From Paguma larvata (Eukaryota; Chordata; Mammalia; Carnivora; Viverridae): a stretch of 64,000 bases of DNA. This document shows, in pieces, positions 1 through 64,000 of the stretch. The position numbers and the translations under genes were made by a program. Under the pieces are notes generated by a model, which did no database searches, had not been told where the DNA came from, and worked only from the letters and a program-made list of their open reading frames with translations. The DNA is taken from NCBI GenBank assembly GCA_030068075.1, contig CM057841.1, positions 2,974,565-3,038,564 on the forward strand. Direction: 5' to 3'. How positions within the stretch are numbered: position 1 is the stretch's first letter; each line of letters begins with the position of its first letter.

Positions 1-513
1 ATAGAAAAATGGATCAATGGAATACCATAGAGGTCAGAAATCAACTCATGAATCTATGCTAAACTGGTTTTTAAACAAAAATGCCAAGGTAATTCACTGG
101 AAAAAGAATTTTTCCAAGAAATGGTGTAGGAACAACCGGGTTAATTTATATATTAAAAGAATGAATACTGACTCTTACCTGATCCCATCTATAAATTTTT
201 TTTTAAATAACAGACCTAAATGTAAAGGGTAAGACTATCATTCTTACAGAAGAAAACAAAGGTGCACAATATATGTGTGGCAAAGATTTCCTAGATAGGA
301 TACAAAAGCTCTAGCCGTAAAAGAAAAACTTTCATCAAAACTCCGGCTTTTAAAGAGATGCAAAGTTTCATTGAAAAATGTGAAGAGAAGTAATAGATTA
401 AGGTAAAGATTTGCAAAATGTGTCTGTTAATAATGGGCTTATGCCCAGGTTATATATATTCTTACAACACCATAACGAGAAGATTAACAACCCAGTTAAA
501 AAATGGGCAAAGG
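1..513 (+). mobile_element. Old L1 fragment (ORF2 3' part)
   Basis: AT-rich sequence resembling the decayed C-terminal end of L1 ORF2, for example the stretch around position 500 reading 'cccagttaaaaaatgggcaa'. All frames contain stops. It runs directly into the SINE at 515. Confidence 0.6.
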
Positions 514-514
514 A

Positions 515-716
515 GGGGTGCCTAGGTGGCTCAGTTGGTTAAGTGTCCAACTTTGACTCAGGTCATGATCTCACATTTGTGAGTTCGGGCCCCACGTTGG
601 GCTCTGTGCTGACAGCTCGGAGCCTGGAGCCTGCTTCGGGTTCTGTGTCTCCCCCTCTCTCTCTACTCCTCCCCTCCTCACTCTCTGTCTCTCTCAAAAA
701 TAAACATTAAAAAAAT
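515..716 (+). mobile_element. Feliform tRNA-type SINE
   Basis: Full-length copy from the GGGGTGCCTAGGTGGCTCAG head through the TC-rich part to a tail ending in AAATAAACATTAAAAAAA. Confidence 0.9.
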
Positions 717-726
717 TTTTAATTTT

Positions 727-784
727 TTTAATCTTTTTTTTAACGTTTATTTATTTTCGAAAGACAGGGAGAGACAGAGCATGG
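727..784 (-). mobile_element. SINE 3' fragment
   Basis: Only the T-rich tail and the first GAGACAGAG part of an inverted SINE are present. It abuts the previous copy tail to tail. Confidence 0.7.
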
Positions 785-1102
785 CCTCATAGCACAAAAC
801 TTAACTTCATATAGGCAGTGAGCTCAGGAATTTTGGAATTCAGCAGCTAAGCATCTGGGTCATGGTGCATTTCAGCTGCACCCAAGTGGGGCTTGAGGTT
901 GGCAGTGGACTGGTTCCTAAGAAGGAGCCTGTGTGTGCATCACCCCTCTCAGTAGAGCTGGATATAGCTATGACATATAAACAGGGGATTTCTCACCTCA
1001 TGCATCCCAATTACTGGGTCTCTAAACTCAGCGGTAACCACATTCCCTGAGGCGAGGTCCATGGAGAGAAATTTATAATGATTCCACCATATTGAAAAAA
1101 AA

Positions 1103-1306
1103 TTTCTATTATTTATTTTTGAGAGACAGAGAAAGAGAGCAAACATGGGAGGGGGAGGGGCAGAGAGAGACGGAGAGAGAGTGTGAAGCAGGCTCCAGGC
1201 TCCAAGCAGTCAGCACAGAGCCCGACGCAGGGCTTGAACTCACAAACCATGAGATCATGACCTGAGCTGAAGTCGGATGCTTAACCACTGAGCCACCCAG
1301 GTGCCT
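1103..1306 (-). mobile_element. Feliform tRNA-type SINE
   Basis: Inverted full-length copy. It starts at TTTATTTTTGAGAGACAGAG and ends at GAGCCACCCAGGTGCC. Confidence 0.9.
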
Positions 1307-1869
1307 GATGATGCCACCGTATTTAGAAAGCCCCCTCCACCTCTCATTACTGACCATATGGCCTTCATTTCTAATTATAAAATGTTCATCGACTGTGGGA
1401 AGAATCAGGAAGACAAAGTTATAAACAGAAATTAATTTGTAGAAGCCAATAAAGTAGAATTATAGTAGGAAACAAAGGTAATTTTCAACGACAACTAGTA
1501 GTCTGGGCCTGGCAACACAAGTAGATACTGCATCCATGACACAAAAGCAGTCAGCTGTGGAAACCCCACATCTGGAGAACAGGACAGAGTCCTCAAAAAT
1601 GAAATCATTAATGCCAAGGTAAACCAAAATCATAACAGCTACGGACAATAGTAGAGGAATTCTGCTGGTAACCAGCTTAATAATTTTAAAGACTGACAGG
1701 GAGAGGTTATCCAAGAATGCAAAATAAAAAAGGCAAAAAAATGGAAATCATGAAAGACGTAAAAAGAAAATAACAGATGCAAAGGAGAAATGAGAATCAA
1801 ATACTAACAGAACACTCTTTGATTAAAAATCCATGTATATATATTTCTTAATGTCATATAAAACCTTAC

Positions 1870-2928
1870 CTATTACCAAGATTTCAAGGCAAGATGAAAG
1901 GCCATGAAAGGAGCCTTGGTCTGATAGTAGACATGGCTGTAGTTTCCAGCGTCATTGATTGTCATGTTCCGGAGGGAGAAGTCTGCCTGTTTCCCTTCAG
2001 GTCTCTGGTGCCGTACGTGCTTTCTAGTCCTTATTTTCAGGAGAACAAACATCACATTTCCAAGCACTTTGTCTGGCCCGTGGCACTGCAGAGTCACCTT
2101 TCTTCCAGGGATCACCTTATGCCTTGTGAGGGACTGGAGAGAAGGTTTGGGCAAACTTCCTGTAAGAGAAAGTCACTTCCTGTAAGGGAGGGTCGCTTCC
2201 TGTAACAGAATGTCACTTCCTCTAACAAAAAGTCACTGGTATCCCTGGTTTCTCTCCTTCCCTTGGTCTTCCGGGAGGGCGCACTCACATGGGAGAAAAG
2301 ACAGAAGATCGGGATTTTGCTTCCACCAAGGCCGGGATTCAACCAGCTGACTCTGAAATATTCTGTTTTTCTCGCTTGGAGACATGGAGCATGAGAGCTC
2401 CTTATCTTCCAGTCTTCTGTTAGTTCTGCCTCATTCTCTGTGCCAAGGAAGGCTATGTTTCAGGCCAAAAGTCATCCTAAAGCACCCCCTCCTCACCTGT
2501 AACCACCAGTAGAGAGGTATCACAGGTGGGTGAGCTTCGGAAAGGGGTAGTTTCTGTGAGGTGCTCACAGGTGCACTCCCCAGCATCACTGTGACTCCAT
2601 CAAGAGATAGATTTTAGGCTGATTCCCTATAGAACTGGGTAGCTGCATGGGGTCCAAAAGTGGTTTTCCTTCCTTTCTGAAAGCAAACTTTATCTTCCTG
2701 GTAAGAGTTGAGCACGTCAGAATCACATTATTCTTGGGAGACACCACCCATCTGGGTGAGGCCCTGAGTGAAGTTTTGGGAAGTGACCCTGGAAAGTAGA
2801 GCTCAGATCAGATTACAAAGTCACTCTCCGCTTAAAGAAGGATGGGGAAAGTATAGGGAATTTGGGATGAAAGAACAAGTAGAAAAAATAATCACCATCT
2901 ACTGTGTCTCTTTGGCCAACACACAACC
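1870..2928 (-). pseudogene. TARM1-like receptor pseudogene (copy C)
   Basis: Three exon relics of a TARM1-type myeloid Ig receptor lie in the right order on the minus strand. The mini-exon is 2896..2928 (RLCVGQ-type signal-peptide end), the Ig1 relic 2497..2788 and the Ig2 relic 1870..2159. All keep usable acceptor and donor dinucleotides. Ig1 is 292 bases where the intact copies have 291. Its frame breaks before the SDAGECTC-like F strand, and stops follow. Ig2 is 290 bases where the intact copies have 297. Its frame shifts near the end (the LEIL-V end sits in another frame), and the second Ig cysteine codon reads His (YSHVYY, where intact copies have YSCVYF). I found no signal exon or TM exon. 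It may be a dead paralogue of copies A and B, or a decayed remnant of an older receptor; two Ig domains favour TARM1 over VSTM1, which has one. Confidence 0.8.
2157..2240. repeat. 20-bp tandem repeat, 4 units, at a splice acceptor
   Basis: The motif cttcctgtaa recurs at exactly 20-base spacing (units begin near 2161, 2181, 2201 and 2221). On the minus strand each unit carries a TTACAG/GAAG or TTAGAG/GAAG acceptor-like site. The one nearest the exon is the acceptor of the copy C Ig2 relic. Confidence 0.85.
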
Positions 2929-3189
2929 CTATAAAAGAATCACCCATGAGATATAAGCTGCCATCGTGGGAAAAGGTTCCTGGTCACCTCATGACAGATG
3001 GCCTTAGATAATGGCACCAGTTGGCTAGAGTCAGACCCAGTCACCAGGCTTCCCCAGTCTACCTCATGGTTATTGCCTCCTCTCTCTGATGCAGCAATCT
3101 CGAAAACCTAATGGGCTGTAGAAGAAATGGCTAGATTAAATGCAATTTAGGATAGAGGATGGTAATAGTGTGATTAGCGGAGTACCTGT

Positions 3190-3583
3190 GCGGGGCACGT
3201 AGTTTTGCCTGAGTGCTAAGAACTCCTGGAAATTGATATCATGCCTGTTCATGAATATTACTATAATAAAGATATTATGTTAGCAAGGAGTCTAGTTAGA
3301 CATGTGTTTCAAGGAGAAATTTCCTTTCCTTCTCCTGTATGGAAGAACAGTTTGGTGTTACCAGGGGAAAGTGAGAAGTTATTAAGACTTTTAGGTGCAA
3401 ACACATGCATACATTAAGAAAACTAGGGGCGCCTGAGTGGCTCAGTCATTTAAGCATCCAACTTTGTCTCAGGTCACGATCTCTCGGTTTGTGAGCCCAC
3501 GTCAGGCTCTGTGCTGACAGCTTAGAACCTAGAGCCTGTTTCAGTTTGTGTCTCCCTCTCTTTCTGCTCCTGTCTCTCTTCTC

Positions 3584-3614
<31 letters not shown>

Positions 3615-4050
3615 CAAAAATAAATAAATGTTAAAAAAATTGTATAAAAAAAAAAAACAGAAAAGAAAACTAAAGCCATGGTCTGAGAAAGTGGAAGATA
3701 GTGGGCGTGTGCCAGGGCACGGGAAGGAGTGCTGTTGCAAAGTCAGAGGAACGCAGAAAATGGAGGACGGAAACGTGTAGGGAGAGCAGAGGCCTGTGGA
3801 CGCCTCAGAAACTGCACATGGGAGCAGCATGACCCCCACCTCTGGACAGAGCCTGGTCCCTGCGCGTCCTAGCACCCGGGGCCTCCCGGGGGCCTGGACC
3901 CTTGTACCTCCTGCCCAGTCCCTGCAGAGACTCTAGAACAGACCCTTCCCCGTTGTGATGGGTTGTACTGTGTGGGCAGGATGTGTGCCACTTCCCACGT
4001 TGCAGAAACTGGGCAGAAGGTGGAAGACCTTGGTCAGTCTGCACACTGTG
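3190..4050. other. Non-coding stretch with a SINE; intron 1 relic of copy C
   Basis: No credible exon. Short blocks (ttttgcctgag near 3205; gttaccagggg near 3357; agagcctggtc near 3848) look related to blocks at 12.03, 12.2 and 13.1 kb in intron 1 of copy A. That fits a tandem duplication including flanks. The resemblance was judged by eye only. Confidence 0.4.
3426..3658 (+). mobile_element. Feliform tRNA-type SINE
   Basis: Full-length copy with an expanded (CT)n block near 3577-3615 and a long A-rich tail. Confidence 0.9.
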
Positions 4051-4059
4051 AGCAGATTT

Positions 4060-5185
4060 AGTGGTGGAGATGCGATTTCCTATGGCAGTGAGTAGGATGT
4101 CTTGGAGTCACAGAATGTGAAGGTACTTTATGCTGCACATAGCTGCCCATAGATCAGAGTAGAGGGAAGAACTCAAGTGTGAGAGACCAGCTTAACCTGT
4201 AAATTAAACATAGTTAAGAGAAAATATCAAAAAGCATGATGCAGTCATTTTAAGTGAATTCCCGCAAGAACTCAGTGTCCTCCACTTGCTGTCTCTTGAC
4301 TGAGGACCACACAGGTTCTGAAACCTTCATCTTCAGTTCCTGCCTCCCCAGTGCCTGCCCTCACTCACTGCCACAGATGCTACTGGTGGGGACAGGGCAC
4401 CTCTCCCTGCTTCCTTATGGAAGCAGCCTCCATCTGAGGCTCGAGGGCTTCACACAATATGGTAGGAAGAACATGTTGGTTGGATACAGACTTGGCCACC
4501 TGGCTTCCCATCACCCCGGCCCAGGCCACAGGACATCTCAGGTCAACTCTGCACAGCACCTCCACATGATCAGAGGAGACTGTTGTCAGAAGTCTTATCC
4601 CACAGGGGCTGCCTCAGAGCCTGATAACAGGGGCACACATTCTCTCAAGGACAGAAGATGGGAGGGACTTGCTTTCTTCACTGACAGACGGGGGACAGTC
4701 CTCTGCAAGGGGTTTCCAGTAGAAATAGCTCCTGGATATTTCTGGGGAGGATAGAAGGATTCATTCCACCATGGGCATGCAATCTCTAATCACTGTGACA
4801 GCCCTGCAGACGGGCGTAACTATCCTCATTGTGGGATAAAGAAATCGGGCTCAGGCATCATGTCCTGTATTTCAAATGCAATACTCCTGCATGCGCAGGA
4901 GTGGAGGCTCCAAAACCTGTGTTGAATTCACTCCTTTCCTGGAAACACAATTAGAAGGCCTAAGAATGACATCCTTTTCATTTTCCCAAGTTGAAAATCT
5001 GGTGTCAAGAGAGCCCATAGACTCTCCTAGAGTCTAGGGGTCAGAGAAATATGGTATGAACTTAGATCTAGTCATGGTGTGCAAAACCAAGCTAAGAACC
5101 ATGTGCCATCCTTGCCCAAGGAAACCAAGGTTTTTGGCACCTGCAAACAGACATCCGGAGCTGTTCCCCCTTCCACACCCAGGAA
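4060..5185. other. Unique-looking non-coding sequence
   Basis: A 166-codon plus-strand open frame (4254-4754) has no recognisable domain. A short decayed MIR-like stretch lies near 4780-4860. I see no gene here. Confidence 0.4.
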
Positions 5186-5189
5186 AATT

Positions 5190-5510
5190 TAAAACAACTT
5201 TATTGATGTAATTCACATGCCTTACAGTTCGCCCATTTAATATGTGCAATCCAATGGCTTCCCTATATTCACAGATTCATGCAAATACCACACAAATTTA
5301 AAACATTTTCATGGCTTCAAAATGATATCCCATTACTCTAAAGCTTTTGCTGTATTTCCCTGCCTCCACTACCTCCAGACCTAACCAACCACTAGCTTGC
5401 TTTCTCTGTGGGTTTCCTGACTCTGGACTTTCCTCTGCGTGGAGTCGTGTATTATGTGGTCTTTGTGACTGGTCTTTCACCTAGCGTTATGGGCTACTCC
5501 TTGAAGACCC
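5190..5510 (-). mobile_element. Old L1 3' fragment
   Basis: Matches the general pattern of an inverted L1M-type 3' end (TTTATTGATGTAATTCACATGCC, then the CTTGCTTTCTCTGTGGG and GTGACTGG blocks). Diverged and non-coding. Confidence 0.5.
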
Positions 5511-6296
5511 CATACTCGTAACCATCTTAATTTCCTGTCGTAACCCAGTGGAAACAGTAATGCCTTTAGGGGCAGATGGGCTTGGGCTTTGACTTTTCTG
5601 TTCATTCTTCATGTGGCCCTTGAGCAAGAACCCTCAGCTGTTGGTTTCAGGGGCCTCATTTATCCAGGTGGGCCTAATTCCCACCACACAGGAGTGTTTG
5701 CAAGAGTCAGAGTGGCATTTCCCACAGAGTAGAATACAGACCACAGGTACTGTAGGAGATGATTTTAGGCAATGCAGTAACGCGGTATCCTATAGCTTTG
5801 ATCATGGCGTTAGAAATTTTTTATTACCTTTTCAATCATGTTATGCCCTTATCACATCAAGGAGAGAAGATCCATTTAAAGCCAACTTTAGAACACCTTT
5901 ATTTCTGGATCATCACTCTTTGTAGCTAGGAAGTGGTTGGCCATGGGCTCAGAAACCTGACAATCCAACAGCATAAGGCTAACGTGTCCTAGTATTTTCT
6001 GCCTTTCCAAATAGCAGCCCAAGGATTCTGTTCTCAGTAGGAACCATGAGTTTTACTCATTGGGTAGAAGGGATGGAAAAAATTCTCTTAGTGCCTGAAG
6101 CTACAAGAGCGTCCACACTGAGAAAGTCTCCCAAAGATTTTCAGCCTGGGAGACACTCCTGTCTGCCCCCAGCACCCTGAAGCAAGACTCACGCATGATC
6201 TGATGAAAGCCAGTGCAACAAAAGGAAGCAGATGAAATGAAGAACTACATCACAAAAATCACCTCTACTCCAATCAGAAGAGGATTTTTTTCTTTT

Positions 6297-6503
6297 CTTT
6301 TTTTTTTTTTTTTTTTTTTGAGAGACAGAGAGCAAGTGAGAGAGCACTGGGGGAGATGGGCAGAGGGAGAGAAAGAGAAAATCTTGAGCAGGCTCCACAT
6401 TCCATGCAGAGCCCGATGTAGGGCTTGATCTCTTGACCCTTGATACCATGATCTGAGCCACAATCAAGAGTCAGACGCCCAACTGAGGCACCCAGGTGAC
6501 CCC
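6297..6503 (-). mobile_element. Feliform tRNA-type SINE
   Basis: Inverted copy with a T19-20 tail complement at 6299, ending at CACCCAGGTGACCCC. Confidence 0.9.
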
Positions 6504-7333
6504 AGAACTGGAATTTTATAAACGTATCTCCCGAGTGTTAAGAGAGGAGCTAATAGTTCTAAAATAAGAATGAGTATTTGTGGAAAAGAACAGGATTATG
6601 AACAAACAACAACAGATCTTGAAAGTGAAAATATAGTGGATAACATTTTACACCTGCACCAGACGATGAAGAAATACTGGGTACAATCAGAAGCAACCTG
6701 ATGCTATGAAATTGAGAGGGAGCCTCCCAAAATTATGTAAAATGTGGAGACTATATGAAAGAAAATTTAAAAGACACGTAGGATAAATAAGGAAATTATC
6801 ATACTTGACTAATTGCTGGTCCTGAAGTACAAAATAGAGAATGGAGGGGAGTCAATAATATGCAGGAAGCAATGTTTTCCCTACTTTCCGATGAAATAAC
6901 AGTTCCTATGGAGGTGACTGCACATGCTACCCAGCTTGGCTCTGAAGTTTTAAGTATGTTTTCAACTCATCCAAATGAATTAGGAGTGTCTTTGTGCTCC
7001 ATCCAGTGCTCTGCCCCAGGCAAAGCTACGGCAAGTAGTAAGCCTAGTCCTTGAGTGGGTCTTCATAGAACTAAAAACGTAGATTCCACAGGACTGCTGA
7101 GGATCAGCAGGTCTCTCCATCCACACTCATCATTTCCTGGGATGCCCTGGGGCATGTGGGTAGTACAGATCTGAGAACAGGAGAGGAAGAATATTATTTC
7201 TCCTGGCCTCCTAACACAGGTTCTCCACCAGGGGAACACCCCCCCACCTCCCATCCTCCATATCTAGGAATGTTGGGAAAGGTACTGGTAGTACTTGTTA
7301 CCTGTCCCACAATGGCTGGGACTTCAACTGCTC

Positions 7334-7339
7334 TTTATT
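7334..7339 (-). promoter_or_regulatory. Candidate poly(A) signal of TARM1 copy A
   Basis: TTTATT on the plus strand is AATAAA on the minus strand, about 190 bases beyond the TARM1 stop codon. The only canonical hexamer noticed in that short 3' UTR. Confidence 0.55.
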
Positions 7340-7528
7340 GGGAAAGAGAAATGGTGCTGAGTGTTCCCACAATGAACAGGACAGCCCCACATGGTGAAGA
7401 AATTTCCCATCAAAAGTGCCACTCGTGCCCATGGTGAGAAACACAGGTGGTCCCCATGGTCGAGTTTGGTGTTCAGAGAACCCCGCGTCACTGTACCAGC
7501 CCACGAACAAGACAAGTGCTCAGCTGTT

Positions 7529-7671
7529 CTACGTGGGTCCACGTGGAGACTCCTTCTGGCTGCACCAGGCTTCCAGCAGGAGAGCGCCCATAATAACCAC
7601 GACTAGAGCAGCCAGACCCAGGCGGATGAGGTTGCCCGTGGCATAGTCCCTCGATATGGCACCTGGGGGAA
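7529..7671 (-). CDS. TARM1: TARM1 copy A exon 5 (stem, TM, tail)
   Basis: The acceptor CTCTCCCAG precedes TTCCCCCAGG; phase 1 gives V-PPG. It encodes the stem, the TM helix with Arg236, and the tail ending SPRGPT then stop. Confidence 0.92.
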
Positions 7672-10600
7672 CTGGGAGAGAGGAGAGGGTCAGCACCAGT
7701 TGGTAGAGGAGCATCTGTCCTTCCCACGTGGATCTGCGCAGCGGGACTCTCCTGCACCCACTCGTGTGTCCTGGCCACTGGTCGGCTGTAGCCGCCCTGA
7801 AGTTGTAATCACTGAACACACAACGTGGGATTTCACGAGAGTCGTAGTGGGTCTTCCTTGGTCTTCTTTCCTTTGTCTTCTCTCTGCCCGGTCTCTCTTG
7901 CTTCATTTGTTTGCTCTTTTAGCACCCTCCCACATTTCCCTTTTCCCTTGTCCCTCCTGATGTTACAAATCGGGCTTAGGAGCAAGACCAAAACCCAAAG
8001 TTGCTGCCCCGAGCGCCGAAATGATTCAGTGGGTGCTTGTGCACCCCCTTCTCACAGCAAAGACTTCCTGCAGCCTGTGAGCTCAAGAAAATTCAAGCTC
8101 AGTAGCTAAGCACCTGAGACCACAGTGCATTTCATTTCCACCGCACCCGAGAAGAGCTAGGGCTCGACATTGGCCCTGGCTCATAACGAGGACCTGCATG
8201 TGAATCTTCCATCTCACGCAGGCCACGGGCACGGAGTCCACATGTGAACCCATCAGCAACGACATTTCCTGAAGACAGAATCTGCGGGGAGGAGCCCGTG
8301 GTGACGCCACTGAACCCAGGAGGCCCTCTGCCCATCTCTGTGCTGGCTGCCCATTCCTTGCTTTCTTTTTTTTTTTTTTACTGCATCGTGTTTTTTTTTT
8401 TAATTTTATAATAGTTTATTTTCAAATTGGTTTACATATAACACCCAGTGCTCATCCCAACATGTGCCCTTTTCAATGCCCATCAACCCCTCTCCCCCCT
8501 CCCTCATCCCCCTCACCCTCAGTTTGTTCTTAGTCTTTGAGAGTCTCTTATGTTTTATCTCCATCCCTCTCTGTGTCTTTTTTTTTTCTTTCCTTGCTTT
8601 CTAACTACAGGGCTTTCGGCCACCACGGCTCACACACACGCATCTGCAGCACTGCGGAAGCAGAGGGCATGGCATCCGAGGAAGCAAAGTTCTGGCCAAA
8701 CACAGAAGATAATCACAGAAGATCGTCCATCAGTGACACAGAAACCGGCAGCCAGGGCAGCACCAGGTACTAAGAACCAGACTGAGGCACCGTCATGAAG
8801 CTGCCACCGCCGGGATGACCCTCGAGTCTACGTGACACACAGGGTGTGACCTGCGAGTCTACGTGATGCACAGGGTGGCGGAAGGGATGCTGATGGTTGG
8901 TGGGATGCATCGTTTGCAAGAACAACTTGAGAAATTACCCGGAAATAGAGAACAACAAAGGCCAAAGACTAAAGATAAGAAAGGGCAGGTTTGAAAGGCG
9001 ATGACAGTAAAATCAGAGGAGAAAGAAGAACCAGAAAGTAACAGAAGAAGTCTCTCCAGGCAAAAAAGAGCACAGTGTCCACCGCAGACTAAGGGTGTTA
9101 TAAGTCAGGGATGGTCCACAGCGCTGGAGAAAGCAAATGGGATAGCCAAAATAAAAATAAGCTGACTAATAAATGATTTGAATTTCTCACCCTTCCGAGA
9201 AACCATGCAAAACCTCACCTCTCACCCGGATCTCCAGAGCATTGCTAGGCAGTGAGGCCCAGAAAGGAGCCTGGGTCAGGAAGTACACACAGCTGTAGTT
9301 CCCGGCGTCACCGACTGTCACAGTCTTCAGGGAGAAGTCTGTCTCCATCCCGACTGGAGTCCGGAGCTGGATGGGCCTTGCCTCTCCCGCCTTCAGCAGA
9401 AGGAACCTTATCGGCCTGAAAACATTGCCTGGGCTCTGGCACTGCAGGGTCACGTTGTCTCCTGTGGTCACCACACCCCTTTGGTGGGCTTGCAGGGAAG
9501 GTTTAGGGTAACCTCCTATAAGGGAAGGGGGGCTCCAAGGTCACGGGAAGAAGCCCAGGGTCCCCCACTCACCCTTGTTCTCCTGCAAGGGTTCCCGCTG
9601 AGTAGTGTGGGACACAACAGATCCCTGGTGTCACCCCTCTCTCGACTCTGACTGCAGGAAGGAGGTCCCCTCCCCACAAGCCCAGGATGAAGCCGACCAA
9701 GTCATTCTGTTGCTGTGTTTCTCCTTGTCCTCCATCCCCTCCCCTCCTCTGGTCCCTCCCCCAGGCCCGTCCCTGCTCCTCACCTGTCACCAGTAGCAGG
9801 ACTACGTCACTGGGCGGTGATCTTATGGAGGGGACCCCTCGTGTGTAGAACTCACAGGTGTAGGTTCCAGCATGGCTGGTTCTCAGGTCAGTGAGGTGAA
9901 ATTCAGCCAGGCCCTCTGTGGAAGCCAGTGATGGAGAAGAATCTAAAACAGTATTTCCCTTTGTGAGAGCAAAGTCGACGTCCTCGGTCGGGCTCCGACA
10001 CTGCAGCGTTACGTTGCTCCCAGGAGGCATCACCGAGCTGGGCCAGGCTCTGAGGGAGGGCTTGGGAAGGGGCTCTGGAAGGAAGCAGATTTGGGGACGG
10101 GATTTGGTGCCCTCACCTGCTCTCAGGAAACCCCTTTAAGGAAAGAGAAGGGACGCAGGGAATTTGGAGCGAAGGAGACAGAGGGTTTAACCGAAGGAAT
10201 GCTCACCGTCAGTCTCCCTGCTTCCTTGACCAGCACACAGCCCTGCAAGAGAACCGTGTGTCCGTGAGACCTGAGTTCCTCCCCGGGGGCTGCCGCAGAG
10301 ACTGGACTCTGGAGGTCATGCATCTGGGGGCTCTCCTTTCCCCATCCTGGACTCTGGCTTCAGCTCTGCCCTCAGCTCCTGCCCCATTTCTCTCAGAAGG
10401 TCTCCTGTGCGCATCCCACCTGCCACGGCCCCAGGGGCTCTCCTGGCCCCACGAAAGTCGGCAAACCCCTGGATTCTCAGCTTCTGTCATAGACGGATGC
10501 TTGCATTTCTGTCAAGCTGGTGTTACAGTTTGTGGACCGACCCCCACCTCAACCTGGATGTAGAAGGCAGGAACCCTGAGAAAGATCGGGAAGCATGGGA

Positions 10601-13600
10601 CTCGAATGTGACCTTGGGCCACCTCTGATCTTGTCTGAGACCCTACGTGGGCCTGACAGTCTGCAGATACCCTCATCTGTGCCGGAAAACCCCCTTCTCC
10701 TTGCTAAAGGCTGCTCTGTGCCTTGAGTGACATAAATTAAGATGAGATACCATTTGGTTGTAACTAAGAGAGCTCAGAGAAGTTATGGAATGCAGGGGCG
10801 CCTGGATGGCTCAGTCAGTTGAGCATGTGACTTCAGCTCAGGCCTGATCTCCTGGTTCGTGAGTTCGAGCCCCATGTTGTGCTCTGTGCTGACAGGTCAG
10901 AGCCTGGAGCCTGCTTCAGATTCTGTGTCTCCCTCTCTCTCTGCCCCTCTCCTACTTGCATTCTGTCTCTCTCTCTCTCTATCAAAAAACTTTTTTGAAA
11001 AATTTTTAATGGAAGTTTATGAAGCTCATAGCACAGGAGACACAAGATGTCACTACCTGGGAGCAGATGGAAGGCAGGCACCTGTGTTATTTACCTCAGC
11101 ATCCCCAGTGTGTGCGCAGGTCCCCAGCACATAGTGGTGCCGCAGCTAAGGCAGGTTGACAGACTGAAGAGACGCCCATTGTAAGCTCATCTTTCACCCG
11201 GATGTGAAAAGCCTGCACCCTCCCCACAATTTCCCCTCCTCTCACCAAGCAAGCTCCGTTTCCAGACCTCGCCAGGTCCCCCACGTCTGCTCGTCAGTAG
11301 GACCTGGCTCAAAGACGGAGCGGGCTCTGTCCCTGGAAAAGGCTAGTTAGGTCAGCCTCAACCTTTAACCTGGGGAGTGTCCGATGGTCTCTTTCCATGT
11401 TTTGATGTCCCTGCTTGGTCCTGTACAACGAGCCTCGAAGAATCCAGATGGACTCTCCAGAAAGGGGAAGACATCCCTTCCTCTCCTGTCCCACCTACAG
11501 GTACATCAGTAGGCTACTCCCACTCAGTTGTTCTGAACCTCGGCTACGCAGTGTGTCCCCCTGGGGGTGGAGGCTGTTACAGATTCCAGGGCACAGACCA
11601 AACCACAAAAGCCTCAAATCAGAATCCCTTGGGATAGGGCTCAGGTGCCAAACTTTCAAAACCCCCTGGGTGATAGAAGATTTCAGCTGAGTAACCAAAT
11701 GTAGGAAGACATTTCTCAAGACTGCAGCATAGATCTTTGAAATCCGTTGACTTGGGGGGCGCCTAGGTGGCTCAGTCAGTTAAGCTGTCCAACTTTGGCT
11801 CAGGTCATGATCTCACGGTTTATGAATTTGAGTCCCACGTTGGGCTCTGTGCTGACAGCTCAGAGCCTGGAGCCTGCTTCGGATTCTGTGTCTCCCTCTC
11901 TCTCTGCCCCTCCCCCGCTCGTACTGTGTCTCTGTCTCAAAAATGAAAATTTGCAAGTGACAGTGATTATGTGTATCTCTGAACATCCACAGATGTCCTG
12001 CCATTAATGCCCAAACGTGGTAGACACAGTTTTGCCTGAGTTCTATGATTTCTAGAAAAAATATCTTCAAACCCATTTACAGAATTTATTGGAAGAGAGC
12101 GATTTCTCTAACTCAACAGATACTTAGGAGATTTCTTCTTTTTTATTTATTTATTTTTTTACCCGTGTGAACCAGTTTCGTGTCTTAGTCATCAAAAGGG
12201 GGAAGTTACCAGGACTTTGTGGTAAAATTGCATGGGCAAATCAAAATTATTACATTCCATGTTTTGAAAAAAAAAAAGCGATAAATAGCCAAAAAGTGAA
12301 CAGAGCCAAGTGTCCAGCAAAGGACTTTCTAAGTGGGTAAAGAGAAGGTGTGTGGTCTATACAGAGAGTGGAAAACTATTCCACCGTTAAAAGGAACGAA
12401 ATGATGACATGCCTGGGTGGCTGAGTCGGTTGAGCTCTGACTTTGGCTCAGGTCATGATCTCGCGGTTCGTGGGTTTGAGTCCTGTGTTGGGCTCTGTGC
12501 TGACAGCTCAGAGCCTGGAGCTCCTTTGGACTCTGTGTCTCCCTCCCTTTCTGCTCCTTCCCTGCTTGCACTCTGTGTCTCTCTCTCAAAAATAAATAAA
12601 CATTAAAAGGAAAGAAACATTGATAGATGTTATAGCATAAGTGGACTTGGACAACACTATACTGTGTGAAATTAGCCAAACACCCAAGGCCAGTCATTGC
12701 ATGATTCCACTTACACAAAATACCTAGAACAGGCAAATTCATTGTTATCAGGGGGCTGGGGAGAAAGAGCGGAAAAAAGGTTATTGATGAATGAGTACAG
12801 AGTTTATGTTGGGGATGACGAAAAAGTGTTGGGTGAGCACTGCACATCATTGTGAATGCATTTAAATGCCACTGCACTGTACCCTCCAGGGAGTTAAGAG
12901 GGTCAATATTATTTACATATATTTTACCGTAACGAAAAAAGGAACATAATGGATGCGTTTAAGGTATTGAAAAGAAAACTCTCCGCATCATCGAAGCCAC
13001 AGAGAACGGAAGAAGGAGAAGGGTTAACAAGAGCATAGGTCTGTGGACAACAATCGAATGCACCTGGGAAGCTGACTGACCCTGAACCCTGGCCAGAGCC
13101 TGGTCTCTGGGCACCAGAACCCGGATCCTTGTCCTTCCCACCGTGCTTAGTGGAGAGGAAGTACCACCCACCGCAGAGACCTTGTCCCCTCTGCTGACAG
13201 ACCACACTGAGTGGAAGGAGGAGTCACTTTCGCTCTCTGCATAGCAGGTGAGAGACCGTCTGTGAAGGTCACCTCGTGTCGCAGCAAACAGCAAAGTGAA
13301 GGGTAAGAACTCAAGGGCTTGGAAGTCTGGGCTGTGCGAGGTGCCCAGTCACGGTGGGAGCCTGAAAAATAAACTCTGGGTGGCAGGGCCCAGCTCACAG
13401 GGGATCGCGATGGGGTAGGGAAGGGAGCGTGTGCTGCGTCTTGGCTCCCGGGACCTCCTGGGGTCCGTGAAAACGCAGAGCCTCTGCAGTCCCGGCCCCG
13501 TGTTCCTCAGCCCCCTCCTGCACTCCTCAAGACACCCGCGTCCCAAACACCTCTGAGGGAGGTCAGGAGGTGATGTACGGAACGCTCTGGGGACAGCCGG

Positions 13601-14920
13601 AGTCAGAGAACTATGGAGGGAGGGAGGCGGTTTTAGCATAAAGATCTGGTAGTTTCCCCATTTTCACTGCTGAGACACAGAACTGTTTGGTGGTCCACAC
13701 AGGGTAAAAAAAGAAATCTTTTAGAAACACGGGCCTATTCGCTCCAGTGGCCTTCTGTGCCCTGTTAGCAGGAAGGGGGCCGAGCGTGGTAGGTGGCGGT
13801 CGGACACGCCCTCAGGCCACGTGGGGTATATCATTCGATCCCAGGCCCCAGCACATACCATCTGATCTCACCTCTGTCTTGAGCAGGACACTTGCTCAGA
13901 GGCCTCATTGCTTAGGGAAGCGAGAGGAAGTCCTCTTAAGAGAGTACTATCTCGTGAAGCCAAACATGGAAAGAGGTTAATCTCATTGAAATGAGGGAGA
14001 TAAGGAAAAGTCAAAAGGTAGGAACAACTCAGGCGTCCACTCAGGCAGATGAATAAACAAAATGAGATCCATACATAAATGGAATAGTACTCAGCCGTCA
14101 AAAGGAGTGAAGATTTCAGACATGCGTCCGGGGAAGTTCTCCAGAAAGGCGTTGCTCGTGGAATCTGTGTCTAACCCGACCAGAGGAGAGTGAATGATAA
14201 AAGAATAGTAAACATAAAAACGCCATTTTTTTGAGCGTGGCCTGGTTGTGCATCCTTGAGTCCTTGAACCTGATCGTGAAAAGAATTCTGAAAGAAGAGG
14301 AAGCTTGTAAATTCAGACATGTGTTCCCAAGGCCCCACGAGGCGCGTGTGCAGGAGCGGAGTCCTCGGAACATCGTCCGTGTGCATCACAACGTGTTCTC
14401 TCTGAACACACACAGGCGTGTCTTCCTACGACGAGCCTCTGACATAAGGGACGCTCTTTGGACGAGCCTGGAGTCTTGGGACCAGAGGTCCGGGGCGATG
14501 GCAGGGAGCCAAGTGCAAAGGGCCATGCGGAGGCGACTCCTCCTTTCCGGACTGTTTGTGGATGTCAAGCTTTGTGGTTTCTGGAGACGTGTTCATTCTG
14601 AGGTACATTCTAGCTCCATCACTGGGGACGTTCTGAACCACGCGTCTCTCCCTCCTCGGGATTTTTCCAACCCTGAAGCCCTTTCAGACACTGCTGGAGC
14701 GCTCCGTACCAAGAACCCCAGACGTGTGTCCCTCTTACTTCAACATCTTGGCCGAGTGGAAATGTTTTTGGACCTCGGAAGTTCTGAGTTGAGGTGTGGC
14801 TTCCCGCGTGTCACCTGTGTGATCTGAGACACGGTACTTCACTCTGCAGATTCAGATTCGATTCCCTATCTACAGAAGCGGACCTATTCTCTCTGGCAGG
14901 GTTTTTGTTTTGGGAAGTGG

Positions 14921-14955
<35 letters not shown>

Positions 14956-16515
14956 GAGGGGTGGAGATCAAAGTGGTATTTCCCAAATGTGGAATAGTCC
15001 CATCAGTGTTATGTGTGATGATTTTGAGTGGAAAGAAGGACAGTCAAAGCACTGCGTGATTGCATGCAGTAAGCTCCGAGAAAGCCTCCTTGAACCTAGC
15101 CTCTGACGTACCTGGTGGCTAATTACCTCTACAGCAGAGAACTTGCAGGTCTCAGGCCCAGAAGCTTGCCAAGGACCAGTATATAGTTAGAAAATGCTAA
15201 TATTGTTTCCTTCTCACTGCATATACTTTATAGTTTTCGTATTTGACCTGGATTTTTTTAACAATTTATTGTCAAACTGGTTTCCATATAACACCCAGTG
15301 CTCATCCCAACAAGTGCCCTCCTCAGTGCCCTGTCACCCACTCTCCCCCCTCCCATGCCCTCCTCACCCCTCAATTTGTTCTTAATATTTAAGAGTCTCT
15401 TATGTTTTGTCTCCCTCCCTCTCTGTGTCTTTTTTCTTTCCCCCTTCCCCTCCCCCATGGTTTTCTGCTAAGTCTCTCAAAATCCACCTATGCGTGGAAA
15501 CATATGGTATCTGTCTTTCTCTGCCTGACTTATTTCACTCAGCATAACACCCTCCAGTTCCATCCATGTTGCTACACATGGCCAGATTTCGTTTTTCCTC
15601 ATTGCCACATAGTATTCCATTATATATATATACCACTTCTTCTTGATCCATTCGTCAGTTGATGGATACTTAGTCTTTTTCCATGATTTTGACTTGGATT
15701 TTTTTAAGCTTACTTATTTATTTTGAGAGGGAGAGAGCGGGCATGAGTGTTCTTGAGCAGGGGAGGGGCAGAGAGTGGGAGAGAGAGAGAATCCCAAGCA
15801 GGCTCCATGCTGTCAGTGCGGAGCCTGATGCGGGGCTCAATCCCATAAACCATGAGGTCCATGACCTGAGCCAAAACCAAGAACCGATGCTCAACCAACT
15901 GAACTACCCAGTGCCACAACCTGGATTTTTATTCATAGTATTGAAAGTTTATTTCCTGAGCACTTTTATTCAGACAGAAAAAGGCTGAGTCAATAATAAA
16001 AACAAAACACATTAAGCTGGGGTACCTGGGTGGCTCAGTCGGTTCATCGACCGACTTCGGCTCAGGTCATGATCTCATGGTTTGTGAGTTCAAGCCCCGC
16101 ATTGGGCTCTGTGCTGACAGCTCGGAGCCTGGAGCCTGCTTTAGATTCTGTGTCTCCCTCTCTCTCTCTGCTCCTCTCCCACTCATGCTCTGTCTCGCTC
16201 TCTCTCAAAATTAAACACTAAAATAAAAAAAAACCATTAAGCCAATAAAGTACAGATAGCAAAGGCTTTTCTGCAGAAGTCACGAACGTGAAACACGAGT
16301 CAGTGAAATTTGTAAAGTACCAGTTTAGTGCACTGATGGCACTCAGCGAGATTTCTGATATGTAGTATGCACTCAATAAACTGACACCGATGTTTTGTTT
16401 TCTCTTTCAATCCCCAGCCCAAACCTCTTACCGAGTCTGTTGTTTTCTAGGGTCCCCGCATGTCACCCCATGAGACTTACTGAGACAGAGCAGTGGGAGT
16501 AGCCTAGGGATCATG
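7529..16515 (-). CDS. TARM1: TARM1, activating myeloid Ig receptor (copy A, intact)
   Basis: T-cell-interacting activating receptor on myeloid cells 1: a single-pass surface receptor of neutrophils and other myeloid cells that signals through the FcR gamma chain. Exons on the minus strand are 16482..16515, 10207..10242, 9784..10074, 9219..9515 and 7529..7671. They total 801 bases and 266 residues, close to the human length of about 271. Every junction has GT/AG and matching phase. Residues 1 to about 17 are the signal peptide ([12 protein letters not shown]). Ig1 is about 24-120 (NVTLQC to YTCEFY) and Ig2 about 121-219 (NVTLQC to YSCVYF). A short stem, then a TM segment, follow, with Arg236 in [10 protein letters not shown]; this basic residue pairs with FcR gamma in the family. 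The tail is 10-11 residues with no ITIM. Intron 1 is 6.2 kb and full of SINEs. Copies B and C are tandem relatives; A is the best TARM1 orthologue because it alone keeps the TARM1 TM exon. Confidence 0.93.
8395..8582 (-). mobile_element. Carnivore L1 3' end
   Basis: Contains the 'aacacccagtgctcatccca' block typical of carnivore L1 3' UTRs. Inverted; the same block recurs at 15295. Lies in the 7.7-9.2 kb intron of TARM1 copy A. Confidence 0.7.
9219..9515 (-). CDS. TARM1: TARM1 copy A exon 4 (Ig2)
   Basis: 297 bases, phase 1 to 1; acceptor TATAG, donor GTGAGG. Second C2-type Ig domain with both cysteines and the sequons NVT and NYS. Confidence 0.93.
9784..10074 (-). CDS. TARM1: TARM1 copy A exon 3 (Ig1)
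   Basis: 291 bases, phase 1 to 1; acceptor CTTCCAG, donor GTGAGG. Begins [15 protein letters not shown], the membrane-distal Ig start of this family; both cysteines present. Confidence 0.93.
10207..10242 (-). CDS. TARM1: TARM1 copy A exon 2 (36-bp mini-exon)
   Basis: Acceptor CTTGCAG, donor GTGAGC. Encodes [11 protein letters not shown], the end of the signal peptide, as in human TARM1 (LCVGQG). Confidence 0.9.
10795..11010 (+). mobile_element. Feliform tRNA-type SINE
   Basis: GGGGCGCCTGGATGGCTCAG head. The tail is a short run of A followed by T-rich sequence. Confidence 0.9.
11755..11950 (+). mobile_element. Feliform tRNA-type SINE
   Basis: GGGGGCGCCTAGGTGGCTCAG head; short tail TCTCAAAAATGAAAA. 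Confidence 0.9.
12409..12608 (+). mobile_element. Feliform tRNA-type SINE
   Basis: Head ATGCCTGGGTGGCTGAGTCGG, tail AAAATAAATAAACATTAAAAG. Confidence 0.9.
12640..12935 (+). mobile_element. Old L1 3' fragment
   Basis: Pattern of an L1M 3' UTR: 'attgcatgattccacttaca', then a 'gggggctggggagaaagagc' block and an 'attgtgaatgcatttaaatgccactg' block. No open frame. Confidence 0.55.
12960..13985. other. Intron 1 of TARM1 copy A, no exon seen
   Basis: Unique-looking sequence. Open frames on both strands are short and carry no domain. Confidence 0.45.
13985..14130 (+). mobile_element. Old L1 fragment
   Basis: Carries the L1 3' block 'ggaatagtactcagccgtca' preceded by the gatgaataaac block. Confidence 0.5.
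14130..15240. other. Unassigned intronic sequence with a 198-codon open frame
   Basis: The plus-strand frame 14231-14827 is the longest low-repeat open frame in the intron. It has no recognisable domain, promoter context or splice logic. A T-rich (CTTTT)n stretch lies near 14925-14955. I see no gene. Confidence 0.4.
15258..15680 (-). mobile_element. Carnivore L1 3' end
   Basis: Longer copy of the same L1 type as at 8395 ('aacacccagtgctcatccca'), including the 'tatttcactcagcataacac' and 'gatggatacttag' blocks. Inverted. Confidence 0.75.
15701..15915 (-). mobile_element. Feliform tRNA-type SINE
   Basis: Inverted copy inserted at the end of the preceding L1 fragment; ends GAACTACCCAGTGCC. Confidence 0.85.
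16018..16236 (+). mobile_element. Feliform tRNA-type SINE
   Basis: Head GGGGTACCTGGGTGGCTCAG; tail AAAATTAAACACTAAAATAAAAAAAA. Confidence 0.9.
16482..16515 (-). CDS. TARM1: TARM1 copy A exon 1 (signal peptide)
   Basis: Encodes [11 protein letters not shown] plus one base, followed by donor GTAAGT. Same length (34 bases) and phase as human exon 1, and very like human MIPKLLSLLCF. No competing upstream ATG in this frame was noted close by. Confidence 0.9.
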
Positions 16516-16934
16516 GCAGCACGCCAGCCTGTCCAGAGTCGCCTCTTCAGCTGTGCGGCCCGTGGGAGGGAGCAGAGCCGGGACGAACACAGCCTCACTC
16601 TTGACTCCAGAGTGTGGGCAGGAACGAACAAGTTTTCTCTGACTGCTCAGTTCCTCCTTCCACAGCTACGTTCTGGAAACGTTGCCAGTGCTGCTGATTG
16701 CAACATGTTCCTCACACGCCCAGCTCCGAAGATTTGACTCAGGAAGTCGCGAGTTCTCATCCGTCTCAGATTTCAGGCATCGGACGTGGGACCCCCCCCC
16801 CAAATACCTGGGGCATGAGCCTGAAGGATTCCTAAGAGAAGATGAAGGTATTTCGCTGTTGAGGATATTGGCTAATCCTGGACAAGCACTCAGGTTGCTA
16901 GACGTTGTCCACTGTCTTAAGAGCTAAGGACTCA

Positions 16935-17395
16935 GGGCACCTGGGTGGCTCAGTCAGTTAAGTGGCTAACTCTTGATTTCGACTCAGGTCATGAACTTTT
17001 CTTTTTTGTTAATGTTTATTTATTTTGAGAGACAGACAGAGACAGAGCACAAGCAATGGAAGGGCAGAGAGAGAGAGAGAGAGGGAGACATAGAGTCTGA
17101 AGCAGGCTCCAGGCTCTGAGCTGTCAGCACAGAGCCTAACACGGGGCACGAACCCACGAACCAAGAGATCACGACCGGAGCCAAAGTTGGATGCTTAACT
17201 GACTGAGCCACCCAGGCGCCCCTCACGTCACGATCTTGAGCCTCGTAAGTTCGAGCCCTGCATCATGTTTTCCACTCACAGCATGGAGCTTGCTTTAGAC
17301 CTTCTGTCTCCCTCTCTGCTCCTCCCCCATTCATGCTCGCTCACACTCTCTCTCTCTCAAAAAGAAATAAATGTTAAAAAAAAAAAACTTAAAAA
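16935..17395 (+). mobile_element. SINE interrupted by another SINE
   Basis: Outer plus-strand copy. Its head half (to about 17000) ends at GGTCATGA and its second half resumes at about 17223 with GTCACGATCTTGAG. The inserted copy lies between. Confidence 0.85.
16996..17222 (-). mobile_element. SINE nested inside a SINE
   Basis: Inverted full-length copy. The 7-base flanks GTCATGA and GTCACGA look like its target-site duplication with one later change. Confidence 0.85.
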
Positions 17396-17454
17396 AAAAA
17401 GCTAAGGACTAATGCCGAAGTCAACAACCCCCAGATCAAGAATCACACGCTCTT

Positions 17455-17668
17455 GGGGCACCTGGGTGGCTTAGTTGGTTAAGCGGCCGACTTCAGCTCA
17501 GGTCATGATCTCACGGTCTGTGGGTTCAAGCCCTGCATCGGACTCTGTGCTGACAGCTCAGAGCCTGGACCCTGCTTCGGATTCTGTGTCTCCCTCTCTC
17601 TCTCTGCCCTTCCCCTGCTCATGTGCTGTCTGTCTGTCAAAAATAAATAAACGTTAAAAAAAAAAAAA
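17455..17668 (+). mobile_element. Feliform tRNA-type SINE
   Basis: GGGGCACCTGGGTGGCTTAG head; A12 tail end. Confidence 0.9.
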
Positions 17669-17833
17669 GAACCACACTTTCTTGAGTCAGCCAGGTGCCC
17701 CACCAAATAGTTCTTGTACTGACTATGCTGGCGAGGTTCAATTGCTAAAGCCCACTTCTAGAACCCAAGTATTGTGTGTTGGAGGAGAAGGATACAATGT
17801 AACAGCTGCATAGCATTAAAATGAGAGTATGGG

Positions 17834-18028
17834 TCGTGCCTGGGTGGCACAGTCAGTTAAGCGTCTAACTCTTGATCTCGGCTCAGGTCTTGATCTCACA
17901 GTTCATGAGTTCGAGCTCTACATTGGGCTCTGCGCTGATGGCACAGAGTCTGCTTGGGATTCTGTCTCTCCTTCTCTCTGCCCCTTCCCCGCTTATGTGC
18001 TCACTTGCCCTCTCTAAATAAATAAATA
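17834..18028 (+). mobile_element. Feliform tRNA-type SINE
   Basis: Diverged head GTGCCTGGGTGGCACAG. The tail ends AAATAAATAAATA, where the next SINE has inserted. Confidence 0.85.
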
Positions 18029-18240
18029 GGGGCGCCTGAGTGGCTAATTTGGTTAAGTGTCCAGTTATGGCTCAAGTCATGATCTCATGGTTCGTGGGTT
18101 GAAGCCCCACATCAGGCTCTGTGCTGACGGCTCAGAGCCTGGAGCCTGCTTCAGATCGTGTCTCCCTCTCTCTCTACCCCTCCCCTGTGCGCTCTCTCTC
18201 TCTCTCAAAAATAAATATTAAAAGAACTTTAAATAAATAA
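18029..18240 (+). mobile_element. Feliform tRNA-type SINE
   Basis: GGGGCGCCTGAGTGGCTAA head directly abutting the previous copy's tail, in the same orientation. Confidence 0.88.
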
Positions 18241-18899
18241 ACTTAAAAATTAAAAAAATAAAATAAAATGAGAGTATATATCCTAGGCAAAAAGGAATTC
18301 TCTCCATCATTACAGCTGCATAGATGGGCTTTCTCTCCTGGGTCAGGAGTCACCAGCTTGTTCACAAAGCACCTCAGAACCAGGAGACCCAAAATGCATC
18401 CTTGGCTGGACTTTCTTGTTTCATGACGGGCGTGTTGCCAGCCCTAGTGTAAATCAGTGTTCTCACGTTTACTGATAAGTCATGGTGAGAAGCTGGCACA
18501 AAGCTCCCCAGGACTCCTTGGACCTATGGGCACAGGGCAACCCTGGGAATGAGTTTCATTCTATGACAAGAAGTCAGTGTCATGGGGTACATTGTCGTGC
18601 CAGCAAGATAGCTCAGATCCCCTTCTCCTGGAACGGCCCTCGCAGCACGGTGTTCGAGTAACCTTCACGTGTGGCCCGTACACCATATTCCTCAGGCTGT
18701 GCAGCGATTCGGGGGAAGCCGTGGTCTCTGCACCCAAGACCATTTTCGCCTCCTGGAAAAGCCATGTGGGACTCAAGGCTGTTACTTAGCCAAGAAATGG
18801 AATTATCAGAAAGTCTGAAATGGCACCTTTTCATTTCTTGTCACTTCCTTCATTGATTTTGTCTCCAGGTAAGAAAATGTATCGCTCCAACTTACATTT

Positions 18900-18968
18900 T
18901 TAATGGCTCAGTCGGTTGAGCGTCTGACTCTTGATCTCAGCTCAGGTCTTGATCTCAGGGTTGTGAGT
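18900..18968 (+). mobile_element. Truncated SINE head
   Basis: About 70 bases of the tRNA-like part only (ATGGCTCAGTCGGTTGAGCG to GTTGTGAGTCA). Confidence 0.75.
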
Positions 18969-19274
18969 CAGCCAGGGCTGGGATCTAATCTGAAAGCTCA
19001 GCTGGGGAAGGATCCACTTCCAAGCTGCAGTTCCGTTCTGACATGAATCACCCAGAGTGAGCACAGATTTCACAGGTGAAGGATGAGGTGGCCACAGGAT
19101 GTCCTCACTGCAGACGCCAGCTGTGTGCTCAGCTGTTTCCAAGCCATCTGCACCCACGAACCAATGACCTGAAATTTTGTAGGTTCCCTCTACTCCCGGG
19201 AGGTTCAATAACTTGCTAGAACCACTCAAAGAATTCAAGAAAGCACCATATTTATGGATACAGTTTTTATTATA

Positions 19275-19514
19275 AAGGATATAAATCAAGGAGCTCCTGG
19301 GTGTCTCAGTCGGTTAAGAGTCCGACTTTGGCTCAGGTCATGATCTCGTGGTTCGTGGGTTTAAGCCCCACATCAGTCTCAGTGCCGACAGCTCGGAGCC
19401 TGGAAATCTGTGTCTCCCTCTCTCTCTGCCCCTCCCTGACTCACACTCTGTCTCCCTCTGTCTCAAAAATAAATAAACATCAAAAAAAAAAAATTTTTAA
19501 GGATATAAATCAAG
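19275..19514 (+). mobile_element. SINE with intact 16-bp target-site duplication
   Basis: SINE body 19291-19498, flanked by perfect direct repeats AAGGATATAAATCAAG at 19275-19290 and 19499-19514. Their identity implies a relatively recent insertion. Confidence 0.93.
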
Positions 19515-19863
19515 ACCATCTAGATTTAGAGACACATAGAGTGAGGTCTAGGAGGGCCCCAAAAGCAAAGCTTCCTGTAGCCTCAGGATGCGTCGCCAGT
19601 CAGGAAACTCCCCAAGCCTCAGTGTGCACAGTTTTCATGGGGATATCATCACATAGGTGTGATTGATTGCATCACTGCCTACATGATCGACTCTGTCTCC
19701 AGCCTCCTCTCATCCCTAGAGGCAAAGGCTGTAACCTTATAATCACATGGTCTTTCTGGCATCACCAGCCCCCATCCTGAGTCATCTCACTGACATAAAC
19801 TCAGGTGTGGTCCAAGGTGCTTACTGTGAATAATGAAGATGTTCCTGTTACTCAAGAGATCAA

Positions 19864-20092
19864 TGGGCTCCTGGGGGGCTCAGTCGGGGTGCCCACGGAC
19901 TCAATCGGGTGACCATCAGACTCTTGGTTTCAGCTCAGGGCATGATCTCACAGTTTGTGAGTTTGAGCCCCGCATTGGGCTCTGCAGTGAGCACAAAGCC
20001 TGCTTGAGATTCTCTCTCTCCCTCTCTCTCTGCCCCTTTCTACTTGCACTGTCTCTGTCTCTTCAAAATAAATAAATAAACTTAAAAAGAGA
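19864..20092 (+). mobile_element. Feliform tRNA-type SINE
   Basis: Head GGGCTCCTGGGGGGCTCAG. It carries a short internal duplication of the head region (two 'ctcagtcggg'-like blocks at 19880-19915) and a GA-rich tail end. Confidence 0.8.
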
Positions 20093-20589
20093 GAGAGAGA
20101 GAGATTCCAAGCACTTAAGAGATTAGCTCCCAGGAGCCAGAGACAAAGACCAGCCACATTCTTTACTATACAAACAAGCCCACATGCTTGTTGGAAGAAG
20201 CCAGTTCCTTGCTGGCTGGAGACAGTCGTCGGTTCCTTGCCAAGTGGGCTTTTCCGAAACAGGGAGTTCACATCATCATCCAAATGCACAATCAAAGAAG
20301 GTAGAAAAAGCCAGCTGTCAAGATGGTAGTTGTACTCTTCGGTAGCATAACTGCCGAAGTGACATCCATCTCCTTTGTCATATTCTGTAGGTTAGAAGCA
20401 AATCGCCAAAACCAGGGGAGGGGATGACCCAGGGGCATGAATACCAGGAGTGAGAACAGTTGGAGGTGACAGGTCACAGCGAAGGCCTTGCTCACGCCCA
20501 CAAACTTGTGTAAGGTGTTGGGACAGCTTTGTGGCGAGAAGGGAGCGTGAACAGAAGAGCTGCAGTCAAGAAAGGCACTGAGCGCTTGT

Positions 20590-21140
20590 CAGGAAGGAAG
20601 CAGGAAGTGGTACAACCCCCTTGGAAAACTGTTCAGAAGTAGCAAATGAAAGTAAGCATACACCTGTTCTTTGACCTGGCCAGCCCACAATTTATAATCC
20701 AGGGAAGAGTGTGCACACGTGCCCATGTCTGCAAAGACATAGCCAAGAGTGTTCGTGCAAGCTGACCCACGGAAGCCGCAGCCTACAAACAACCCCACTG
20801 TCCATCCCCTGGAGAATGGATAAACCACCGAGGCACGCACGTGAATTGGAGTAATGCTCAGCAGTAAGAAGGGAAGAAAACACAACTACGTGTAACGACA
20901 GGAGTAAACTTCAGGCACGACGTATTTGGGCGAAAGGAGCCAGACACAGAAGAGAACGCGTAGGGTGGCTGCATGTATGTGAGGGCACTGTGAAGAACCG
21001 GCAAGACTCACCCAAGGTGACAAAAAGGCAAAACAAGAAGGATCTCTGCGGACGTGGCGGCTGACTGAGAGTGTCACAGGGAAACCTTCTGAAGTGCTGG
21101 AAATACTGTGTTTATTTGGATGGTGGTTATACCAAAGGGG
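20590..21140 (+). mobile_element. Old L1 3' fragment
   Basis: Typical L1 3' series: 'cccccttggaaaactgttca', 'gaatggataaaccaccg', 'gtaatgctcagcagtaag', then the 'gggatggtggttatacc'-like end. No open frame. Confidence 0.6.
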
Positions 21141-21268
21141 ACAGGTAGAGATAGATTAGTGAGATATCTGTGTATTCATATCTATATCTACATATCTGTA
21201 TCCGTCAATCATCTGTCTGTAGTCACTTAGCTGCACAAGATTGTGCATTTTACTCTGTGCAAATGATC

Positions 21269-21502
21269 TCTCATTTATTTATTTAAAATAATTTTTTAAT
21301 GTTTTGAGAGAGAGACAGAGTGCAAGCAGGGAAGGGGCAGAGAGAGAGGGAGACACAGAATCCAAAGCAGGCTCCAGGCTCCAAGCCGTCAGCACAGAGC
21401 CCGACATGGGGCTCGAGCTCACGAACTGTGAGATCGTGACCTGAGCAGAAGTCGATGCTCAACTGACTGAGCCACCCAGGCGCCCCGATACCTCTCATTT
21501 AA
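21269..21502 (-). mobile_element. Feliform tRNA-type SINE with target-site duplication
   Basis: Inverted copy ending GAGCCACCCAGGCGCCCC. Flanked by CTCTCATTTA on both sides (about 21268 and 21492). Confidence 0.9.
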
Positions 21503-22389
21503 AAAATAAATTTTTGGAAGAAGGAAACAAGTCTTCATTGGAGATTTGAGGAAAGGGATCCCAATTTGCCTAGTGCCCCAAGGCGCTCTCCTGTCCATCA
21601 TCCATCTCCTTGTTGGAAGTTCTGGTTGCCGGGCTCCAGGTGCTCTCCTGGTTATGTCTTAAGGGTCAAGTACACACAGGTTTCCTGGGGCTGCTCCATC
21701 TGGCTGGAACGACCCTCATTTAGGGCTCTGATGTCCAGCTCAGCATAAGTCACTCCATGTGGTTCCTCAGCTCTTGAGACCTGGGATTCTTCATCCTGAG
21801 GGTAAGCAGGGAGAGAAGGATCAAGCATCCCCTGGAAAGAGTGTTGGATTGTGTAGATTTAGCGTTTGCGATGACAGTGTGGTAGACAGCTATGTTAGGA
21901 AGAGTCTCCTGCCCTTCGAGTCCACATGCAATCCCTTTCCCTCTCAAAGGTTGGCGGGACCTGGTGACCAACATCTGTCAATCGAAATAAGCAAAAAGGA
22001 TGGGCTGTCGTGTGTCGTGTCCAAGATGAGGTTATGAAAGACTAAGGTTATGACTTCCATCTTGTTCACACCTGATCCCCTCACTCATGCTGATCAGCCC
22101 AGCTGCTGTGTTATGAGCTGCCCTGTGGAAAGGTCCATTTGGGCAGGTGGTCTCTGGCCAACAGCCAGCAGGGACCTGAATCCCGCCACCCATCACCTGA
22201 GTGAGTAACTGTGGTTAGTCAAGCCTGAACCAGCCCTGGCCAATGCCTTTGTCCCAGCCTTGTAAGACCCAGCAAGAGACCACCTGGCCAAGTTGTTACC
22301 ACCCGGATTCCTGCCCGCAGATGCTGGGAGATCCTAAGTGTTGCCTTGAGCCACTGCAAGTGGGGATGATTTGTTATGAAATTACAGGT

Positions 22390-22670
22390 AATTCCTGTAA
22401 ACAGCCATCACGTAAGTGTGAACAAGATGTCCAGAGCAGGCAAATCCTTAGGGACAGAAAGCTAGCGGTTGTCAGGGGCTTGGGGTGGGCTGTGCGGGTC
22501 CAGAAAGACTTCTTAGAGGGTGTGGCGTTTCCTTCGAGGTGACGAAAATGTTCTCGAACTGGATTCATGGGGGATTATTGCACAACACGGTGAAAATTCC
22601 AAAAGTTGTGAATATCCCAGGTTAAAATGGTGGATTTTAGGTTATGTGCATTTCACCACAATTAAAAAAA
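22390..22670 (+). mobile_element. Old L1 3' fragment
   Basis: L1M-like end: 'ggttgtcaggggcttgg', then 'ggattattgcacaacacgg' and 'tgcatttcaccacaattaaa', followed by an A-rich tail. Confidence 0.55.
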
Positions 22671-22699
22671 AAAACTGAACTGTAAAGGATAAAATAAGG

Positions 22700-22865
22700 G
22701 TTAGTGTTAATACCTGTGCTGTGTGGGTACTTCGCAGTAGGGGCTTTACAGAGAGATCTTACCGTATTTTCCTAAATGGCACCAAGACGTGGGGCATATT
22801 GTCTCCGTTGTCTGCATGAAGACACTGAGGCTCAGGGTGAGAAAGTCACTCACCAGAGATTATAA
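22700..22865 (+). mobile_element. MIR fragment
   Basis: Diverged MIR core pattern: ...gaagacactgaggctcaggg...aaagtcactcacc. Confidence 0.55.
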
Positions 22866-22992
22866 CCGGTGGTTTTTATTGACAGTAGCTTCAGGGTGCT
22901 GAATGCTTACGGCGTGCCTGAGATCCCACTGACCGTTCTGTGTCTCTGAGCTCATTAAACCACCCCATGAATCCCAGGAAGAAGGTGATGTA

Positions 22993-23216
22993 AGGGCCAC
23001 CTGGGGGGCTCAGTCAGTTAAGTGTCCAACTTCGGCTCAGGTCATGATCTCGCAGTCTGTGGGTTTTGAGCCCCACATGGGGCTCTGTGCTGACAGCTTG
23101 GAGCCTGGAGCCTGCTTTGTACTTTTTGTCTGCCTCGCTCTCTGTGTCCCTCCCCTGCTTGCGCTCTGTCTCTGTCTCTCAATAAATAAACGTTAAATAA
23201 ATTAAAAAAAAAAAAA
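22993..23216 (+). mobile_element. Feliform tRNA-type SINE
   Basis: Head GGGCCACCTGGGGGGCTCAG. The flanks both carry GTGATGT, a likely short target duplication. Confidence 0.88.
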
Positions 23217-23519
23217 GTGATGTTCATCCCGTATCACCTGGGAGAATGTCCTCAGAAAGGACACAAGATGGAGGTCCCCTGGCCAGAAAAGGCACAGAAG
23301 GGTCAGACCAGATTCTCCTGGAATGCAGAATGAGGGTGGGGGTGGATGGATGCGGGGGCCCAGACCAGCGACAAAACCTGAGGGAGGAACGGAGAGCCTG
23401 GGACGAGGGGGGGACGGGAAATGTCTGCAGGGGACACTCACCGAGGCAGGGGGACGGCTCACCGTGGCTGCGGATGTATCTGGGAGGGAAAAGGATCTGC
23501 CATTGCTTCACCCCCAGAC

Positions 23520-23900
23520 CCCAGGGGCTAACTCTGCACACACGACCTGCCCCCGTGCACATTCCCCTGACGCACCCTCACATGCACACACTTGCATGCA
23601 TCCTCTCACACACATGCGTGCACACACGAATAAGGCGTGCATGCGACACACACGCACCCCCACCTTCGCGTGCACACGGACATGGAAAACGTGTGTGCAT
23701 GTGCAGCACCATACACAACCATACACACGTCTATGCCCATGCACACACGTTCACACGCATCCATGCCTCCCTGTACGCCTACACGTGCAGACTCACACAG
23801 GCACAACTGCACAAGCTTATGTGCGCCCAGCGAGCATGCATGTGTGTGCACGCCACACGCATACGAACACGCACACTCACACGTGTACCCACCACCGCTT
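23520..23900. repeat. CA-rich purine-pyrimidine alternating tract
   Basis: Irregular CACACGCATGCAC sequence over about 380 bases. It creates long low-complexity open frames rich in His and Thr on one strand and Cys and Val on the other; these are not genes. Located beyond the 3' end of TARM1-like copy B. Confidence 0.8.
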
Positions 23901-24360
23901 GCTTTCCCAGGCTGATTACTCGTCCCCACTTTTTCAGGTTCCTTAGAAGAGCAGGAGCTGAAAGAGAGAAACGGGGAGGCTTTGGGGAGGAAGGGAATTG
24001 GAGCGAGACATCAGGAACATCGTGGGGAGGCGAGGTGAGGCGCCAAGCACGACTAGTGTGAACCAAAGACCCCCCACCTCCTCCACGCTCGCACCCCCCT
24101 CCCTAGGGTCCCCAAGTCATTCGGTGCTCAGCAAAGGCTTGAGAGCTGAGGAGGACAAGTGGTCGGGGGGCAGTGTGGTCCATGAGGCAAGGGTAAGGAG
24201 AGAACATTGAGTGAGCAGCGGAAGGTGGCCACGAGAAGAGAGGACGTGGAGAGACACTCGGGGATGGGCGTCGGGGCTGGTTGGGGGCGCAGGAAAGGTT
24301 CAGGGGAGAAAGGTCTTAAATGGTCAAGGCGACAGTGGGAGGAGGGTTCTCCGAGAAGCT

Positions 24361-24392
24361 CTACCATTTGGTCTTCTTGTCGAGGGCTGCCC
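24361..24392 (-). CDS. Copy B putative exon 7 (basic tail)
   Basis: Acceptor TTATCTCCAG, then GGGCAGCCC. Phase 1 entry gives R-AALDKKTKW and stop. Read in the other frames it runs on, so this depends on the phase of exon 6. Confidence 0.6.
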
Positions 24393-27300
24393 CTGGAGAT
24401 AAAGAGACAGAGACGGGGTTAACCCTGTCGTGTTACTTCCCCGTTCTGTTTCTCCCAATTCCTCCCAGACACTCGGCCCTCGTTTTCCCGAACTCACGCC
24501 GCCGCCGCCGCCGCCGGGTGTATTTGTAGACGAGGAAGGCTCCCAGCAGGATGAGAAGGGCGAAGACCGCGGCGAGGGTGATCCCCGTGGTTCCTGGGGA
24601 GGGGAGAGTGGGTGAGAGGGCCAGGCACGACACAGGTTCTGCTGCCTCAGTGTGTCTCCCGTCGCCACCTTCCCACCACGTGCTGGAGATCTCACGACGT
24701 TCTCTTCACACCTACGAGTATCCCGGGAGAGCGACGGAGTGATGCCCATGTCACAGATGCAGGAGCTGGGCGTCAGAGAGTCGAAGCACCCTTTCCAAAG
24801 TGGCCCAGCTAACGAGTGGGCAGGGCCGCGCCCCGAATCCTACCCGCCTCGGGAGACCTCGCACTGAGCCACAGCCTTCAGGCGTCACCACAAGACAGAC
24901 GGGCACCCTCAAGAACTTTCCCAGGTGTGGACAACACGCGACGCCACAAGGACGTCTCATCCCACGCACGGGTGAGCGGGCGTGAGCTCTATGCTCTTAC
25001 CGACTCCTGCTTCTGCCTCCTTGGGAGATTCCGTTTCAGGTTTATCTAGAAGAGAGAATTCTAGAGTTAAATTTTAAATTTAAATCAAATGTAAATAGAA
25101 TTTAAAACTCTATGCCTTTATTTGCAAAGGCATGTCTGTGTAGTAAAAGTATAAAAACCTGCACAGAAATAATACCTTCAGGACGGAGGGTTCTGGAAAG
25201 GGGAAAAATAACGGGAGGACTTTCTTTACTCGTGGAAAGAAAACAGCTTTGGGGCAAATACGACGAAATATGAACAAGTATAATTATGGGTGGTGGATAT
25301 GTGACTATCTGCTATTTGTTATTTCTATTAGTATTTTTCAGATTTCTCAAAAGAAAGGAAATTCTTTTTTTTTTCTCAGGTTTTATTTTTTAAATTTATT
25401 CTAGAGTGTGTGTGTGTGTGTGGTGGAGGGGCAGAGAGAGAGGGAGAGAAAAAGAATTCCAAGCAGCCTGCGCACAGACAGTGCCACGGACAGCGTGCGG
25501 AGCCCAGTGCAGGGCTCAATCCCACAAACTGTGAGATCACGACCTGAGCCGAAATCAAGAGTCGGATGCTTAACTGACTGAGCCACCCAGGCGCCCCAAA
25601 AGAAAGGTAATTCTTATCAGCCATTGTGCTGGTTTGTGGAGGGAAATTTTTGTGAGTTTTAGGTTTATCCAGTAAACAAGATGGGATGCAGAAAAAAAAG
25701 GCAAGTGTATTCCAGAAATGTCAAGACTCCACTGGAAGACCCCAGACTCCCGCGTGGGCAGGTGTGATGGTTAATTTTATGTGTCAACTCAACTAGGGCT
25801 ACGTACCCAGTTACTTGGTCAAATACAAGTCTAGAATGGTTGCCCGAAGGGTGGCACCTGAAACTAATATAACGCTGTAGGTTGGCTACACTGGAATTAC
25901 AGTAAAATAAAGTAAATGCAATCTTGGGTAAAATTTATTAAAAACAAAAAGGTATGATTAACACTTAAGGCAATAGAGTTTGAGCAGAGCAGATAATGCT
26001 TTATGATGTGGGTGGGCCTCATCTAATCAGCTGAAGGCCCAAGGAGCCAAGACTGAGCTCCCAATGAGGGTGAAGGAATTCTGCTTCCGGCTGCCTTCAG
26101 AGTGGTCGTCAGCTCTTCCCTGGGTCTCTAGCTTGATGGCCACATGAGTGGCCCAGGGTCACACAGCTGGTGCGTAGCAGAGCCAGGGGCGGGGACTCCA
26201 GCCATGGTTCCTGCAGCCCTGCTGATGTGATGACACTCACCACATCACTCTTTGTCACCTTCATCACCCACAGCTGCGCTGGCCCCGCCCCCACGAGCTT
26301 GCAGACGCCATCCCTGCCCTCAGCCTTACGCTGCAGAGAAGGCAAGCCCAGGGGGCCTGTTACTCCTGACCACTGTCGCCTCTGTTCCCTGCGTTGCCGC
26401 CTGGCCTGTGGTTCTTCACCTCCCTGCCTGCACGGCCGCACCGTCAGGAGGTGGGACACCGTCTATCCCAGCCTCCTCCTGCCGACGCAGCCTCCCCCAC
26501 TGCCGGCTGCATTCGGCTCTCCTCAGAACCGGAGACTGCACTGATCACGTTCAAACTTCAGAAATGCTGAGGAAGCCCCGCGAACCGTCAGGCTCCTGGG
26601 GTCGCTTCCAAAGAAGTCACTGGGAACCAGGAGACCAACCAAACTTCGGAATAAAGGGAGAAAAAAAAACCCCAAACATCACAAGTGGCCTTCAGGGAAG
26701 ACAGGTGAGGCCAGTATCGTTGGTAAGTATTTTCTTAAACAGCTACTGGCCTGGGGCCTGTGGTTTAAGTAGCTCAAAGCTTCAGGAATTGGAGGGGAGT
26801 TTGGTCTTCGCCTGTAAAATCCGTGCAAGAACTCAGGTGGCTAACTGGCAACTAGACGTAGGTCTATGGGAGGATTTTCTTTTCTTGGGCGCCGTTGGTA
26901 TCGCGGCAGGATGAGTCTTGGTGGGGAGGGGTCCTGTGCGTCGTAGGGTGTTTGGAAGCGTCGTGGTCTCTGCCTCCTAGATGCCAGGAGCTCCCCCGAC
27001 CCCCAGCTCCCATCACCAAAAACGTCTCAGACATTGCCATTTGCTGCCGAGTGGCAGAATCGGCCGCAGTGGACAACCAGCGGCCAGAGGAAGATAAGAG
27101 GTGACTCTGAAACGAGTGACTTCTCTGTCCTGTCCCCTGTCAGGATTCCTGCCACCCACCTTGTCCCCACCTCCTGCCCTTGGCCAGTCAGGTGACGCTC
27201 ACATCCCAAGTTACACATGCTGGCGTAGCTACAGGGTCACGGTTCTGACCCCTGTAAGAGCCACATAAAACCGTAGGGTTTATAACAGGGCTCTGGCCAA

Positions 27301-29339
27301 TCCCAGAGGGAAACCCTTGGGCTCCGTTGTCAGTAATCTGTCAGTGCACCTGCCAGACACCCCTCCCCCGCCCCGTGACGTCCCCCTCTCTTCCTCCGGC
27401 TGTTGCCCTTGGCGACAGCTGCCAAGATTGGAACTGTGGCTGGAGGCAGACAGGAAAGGTCGACCTTGAACTTAACAGCAGCTTCCTGGGTCCTTCCTGC
27501 TGAAATGTTCAGGCACTGATATATTCCTGTCGGAAGCAGGAATATTTATGATCACGGGGCAAAACTGAGAAGTGTCGGCATATGCCCGGGAAAATAAAGA
27601 AGTGGGGGGGAAATGACTCACTAGCTGCGGAAGAACCCAAAATTTTGTAAAATTTCCCCTTCCTACGGAGAGCCAGTCTGGCTTGTGGTGTTTATTTTTC
27701 CCTTCCGTCTGTTTTATCATCATGTTTTGGAGAGAGCACCTCATCTGCACTTAACCTTGTCACGTACAATTGAACTGAGTTAAAGACACAGACATGTAGG
27801 GGCGCCTGGGTGGCTCAGTCGGTTGAGCGTCCGACTTTGGCTCATGTCATGATCTCATAGTTCATGGGTTCGAGGCCCAAGTTGGACTCTGTGTGTGCTG
27901 ACCGCTCAGAGCCTGGAGCCTGCTTCCAGTTCTATGTCTCCCTATCTCTCTGCCCCTCCCCTGCTTGTACTCTCTCTCTCTCTCTCTAAAAAATAAATAA
28001 ACATTAAAAAATTAAATAAACAAAAGGCACAGACATGCACCCTTGGCCTTTTTAGAACCCGGAAGCCCTTAAGAGGTCATGGAATTTTCCACTAATATTT
28101 CTAATTCGTTATAACGATAAGGATATTTACCGGTACCTTTCGAGGGATACACACGCCCTCTGTTTCCTGGAAAGTCTCCCCTGAGGAATGCAGTTCTTGG
28201 TAAAGCTGCTTCAGTAGTCGGAGGAAGAAGTTTTGAGTGTTTCGTAATGATCATAATGGCAAATCCTTAGGTAATATTTTGGTGTCCACTGGACACAGTT
28301 CAGAAGGAATTTAGGTAAAATAACTCTGCAAAATCTCAACCACGAGTCCCTTGTGTCGGTACTACTATCACCCCCAGCAGACAGAGGGCAGCTAAGGAAG
28401 CTGGAGGAGGTGGTTTGTGAGTTTCTGGGTCCGGCCAAACTCCAAACAGTTACAATTATCTGCAAAACCAGAGCCCGTACACACACTTCCAGACGGTGGG
28501 GCCACGTACCCAAGTGATGGGCGCCCGGCCTTGTTCACATGGTGCTGGTTGTGTGGTTGTTCCCCCCGCCCCCCCACCTTTCTCCCGGTTTCCTTCCTCC
28601 TCCCTGGAGGGGACAGCGAATGTCCTTCACATTGAAGGCGTGGAGCAGGCGGCTCAGATGCAGGACTCCCTGCCTCACCCCTGGGCTCCACGGCTCAGCG
28701 TGGGGAGAGAGAAACACTCTCCTTTACCCCGTGGTAAAGGAGCCTGCACCTTGGGGTTTTCTCGCTCTGCCCAGGGGTCGTGAACCTGAAGCAAACACGC
28801 TTGCTGGGCATACCTCCCCCTCGTCACCGTCTCAGTCCATTTGGGCCGCTCTAACAGAAGGCCACAGGCTGGGGGGCGGATGAGCAGCAGACACCTTTTT
28901 CTCCCAGGTCTGGAGACCAGAAGTCCGAGACCAGGGTGGCAGCATGGTCCGGGGAGGGGCCTCTTCTGGGCGGCCTCTTCTCGAGCCTCACGTGGTGGAA
29001 GGGGAGAAGGGAGCTTCCGGGGCCTCTTTTAGAAGGGTGCTGATCTGATGAGGGCTCCACCCTTATGACCTAAGCACCTCCCAGAGGCCCCCACCTCGTA
29101 ATGCTGTCACGTTAGGGGTCAGGATTTCAACCTGAAATTGGGGTGGGGGAGGTGGACACACACCTTCAGCCCGTGGGATCAGAGGGCGGCGAGTCTCGTT
29201 CCTTTAGGAAGTGCTCATTCCCCTCCTACGTTCCAGTCGCCCTGGGTGGAGCTGGGTTTTCCTGTGTGGCGTCCTCCCATGAGCACTTGCTGGGAGTGAT
29301 CTAGAGGCTGAGCTGACCAGGACCGTTCTCTGTTCTCCC

Positions 29340-29377
<38 letters not shown>

Positions 29378-32300
29378 GTGTCTGTCTGTGTCTGTGTCTT
29401 GAACTGGGTCTGGGAAGGAGGGCCAGATGCTTCTCTAAGAGTGGAATTTATGAGCTACAAAACTCAGTTCTTAAAAGCCAAGCTTTCTGCCCAAAAGAGG
29501 GAGCTCGTCCCCACTAAAAGAGAACGAAACAGGGGCACCTGGGTGGCTCAGTAGGTTAAGCCTCTGACTTCCGCTCGGGTCATGATGTCACAGTTCGTGC
29601 ATTCGAGCCCTGCAAAAGTCAGGCTCTGTGATGACAGCTGCTTCGAATTCTGTGTCTCCCTCTCTCTCTCTGTCCCTCCCTGGCTCTCACTCTCTCTCTC
29701 TCTCTCTCTCAAAAATAAACATTAAAAATTTAAATACTTAAGATGGTAAATTATACTTTATGCACTTTTGCCATGACTTTTAAAAATCGTTTCTGTCAAA
29801 AAGAAAGAAAAGTCTCGGCAGGAAGAGAAAAGCTCGACTTAGTTGAGCTGAAGGCAAGAGTGCTAGAGTCCCAGTGAAAATGAAACAGATTTTCTGTTTT
29901 TGAGTCTTTCTCAGAGAGATGCTCCTGGGCCTTTGTTAGTCTCTCCCTCCTCCTCTGCCTTCTTGCCGGACAAGGTGTCATCCACACTTTAGTATAAATG
30001 AATTGAGCCCTGCCCAGGAGACAGGCAATGACTTTGTGGCTACATCTTATTTCCTGGCTGGGGGGTGGGGGTCAATTATTACAGATCCCTCGTGCTCCAG
30101 GCCTCGCCCCCTCACAACACAGCTGGTCCCCTCCAGTGGGAAGCCCCCCTCGCAGCCTCCATTTATGTGATCTGCATGATCCGTGCTCCCTCTCTCGGCA
30201 GGAGGTCCTCTGTGCTGTCCCACAGAACCCTGGCCCTCCCTCGCTTCTTCCTAAATGATTGCTCCAAGCTGCGGGGTCTTGTGGAGACAGACTGCGCCAG
30301 CACCTGAGCGGCAGGTAATCCAGCTGGGGTCCTCCCGATGGTGAAAACCTCACCTCTCACCCGGATCTCCAGAGCATCGCTGGGCTGTGAGGCCCAGAAA
30401 GGAGCCCAGGTCTGGAAGTACACACAGCTGTAGTTCCCGGCGTCACCGACTGTCACAGTCTGCAGGGAGAAGTCTGTCTCCATCCCGACTGGAGTCCGGA
30501 GCTGGATGGGCTCTGCCTCTCCCGCCTTCAGTAGAGCGAAACTTACAATACTGAAAACATTGCCTGGGCTCTGGCACTGCAGGGTCACGTTGTCTCCTGT
30601 GGTCACCACACCCCTTTGGTGGGCTTGCAGGGAAGGTTTAGGGTAACCTCCTGTAAGGGAAGGGGGGCTCTGAGGTCATGGGGAGAAGCCGGGGTCCCCC
30701 ACTCACCCTTGTTCTCCTGCAAGGGTTCCCGCTGAGTAGTGTGGGACACAACAGATCCCTGGTGTCACCCTCTCTCGACTCTGACTGCAGGAAGGAGGTC
30801 CCCTCCCCACAAGCCCAGGATGAAGCCGACCAAGTCATTCTGTTGCTGTGTTTCTCCATGTCTGCCATCCCCTCCCCTCCTCTGGTCCCTCCCCTAGGCC
30901 CGTCCCTGCTCCTCACCTGTCACCAGTAGCAGGACTATGTCACTGGGCGGTGATCTTATGGAGGGGACGCCTCGTGTGTAGAACTCACAGGTGTAGGTTC
31001 CAGCATGGCTGGTTCTCAGGTCAGTGAGGTGAAATTCAGCCAGGCCCTCTGTGGAAGCCAGTGATCGGGGAAAATCCAAACGAACTATTCCCTTCTTGAA
31101 AGCAAAGTCGACGTCCTCAGTCGGGCTCCGACACTGCAGCGCTACGTTGCTCCCGGGAGCCACCACCGAGCTGGGCCAGGCCCTGAGGGAGGGCTTGGGA
31201 AGGGGCTCTGGAAGGAAGCAGATTTGGGGACGGGATTTGGTGCCCTCACCTGCTCTCAGGAAACCCCTTTAAGGAAAGAGAAGGGATGCGGGGAATTTGG
31301 AGGGAAGGAGAGGGATGGTTTAGTTGTAGGAACGCTCACCATCAGTATCCCCGCTTCCTTGGCCGGCGCACAGCCCTGCAAGAGAACCGTGTGTCCGTGA
31401 GACCTGAGCCCCGTCCCGAGGGGCCTCTCCAGGGTGACGGCCACTGAGACCAGACCCTGGAGGTCACGCTCACGGCCAGTCCCAGCCTCCTGCCCGAGAA
31501 CCCATCTGGCGTGGGCCTTGTGTTAATTTCCTACAGCTGCCGTAGCAAATTATCAGAAACTTGGTGGCTTGTGACCCCACAGACTTACTGTCTTGCAGTT
31601 CTGTGGGTTACAAAAGTCTCAATGGCTAAAACCAGGGTCTCTTTGGGGCTGCCTTCCTTCTGGGGGCTCTAGACGAGAATCCACCTCTTGGCTTTTTCCA
31701 GCTTCTAGAGAGACCCGCATCCCATCATGGCGGCCTCTTCCTCCGGCTTTAAAACGGACAATGGTTGGTGCACTGGCCCCCTCTTCCGCCTGCTTTGCTG
31801 TTTTAAGGACCCCATGGTTATGCTGTGACCACCCACCCAGATAATCCAGAAGAAGCTGCCTACTTCAAGGTCAACGGATAGGCAAGTCTAATTCCGCCTG
31901 CCGCCCTGTATGCGCTTCCTTTGGCACGAAAAGGAACGCATCCACAGCCTCCGGGAGCCGGGACGTGGAGTCAGCTGGGGAGATCCCTACCCCGTGCTGG
32001 CGGACATGTAGATACCGAGAACACAGTCCTTAGTGCTGAGATACTTCTGTCTGCCCTCAGGGAATGGCCTTAATGCATCTCGGACATTATGGTTGGCCAT
32101 GAGTCATCTCCTTGATGCTCCCAAGTCTCACAAATCTAAGGTTGGTATTACTTGCAAGGGTGAAGTGTACACCCCCCACCTGTCCTCTCTGGGGTCTTAC
32201 GTTCAGCTCTAGAGCAAAGTGACCCCGAGACACATGTTCCTGCATGTCAATATAGGTGTTCTGGCTTGATTCGTATAGAACGGTGGGTCTCTACTGGGGA

Positions 32301-34655
32301 CAGATTTCCCCATACACACACACACCAAGGCCAGTGGGCACTATCTGAGACTTTTTTAAGCAACCTGCAAGTACATAATACTGTGTCGCCATCTGTAGGC
32401 GCAATGCTGTACACCAGAGCCTCAGAATCACTCGTCTCCGAACCGCAAGCACATACCATTGGTTCAACGTCTCCCTCTTCCCACCACCCCCAGCTCCTGG
32501 CGAGCCCAGCCCAGTGTGTGTTTCTACAAGTTCAACATTTTTAGATGCCACATGTAAGTGAGATCATACAAGTATTTGTCTTTCTCCGTCGGACTTGTTT
32601 CACTCAGCATCACACCCTCAAGGTCCATCCATGTTGTCGCAAATGGCGGGATTTCTTTCTTTCTCACGGTGAACAACATCCCCTTATATACAACATGCTA
32701 TGTCTTCTTTCTTCACGTATCCGTGGGTGGACAGCTATGTCATTTCCATGCCTTGTGGATAATACCGCGACGAATGTGGGGTGCCGATAGCCCTTCAATT
32801 TCCTGTTGTCATTTCCTGCTGATACACAACCCCAAAGCGGGATGGATGATCGTAGGGTAGTTCTATTTTTAGCTTTCTGAAGAACCAGCCTCCAAACTGT
32901 TTCCCCACAGTGACTGCACCAGTTTGCATTCCGGCCAACGGCGCTCCGGCCAACATGGGCTCCCTTTTCGCCACGTCCTCGCCAACACTTGTCTCCTCAC
33001 GAGATGACAAGGGTTCTGACAGGGGTTGAGTGGAAGCCACGGAGAACCCGTAGCCACAGAGCCCTTCCGAAAACATTGCCAGACATTTCCTAAGAGGGAT
33101 GCACTTACCTTCTCGTGGTCTTGCTGACCATGACTCCCTTCATTCAGCCTCCAGACAGTTCTGCCTCCCCATCCCCCCACCCACCCCACCCCCCCGCTGC
33201 CTGTGGGACCTTTTCGATTCCCCCGTATGGCTCCATGGAGAATTACGGTCTTGGGCACCGTGCAGACCAGAACCTGAGCTCAGCTTTTCCACTTAGTAGC
33301 TGAGTCGCCTTGGCACAGACTTCAGGCGTGGTTTTCAGATTCCTCAAATGCAGTATGGGGAAGGGAACTAGTTTGGAGAATTTCTCTAAGAGATGTACGG
33401 TGACTCCAGGTCATACGATAACAAGAGGGTTTCACTGAGCCTGTGTGAGAAAGTCTCTCTCTTCTCCGTTCCCAGCTCGCTCTCTGCCAAGCCCGTGGAA
33501 GATACCACAGCCGGGGGCTCGTCTGAAGCCAGCCTCTCGCTTCACTGCTACCTCTCAGAAACAAGACCGGGGAACACCGGGGTCGGTTCAGGTCTGTTTT
33601 TAATGAGGGACACTGATTTTCCCACTAATATGGAGTTTTATAGGTCTTCTTTTAAAACAGAATTGAGAGGCGCCTGGGTGGCTCAGCTGGTTAAGCGACT
33701 GATTTCAGCTCAGGTCATGATCTCAAGGTTCGTGGATTTGAGCCCCATACTTGGCTCTGTGCCAACATTGCCAGGCCTGCTTGGGATTCTCTCCTCCCTC
33801 TTTCTCTGCCCCTCCCCCACTCCCAGTGTCTCTGTCCCTCTCTCTCTTTCTCAAAATAAATAAACTAAAAAATTTTTCAATAAAAAAAATAAAAATAGGG
33901 TTGAGTATACTTAAGTCTGGGTGGCTCAGTCAGTTAAGCATTCAACTGTTGGTTTAGGCTCAGGTCATGATCTCGTGGTTCTTGAGTTCAAGACGCACCC
34001 CAGGCTCTGAGTTGACAGTGTAGAGTCTGCTTGGGATTCTCTCTCTCCCTCTCCCTCTCTCTCTGTCCCTCCCCCACTTGTTGTGTCTCCCTCTTAAATA
34101 TAAATAAACTTAAAAATTTTTTTATATAATAAAATAGGTGTGCCTGGGTGGCTTGGTCAGTTAAGTGTTCAACTTCAGTTCAGGTCATGATCTCATGGTT
34201 CCTGGGTTCGAGCCCCGCGTCAGGCTCTGTGCTGATAGCTGGGATCCTGGAACCTTCTTCTGATTCTGTGTCCCCCTCTCTCTCTGCACCTGCCCTGCTC
34301 ACTCTCTGTCTCTGTCTCTCTCTCTTTCAAAAATAAATAAATGTTAAAAAAATTTAAATAATAAAATATAGTTGAGTATAAAAATAATAATATAAAAACC
34401 TGGATGTGTCACAGACAGAGGGCAAAATGTCGTTGGGAAGTTGGGGATGACCGAGTTTGGGGAAACAGGAAAACGTGTGTAAAGCATCCTGGTACCTAAC
34501 ATGGATTCAGGGAATGGAAGGCTCTAGTCTGTGCTTATTCACCCCCATCCCACTACCGGCCCCGAAGGTCCCACCAACTCCAACTGCCGCCGCGGCCCGG
34601 CCCTACCCCCACAGGGCTCACCGGTGCAAAGCAAGGTCAGCAGCTGAGGCATCAT
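24361..34655 (-). CDS. TARM1-like receptor copy B with a different TM and tail
   Basis: Second TARM1-type gene. Seven inferred exons on the minus strand: 34622..34655, 31340..31375, 30917..31207, 30354..30650, 25001..25045, 24498..24593 and 24361..24392. They total 831 bases, 276 residues, and all phases join. The first four exons have the lengths of copy A (34, 36, 291 and 297). They encode a signal peptide (MMPQLLTLLCT), a mini-exon and two Ig domains with all four cysteines. The last three differ from TARM1: an acidic stem (DKPETESPKEAEAGV), a TM helix (TTGITLAAVFALLILLGAFL) with no charged residue, and a polyarginine stretch with the tail AALDKKTKW. Without the TM arginine it should not couple to FcR gamma, and no ITIM is seen. 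The Ig part is secure. Joining it to the 24-25 kb exons across a 5.3 kb intron is inference from phase and the lack of another gene. Confidence 0.72.
24498..24516 (-). repeat. CGG trinucleotide repeat inside coding sequence
   Basis: About six CGG units on the coding (minus) strand, directly before the GTGAGT donor. They encode the polyarginine run after the TM helix. Confidence 0.8.
24498..24593 (-). CDS. Copy B putative exon 6 (TM plus polyarginine)
   Basis: 96 bases; acceptor CTCCCCAG, donor GTGAGT. Encodes G-TTG, about 22 hydrophobic residues, VYKYT, then six Arg codons and the first base of a seventh. Confidence 0.72.
24720..24845 (+). mobile_element. MIR fragment
   Basis: MIR core pattern 'cccatgtcacagatgcagga', followed by the 'gtggcccagctaacgagtgg' block. 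Lies in an intron of copy B. Confidence 0.55.
25001..25045 (-). CDS. Copy B putative exon 5 (acidic stem)
   Basis: 45 bases, phase 1 to 1; acceptor TCTCTTCTAG, donor GTAAGA. Encodes DKPETESPKEAEAGV. Human VSTM1 also has a short stem exon starting DK after its Ig exon, which gives weak support. Confidence 0.68.
25380..25597 (-). mobile_element. Feliform tRNA-type SINE
   Basis: Inverted copy with a (GT)n block at 25407-25421 in the tail-proximal part; ends GGCGCCCC. The flanks AAAGAAAGGAAATTCTT and AAAGAAAGGTAATTCTT are a near-perfect duplication. Confidence 0.92.
25765..26110 (+). mobile_element. Old interspersed repeat, family not assigned
   Basis: Starts with the widespread mammalian repeat motif 'ggttaattttatgtgtcaac' and contains 'gggcctcatctaatcagctg'. 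A second, split copy is at 37.86/39.78 kb. A middle portion (25880-25960) may be a separate insertion. Confidence 0.55.
26230..27790. other. GC-moderate intronic sequence, no exon recognised
   Basis: Inside the long putative intron of copy B. The 220-codon frame at 26252-26914 has no domain. A short MIR-like end lies at 26130-26230. Confidence 0.4.
27785..28040 (+). mobile_element. Feliform tRNA-type SINE
   Basis: Body 27799-28022. Flanks AGACACAGACATG and AGGCACAGACATG are a target duplication with one change. Confidence 0.92.
28040..29335. other. Intronic sequence with an old repeat at about 28830-29120
   Basis: The second part (from 'tttgggccgctctaacagaa' to 'cgtaatgctgtcacg') resembles a common old mammalian repeat whose family I cannot name. 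No exon seen. Confidence 0.4.
29343..29372. repeat. (CT)n microsatellite
   Basis: About 15 CT units following AGT; continues into a short TCTG-rich stretch. Confidence 0.9.
29532..29732 (+). mobile_element. Feliform tRNA-type SINE
   Basis: GGGGCACCTGGGTGGCTCAG head; slightly shortened middle (missing part of the GAGCCTGGAG block). Confidence 0.88.
30354..30650 (-). CDS. Copy B exon 4 (Ig2)
   Basis: 297 bases, phase 1 to 1; acceptor TTACAG, donor GTGAGG. Open throughout, both cysteines present. Near-identical to 9219..9515 except for a patch near the C strand. Confidence 0.92.
30917..31207 (-). CDS. Copy B exon 3 (Ig1)
   Basis: 291 bases, phase 1 to 1; acceptor TTCCAG, donor GTGAGG. Open throughout. 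Its first N-glycosylation sequon is NVA here, against NVT in copy A. Confidence 0.92.
31340..31375 (-). CDS. Copy B exon 2 (36-bp mini-exon)
   Basis: Acceptor CTTGCAG, donor GTGAGC. Encodes LCAGQGSGDTD. Confidence 0.88.
31520..31800. mobile_element. Old interspersed repeat, family not assigned
   Basis: Pattern 'gttaatttcctacagctgcc ... ttggtggcttgtgacc ... ggctttttccagcttctaga', a familiar mammalian repeat whose name I cannot assign. Lies in intron 1 of copy B. Confidence 0.5.
32525..33075 (-). mobile_element. Old L1 3' end
   Basis: Inverted L1 3' series: 'ttcactcagcatcacaccct', 'ccatgttgtcgcaaatgg', 'tagttctatttttagctttc', 'ccacagtgactgcaccagtt'. Confidence 0.7.
33667..33890 (+). mobile_element. 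Feliform tRNA-type SINE
   Basis: First of three SINEs in a head-to-tail cluster; GAGGCGCCTGGGTGGCTCAG head. Confidence 0.9.
33912..34128 (+). mobile_element. Feliform tRNA-type SINE
   Basis: Head slightly truncated (AAGTCTGGGTGGCTCAG); second of the cluster. Confidence 0.85.
34137..34366 (+). mobile_element. Feliform tRNA-type SINE
   Basis: Third of the cluster; head GTGTGCCTGGGTGGCTTGG. Confidence 0.88.
34622..34655 (-). CDS. Copy B exon 1 (signal peptide)
   Basis: Encodes MMPQLLTLLCT plus one base, then donor GTGAGC. Same 34-base length and phase as TARM1 exon 1. The upstream sequence shares weak blocks with that upstream of copy A exon 1 (cttgactc, ggcaggaac, ttttc, cagttc). Confidence 0.78.
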
Positions 34656-35502
34656 GGCGGCCCCCCCAAGCCTCCTCCAACGATCTGCCTTCAGTTTTGC
34701 TGTTGGTGGTAAGCCAGAACGTTCTCTTGACTCTGGGACAGGCAGGAACAGCTTTGTTCCCAGGTTTTCAGTTCTCTGCTCTACATACCCACGCTTGGTG
34801 TCTTCTGGTTTCTATCAGGAAGTGACTATTGCAGCAGGTTCTCAAGCCACTTCCCACAGGCTTGGTGCACAGCACACCAGTCAGTCCCCCCACTTCTGAG
34901 GCACACCCATGAATATGCAAAGCATGGGAGAAATGGCCAGCCTTTGTCCCCTTCTGCAGAGTGACAGAAAAGAGCTGGGCCCCCAGCAATCCCGAATGAG
35001 AGCTACATGTCTCTCCGCCTTCTTTCTGGTCACAGGATATAAGCAGAAGTGATGCGAGCAACTTCTGGGTAACGTCCCAGGGACCCTGAGGGCAGGGTTA
35101 GAGCCAGAGCCGAGGGCAAAGAGGTGAGAGGTCACAAGGCATCAGGGACAGCTGGGAATCTGGGAGAACCAAACAAGAGGCCCTATAGAGAGAAAGTAAG
35201 AGAAAAGAACACTCAGTGGCAGGCATACAAGGAGCTTGAAGAAGACGAAGTTCTGTGGTGAGAGCTTGAAGGTTGTCTGCTGTGGGAATGTGGTGCGAAC
35301 TACCTCCTCGGTGAAATCTCTTGTGGAATCTTCTGGTCATTAGATCTCTGATGGGAACCGGCTCTTAAGAAGAACTTGGGAATCCTGGCTGAGGTGCAGA
35401 CAGAAAGAGAGACAACCCAAGCGGTGGACCCAGGCAATGGGCAGGAGCTGATGCATGCATGGAAAAATCTAGAAGGGTAAATCTAATATTTATATTTATT
35501 TA

Positions 35503-35721
35503 TTATTTTTTTAATGTTTATTTATTTTTGAGAGACATAGAGATAGAGACACAGCATGAGCGGGAGAAGGGCAGAGAAAGAGGGAGACACAGAATCCGAG
35601 GCAGGCTCCAGGCTCTGAGCTGTCAGCACTGAGCCCAACGCGGGGCTCGAACTCACAGACCGTGAGATCATGACCTGAGCCGAAGTTGGCCGCTTAACCA
35701 ACTGAGCCACCCAGGCGCCCA
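35503..35721 (-). mobile_element. Feliform tRNA-type SINE
   Basis: Inverted copy. The flanks AAATCTAATATTT on both sides (35479 and 35721) are a clear target duplication. Confidence 0.93.
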
Positions 35722-35932
35722 AATCTAATATTTTTAATGTGTTATTCTCTGAGTGGTGGAATTGTGCTCAATATATTTTTTTTCCTATTGCTTCTATGTG
35801 TGTCCTAAATTGGCTGGAATTGCTGTGTTCATTTGATCCCTTTAAATGGGACTGAAATTTAAGCCTTTAGAAATTTTAAGTGAGGTGCGGTGGGATGACA
35901 AAACCTCAAAGTTTAAAAAAGGAGCAAACAAG

Positions 35933-36146
35933 AGGTGCCTGGGTGGCTCAGTCAGTTGGGTGTCCGACTTCAACTCAGGTCATGATCTCACAGTTTGTGG
36001 GCTCAAGCTCCATGTCGGGCTCTGTGCTGACAGCTCAGAGCCTGGAGCCTGCTTTGGATTCTGTGTCTCCCCCTCTCTCTGTTCTTCCCCTTCTCATGCT
36101 CTGTCTCTCTGTCCTTCAAAAATAAATAAACATTAAAAAAGTTTTA
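35933..36146 (+). mobile_element. Feliform tRNA-type SINE
   Basis: Head AGGTGCCTGGGTGGCTCAG; target duplication around GGAGCAAACA / GGAACAAAC. Confidence 0.9.
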
Positions 36147-36379
36147 AACAGGAACAAACCCTCATTAAACTGAGAGTTCAGGACCGCTGAATTCAGGGAC
36201 AAATATGAGGACTTTGACATAAACACGCAGACAGAACACACACATTCCTTTCCCCAAACTCACTGAAAGACAGAAACAGGATTTATGAGGAGGACGTAAG
36301 CTCAGAAGGGAAAAGAGCAACTAGAGAGGAGCTAACGCATGACAGGAAATGTTGACACAATCATGGAAACTAGAAACCC

Positions 36380-36707
36380 AGCACACGCGTGCCTATAGTG
36401 GGTCACCAAGGAGAAAAATCACATCCCCAGACCGTGGAACCTCATAGCAGCTCGAAAATTGAATCCATGACAATCCAGCAATTCCACCTTTGGGTATACA
36501 GCCAAAAGAATGGAAAGTGGGGTCTTGACACTCCACATTCATGGCTGCGTTATTCACAATAGACAAGAGTGGATACAACCCAGGGCACCTGGGGGGCTCA
36601 GCTACTTACACGTCTGACATTGGCTTAGGTCGTGATCTCCTGGTTCATGAGTTTGAGTCCAACGCTGGACTCTGTGCTAACAGCTCAGAGCCTGGAGCCT
36701 GCTTCGG

Positions 36708-36743
<36 letters not shown>

Positions 36744-37130
36744 GAATAAACATTAAATCTATTAAATATTATTCAGCCTCCAAAAGGAAGGAGATGTTAA
36801 CACATGCCACGGCATGGGTGAACCTTAAGGCCTTGATGCTCAATGAAATAAGCCAGTCACGAAAAGACAAACACTGTATGATTGCACTTGTGCGAGGTCC
36901 CTAGAGCCACCCAATCTATAGAGACAGGAGGCAGATGGAGGGCGCCGGGGGCAGGGGAGGGGGAGGGGGAGACGGTGTGTGACGGGCACAGAGCTTCAGT
37001 TGTGCAGGATGAAAAGAGCCCCGTGCATGGTGAGGATGGCAGCACTAGACTGTGAAGGTATTAAACCCTGCGGAACCATGCATTTGAAAATGGGGAAGAC
37101 GGTAAATGTATTTTAACACAGTTTTTAAAA
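36380..37130 (+). mobile_element. Old L1 3' end split by a SINE
   Basis: Blocks 'aattccacctttgggtatac' and 'ggctgcgttattcacaatag' stop at 36583. They resume after the SINE with 'attattcagcctccaaaagg' and 'aaataagccagtcacgaaaa'. Confidence 0.75.
36583..36762 (+). mobile_element. SINE inserted in an L1 fragment
   Basis: GGGCACCTGGGGGGCTCAG head, (CT)n at 36711-36738, tail AATGAATAAACATTAAA. Confidence 0.9.
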
Positions 37131-37446
37131 AGTAAAGTTTCCGGGTACCTCCGAGGGGGGCAGGGGGATTGACCGGATGTGTGTGGAGGAAGCAGACTTC
37201 CTCTCCGTGCAGCTCAGCCAGGACCACCTACGATATCTGACCACCAGAGTTACTGATCTCCCCTCCCGGGGAATTGGCAAGACCACGTCTCCCCACCTCT
37301 CACCAGAAGGAGGTGAGCAGAAATCACACAGGCCATTTTCAGGCTTAGGGCTTCACAGGGCAGGCACGGTCCTGCATGCTTACCGTGCTGGCTTACTCTT
37401 ACTGCTGGCTGGAAACCCCAGGACCACCGAGCCTGAATCGGCAAAT

Positions 37447-37668
37447 GAAAACAACACTCTCTGGGGCGCCTGGGTGGCTCAGTTGGGTAAGTGTCCAACT
37501 CTTGCTTTTGGCCCAGGTCATGATCTCACAGTTTGTGGGTTTGAGCCCCACGTTGGGTTCTGCACAGACAGTGTAGAGCCTACTTGGGATACTCTCTCTC
37601 TCTCCCTCTCTCTGCCCCTACCCCCCCCACCCCGTCTCAAAAATAAACTTGAAAAGAAAACAACACTC
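37447..37668 (+). mobile_element. SINE with target-site duplication
   Basis: Body 37463-37655. GAAAACAACACTC occurs on both flanks. Confidence 0.93.
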
Positions 37669-37859
37669 CAGATCTATACTTTTTAATACTAGCCACTAGC
37701 CACGTGTGGCTATTTACACTTAAAGGGTTGATTAAAATTACATTAAATATAATGGTCCTTGGCCTCACTGACCACATTTCAAGTGCTCAGAGTAGCCACA
37801 TGGTAATTACCGTATGAGACAATGAAATTGTCGAGTATTTCCATCATCCCAGAAAACAA

Positions 37860-38050
37860 TATTGATGTGATGGATAACTTTATGTGTCAATTTGATTGGG
37901 CTAAGGGATGTCAGGGTAGCTGGTAAAACATTCCCTCTGGGTGTGTGTCTCTGAGAGATTGCCAGAGATTAGCATTTGAATTAGGAGACAGTCTCCTATT
38001 GGTCTCTTGAGGACCCCAACAGAGCAAAAAAACGGTAGAAGAAGGGAGGA
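37860..38050 (+). mobile_element. 5' part of an old repeat interrupted by later insertions
   Basis: Starts 'tgatggataactttatgtgtc', the same family as at 25765. The matching 3' end ('ttctctagagaaccctaataca') lies at 39760-39780. Two SINEs and an LTR sit between. Confidence 0.5.
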
Positions 38051-38183
38051 CCGTCTCTCACTCTCTTTTTTTAATATTTCAGATAGTCTTTATTTCTTCA
38101 AATTTATTTATCAGGAGTGACTGAAATAAAAAATAGAATTGAGTCCCATTATCATGGAAATGGCTTTAAGAGAAAACAGGTCA

Positions 38184-38280
38184 GGGCACCTGGGTGGCTC
38201 AGCTGGTTAAGCATCCACCTTACGCTCAGGTGCTGATCTCACAGTTCGTGAGTTTGAGCCCCTCGTCTTGCACAGAGCAA
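38184..38280 (+). mobile_element. Truncated SINE
   Basis: About 95 bases of the head part only; ends at GAGTTTGAGCCCCTCG. Confidence 0.8.
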
Positions 38281-38305
38281 GAACTTAAGAAGCATCAGCT
38301 TCATG

Positions 38306-38520
38306 GGCCCCTTGGGTGGCTCAGTTGGTTACGCGCCGGACTTCAGCTCAAGTCGTGATCTCACAGTTCATGGGTTCAAGCCCTGTGTCGGGCTCTGTGC
38401 TGACAGCTCCGAGCCTGGAGCCTGCTTTGGATTCTGTGTCTCCCTCTCTCTCTGCCCCTCCCCTGCTCATGCGCTATCTCTCTCTCCTTCAAAAATAAAT
38501 CAACATTTAAGAAATTTTTA
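38306..38520 (+). mobile_element. Feliform tRNA-type SINE
   Basis: Head GGGCCCCTTGGGTGGCTCAG, tail AAATAAATCAACATTTAAG. Confidence 0.88.
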
Positions 38521-38806
38521 AAAAGAGAGAAAACTGGTCAGATGAATATTATTGCTTTCCATTTTCAACCAGTAAACAGTTGCCATTGTTCAATAGACAG
38601 CCATCAGTCTGACAAGAATGCTCAAGGTCTGTTATACAGTACAACATGCCTGTTCACAGGGGGGAACACAAGGAAATAACTTAATGGGAACTTCTCAGTT
38701 TCATCCTACAAGAAAAGCACAGAAGGACCAGCCATGCGTCTGAGAACACTGGGCCACGCCCCCTTGGGAAAAAGCTTTGGCTCCTTCATCACAAGCACTC
38801 TTCCTC

Positions 38807-39192
38807 TGTAAGGGCAAAACGGGACTGATTCCATTTTGCTTAAGGGCAAACTGGGACTGACTCCATTGTGTTTCCTGTCTTCCACCCTGAGTCCCCAGTG
38901 CCTGCTCAAAACCTGCAACTTCCCGGTTCCAAAAGAACCACGCCCAGTGACCTATGGACCCTTCCTCAGCCAATTGGCTAGGGTCACGACCATCACCCCT
39001 CCCACTGCCCCTAGACTCCTTTAAAACTATTGTGTTTTGGGACCGGGCCCTCTCTCTCGACCCACTGCTGCGCCACTGCTGCGTCGGTGCGGTAGGAGAT
39101 TGAGCTCGAGCTAGCTCAATTAAAGGCTATTTGTTCTTGCATCAGACTCGGCTCCCTGGTGGTTCTTGGGGTCCCCGAATTCTGGGCATAAC
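38807..39192 (+). mobile_element. Solo LTR of an endogenous gammaretrovirus-like element
   Basis: Begins near TGTAAGGGC and ends ...GGGCATAACA. U3-like part with CCAAT (38970) and a TTTAAAA box near 39020; R with AATTAAAGG (39117); U5 with a 'gcatcagactcggctcc' block. No retroviral coding sequence on either side. Start not certain. Confidence 0.65.
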
Positions 39193-39559
39193 ACCTCCAG
39201 CAGTCAAGGGCGCCTGTGCACATGTCAGTGCCTTCGTGCCCCGAATGCATCATCACGCAGTGACGAATGGTGTCAGAGCCGGAGGAAGTCAACCCAGCAC
39301 CCTCTGTGACAGAGCATCACCCTCTGTGATGGAGCTTCGTCCAGCTGATGAAGATAGAGTGTTCTTAGCATCTGGAAGCGTTCCCTCCGCAGTGTCATAG
39401 GTGCCGAGGTAGGCAGCTCGGTGGGTGATGACAGCCTGCGTGGACATTAAGGCCTTGGTACAGGCCTTTGGGTGAGTCCCATCGGATTTGAGACCTTAAC
39501 CCCGCAGTCACCGAGGCCTCCGACTTCCCTTTGAGCTCCAGATTTGCCCACATCAGCTG

Positions 39560-39785
39560 CTAGACGTAACCCTCTCTCTCTCCTGCCTTCAGACATCGGA
39601 GCTCCTGGTTCTCTGGATTTCGGAGTGCAGGACCTACACCAGCGGCCCCCTCCTTCTCAGACCTTCAGTCTCAGACTGAATTATACCAGCACCTTCCCTG
39701 GTTCTCGGCTTTGCAGATGGCGGGTGTACACATACATATGTACATCCTGTTGGTCTCTTTCTCTAGAGAACCCTAATACAGTTGG
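39560..39785 (+). mobile_element. 3' part of the interrupted old repeat
   Basis: Contains 'gacatcggagctcctggttc' and ends 'ctagagaaccctaataca'. Partner of 37860-38050. Confidence 0.5.
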
Positions 39786-39916
39786 GCAACACTGCCCTAG
39801 GGGGCAGCAATGATAGGACAGAAGAAATCCAGGTATCTGTAGGACCAAATGGATAGAGTCACCTGCTGATCTGCTATGCCCACCTCAGAGCGTCATGTGA
39901 AAAAGAAAGAAAGTGT

Positions 39917-40102
39917 AGGAGAGCCTGGGTAGCTCAGTGGATCGAGCTTCCGGCTCTTGATTTTGGCTCAAAAAGTCATGATCCCAGGCTCATGGGATGG
40001 AGCCGCACATCAGGCTCTGTGCTGAGTGTGGACCTGCTTGGGATTCTCTCTCTCTCCCTCTGCCCCTCTCCCCGACACTGCCCTCTCTCTCTCTCTCTCA
40101 AA
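39917..40102 (+). mobile_element. Feliform tRNA-type SINE
   Basis: Diverged older-looking copy; head GAGCCTGGGTAGCTCAGTGG. Confidence 0.85.
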
Positions 40103-40111
40103 TAAAAACAA

Positions 40112-40345
40112 GAGGGTGGCTCAGTTGGTTAAGTGACCAACTTCAGCTGAGGTCCTGATCTTGCCGTCCGTGGGTCTGAGCCTCGCATCAGGCTGACAGC
40201 TCAGAGCCTGGAGCCTGCTTCGGTTTCTGTGTGTGTGTGTGTGTGTGTGTCTCTCTCTCTGCCCTTCCCCTGCTCACACTCTATCTGTTTTTCTCTCTCG
40301 AAAATAAATAAACATTAGAAAACAATAATAAAAATAAAAATAAAT
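40112..40345 (+). mobile_element. Feliform tRNA-type SINE with (GT)n
   Basis: Head truncated at GGGTGGCTCAG; internal (GT)10 then (CT)n at 40229-40260. Confidence 0.85.
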
Positions 40346-40349
40346 TTAA

Positions 40350-41440
40350 ATAAAAACAAGAAAAAAGGAATCAAAGTATAATACAAAATCCAATGAATTA
40401 CATTTGGATCTCTTTGTTACAACAGCCTGGAGTTTTCTCTTTAGCTAACACACCATCTTCCAGCCGAGCAGAAAATCAGAGATTTTTCTTCTAAGAGGTT
40501 GACCTGCAGAGAATTGACTCCAGGACATCACGAGAAGGTGAGGAAAGGAGCACAATGATAAGAGGCTGATGAAGTGGTGTCTGCATCCCACAAAGTGTGA
40601 GCCAGCCTCACTCTACCCCATTCAGCTCCAGGGATGCCGCAACAGCCTTACCTCCCGCCAGCGGGTTATAGGGACCCTCCAAAATAAAGTGAGAAGTCCA
40701 CGAGAAAATATCTATAGACACTGATGCTACGTACCACCCCCCGTGACCCAGATGCAGCTGCCCAGCCTCACGTCCACGCATGCTAGCTGCCTGACCGGTG
40801 TTTTGTTACTTCCTTCTTTACCATGAACTGACAACCATGGGTATCCTGAGAATGGAGAAAAGCCAGGGGTATAGACAAAAGAATGACTTTGGATCCAAGA
40901 AACGACAAAGATCATGTATGATGAGCCCATAGTAGCTGTCTCTTCTTAGCAGGATTCCCAAATGCACCAAATGTGCTCGGTGCTGCCCCGGGATCTCCTG
41001 GTCCTTCCTTTGCACCCACTAGCCTAACTGCCAGTACATGCATGCCTTTGCTGGCGCCCCCTGGCTGGTGAAGCCTGCTTTGTCTGTCTGTGGGAGTGCT
41101 GGGGAGTTCCTGATCTGGAAACGGCCCTCAAGCAACATCTGCCAGCAGTTGGTCTTTAAATATCTCAGCTCCCTTGACTCTTGGGGGACCGCTGTGAGGC
41201 GCGTGCCCCTTACTGGCCTCCAAAGTTTGATCAGTATCAAGTACCGCAGTATTCAGTTCCAGTTGTCCACAGCAGAGTCGGGCTTCAGAATATTCTAGAT
41301 TCCAAGTGAAGTGCTTCCTTCATTTCCCAAATAAACAACTTGAACTCAAATCTGAAGAGAGCGTTTTTAAGTTTCTTGTCCTAAGTGACAGCCCTGCATT
41401 AGTTTGAAGCCATTTCTCTCTTCTGCTAAACATGGAGGGG
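40350..41440. other. Unassigned intergenic sequence
   Basis: An 86-codon plus-strand frame at 41038-41298 has no recognisable domain. Nothing else is identified. Confidence 0.4.
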
Positions 41441-42333
41441 TGCTGTGTTAGAGATAGTGTGCCCCAGACTTCTGCTTCCTGTGAACCTTGTTAAGGGTTA
41501 CGATTGCTGAGAATTCTGTTTTGATTGCTGTTTGCTGTGAACATTGTGAAACTTTTCTTGGGGTGCTGTGAGGCCTGTTTAGTTTGCTATGTATTAGACT
41601 AAGTTGCTGTGTGTTAAGTATTGTTAGGTATTAGATTTAGAGACTTAGGAATGCACTAGACTCCTGGCCCGTTTGCTGTGATCGCTGTGAACCCTGTTTG
41701 CTGTGTTAGGGAATTGCCATGTTGTGAAAGTATGGTGCTGTTAGGGCTAAGGCCACTCCATTTTGGCTTAAGTCCCATCTTAGAGTAGTTCTGGGCCCCG
41801 AGTTCCAGGAAAACAAGTCACCCTGGACTCTGCCCCGGGTTCCAGGAAACAGAGTAGCCAAAAGGCAGGACCCAGATTAGCAGACCCTGCCACTACCCCA
41901 GGTGGGACTGGACCCTGATTAGCAGACCCTGCCTCCACTTTGAGTTCCAGGGAAACCACAGGAGGTCAGATTCCTAGAGTAGCCCCTAGCAAAACTAATC
42001 AGTGTCCAGCCCACACCCGCTGACCATTTGAATCTGCGCGGACCCCCAAACTAAGCCAATCCATAGCTAGCCCGCGCCTGCCAAATATGAAATACTCAAT
42101 GAGAAACTAGCCCGCGAAAATGCCAATCAATCAATTCAAAGGGTCCCCATTCCCGCCCAAAAAGTGTACTTGAACCCTGATAAAAAGCCTGTGTAGACCT
42201 GGCTCGGGGCTCTTGCCGCCGCGTCAGGAGGTGCAAGAGTCCGAGCTCGAGCTTCGAATAAAGACCCTTTGCATTTGCATCAGTCCCGGCTCCCCGGCGG
42301 TCTTCTTGGGATCCAGAATTTGGGCACAATAAG
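41441..42333 (+). mobile_element. Second solo LTR (gammaretrovirus-like)
   Basis: The U5 end (AATAAAGACC at 42257, then 'gcatcagtcccggctcc' to GGGCACAA) parallels that of the 38.8-39.2 kb LTR. Upstream are repeated TGCTGTG motifs and 'ccactccattttggcttaag', like the other LTR's U3 start. The 5' limit may be 41441 or about 41723. No internal viral genes adjoin. Confidence 0.6.
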
Positions 42334-42431
42334 ATCCTTGTCTTGAGGTCTTCTCCTGGGGGAACCCAAATGAAGACCCCAAACATGTCTAGGAAAATGT
42401 CCCCAGGTCCAGTTCTGCAGCATCATGTTCA

Positions 42432-42630
42432 GAAATGGACATTTATTTATTTTTGAGAGACAGAGCATGAGCAGGGGAGGGGGAGAGAGTGAGGGAGACA
42501 GAATCAGAAGCAGGCTCCAGGCTCTGAGCTGTCAGCACAGAGTCTGACGCGGGGCTCAAACTCACAAACTGTGAGATCATGACCTGAGCCGAAGTCAGGG
42601 GCTTAACCAACTGAGCCACCCAGGCGCCCC
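42432..42630 (-). mobile_element. Feliform tRNA-type SINE
   Basis: Inverted; ends GAGCCACCCAGGCGCCCC. Confidence 0.92.
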
Positions 42631-42935
42631 TATAAATTTTTAAAAAAGAAAGAAAAATCAGCAAGGCAATGAATTACCAAGGAGAGAAACCAATTATAAT
42701 TATAGGTGTTTCTTTGAAGGTAATTTTCAAAAGATGGGGCAGTGATTTTTAAAGCCTGGAGATATTTAGAAGACCGTTTAGTTCAAATAACACTTCTGTG
42801 TGTAGATTTATTTCAACAGAGTAGAGAACAATTTAGCAAAATTCATGAATGAATATTTATGTAATTTTCCTAGTTGCTTCAGAAAGCAAGATTGATACTC
42901 TTGGCAAAGCTTTCAACTCAACACTTTAACTGGAA

Positions 42936-43134
42936 TTCTTTTTTTAATTTTTAATGTGTATTTATTTTGAGAGGGGGAGGAGGGCGGAGAGAGAGGAAGA
43001 GAGACAGAATCCCAAGCAGGTTCCGTGCTGTCAGTGCAGAGCCCCACGCGGGGGCTCAATCCCACGAACCGTGCATGACCTGAGCCGAAATCAAAAGTCA
43101 GACAGGTTAACCGACTGAACCCCCCAGGTGCCCC
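42936..43134 (-). mobile_element. Feliform tRNA-type SINE
   Basis: Inverted and more diverged; ends GAACCCCCCAGGTGCCCC. Confidence 0.88.
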
Positions 43135-43839
43135 AGTCAGATTTCTTAAATGACTTAGAAAGATCTGTCTCCTTCATCTAGGGGAGGTTCCATTACAAAG
43201 GCATGATTGATCAAATTGTTGGCCGCTGGCCATTAACTCGATCTCCAGCCCCCTCCTCTTCTCCCTGGAGGCGGGCGTGGTGCTGAAGGTTCTAAGCTTC
43301 TAGTCACCTGGCTGGTCTTTCTGATGACCCGCCTCCATCCCGATGCTGCTGTAGAGGCCTCCTTAGAACAAAAGACGCTCCTATCACCCTTGTCGCTCAG
43401 CAAATACCGAAGGTTTTAGGACACTGTAAACCAGAATCAAGGGCCATATCTCTTCCTACAACACCACTGAAGCCAAGCTTGACTGCAGCGAAGTGTTTTT
43501 GTGTCCGTAGCTCCAGCGGGAGGGGAACAGGGCACAGAGCGCCCCACCGCCTCGGAACCGGAGGAGCGACGAGAAGCTGTCAGGCGAAAGCCCCCCCACG
43601 GGGAAATGAGGTGAGTGGGAGATGGGCCCACACGCCTCTCATCTTCTCGTGTTCCAGGAGGGTCATGAGGCACGGTGCTCAGCCTCAGGTTAGCTGCAGC
43701 TCAAGCCTCCAACTACGTGGACAAGGGAAGTGTTTCCAGGGTGCGATGGCGGCCCCATCCCCTTACCGCGGCGTGAGTTTCCTGCAGTTCTTTAAACATA
43801 AGCAGCGGGTACAAGGTCTCCAGAAGCATGCTGTTATTG

Positions 43840-43980
43840 ACTGAATGTCTGCGCCCCCCCCCCCAAATTCTTACGTTGAAGCCCCTAATCTGTGCTGGTA
43901 TTAGGAGGTGGGGTCTTTAGGAAGTGATTAGGTTTAGATGAGGTCATGAGAGTAGAGCCCCCAGGGTGAGGTTAGTGCTC
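43840..43980 (+). mobile_element. Old interspersed repeat, family not assigned
   Basis: 'ttgactgaatgtctgcgc', C11 run, 'aaattcttacgttgaagccc ... ggtgaggttagtgctctaat', a familiar but unnamed mammalian repeat. Confidence 0.45.
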
Positions 43981-43987
43981 TAATGCG

Positions 43988-44192
43988 AGGGGCGCCTGGG
44001 TGGCTCAGTTGGTTGAGCATCCGGCTTCGGCTCAGGTCATGATCTCAGGTTTGTGAGTTCGAGCCACCCATCGGGCTCTGTGCTGACAGCTCAGAGCCTG
44101 GAGCCTGCTTCTGTCTCCCTCACTCTCTGCCCTTCCCCCACTCATGCTCTGTTTCTGCCTCTCTCTCAAAAATAGACTTAAAAAAAAAAAAA
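43988..44192 (+). mobile_element. Feliform tRNA-type SINE
   Basis: GGGGCGCCTGGGTGGCTCAG head; first of three in a row. Confidence 0.92.
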
Positions 44193-44201
44193 GGATATTA
44201 G

Positions 44202-44350
44202 GGGCACCCAGGTGGCTCAGTCAGTTACACATCCGACTTCAGCTCAGGTCACGATCTCACCCTTTGTGAGCCCTGCACTGGGTTCTGTGCCAAAGGCTCA
44301 GAGCCTGGAACCTGTTTTTGTCTCCCTCACTCTGCCCTTCCCCTCTTGTA

Positions 44351-44399
<49 letters not shown>

Positions 44400-44420
44400 A
44401 AAAATAAAAATAAAAACATT
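44202..44420 (+). mobile_element. SINE with (CT)n(CG)n tail block
   Basis: Head GGGGCACCCAGGTGGCTCAG; (CT)14 followed by (CG)6 at 44360-44399. Confidence 0.88.
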
Positions 44421-44447
44421 TAAAAATTGTTTAAAAACTATTTAAAG

Positions 44448-44655
44448 GGGCACCTGGGTGACTCAGTCGGTTGAGCGTCCGACTTCAGCTCACAATCTCG
44501 CAGACTGTGAGTTCGAGCCCCGCGTCGGGCTCTGTGCTGACGGCTCAGAGCCTGGAGCCTGCTTCGGATTCTGTGTCTCCCTCTCTCTCTGCCCCTCCCC
44601 CACTCATGCTCTGTCTCTCTCTGTCTCAAAAATAAATAAACATTAAAAAAAAAAC
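44448..44655 (+). mobile_element. Feliform tRNA-type SINE
   Basis: Head GGGGCACCTGGGTGACTCAG; lacks a few bases of the GGTCATGATCTC box. Confidence 0.9.
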
Positions 44656-45457
44656 TAAAAAAGAGAGAGAGCGACATGAGAACACCTCAGGTCTCACCTT
44701 TCCTCCTTTCCTCTCTCTCTCTCTCCCCCTACCGTGTGAGGATATGAAAGGCCTTTCACCAAAACCCCGCTGGCACTCTGATCTCGGACTCCAGCCTCCA
44801 GAGTTTTCAGAAATAACTTTCTGTTGTTCAAGCCCACCGGTGTGTCGCATTTTATAAGAGCCCGCGTTGACCAAGATAGGTGTGCAAGAAGCTGTAACAC
44901 TGATGGCTCCCAGCAGGAGTGCCTGGGAGCCGGGCGAGGCAGGGACACCTTTGTAGAAAAAGCCTGCAGGGGGGCCCGGCTCATCTTTGGCACCCAGGCA
45001 GCCAGGCCAGGGGAGCAGCCACCATCTCAAACATCGCGGGTCACTGTGTCTGAGAAAAGAGGGAGCTCAGAGTGGGGAGGAGGGCGTTCTTACAGTTAAA
45101 TGCTCCAGCTTGGAAGTGACACTCACCACGGCCGTTCTTAACTCCGTGCCCAGCCACAATAGACAAGGTCCACCACAGTCCTGTGAGGGTCTGGGAGCGA
45201 GTTCAGGGATTTCGGGACCGAGCAAGGAACATGGCGTGACCACAAGGTGGCAGTAGCACACAACTTTCGGGCACCGTCCTTCCGGCCCCTCTGCACCTAG
45301 TTAAGGTCGGTCCAACTTTCCCATCTCCCCTCACCTCACTTCTTCAAAACTCTCTCTTCGTCGTTTGCTATAGTTGTACGGTTGGAGACGGCGAATGGTT
45401 TCCCAGCACCCACCTTTCCCTTGTTCCTTTAAGTAACAGAAACCCCCTCCCACTTTT

Positions 45458-45484
45458 TAAAAATTTTTTAATTCTTGAGAGAGA

Positions 45485-45523
<39 letters not shown>

Positions 45524-45690
45524 CGCGAACTGGGGAGGGGCAGAGAGAGAGGGAGACACAGAGTCCGAGGCAGGCTCCAGGCTCTGAGTTGCCAGCACAG
45601 ACCCCAACACTGGGCTTGAACCCGCAAACCGTCAGATCACGACCTGAGCCGAAGTCGGACGCGTAACAGACTGAGCCACCCAGGCGCCCC
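45458..45690 (-). mobile_element. SINE with (AC)n expansion
   Basis: Inverted copy; (AC)17 at 45486-45520 lies within the tail-proximal TC block. Confidence 0.92.
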
Positions 45691-45699
45691 CAAAATCTT

Positions 45700-47045
45700 C
45701 AAAGAAGAATTAAATGCATAGGTCGGTTGATAGATATTGAATAAGCATAACAAATAGGGGAGTGGATTAATAAATCGATTAACTGATTAAGAAAGGAAGA
45801 AATGGATGAACGGACGTAAGAATGAATGAATGACAGGTAAGGGCAAAAGACAGGATAGGTAATCCAGTGAGAGCAAGCAGCAAGGGGAGGGGGACTGAAA
45901 GGAAGGAGGGCGAGAATCAGTGAACAAGGGGACAGATGACAAGGAATGAGTGAGATGGGTGGTGGAATCGTAAAGGAACCGGTGGGTGAACAGGTGGAAG
46001 GGACTTCAAGCACACACTCATGGGGAGCCTCCCTGACCTGCCACTGACTCCCGTATGACTAGGGGGGGACCTCATGCCCCCCTCATGCCACCATTTTCCA
46101 TCTACATAAAGAGCAGATTGGATTTGATGACATCGCGGCCTCTGGCAGGTCTGGTTCCCTCCTGTAAGCCTGGCTCCCCGCTTCTCCCTTGACTTCCCAC
46201 GTCTGCATCCACGTGCAATCCACAGGGCACAGAATGTGCCCCACGGGACTAGGTACAAACCCAGAAAGTCCTGCATGAGGTCAGTGCCCCCGTGTGGCTA
46301 ATCTGACTTCAAATTTCATTTCTGCTTAATTTCGGGACCCACATCTCAACCACCCGGAGAACTGGGTGTTGAAATAGCATCATTTTATATTGTTTATCCA
46401 CATTTTGAATTTCCCAATCTTTAGACAAGTCCGGAGATCAAAGAACACCCACCAATAATTGCTCATCTTCCTCAAATCATGTCTCACTGTGACATGATAC
46501 TATACTTCTACTATAATAAAGTGGAGGTAAATACTGCTTCATAGGACTTGAATTCTAGTTTCCAGCTATAAATGGATGTGTGCACAGGGCCGTGGTGTAA
46601 GCTTTGCCTCCTACTCAATGTTGTCTCCCCAAAAGGGGGGGATATGTTATAACTGCTGATCTGAGCTTTTAAGATCTCTCTCCACGTGTTGGGGAAAAGT
46701 CACCTGGTTGAATTCTCTCTAGAACTGACATGGTAGATCGTTTTAGTTTTTCCTCTCACAGATGAAAATTCAGGAGGCTCTGTGGATTGCTCAAGACTAC
46801 CCCCTAGTGGGTGATGGAGCTGGGGCTATCCAAAAAATGGAAGATACCCTCTTCTTCATAAAGGGGGGCGAAGAGGAGGGGAAGGTGGAAAATGTAGCAA
46901 CAACACAACAGGATGTGTGCTCCGCCAAAGTCAGGCCTAAAGCAAGAAAGGAACATGAGTGTTGAGTGGTAAGAAGTGCTCAGAGACGGAAAATGTGTGT
47001 ATGAGGATCAGGAAGCCATTCGGGTGACCAAGATTAAAATAGAAG
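45700..47045. other. Unassigned intergenic sequence
   Basis: Includes a purine-rich GAATGA-type stretch (45720-45960) and a faint MIR-like core at 46755-46835. No gene seen. Confidence 0.4.
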
Positions 47046-47066
47046 TTCAATTAATAAAATCAGGAG

Positions 47067-47288
47067 AGGGGCGCCTGGGTGGCTCAGTCAGTTAAGTGTC
47101 CGACTTCAGCTCAGGTCACGATCTCACTGCTCACGAGTTCAAGCCCCGCGCCAGGCTCTGTGCTGACAGCTTGGATTCAGATTCTGTGTCTCCCTCTCTC
47201 TCTCTCTGCCCCTGCCCTGTTTGTGCTCTGTCTCTGTCTCTTTCTCAAAAATAAATAAAACATTAAAAATAATAATAATAATAATAAA
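47067..47288 (+). mobile_element. SINE with (AAT)n tail
   Basis: Head GGGGCGCCTGGGTGGCTCAG; tail ends in about seven AAT units. Flanks AATAAAATCAGGA / AATAAAGTCAGGA are a target duplication. Confidence 0.92.
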
Positions 47289-47754
47289 GTCAGGAAAAAC
47301 CGAATGTAGCCAGGCCTCCCGGACAGGCAGGAGGGGAGAGCAAGCAGGCTGCAGGGGGAATGGTTCACGTTACGCCTACAAGCACGGAGGCAGCCAAGAG
47401 CCCGTGGGAGACAGGCAGGTGCAGTGTATTAGTGTCCAGGTCAGAGGTCTACTGTGCACACCACCTTGCTGTTGCCTTGGCAACGGACTCCTCTTAATCC
47501 TAATGACGGCTCAAGAAGACAGTCCGGGCTGCATGCAGATGAAGCTGTAATTAGGGAAGAAGTTCTATTTGATCTGATCTTGGTCTACCTTTGGGGAAGG
47601 TCTGAGGAAGGGTTTGAAAAAGGTTTGTTTGCTTGGCCACCAAGAATGAGGTCAGGAAGGAAACAGCAGTGCACTGCTTAAAAGGTGAGCTGGAGCTGGC
47701 ACCATGGAAAAAAGACTGTAACTTCATTCCAGCCCTGAGCCTCGGGTAGAAACC

Positions 47755-47930
47755 CGTTACCCAGTAGCTAACATTTATTGAGCACTTACTATGGGTCAGT
47801 CATTTTTAAGAGCTCTGTGTAGATTGCCCACTTAATCCTATAATAATCCTATGAAGTGAGTATCATCAGTGAGCCCATTTTACAGTCAAGGCAACTGAGC
47901 CTTGGCAAAGGGCATTTTCCTAATATCCCT
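47755..47930 (+). mobile_element. MIR element
   Basis: Clear MIR pattern: 'taacatttattgagcactta', 'cccattttacagtcaaggca', 'actgagccttggcaaaggg'. Its TTTATT also offers an AATAAA on the minus strand beyond OSCAR. Confidence 0.8.
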
Positions 47931-48177
47931 CTGAGTAAAGCAGCAGCACTGGGAAGGGAACCCAGGCCTTGTGAGTGGGAAGGCTTAACCATGGATAGAG
48001 CATTCCACGGATCTAGGAGGTACTGGAGGAATGACCCAGGAGGGAGATAGAACACACAGTACAAAGCTTATTATTGTCTTGCAAGGGCCAGTCCAACCCT
48101 AGGAATCTCTGCTTCTTCTCCCCGTCTCTGGAAAGTCTTCTCCTGCTTCAGGGCGTCTATATCCAGTCCTCCTGGAC

Positions 48178-48314
48178 TCAGGGCCGGATGCTACATGGGA
48201 TGCGAGTCCGGCTGCGCCAGTCCAGAAAGACCAGTATGCCCAGGGAGATGAGCACCAGGCCGGCCACCCCCAGGCGGACGAGGTTGCCCTGTGTGTAGTC
48301 CAAGGCGCCTGAGC
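48178..48314 (-). CDS. OSCAR: OSCAR exon 5 (TM and tail)
   Basis: Acceptor CCCTGCAG; 137 bases to the stop. Carries the TM arginine and the tail. Confidence 0.95.
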
Positions 48315-51300
48315 CTGCAGGGCAGCAAGGAAGAGAGGCCTTCAGCGTCGGAGCCCACAGTTCTGGCCTGCCCTCCTCCCTAACCTCCAGTGAGACTGCG
48401 GACACAACTGCAGTCTCAGAGTTGAGGTGGGTCGATGGGCGCAGGGGTCCTGAACTCCTGGGTTTGGGGAGGGAGGAGGATAGGGTCTGGAATCCCAGGC
48501 TGGGGAGCAAGAAGAAACTGGGGGCCCAGACCCCAAGGATGGGGAGCAGGGAGGAACCCAGGGTCCCAGACTCCCAGGTTGGGGATCAGAGAGGAACCTG
48601 GAGCCCAGACCCCCGGGGCCACTGAGAAAGGGCTGGGGTCCCAGACCCTGGGTCCAAGAAGCAGGGAGGAACTGGGGGTGATTACTCCTGGGTCCAATGA
48701 GAAGGGGCAGGAAGACTCGGACCCTGGGATGGGGCGCAGGAGGGGCTGGGGACTCGGACCCAGGGATGGGGCACAGGAGGGGCTGGGGACTCGGACCCAG
48801 GGATGGGGCACAGGAGGGGCTGGGGACTCGGACCCCGGGATGGGGCGCAGGAGGGGCTGGGGACTTGGACCCCTGGGATGGGGCGCAGGAGGGGCTGGGG
48901 CCCTGCACCCGCAGGTGGGGAGGAAGGGGTTGGGGGCCCGGACCCCCGGGATAGGAAACAGGGAGGGGCTGGGGGCCCTGACCCGCAGGTGGGGCGTAAG
49001 GGGCTGGGGGCCCGGACCCCCGGGATGGGGAGCAGGAGGGGCTGGGGACCCGGACCCCGAGATGGGGCGGAGGGGCTGGGGGCCCTGACCCGCAGGTGGG
49101 GAGGAAGGGGCTGGGGGCCCGGACCCTCGGGATGGGGAGCAGGAGGGGCTGGGGCCCCTCACGCGAAGGTGGGGAGGAAGGGGCTGGGGGTCCGGACCCT
49201 CGGGATGGGGAGCAGGATGGGCTGGGGACCCGGACCCGCAGGTGGGGCATAAGGGGCTGGGGGCCCTGACCCCTGGGATGGGGAGCAGGAGGGGCTGGGG
49301 GCCCGGAGCCGCAGGTGGGGAGGAAGGGGCTGGGAGCCCGGACCCCCGGGATGGGGAGCAGGAAGGGCCGGGGGCCGGGACCCCCGGGATGGGGAGCTGG
49401 GAGAGGCCTGGGCTCCGCACCCGCAGGTGGGGCGGAAGGGGCCGGGGGCCCGCACCCGGGCTCCGGGGCCGCCCTCACCGTCGGCGCTGATCACCAGCGG
49501 CTCGCTGCGCCGCGAGAGCACGTACGGGGAGGACGGCGTGTGGTAGTAGCAGCTGTAGGTGCCGGGCGCGCGGGCGCCGCGCAGCGGGAAGTCGGCCCAG
49601 GGCCGCGCCGAGCGGCGGTACTGCAGCGGCGCCGCCTCGCCCGCGCGGTACAGCGCGAAGCTCATGCCGCCCAGGCGGCCGGCGCAGCGCAGGCTCACGT
49701 TGGCTCCGGGCGCCACCACCGGCCCGGGCAGCGCCACCAGCGACGGGCGCGGCAGCTCGTCTGCAGGGGCACGGACGGGGAGAGCGCTGGCTCGGCCTGC
49801 GCCCCCTCCCTCCTCCCCCCTCCTCCTCTCCCTCCTCCCGCCGCCTCGGCTCCCTCCGGGCCCTCCTGCGCTCCCTCTTGTTCTCCCGGGGCTCTTCCCC
49901 CTTCCTCGTGCCCTCCTCCCTATCCTCGCTCCCTCCTCCTCCTCTCCTCCCCCTCCTCCCCTCTTCCTTCTCCCCTCCTTCTCCCTCCCCTTTCCTCTGC
50001 CTCCCCCTCCCCTGCCTTCCTCTCCCCCTCCCCCTCCGTTCCCCTTCCTCCCTCCCTCTGTCTCTCTCAATCTCAGCCAGTCTCCCTCAGTTTCTCTGCC
50101 CCCTAGTGGTCCCTGTGTCCCCCTGTCTTCATCCCCAAGTATGGCTTTCTCTCTGTTCTCCCGGTCTCCGTTCCTCTCTCCCTGGATGTCTCCTTTTCTT
50201 TCTCTACTTGTGCCTCACTAAAATTCTCTTTCTGTGTGGGTGTGTTTTTTCCCTCCCGTCTGTGTGTTTCACCATCCTGGATCTCAGAGGCAGTGTCTCC
50301 TGAATTGTTTCTCCTTGTGCCTCCGGTCAGTGCTAGTGACATTTTGGATAAATCTGGATAATGCTTTGTTGTATGGGGGAGGGCGCGGGCTGTCCTGTGC
50401 TTTGCAGCACTTCTAGCCTCTCTCTATCCACGCAATGCCGGAGCACACCCTTCCCCAGTCGTGACAACCAAAAATGTCTCCAGGTGTTACCGAAATCCCC
50501 CGGTGGGGGGGCACACTCACCCCTGGTTAAGAATCACCCGTTTCTCTGGTTCTGTTTCTCTCCCCACGTAGCTCTTTTTTTTCCCTCTGTATAACTGTAC
50601 AAGCCTGTCTCTTGTCTCTTGCAGTTCTCTCTCCCTGTCTGTCTGTCCCTCCTTCTCCCTCCCTCATCCGCCCCAATGTCCCTTCTTTTCCCCTGCCCCA
50701 GGACCTCACCTGTCACAAGCAGTTCCAGCGTATCACTCGGCTGGGACCAGACACCCAGATCCCAGCCCGGCCTCCGGTAGCAGCAGTGGTAACTGCCCCC
50801 CTGGGCTGGGGTCACCTCCTCCAGGAAGAACTCTGCCAGCTCCATGGACACGTCCTGGTACAGCGCAGGGAGGGTCTCTCCAGACTTGAAGAGTGCAAAC
50901 CTCCAGGCAGGTTGAGGTGCCCGGCAACTCAAGGTCACGTTGACCCCAGGGGTTACAATTGCGGCCGGCCGAGCCCCCAGCCATGGCTTGGGGTATGAGG
51001 CTGGGGGGACTGAATAAACACAGCTGCCTGGGTCGGGGGGCTTCCTGAGAGCCCGAGGAGAGGGGGTGGGAAGGGACTCGCCCAGGGCAATCTGCCTGCC
51101 AATCAAAGATTGTGAGAACTAGCTGCAAAGGCGGATGTCAGCGCAACTCCTCAGCTTTCCTCCATGGTTCTTAAGCATCATGTCGAGGGATTGGGTCCCA
51201 GAAATCTGCCATTTTAAATTGCTCTTCACTATTTTTTAAATGTTTTTATTTATTTTTGAGAGAGAGAGGATGAGCAGGGAAGGGGCAGAGACAGAGGGAG

Positions 51301-54292
51301 ACACAGAATCCAAATCAGGCTACCGGCTCTGAGCTGTCAGTACAGAGCCCAAAGCGGGGTTCGAACTCACAAGCTGTGAGATCCTGACCTGAGCGGAAGT
51401 CAGATGCCCAACTGACTGAGCCACCCAGGCGCCCTGCTTTTGACTATTTTTAACACAGTCAATACATTTCAATAGTTGCCAAAACCTGCTATCTATTTGG
51501 GTAAAAAAAAAAAAAAAAAAAAAAAAGTTGTATCTGTACCTCAGACCAGTCCCCAAAACCAATTCCAGTACTGATTAAAGCCCTGCATTGTTTTATTTTG
51601 TTTTGTTTTATTGTCAAAGTATGAGAAAAAAATAAAGGAAAATATATTTGTCTTGGGGGTAGAGAAAGCTATCTTAAAATATAAAACAAAAAATTCAGGA
51701 GAGACAAGGTTAATTAACCTGGACAGCAACAGCCTTGACAGCAATTCATTAATCGCCTAGATTAAGAGTAAGGAAGGAGGGGCACCTACGTGGCTCCGTT
51801 GGTTGTCTGACTTCAGCTTAGGTCAAGATCTTGCAGTTCGTGAGTTTGAGCCCCACATCAGGCTCGCTGCTGTCGGTGCAGAGCCCGCTTCAGATCCTTT
51901 GTCTCTTTCTCTCTCTCTGCCCCTTCCCCACTTGCTCTCTCTCTCTCTCTCTCTCAAAAGTAGATAAACATTAAAAAAAAAGGATAGAAAGAAATTCCAA
52001 ACCCAACCAAGTTGAAAACTGGACAAATCACATGAATGAGGCAGAATACAGAAGAGGAAGTCTAACAGATGAAAACACATGGAGGGCGGGGGGGGGGAAG
52101 TTGCTTAATGTTAGTAGTAATCATTGAAAACAAAACAACAGTTAAGAACAGTTAAGATTTTCTTTTTCTTTTTACCTATCAGATTGTCAAAAACTTAAAC
52201 AATGGTTTATATTCAGTTTGGGTGAAGACAGAGTGAAACAAGCACTTAGGGCACCTTCTGAGAAGGCAGTGTGTCCATTTCTACCAAAATACACACAGGA
52301 AATGACAAACAACCTGATTATTCCTGTTCCGCCCTACACAAATGTAGGTAACATGGTCATCAAAACCTCACACCAGAGCACTTGCTGAACCATTGATTGG
52401 GGTAGGGACGCGAAGGACGCTGGAAACAACCTAAATATACATCAGTAGGGCCAAATAGAATCCTACCTACCATACATCAGCAAATGTTAAACAGCAGTTA
52501 AAAAAAAAAGAAGTTAGTTACAATAATACGGAAACGTCTGCAACAGAGATCGGGAAGCGGAAAATGTAAGCTGCAGAACAGTGCGGGTCATGAAATATCC
52601 ATTTTGCCTTGGCAAGAAAACAAGTAAGTATATAAATACGTACATGTGTCTGAATGCATGGGGACTTTTTAAATAAGGATTCAGAGCTTACTTAAGGAAG
52701 AAGAGGAAGTGAAAGAGGGCGTTTCTAAGTCCTTTGGTAAAATTAATTTTTTAAACAATGAATATGTTAGTTTTATCATTTAAAAAATAAGAATTTAAAA
52801 TAAGTTGATAGCCGAGGTATCAGTCGTTTCCCAGGCCATTCTTACTTGAAGCTGTAGTGGAGTGGGGGAGGTTTGAGGGAAAGAAGAGATCTCACAAATC
52901 AGAAAACTTGAAAAGAGGGGCGCCTGGGCGGCTCAGCCGTCTGAACACCCGACTTCGGCTCAGGTCATAATCTCACGGTTTGTGGGTTCGAGCCCTGCGT
53001 TGGGCTTCTGGCTGACAGTGTGGTGCTTGCTTGGGATTCTCTCTCCCTCTCCCTCTCTCTCTCTCTCTGCCTCTCCCCCGACTCGACTCGTGCTTTCTCT
53101 CTCTCTCAAAATAAGTAAAAGAAAGGAAGGGAAAGAAAGAAAAGAAAAGAAAACCTGTAAAGAAACCCAAAGCTATCTCAGGGTGGAGAATCTTACTCTT
53201 GTGGATATAGGCTTCCCAATGGCAGGATAGTCGACATTGCCAGAGATCCTGTTTTTTGAGCCCTGCACTATGCCAAGCTCTGAGCCAAGGGTTTTTAAAT
53301 TAATTTTTAAAATACTCGCTCCAGGCTCTAAACTGTCAGCAGAGAGCCCAATGCAGGGCTTGAACTCATGAACCATGAGATCATGGCCTGAGCCAAAGTC
53401 AGATGCTTAACTGACAGAGCCACCAAAATAAAATCTGAGTAGTTGGAAAGTGGGTGTCACCAGCATACAGGTGAACGGATGGAGGGTATTACTCACCAGT
53501 TGGCGTGATGTCTGCATCACACAGAGGCCCTGTAGAAGGTGGAGGGGCTAAGTCTTTCCAAAGCCCTAGGCTGCTGCCATCCCTGTCTCATTGTGAAACC
53601 AGGACCCTAAGTCCCCAGGCCCTCCTTCTTCTGGGAAACAAGGTCTTACCTCTCTCAGTAGCCGTAACTGCAGACTTCAATCCCCACCTACTTCAGAAGC
53701 CTGAAGGCCAGCCCCAGCCCCCTCTTGCCTCTACACCCAGTATTCAGGCCCTTGGACTACCTCCTGCTTTTCCAGGAGACAGTAATCTGAGCCCACAGGG
53801 TCTCCTCCCTGGGGGTCAGGAGTCTGGGCCCCCAGCTCCCTTCTACCCAGAGACCCAAGTGGTCTGCCTTCATCCCCTCCCACATAAGAATCTAGGATTC
53901 TACACTTGCTGTCCCCAGGAGTTCAGGTACCCTAGCACCCTCCTGCCTCGAGACCCAGGGAATCTTGTCCCCACGCCCTCCTCTTCCCTTCCAGAAACAG
54001 GAATTCAGGGCCCATGTGTCCTCCTGCTTTAAGACCCAAGGACTGGGCCCCCTGCCCTATCCCTTTATTCTGGCCTAGAATTCGGGACCGTCAACTAGTG
54101 CTGCCTGACTATCCTGTACCTGCCCTCGGGGAGACTCCGTGGCCCTCTTCCTTGCCCCATACCTGCACCCCACCCCCCAGACAGGCTCTCCAGAGCCTAT
54201 CTCTCTGCACCCCAGCCAGCCTGGGACCCAGGGAGAAGGGGGTGGAGCAGCTCACAGAGGGTCAGCAGCTGGAGGATCAGAGCCAGAGTCAT
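48178..54292 (-). CDS. OSCAR: OSCAR, osteoclast-associated Ig-like receptor (complete)
   Basis: Collagen-binding surface receptor of osteoclasts and myeloid cells that signals through the FcR gamma chain. Exons on the minus strand: 54256..54292, 53497..53529, 50710..51009, 49479..49760 and 48178..48314. They total 789 bases and 262 residues. All junctions are GT/AG, phase 1 throughout. Residues 1-18 or so are the signal peptide (MTLALILQLLTLWPLC). Ig1 is about 24-123 (VNVTLSC ... YHCCYRR) and Ig2 about 124-217 (ANVSLRC ... YSCYYHT). The TM segment has Arg231 (GNLVRLGVAG), the FcR gamma contact, and the tail ends DWRSRTRIPCSIRP. Residue agreement with human OSCAR is high along the whole length. 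The last intron holds a GC-rich minisatellite and intron 3 a long pyrimidine tract. An AATAAT-like poly(A) signal may lie near 48072; it is not canonical. Confidence 0.96.
48430..49440. repeat. G-rich minisatellite in the last OSCAR intron
   Basis: About 1 kb of imperfect tandem units of roughly 35-40 bases built from GGGATGGGG, AGGAGGGGCTGGGG and CCCGGACC. It keeps reading frames open on both strands, producing Pro-rich (minus) and Gly/Trp-rich (plus) open frames of up to 378 codons that are not genes. Confidence 0.92.
49479..49760 (-). CDS. OSCAR: OSCAR exon 4 (Ig2)
   Basis: 282 bases, phase 1 to 1; acceptor CCCTGCAG, donor GTGAGG. Very GC-rich. Begins DELPRPSLVALPGPVV as in human. Confidence 0.95.
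49790..50320. repeat. Long pyrimidine-rich tract in OSCAR intron 3
   Basis: Plus strand is overwhelmingly C and T (CCTCC, CTCCCT) for about 300 bases, then a looser CT-rich stretch. Open frames across it are compositional only. Confidence 0.8.
50710..51009 (-). CDS. OSCAR: OSCAR exon 3 (Ig1)
   Basis: 300 bases, phase 1 to 1; acceptor TTATTCAG, donor GTGAGG. Contains PQPAWRFALFK and ELAEFFLEEVTPAQGG, matching human OSCAR. Confidence 0.96.
51233..51435 (-). mobile_element. Feliform tRNA-type SINE
   Basis: Inverted; ends GAGCCACCCAGGCGCCC. In OSCAR intron 2. Confidence 0.92.
51503..51527. repeat. A-run
   Basis: About 24 consecutive A following TGGGT; no recognisable element body attached. Confidence 0.85.
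51779..51982 (+). mobile_element. Feliform tRNA-type SINE
   Basis: Head GGGGCACCTACGTGGCTCCG; diverged. Confidence 0.88.
52170..52640 (+). mobile_element. Old LINE fragment
   Basis: Decayed L1-like 3' blocks ('gctggaaacaacctaaatat', 'catcagtagggccaaataga'). Non-coding; assignment uncertain. Confidence 0.4.
52917..53115 (+). mobile_element. Feliform tRNA-type SINE
   Basis: Head GGGGCGCCTGGGCGGCTCAG; tail merges into a GAAAGGAAAG-rich stretch to 53150. Confidence 0.9.
53290..53425 (-). mobile_element. Truncated SINE
   Basis: Inverted copy lacking the TC block; ends ACAGAGCCACC. Confidence 0.75.
53497..53529 (-). CDS. OSCAR: OSCAR exon 2 (33-bp mini-exon)
   Basis: Acceptor TTCTACAG, donor GTGAGT. 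Encodes WPLCDADITPT across the split codons, close to human WPLCHTDITPS. Human isoforms lacking this exon are known, so skipping in the cat is plausible. Confidence 0.93.
54256..54292 (-). CDS. OSCAR: OSCAR exon 1 (signal peptide start)
   Basis: ATG in CACCATGA context; encodes MTLALILQLLTL plus one base, then donor GTGAGC. The frame is open upstream with another Met, but that would be an untypical N-terminal extension. Confidence 0.93.
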
Positions 54293-54519
54293 GGTGGGTA
54301 GATCTCGGCTGGAGCAGAAGTAGGAGCCAGGGCTCAGGCGTGCCCTGTAACGTCTCAGGAAATGCAATATCAGAAAGCCAGAGCTCTGTTTAAGGAAGAG
54401 AGGAGGGAAGTGGGGGCCTCTGGGTGACAGAGTCACAGCCCCATGGTGCTGTGGAAAATGCTGGGAGAACAGGTAGTCATAACCAGCTCACTAATTAATT
54501 TAAAAAAAAAAGAAAAAGA

Positions 54520-54640
54520 AAAAACTAGCATTTATTATGCGCGGACCCTGTGCTGCGCTATTCTGGGGGCACAGAGAGGAGTTAGACCCCATCACTGCCC
54601 AAGAGCAGCTCCCAGTCTGATGTAAAGAGAGAGGCCGACC
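54520..54640 (+). mobile_element. MIR or MIR-like fragment
   Basis: 'ctagcatttattatgcgcgg' and 'ggcacagagaggagttagac' blocks; diverged. Confidence 0.45.
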
Positions 54641-54653
54641 AGGTGAGTTAATA

Positions 54654-54691
54654 AATAAGGAAGGAAGGAAGGAAATAAATAAATAAATAAA
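54654..54691. repeat. (AAGG)n(AAAT)n microsatellite
   Basis: Three to four AAGG units followed by about four AAAT units between the OSCAR start and the NDUFA3 promoter. Confidence 0.85.
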
Positions 54692-54989
54692 GGGGAGCTA
54701 CCATGGAGGCCACATATGGCGCTAAGAAAATCCACAGAAGGCCCCTAACCCTTCTGGGATGAGAGTTAAAGCTTCCAGGACGAACTGATATTGAGCTGCG
54801 ACCTCAAAGGATTTGTCCTCTCCCAGCCTGCGTTTCTCCATCTATAAAATGGGCTTTCGGTGTAAATTCTAAAATGAGGACTGTTGCATTCTGCCTTAGG
54901 TGGGTTGCAGCTGGAGGACTGGGAATACACCTCCTGAGTGACTCCTAGGAGAAACAAGTAGGTTTGCACTTAAACCTGCAACGCCGCCT

Positions 54990-55218
54990 CCTTTCTCGCC
55001 ACGGCTTTGGACAGCTGTTCTGCGCCAGTGCGCACGCGCGGACCCAGACTGCGGAGCCGCGCGCGAGGACCACAGCTCCCGGGGTGCTCCGCGTCCTCGC
55101 CACGCCCCTAGACGGCTGCTCTTTGCCAGTGCGCACGTGCAGACTCAGCGAAGCCTCCGGCGCAGGGACCACAACTCCCGGAGGGCTCCGCGCTCTTGCC
55201 GCTGCCGCCGCGACCAAG
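54990..55218 (+). promoter_or_regulatory. NDUFA3 CpG-rich promoter with a tandem duplication
   Basis: Two head-to-tail units of about 100 bases begin with CTCGCCACG at 54995 and 55096. Each carries an NRF1-like site (TGCGCACGCGC at 55029; TGCGCACGTGC at 55130) and a ZNF143-type GGACCACARCTCCC box (55067 and 55166). Many CpGs and no TATA box. NRF1 control is known for many nuclear respiratory-chain genes, so this is likely the core promoter; the transcription start is not determined. Confidence 0.75.
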
Positions 55219-57668
<2,450 letters not shown>

Positions 57669-57709
57669 GGACCTCGGGTGACGTGGAGGAGGTCCCCTCC
57701 CTTGTGGCC

Positions 57710-57715
57710 AATAAA
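57710..57715 (+). promoter_or_regulatory. NDUFA3 poly(A) signal
   Basis: AATAAA 42 bases after the stop codon, with a TGTGTGTG element about 35 bases downstream. Confidence 0.85.
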
Positions 57716-57801
57716 ATGCGAAAAGCAACCCCAGAATCTGAGCGTGTGTGTGATCAGAGGTGGAGACAGTAGGCGGTGGCCAAGGCAAGTCTGTGGGTCT
57801 G

Positions 57802-57807
57802 TTTATT
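57802..57807 (-). promoter_or_regulatory. TFPT poly(A) signal
   Basis: TTTATT on the plus strand (AATAAA on minus), 12 bases past the TFPT stop codon; a very short 3' UTR. Confidence 0.75.
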
Positions 57808-57818
57808 GGGGGCGGGGG

Positions 57819-57938
57819 TCAGTCAAAGGGGGGACTGGCTAGCGTGGGGTAGGGCAGCAGTTTGTCTGGCCCCCGAGAAACCCAGCTGGAGTCCAGGGCC
57901 TCATCTGCTTCGAAGCCAAAATCTTCCTCGACCTTAAT
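57819..57938 (-). CDS. TFPT: TFPT last exon
   Basis: 120 bases after acceptor CCCCCCCAG; encodes [18 protein letters not shown] to the stop. Confidence 0.95.
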
Positions 57939-60900
57939 CTGGGGGGGAGAAGGGCAGCCATAAGCAGGCCCGGGACCTGGAGAAAGGCCGCTGGCCTCGC
58001 CATTTGCCTCCTCAGACAACCTCAGGCACCTCGGAGGGAACCCCAACACCCCTGCCTTCCCTTCCACCCGTGCTCTCTGACCCGCCCCTCTCCTCTGTTC
58101 CCAGCGTGCTCCAGTCCTCCTTCCTCTTCCACCCGAGTCCTCACCTGACTTTTCCCAGCTCTTTCTCCTCCCTACCCCTCCCGGCTCCTGCAGCCCCACC
58201 TGCTTCCGCCAGCAGCACTGTCACAACCCAGGAGCCCTGGTCCCACCTGCACCGGGGCCAGTTCTGGAGTCAGCACAGCTCCGGCTCGCCGTCCATCCCG
58301 GGGTGCTCGCCGCCGCTTGCGCCCGCTGGGCCCCTCACCAGGGGTTGGGCTGCTGGGTTCCGGGGGTGCAGGTGTCCTTCGGGGCGGGGACAGGCCCTCC
58401 TTCTCTGGGGGCTCGTTCTCGGCGTTGCCGGGGGTAGGAGCATCTGTGCCCTGGCTGCCCTCGTCCTGCTGGGGGGGGGAAGGGGCGGCAGGTGAAGGCT
58501 GCGTCCCAGCGGCTGGGCCCGCCCAGCCCGCCGGGAGGCCGCGCTCACCTCCAGCACGATGGTGAGCTGGCTGGCCCGGTAGTCATCGCCGTAGGCATCC
58601 AGCACTCTCATGAGGAACCTGCTCCGGAGAGAGGCCGCCAGGGGCACGGTGTCAGCGTCCGGTGGTTTGGGGAACGGGCACCTGACGGCCCGGCCCAATT
58701 CCAAAGCCAGGTCACCCTGGACCCAGAAGGTTCGGAGCTCCCAAGTCTCAGACCCGAGTGCCTCGACCTGCCCAGCCGGTGGGACCCTGGGCCGCACAAG
58801 GTGACCTCAGTGCCCTGTCTCCTGCTCTGTCAACAGGACACGACAACCCTGAGTGGGCGGGTGGCCACGAGGGTGACAATGAAGCTAGACCGTGGCATCT
58901 CCGAGTCCTCAGTGTGTGCATGCTCAGGGAACATTCCGGCGTCGGCTGTGTTCTTTATGAGGAACTGAAGGATTAGAGAAAGGCAGGCCGACGTTCGGGG
59001 CACTCCTGCTGATGCTGCCTTCTCCGCTTCCCCTGTCCCGGCCTCGGCCTCGAGAGAGAGTTTGGGTTCTTTGTTTGTTTGTTTAAGCTCTGAACGCTGC
59101 CTGTAGGCCAGCGCCTGGGCTGAGCGTGGATCACGCAGTCGCTTTACAAGTGTGTCCACACCAGGCTCTGCACCCGTGTCTCAGCGCTAGGGGTGCATCG
59201 AGGAGCCAGACAACATCCCCGTGCACACTGAGCGGGATTTGTGGGGGACCACCAGCCGACCAGCAGAACAGCGCAAGCTGCAGGGCGCCTGGGCGGCTCG
59301 GTCCGCTAAACGTCCGACTCTTGGATTTCGGCTCGGGTCATGATCTCCGAGTCACGGGATGGAGCCCTGCGTCAGGCTCCGCGGGCTGACAGCGCAGAGC
59401 CTGCATGGGATTCTCTCTTCCTCTCCTCCACCCCTCCCCTGCTAGCGCACTGCTTGCTCTAAAATAAGAAAAAGCGAGCTGGAAAGTAGGAAGGAGAACA
59501 AAGGACGCTTGGAAGGGGGCTTGAAACCTCGAAAGGATGGTGGTGGCGGCCTCACGGAGAAGGCGAGGGAGCGGCAGGGAAGCCTGTCTGGTGGGAGGCA
59601 CAGGGAGTCCAGCGGCCCTGAGGCGGGAGCAGCGGGGTGCCTGGGGCTCACTGGGCTGAGACCCTCTGTGGGGTTCCGAGCAGAGAAGGGACTTGGTCCG
59701 ACTTACGTCTTATCTTATTTTTTTTTTTAACGTGAAAAGTATTTTTTAAAAATTGTGGTAAGACATTCATCACATACGATTTGCCAGCGTAACCGTTTTT
59801 GAGCGTGCAGCTTTGTGGCATTAAGCACATTCATACTGTGGTGCAACCGTCACCTGCCATCTGACCACCAGGACCCGCTTCATCTTCCCGGAAAGAAACT
59901 CCGCCCCATTAAACAGCTCCCCGCCCCTCTGCCACTGGCCACCACCGTTCCCCTTTCCGCCCCATGACAGCCTCGTATGGACGGGAACACGCAGTGTCTT
60001 GTCCTTCTGGGATGGTCTTGCTTCCCTGAGCATAACGTCGTCACGCACGGTGTGGCCTGTGGCGGGATTTGCTTCCTTTTTTAGACTGAATCATACTCTC
60101 ATGTGGAGACCACATTCTGCTGGTCCACACGGGTGCTTGGGGCCTTCCGCGTTTAGGCTCCTGGGCATACCGTTACGATCCTGGGTGTGCGTCCATCTAC
60201 TGGTGACCTGCTTCCGACTGTTTCGGGGGCACGCTGCGAAATGGGATCGCTAGATAACATGGTAATTCTCTTCTTAAATTTGGGGGCGCTGCCTTACCAC
60301 TTTTACACACTGGCATGTCTTACTTTTTTTTTGAGAGAGCACACGCACACGGGAGGGGCAGAGAGAGGGAGAGAGAATCCCAAGCAGGCTCTGCACTGTC
60401 AGCACAGAGCCTGACGCGGGGGGTCGATCCCACGACCCTGTGATCTGGACCTGAGCCAAAATCAAGTTCCCACACTGCTGGTCCGGGGGCCGCACGGCGA
60501 GAAGCACAGGGCTGAGCCCCAGATAAACGGTTCGGACGGTGAACTGCCCCGACTGCTAAGGCAAGTTGAGCAGCTACAGACACTGTCCCAGCCTTGCAAT
60601 GTTTTAGCCATGCGGCCGCCCCTTCCTTTCAGAAGCTCTCTTGTATCTACCGTAAAGAGGATTTTGGCTGATGGTATGAACGGAAAAGAGGTTCACCCAG
60701 GGTGTTGTGACAGGACCCGGAGAGGCTAAGAGGCCGGGGAGAGGGTGGCAGGAATTGGATGAGGAGCCTTGTTCCTGAGCCCAGGGCGCTGGCATCCTGG
60801 GTCTGTTCTGAGGGCGCGGCAGATGAGGGGGTGACAGGAAGCAGCAGCCGGGAGAGGGCCCATTCTCCGCAGTGAGCAGGCGGGATGACGGGGCAAGATC

Positions 60901-63900
60901 AGGGTTAGTTCTGTGAAGAACCAGAAGTCACTGTCCAGTGGGCGGACACTGCCCAGAGCTGCACACAGGATTCGGGCGTTGGCGGTGTTTAGGTGGCCCT
61001 CGAGCCCGCGTGCTACGAGTGTTCAGGAAGTGCGCCCAGAACCTCCCTGCACCTGCACCGTCCACTGCAGTCACCACTGCCCACCTGCCGCCGTTGGGGG
61101 GGCACCGGCATGTGGCGACAGTGACACCAGAACGGGCATTTTGATGTCGTGAATTTTCTACTTCACCTCAATGAACTGAAGTTTATCCTGACAAATGTTA
61201 AGTTTCAACTTTAATGAAGTTTCCGGTTTAAGTCACCACCTGTGGGTACTCGACCCGGGCGGGGAAGTAGGCTCAGAGTCGCGCAGCCGCACTGGCACTG
61301 CCCGAAACCTAGTCCGAGGCTCGCCTCCTCCCTTCCTGCCCCGCCCCGCCCCGCAGTCACCCAGCCTGGCCTCTCCTGGGCCAGGAGCAGAGCCAGGGAG
61401 TCCGGCCAACATGCAGGGGGTTACCTCCGCTCCTGCTGAAGCCTCCGGGTTATCCTCTGCACCTGGTGGAGCCTGTTCAGGACCCGCTCGTTCACCTGCA
61501 GGGGGCAGCGGGGCGCACGGGTCACCCGGACCCCCCCCCCCAGCTCACCCCGCACGCGCCGCGACCCAGGGGCGGCCGTGCTGCCCCTCCCCCTCCATCC
61601 GCTCCACACCCACGGGCCTCCTCCTGTCCTGGGGCCTCCCCCACACCCCCCGCACAGCTCCCTCAAGTCTGAGCTCCCACGTTAGCAGTCAGGGAGTCCG
61701 CCCAGACCTTCTGCCACCCCTGCCCACCCCCCCCCCCCCCCCCCCCGCCCGGCCAGATCCTGGGGCCCAGCCCCTCCTTCCGGCTCCTTTCCTCCTCACT
61801 GCCTTCTCTCCCACTCGCTTCTCTTGCTCACTGTCCGTCTCCCCCACCGGGACATAGTTGGTGGACAGGGACTTGTGCCTGTGTCCCCGTGCCTTGAGCA
61901 GAGCCTGGCAGGGGGGGTGCTCCACAAATATTTGCTAAGTGCGTGACTTCTGTCGTGTAATGTGTCGCACGACACCACCCAGGCCGACTTGCTGGAGATG
62001 AGGCAGGAGGTGCCTACTTTAGGGCCATCAGAGAGGGGTGTGGGCCCAGACACAGACAAGCAGGTACTGCCTCTGGGTCAGGAGACCTGGGTTCTGATCC
62101 AGCCTGCCGCTTTGCTGGGTGACCTTGGGCCAGGTACTTAGAACCTCCCCGAGCCCCAGGTTTTGTATTTGTATAAACGGGAGTAACGCCACCACCTATT
62201 CCTAGTGGAGGGGTGGGGCCGGGAGCAAAGGCCAGCTCCGTTTCACCAAATGATGGAGTCCCTGTGGATCCCGGCATCCATGTGGTAAACAGGTCCCCGC
62301 TGCCAGCTGGGGGGGTGCGGGGGGGGGGCAGCAGGGAGCCTGGAGATGCCCCGGGGAAAGCCTCGGGCTGGCCTGGCACACTCCCCTACGACAGCAGTCC
62401 CTCTGAGGGCACCACCCGGGTACTGAAAAGCCCCGGCAACACGTTACCGCTGTCATTACTACTGTGGAGTCCCCGTGAGGAGTCCCCAGGGAGACAAGGA
62501 GAGCGGCGGTCAGGGAGGGGAGAAGGTCGGGGGAGCCGAAGGACAGTGCAGAGGCAACAGCGGTCTAGGTCCGAGATGTACCGGTGTCCGGTTCGGGAGG
62601 TTCCATCCCCCTGTCCCCTACCATCTAGTGGACGCCTACGCACATGCGCGCACGTGAAACCAAATAGCACATCGCGTCCTGCGCCCATCCTGGCTGCTGC
62701 TGGGTGTACACAGCTTCAGGGGAGGACGTTTTAGTACACGGAGCTGACTGCCTACACTGCTCCCTCCCACTTCGCCTGCGGCCCTCCAACATCTCCTGTC
62801 AGGGCAAACATCCTGCCAGCCCCCAGGTCGGGGGGCGGGGGGAGCCGAGGTCCTGCTCCAGGCGGCCCTGGGTGACCTGAGCATCCAGCCAGCCCCGGGG
62901 GACGCTCCAGGCAGCCCAGTGCACTCCTCATCCTAAGACGGCTTGAATGCCCGCTCTCGGTCTCCATCTACTCTGTCTCCTGACTCCCACTCCAGCTCCG
63001 ACCCCATCCCGTGTTGCCTGGACCACTATACCAGCCGCCCCTCTTCCAGCCCTCCCCATCACCACCGGGGCGGGTGGACGGTGTGCAGTCCTAACTCTCC
63101 CCGTACCTGCAGAACGTGCTTATTTGCACGTACGGTCTTCACAGAGGTGGTAGACTCAAACGAGGTCAGTAAGTGGTCACTAATCCAGCCTGACTGTGTC
63201 CTTCCCAACGGAGGAAGTCGGGGCACAGAGAGGCATGCACGGGGAGAACGCCACGTGAAGGGAGAGATCTACCAGTCAGAGCGCACGACAGTTGCCAGCA
63301 AGCAAGCCTGCTGCAGGGCAAGGTCAGCTTCCCTTCCAGCCTCCAGAACTACATCACGGTGCCTCGCTGTCACTTAGCACGCAGTGTGTGGTACTTGGTT
63401 ATGGCAGGCCTGAGACACTAATACGACCCAGCTCGGTCTTTCAAACACCCAGACCCGAGCCTGTCCCTCCCCCATTTGAAAACTTTCAGCAGCTCCCCCT
63501 CACTTCAAAACAAAACCAAACCCACGCTTCGTGCCTTGGTGTTCCTGGCCTCTCTAGGTCTGGCCCCTGCCGAAGGCGCTCTCCTCATATCACCAAGGAG
63601 GTTGATACTGTGATGCGTCTGGGGCAGGAGCCATGGGGATGGAGAGAAGGATCCAAGGGAGAGCTCAAGAGGCAGGATGGATGGACAGGACGTGAGAGCC
63701 TGAAGCGAGGGGTAAGGAAGACTTGGAAAGCTTCAGTGGGGAACATCAGCGGCGCCGTCGGAAACATCAGTGAGCTGATCTGGGAGGTCAGGGTGGAGAG
63801 CCCTCTGCTCTCCAGATGCCTTGCCCGTGCCGGCGCTTAACAGGCGCAGAGTAAACGAACCGTGAGTGAATGAGTGAATTAAAAGGTTACTCCGCTAGGT

Positions 63901-64000
63901 AAGGAAAGCTGGAAGGTGCGCTGAGACTGGGAGGGGTGGTAATTTAGGCCAGGGGACCCCCACACCGGGGAATCCGCACTCACCTACCTGCTCGATCTCC
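57819..64000 (-). CDS. TFPT: TFPT, INO80 complex subunit (3' five exons; 5' part outside the window)
   Basis: TCF3 fusion partner (INO80F/FB1), a nuclear subunit of the INO80 chromatin-remodelling complex. Exons on the minus strand: 63988..64000 (partial, EIEQ), 61425..61495, 58549..58618, 58247..58465 and 57819..57938. Junctions and phases agree. Landmarks: the leucine-rich coiled segment [38 protein letters not shown], an acidic/proline-rich linker, a basic KRRR-type nuclear localisation stretch ([13 protein letters not shown]), and the conserved C-terminus [18 protein letters not shown] to [12 protein letters not shown]. Exon lengths of 71, 70, 219 and 120 bases correspond to residues in human TFPT one for one where checked. 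About 164 of roughly 253 residues are in the window; the N-terminal exons lie beyond 64000. It converges with NDUFA3. Confidence 0.95.
58247..58465 (-). CDS. TFPT: TFPT linker and NLS exon
   Basis: 219 bases, 73 codons, the same as human. Starts [18 protein letters not shown]. The acceptor is a CAGCAG doublet; the second AG matches the human protein. Donor GTGGGA. Confidence 0.92.
58549..58618 (-). CDS. TFPT: TFPT exon with [14 protein letters not shown]
   Basis: 70 bases; acceptor GGAGCAG, donor GTGAGC; encodes up to QLTIVLE. Confidence 0.95.
59283..59465 (+). mobile_element. Feliform tRNA-type SINE
   Basis: Head GGGCGCCTGGGCGGCTCGG; shortened TC block. In a TFPT intron. Confidence 0.88.
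59715..60330 (-). mobile_element. Old L1 3' end
   Basis: Inverted L1M-type series: 'tgtggcattaagcacattca', 'gtgcaaccgtcacctgccat', 'tttagactgaatcatactct', 'aacatggtaattctcttctt'. Confidence 0.7.
60328..60470 (-). mobile_element. Truncated SINE inserted in L1
   Basis: Inverted copy reaching only to ACCTGAGCCAAAATCAAG. Confidence 0.8.
61425..61495 (-). CDS. TFPT: TFPT coiled-segment exon
   Basis: 71 bases; acceptor CCCTGCAG, donor GTAACC; encodes [20 protein letters not shown] and QER. Confidence 0.95.
61727..61747. repeat. C-run
   Basis: About 20 nearly uninterrupted C bases in the first TFPT intron present here. Confidence 0.85.
62050..62200 (-). mobile_element. MIR fragment
   Basis: Reverse-oriented MIR core: 'gctgggtgaccttgggccag', 'gtacttagaacctccccgag'. 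Confidence 0.7.
62210..63985. other. TFPT intron, no exon recognised
   Basis: GC-rich sequence with several open frames (for example 63292-63840) that carry no domain or family resemblance. Confidence 0.45.
63988..64000 (-). CDS. TFPT: TFPT exon, cut by the window end
   Basis: The last 13 bases read GGAGATCGAGCAG on the minus strand, then donor GTAGGT; gives EIEQ, which precedes VNERV in human TFPT. Confidence 0.85.

Follow-up and report, generated by a model that had tools for sequence, protein, structure and literature searches.

Closest described systems

TARM1 and OSCAR require an arginine in the transmembrane (TM) helix for pairing with FcR gamma. In mice, according to excerpts of one report, TARM1 recognizes collagens as ligands and contributes to arthritis through this recognition, and the inhibitory collagen receptor LAIR-1 has been proposed as its partner (PMC7782728). 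TARM1 adjoins VSTM1 in humans and pigs, as stated in part of PMC6775213, and an excerpt of PMC11848704 describes human VSTM1 as a nine-exon gene with the TM helix in exon 5 and two ITIMs in exon 9, the second of which is an atypical HxYxxL. Pairs of activating and inhibitory receptors whose ectodomains resemble each other are also described for Siglec-11/Siglec-16, where gene conversion is named (PMC5701461), and for the CEACAM paired receptors (PMC5112662).

In the window analyzed here, the whole stretch of 64,000 nucleotides of Paguma larvata DNA, two TARM1-like genes, copies A and B, lie adjacent to each other on one strand (the minus strand, to which all exon coordinates below refer). We consider it likely that B is an inhibitory-type receptor with a TARM1-like ectodomain, paired with the activating A, and that the two have been kept alike by gene conversion. 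Whereas LAIR-1 is encoded by a separate gene, B adjoins A and has almost TARM1's own ectodomain. The Siglec and CEACAM pairs belong to other gene families, whereas A and B are LRC Ig receptors with conversion as the putative mechanism. In the literature searched, which mostly did not extend to subscription journals, we found no earlier description of such an activating/inhibitory TARM1 pair.

Gene structures of copies A and B

Copy A consists of exon 1 (16481..16514), which encodes MIPRLLPLLCL, the same first 11 residues as in database protein P0011, followed by exon 2 (10207..10242), exon 3 with Ig1 (9784..10074), exon 4 with Ig2 (9219..9515), and exon 5 (7529..7671), which contains a TM helix with an arginine (GNLIRLGLAAL) and the stop codon. 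This structure is that expected of an ordinary TARM1, in which the TM arginine should recruit FcR gamma. By motif, the same kind of TM helix was present in 34 of 122 retrieved proteins; in the Saccopteryx A protein, the TM arginine is replaced by Q.

The model of copy B has 10 exons and 357 residues, with compatible phases and a frame that is open throughout. Exon 1 (34622..34655) encodes the start of the signal peptide, MMPQLLTLLCT, whose MMPQLL is shared with hyena, seal, and bear entries; it is followed by exon 2 (31340..31375), exon 3 with Ig domain 1 (30917..31207; Pfam ig), and exon 4 with Ig domain 2 (30354..30650; Pfam Ig_2). These four exons have the same lengths in A and B (34, 36, 291, and 297 nucleotides) and the same phases, as the original prediction had stated. 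Beyond them, exon 5 (25001..25045) encodes an acidic stalk (DKPETESPKEAEAGV), which is homologous to the stalk in carnivore and horse entries, and exon 6 (24498..24593) encodes an uncharged TM helix followed by polyarginine. Exons 1–6 are bordered by GT/AG throughout and are in phase, although the exon 6 donor (GGC|GTGAGT, 4.9 bits) has a C at position −1.

No A-like TM exon was found in B. When the A TM exon was searched against the whole window with tblastn (E ≤ 0.05), the only matches were A itself (7532–7672) and the OSCAR-like gene (48196–48321), and blastn against 21000–30353 yielded just a 12-base and a 15-base match (E 0.15). On the basis of these searches, we rejected the idea that B hides a TM exon of the A type, in agreement with the earlier reading. 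Given that the TM arginine is absent, B probably does not use FcR gamma, so its proposed departure from that signaling mode is probably right, judging from the uncharged helix.

Copy B probably continues past the proposed stop

The original prediction ended B with three exons, the last at 24361..24392, and a short basic tail (AALDKKTKW). The first two of these exons, with the acidic stem, the uncharged TM helix, and the polyarginine, were borne out, but the third and its stop were not. The proposed last exon reads ..AAA TGG TAG, and its stop overlaps an in-phase splice donor: when the sequence is split as ..AAA TG|GTAGAG, a 28-nucleotide juxtamembrane exon 7 (24365..24392) results, the counterpart of which in homologues reads as GAAxxKMTK-like residues. 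The phase-2 end of exon 7 joins exon 8 (23893..23957; SCSSKEPEKVGTSNQPGKASG), a tail exon identified from the in-phase model and from homologues, and this is followed in phase by exon 9 (23442..23479; DTSAATVSRPPAS) and exon 10 (21652..21795), which encodes VTYAEL and CVYLTL and then terminates with TAA. Exon 10 was located by tblastn against the window with a hyena homologue, which matched it with 87% identity over 47 residues (E 5e-22). In this model, the short basic tail is what would be expected from intron retention.

That B nevertheless ends at 24361, with the short-tailed form as its main product acting as a decoy or an adaptor-free receptor, is improbable. The frame is indeed open to the TAG, the exon 7 donor (ATG|GTAGAG) is weak at 2.8 bits, and two database proteins end nearby, P0072, encoded on a contig of 1,031 bases, exactly at this position (DKMNKR) and P0079 about a dozen residues past it. 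However, three conserved in-phase exons come after, which argues against 24361 as the end of the gene; the Cys created at the TG|C junction of exons 7 and 8 is present at that place in the jackal protein P0010 and the dog protein P0017; and most retrieved proteins with a B-type TM helix, as detailed below, reach an ITIM-type exon. A pattern scan for AATAAA, ATTAAA, AGTAAA, and TATAAA found none of these poly(A) hexamers in introns 5, 6, and 7 of B and five past exon 10, the nearest candidates being ATTAAA at 21300 and AATAAA at 21283 (21278..21300, minus strand). This distribution lends weak support to a gene end past exon 10, because the two nearest hexamers lie where a repeat ends, the intron scan covers introns 5–7, and the pattern may be due to chance.

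Because three conserved exons extend the tail to an ITIM followed by an ITIM-like motif, a short-tailed decoy is probably the wrong description of B, and neither a decoy nor an adaptor-free receptor is supported as its main product; of the roles originally suggested, that of a paired-set member with different coupling has the best support. Some read-through to short tails is plausible with a weak exon 7 donor and a C at −1 of the exon 6 donor, and B could yield a short-tailed minor form, given the weakness of the exon 7 donor and the end of P0072 at the same place.

The predicted tail of copy B carries an ITIM and is shared among mammals

VTYAEL in exon 10 is a canonical ITIM, fitting (V/L/I/S)xYxx(V/L/I), whereas CVYLTL is ITIM-like, with a C at −2 that departs from the strict consensus. 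Tails with TYAE were present in 34 of 133 sequences (B included); 32 of the 34 had V at −2, and all 34 had a second motif of the form CxYxx(L/I/V). BLAST identified a B-type TM helix in 44 of 132 retrieved proteins. The ITIM-type exon was reached in 33 of these 44, comprising 28 with TYAE and five variants (e.g., VMYAEL and VTYVEL), and was absent from the other 11, most of which diverge into different sequence beyond exon 7 or 8.

Exon 10 and the tail matched hyena, seal, jackal, bear, horse, bat, and manatee proteins, and homologous stalks, TM helices, and tails occur in database proteins named "TARM1-like" or "VSTM1-like" from carnivores, horses, bats, and manatee; most of the B homologues are named TARM1 or TARM1-like. 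This distribution indicates that the anchor is old and that the swap was not recent. Full-length homologues combine the signal peptide, Ig1, Ig2, stalk, TM helix, and ITIM tail in a single model, and in the gray seal entries P0121 and P0123, Ig1 or exon 1 is joined straight to the stalk and tail.

There is little likelihood that B is decaying in this animal, with failing splice sites or a failing tail and a mostly soluble or short-tailed product. Such decay would be consistent with the two suboptimal donors, the polyarginine expansion at the end of exon 6, the Panthera database protein P0008, in which read-through past the stalk exon leads to a stop, and the lack of a named felid protein with an ITIM tail among 8 + 10 database matches, some of which carry no source name. 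Against this, the 10 exons contain no stop or frameshift, and exon 10 retains both tyrosine motifs and ends at the same position as its homologues. The ectodomains matched a lynx and a Panthera entry at 74–77%, values that make the felid source assumed in the original prediction doubtful.

Comparison with VSTM1/SIRL-1

The stalk, TM helix, and ITIM tail of B are homologous to those of VSTM1/SIRL-1, as compared with a presumed human sequence. Against this presumed human tail, the B-type tail profile gave 98.7% in hhalign, with a score of 89.5, whereas none of 60 block shuffles scored above 24.9. The first motif, VTYAEL, is common to both, and the second is atypical in each. Without its Ig2 exon, B would have the nine-exon plan of VSTM1, including a last exon with two motifs, as far as that plan is given in the excerpt of PMC11848704. 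B differs from VSTM1 in having two TARM1-like Ig domains rather than a single IgV domain. It also differs in position: B occupies the interval between A and the OSCAR-like gene, on the upstream side of A, whereas human VSTM1 is presumably on the downstream side of TARM1. A decayed copy is also present at 1.9–2.9 kb of the window. The two Ig domains and the other position rule out B as a straightforward VSTM1 orthologue. B is best described as a putative 10-exon gene for an inhibitory-type receptor with two Ig domains, in which a TARM1 ectodomain is combined with a stalk, TM helix, and ITIM tail of the VSTM1/SIRL-1 type.

Similar ectodomains on unrelated signaling halves

A and B are homologous over a single block of approximately 1.08 kb that covers exons 2–4 (9209..10289 in A and 30344..31422 in B; 93.2% identity over 1081 columns); on the B side, the low end of this block is 10 bases beyond the Ig2 donor. 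The two-Ig ectodomain of B is 88% identical to that of A, whereas the 3′ halves encoding the TM helix and tail are unrelated. In contrast to TARM1, B lacks the TM arginine and has another stalk and a long ITIM tail, which predicts the opposite signal. A and B are adjacent genes with nearly identical ectodomains and signaling parts of predicted opposite sign, the combination by which paired receptors are recognized.

Both copies were seen as DNA in the window, and the other genera were represented by database proteins, with some A/B pairs combining two species of one genus. In the ectodomain tree, the A and B sequences of the same genus were sisters in 13 of 14 genera (support 0.83–1.0), with Mustela as the exception. 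Ig1 was identical between A and B in Camelus, Mirounga, and Trichechus, and in these three of the 13 sister pairs, the identity may reflect annotation sharing. In 11 genera, A and B differed in both Ig domains, and they were still sisters in 10 of these.

The grouping by genus, the single-block tract in the window, and the identical Ig1 domains in three genera could also mean that A and B are recent lineage-specific duplicates or that, in certain species, they come from a single gene with a choice of two 3′ ends. We regard this as unlikely: the A-type TM helix and the B-type tail are unrelated yet each is found repeatedly in carnivores, bats, horses, and others, so both 3′ halves are older than the genus-level similarity, and the sister relationship holds in 10 of the 11 genera whose copies differ in both Ig domains. 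The window DNA contains both exon sets, which argues against a single gene with two ends. Under the preferred explanation of an activating/inhibitory pair, the two 3′ halves would have been established long ago, and the ectodomain exons would since have been re-copied between A and B, presumably by gene conversion, so that the pair stays matched. A and B would be expected to recognize identical or overlapping ligands with opposite outputs, A via the FcR gamma ITAM and B via SHP-1/SHP-2, recruited once VTYAEL and CVYLTL are phosphorylated.

Implications for TARM1 biology

If this is correct, B would be a more direct brake on TARM1 than LAIR-1, and the locus would provide a case from the LRC of paired receptors that gene conversion keeps matched. 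Some of the bear, seal, canid, bat, and horse entries labeled "T-cell-interacting, activating receptor ... TARM1-like" would be inhibitory, and the TARM1-like label is likely to mislead the interpretation of expression data from these species. The chances seem about even that many placental mammals have an adjacent inhibitory TARM1 twin, with ectodomains repeatedly overwritten in either direction, so that activation and inhibition follow a shared, changing ligand or pathogen mimic. If just the one-Ig VSTM1 branch was retained in primates, studies of human and mouse TARM1 would lack the natural brake, as would inferences from them to dogs, horses, and seals.

Gene model and predicted splicing of copy B

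Copy B, the minus-strand neighbor of the TARM1 gene (copy A), was originally predicted to end in a short basic tail at position 24361, just past its transmembrane (TM) exon. The minus-strand exons of that model are present, with GT/AG borders and agreeing phases, but the stop is probably not the end of B: with exon 7 cut at ATG|GTAGAG, a donor overlapping the TGG TAG of the short tail, the predicted gene has 10 exons and an uninterrupted frame of 357 residues (including the signal, exon 1; Ig1, exon 3; Ig2, exon 4; stalk, exon 5; TM, exon 6; and tail, exons 7–10). Exon 8 lies at 23893–23957 on the minus strand. Among the matches listed when homologous VTYAE-type tails were searched against the window with tblastn, exon 9 was placed by a short minus-strand match at 23442–23480 (E 0.17) and exon 10 at 21655–21795, also on the minus strand, where a 47-residue stretch matches hyena at 87% (E 5e-22).

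No counterpart of A's TM exon was found in B: tblastn of that exon over the whole window matched only A and the OSCAR-like gene, and blastn of it against 21000–30353 gave just two short alignments, 12 and 15 bases long (E 0.15). A hydrophobicity scan of 23000–30354 revealed two stretches above the 1.8 threshold, at 24436–24705 (2.54, the TM exon) and 28214–28534 (1.87). The exon 7 donor scores as weak, at 2.8 bits, and that of exon 6, with C at −1, scores 4.9 bits (both by a simple matrix), so leaky splicing at these donors is possible. A hexamer scan detected no poly(A)-type hexamers in introns 5, 6, and 7 and five past exon 10, from 21300 to 20696, the nearest two lying at the end of a repeat.

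A CGG repeat ending the TM exon (24498–24520) gives rise to a polyarginine run, which is shorter in the hyena and meerkat homologues; those of the jackal, bear, and seal have one arginine or none. Reading through past the stalk exon, into 24940–25000, would yield a soluble form ending KSIELTPAHPCVG; a similar ending, RSTDLTYTHPGVG, occurs in a Panthera database entry (P0008).

Conservation of the stalk, TM, and tail

The short-tailed B protein matched 242 proteins, of which the best 120 were listed and 32 of those inspected. Entries from the hyena, seal, bear, jackal, horse, bat, and manatee had a homologous stalk and TM, followed by a tail whose motifs are VTYAE(L/I) and CVYxx(L/V). When five B-type stalk/TM sequences were used as BLAST queries, the B-type TM was present in 44 of the 132 proteins retrieved. 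A TYAE tail ended 28 of these, and five carried a variant ITIM-type tail (P0061, P0064, P0108, P0117, and P0127). The remaining 11 lacked an ITIM-type tail (P0004, P0005, P0016, P0017, P0037, P0048, P0059, P0069, P0072, P0079, and P0130), most of them switching to other sequence once past exon 7 or 8; P0072, from a 1,031-base contig, terminates at the position matching the originally predicted stop. Predicted isoforms without a TM were found in the meerkat (P0015) and polar bear (P0020), and the Panthera entry stops after the stalk.

The TYAE filter by itself found the tail in 34 of 133 sequences (the 132 retrieved and B), which are not 34 independent cases, because several of them represent isoforms of the same gene or are closely related. 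The first motif was VTYAEL in 31 and VTYAEI, GTYAEL, and ETYAEL in one each, and all 34 had the second motif, CxYxx(L/I/V). Ten hand-picked tails were 52–73% identical to the B tail in the alignment.

Relationship of the B anchor to VSTM1

A profile of these ten tails matched the human VSTM1 tail with an hhalign probability of 98.7. The score was 89.5, against a maximum of 24.9 among 60 shuffles that kept the stalk, TM, and tail blocks separate; for the first 80 residues, with the ITIM end removed, it was 46.3 against a shuffle maximum of 28.9 (n = 60). Human VSTM1 also matched B exon 10 in tblastn (44% over 36 residues, E 5e-4). Human VSTM1 is described as having nine exons, with the TM in exon 5 and two ITIMs in exon 9, the second an atypical HxYxxL (PMC11848704). 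B minus exon 4 has this plan, and one seal and two bat entries bearing the B-type tail are named VSTM1-like in the database. Since primate VSTM1 was not among the eight direct matches to the B tail alone (E ≤ 0.1) or the 10 matches to the tail profile (E ≤ 1), the profile comparison, exon plan, and common ITIM stretch point to a distant link. TARM1 and VSTM1 are reported as adjacent in pigs and humans (PMC6775213).

Other features of the window

A decayed third relative, copy C, lies at 1876–2929 on the minus strand, on the side of A where VSTM1 would be expected. It has two Ig domains: an exon 2-like piece, GLCVGQRDT (2903–2929), accompanies an Ig1 in pieces (2783–2652 and 2590–2495) with an in-frame stop between them, and an Ig2 whose second cysteine is changed to histidine (NYSHVYY). 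The minus-strand gene at about 48196–51120, which we take to be OSCAR-like, has a TM arginine (GNLVRLGVAGL) and long repetitive reading frames at ~48.5–49.4 kb, between its Ig and TM exons. Minus-strand reading frames at about 54200–58800 in the ORF list are presumably NDUFA3-like and TFPT-like. A minus-strand tRNA-like match at 51346–51430 (31.3 bits, Rfam cut-off 29) is perhaps a SINE.

Proposed concerted evolution of the A and B ectodomains

The exons of A lie on the minus strand at 16481–16514, 10207–10242, 9784–10074, 9219–9515, and 7529–7671, and its TM reads GNLIRLGLAAL; glutamine replaces the TM arginine in two bat A-type entries, P0107 and P0095 (Saccopteryx and Rhinolophus). A and B are 93.2% identical across 9209–10289 and 30344–31422, with 83.3% in exon 2, 91.7% in intron 2, 92.4% in the Ig1 exon, 96.2% in intron 3, and 93.9% in the Ig2 exon. 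By eye, the other matches above 60 bits between 1–16000 and 20001–40000 looked like dispersed repeats, except that of C Ig2 to B Ig2 (68.9%). The dN/dS values (0.072/0.105 for Ig1 and 0.073/0.037 for Ig2), which are small numbers, at most hint that the ectodomain exons were not kept constant since the last copying. Both ectodomains were only 74–77% identical to lynx and Panthera entries, about the same distance as to the hyena, so the source animal, probably a feliform carnivore, may not be a cat.

In a tree of 27 ectodomains (two from the window and 25 of 43 database proteins), 10 of the 11 genera had their own A and B as sister sequences (support 0.965–1.0). An enlarged tree of 33 sequences, which added Equus, Diceros, and Pteronotus and left out the Myotis pair, whose domain end the script did not find, gave sisters in 13 of 14 genera (support 0.83–1.0), with Mustela as the exception; judging by the entry names, the pairs of at least Canis, Camelus, Mirounga, and Equus were drawn from two species each. 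The Camelus, Mirounga, and Trichechus pairs may reflect common annotation, because their A and B Ig1 are identical; without them, the ratio was 10 of 11. In Pteronotus, A and B ectodomains are just 66% similar, so any copying there is old. Because the 3′ halves of A and B are unrelated and each is found again across orders, both predate the ectodomain similarity, which gene conversion would explain most simply; a parallel has been described for Siglec-11/16 (PMC5701461).

Proposed function of the pair

TARM1 is reported to associate with FcR gamma and bind collagens, and the counterpart suggested for it is LAIR-1 (PMC7782728). The favored mechanism is that A and B would have a common ligand and opposed action, with putative FcR gamma use by A and SHP recruitment by B.
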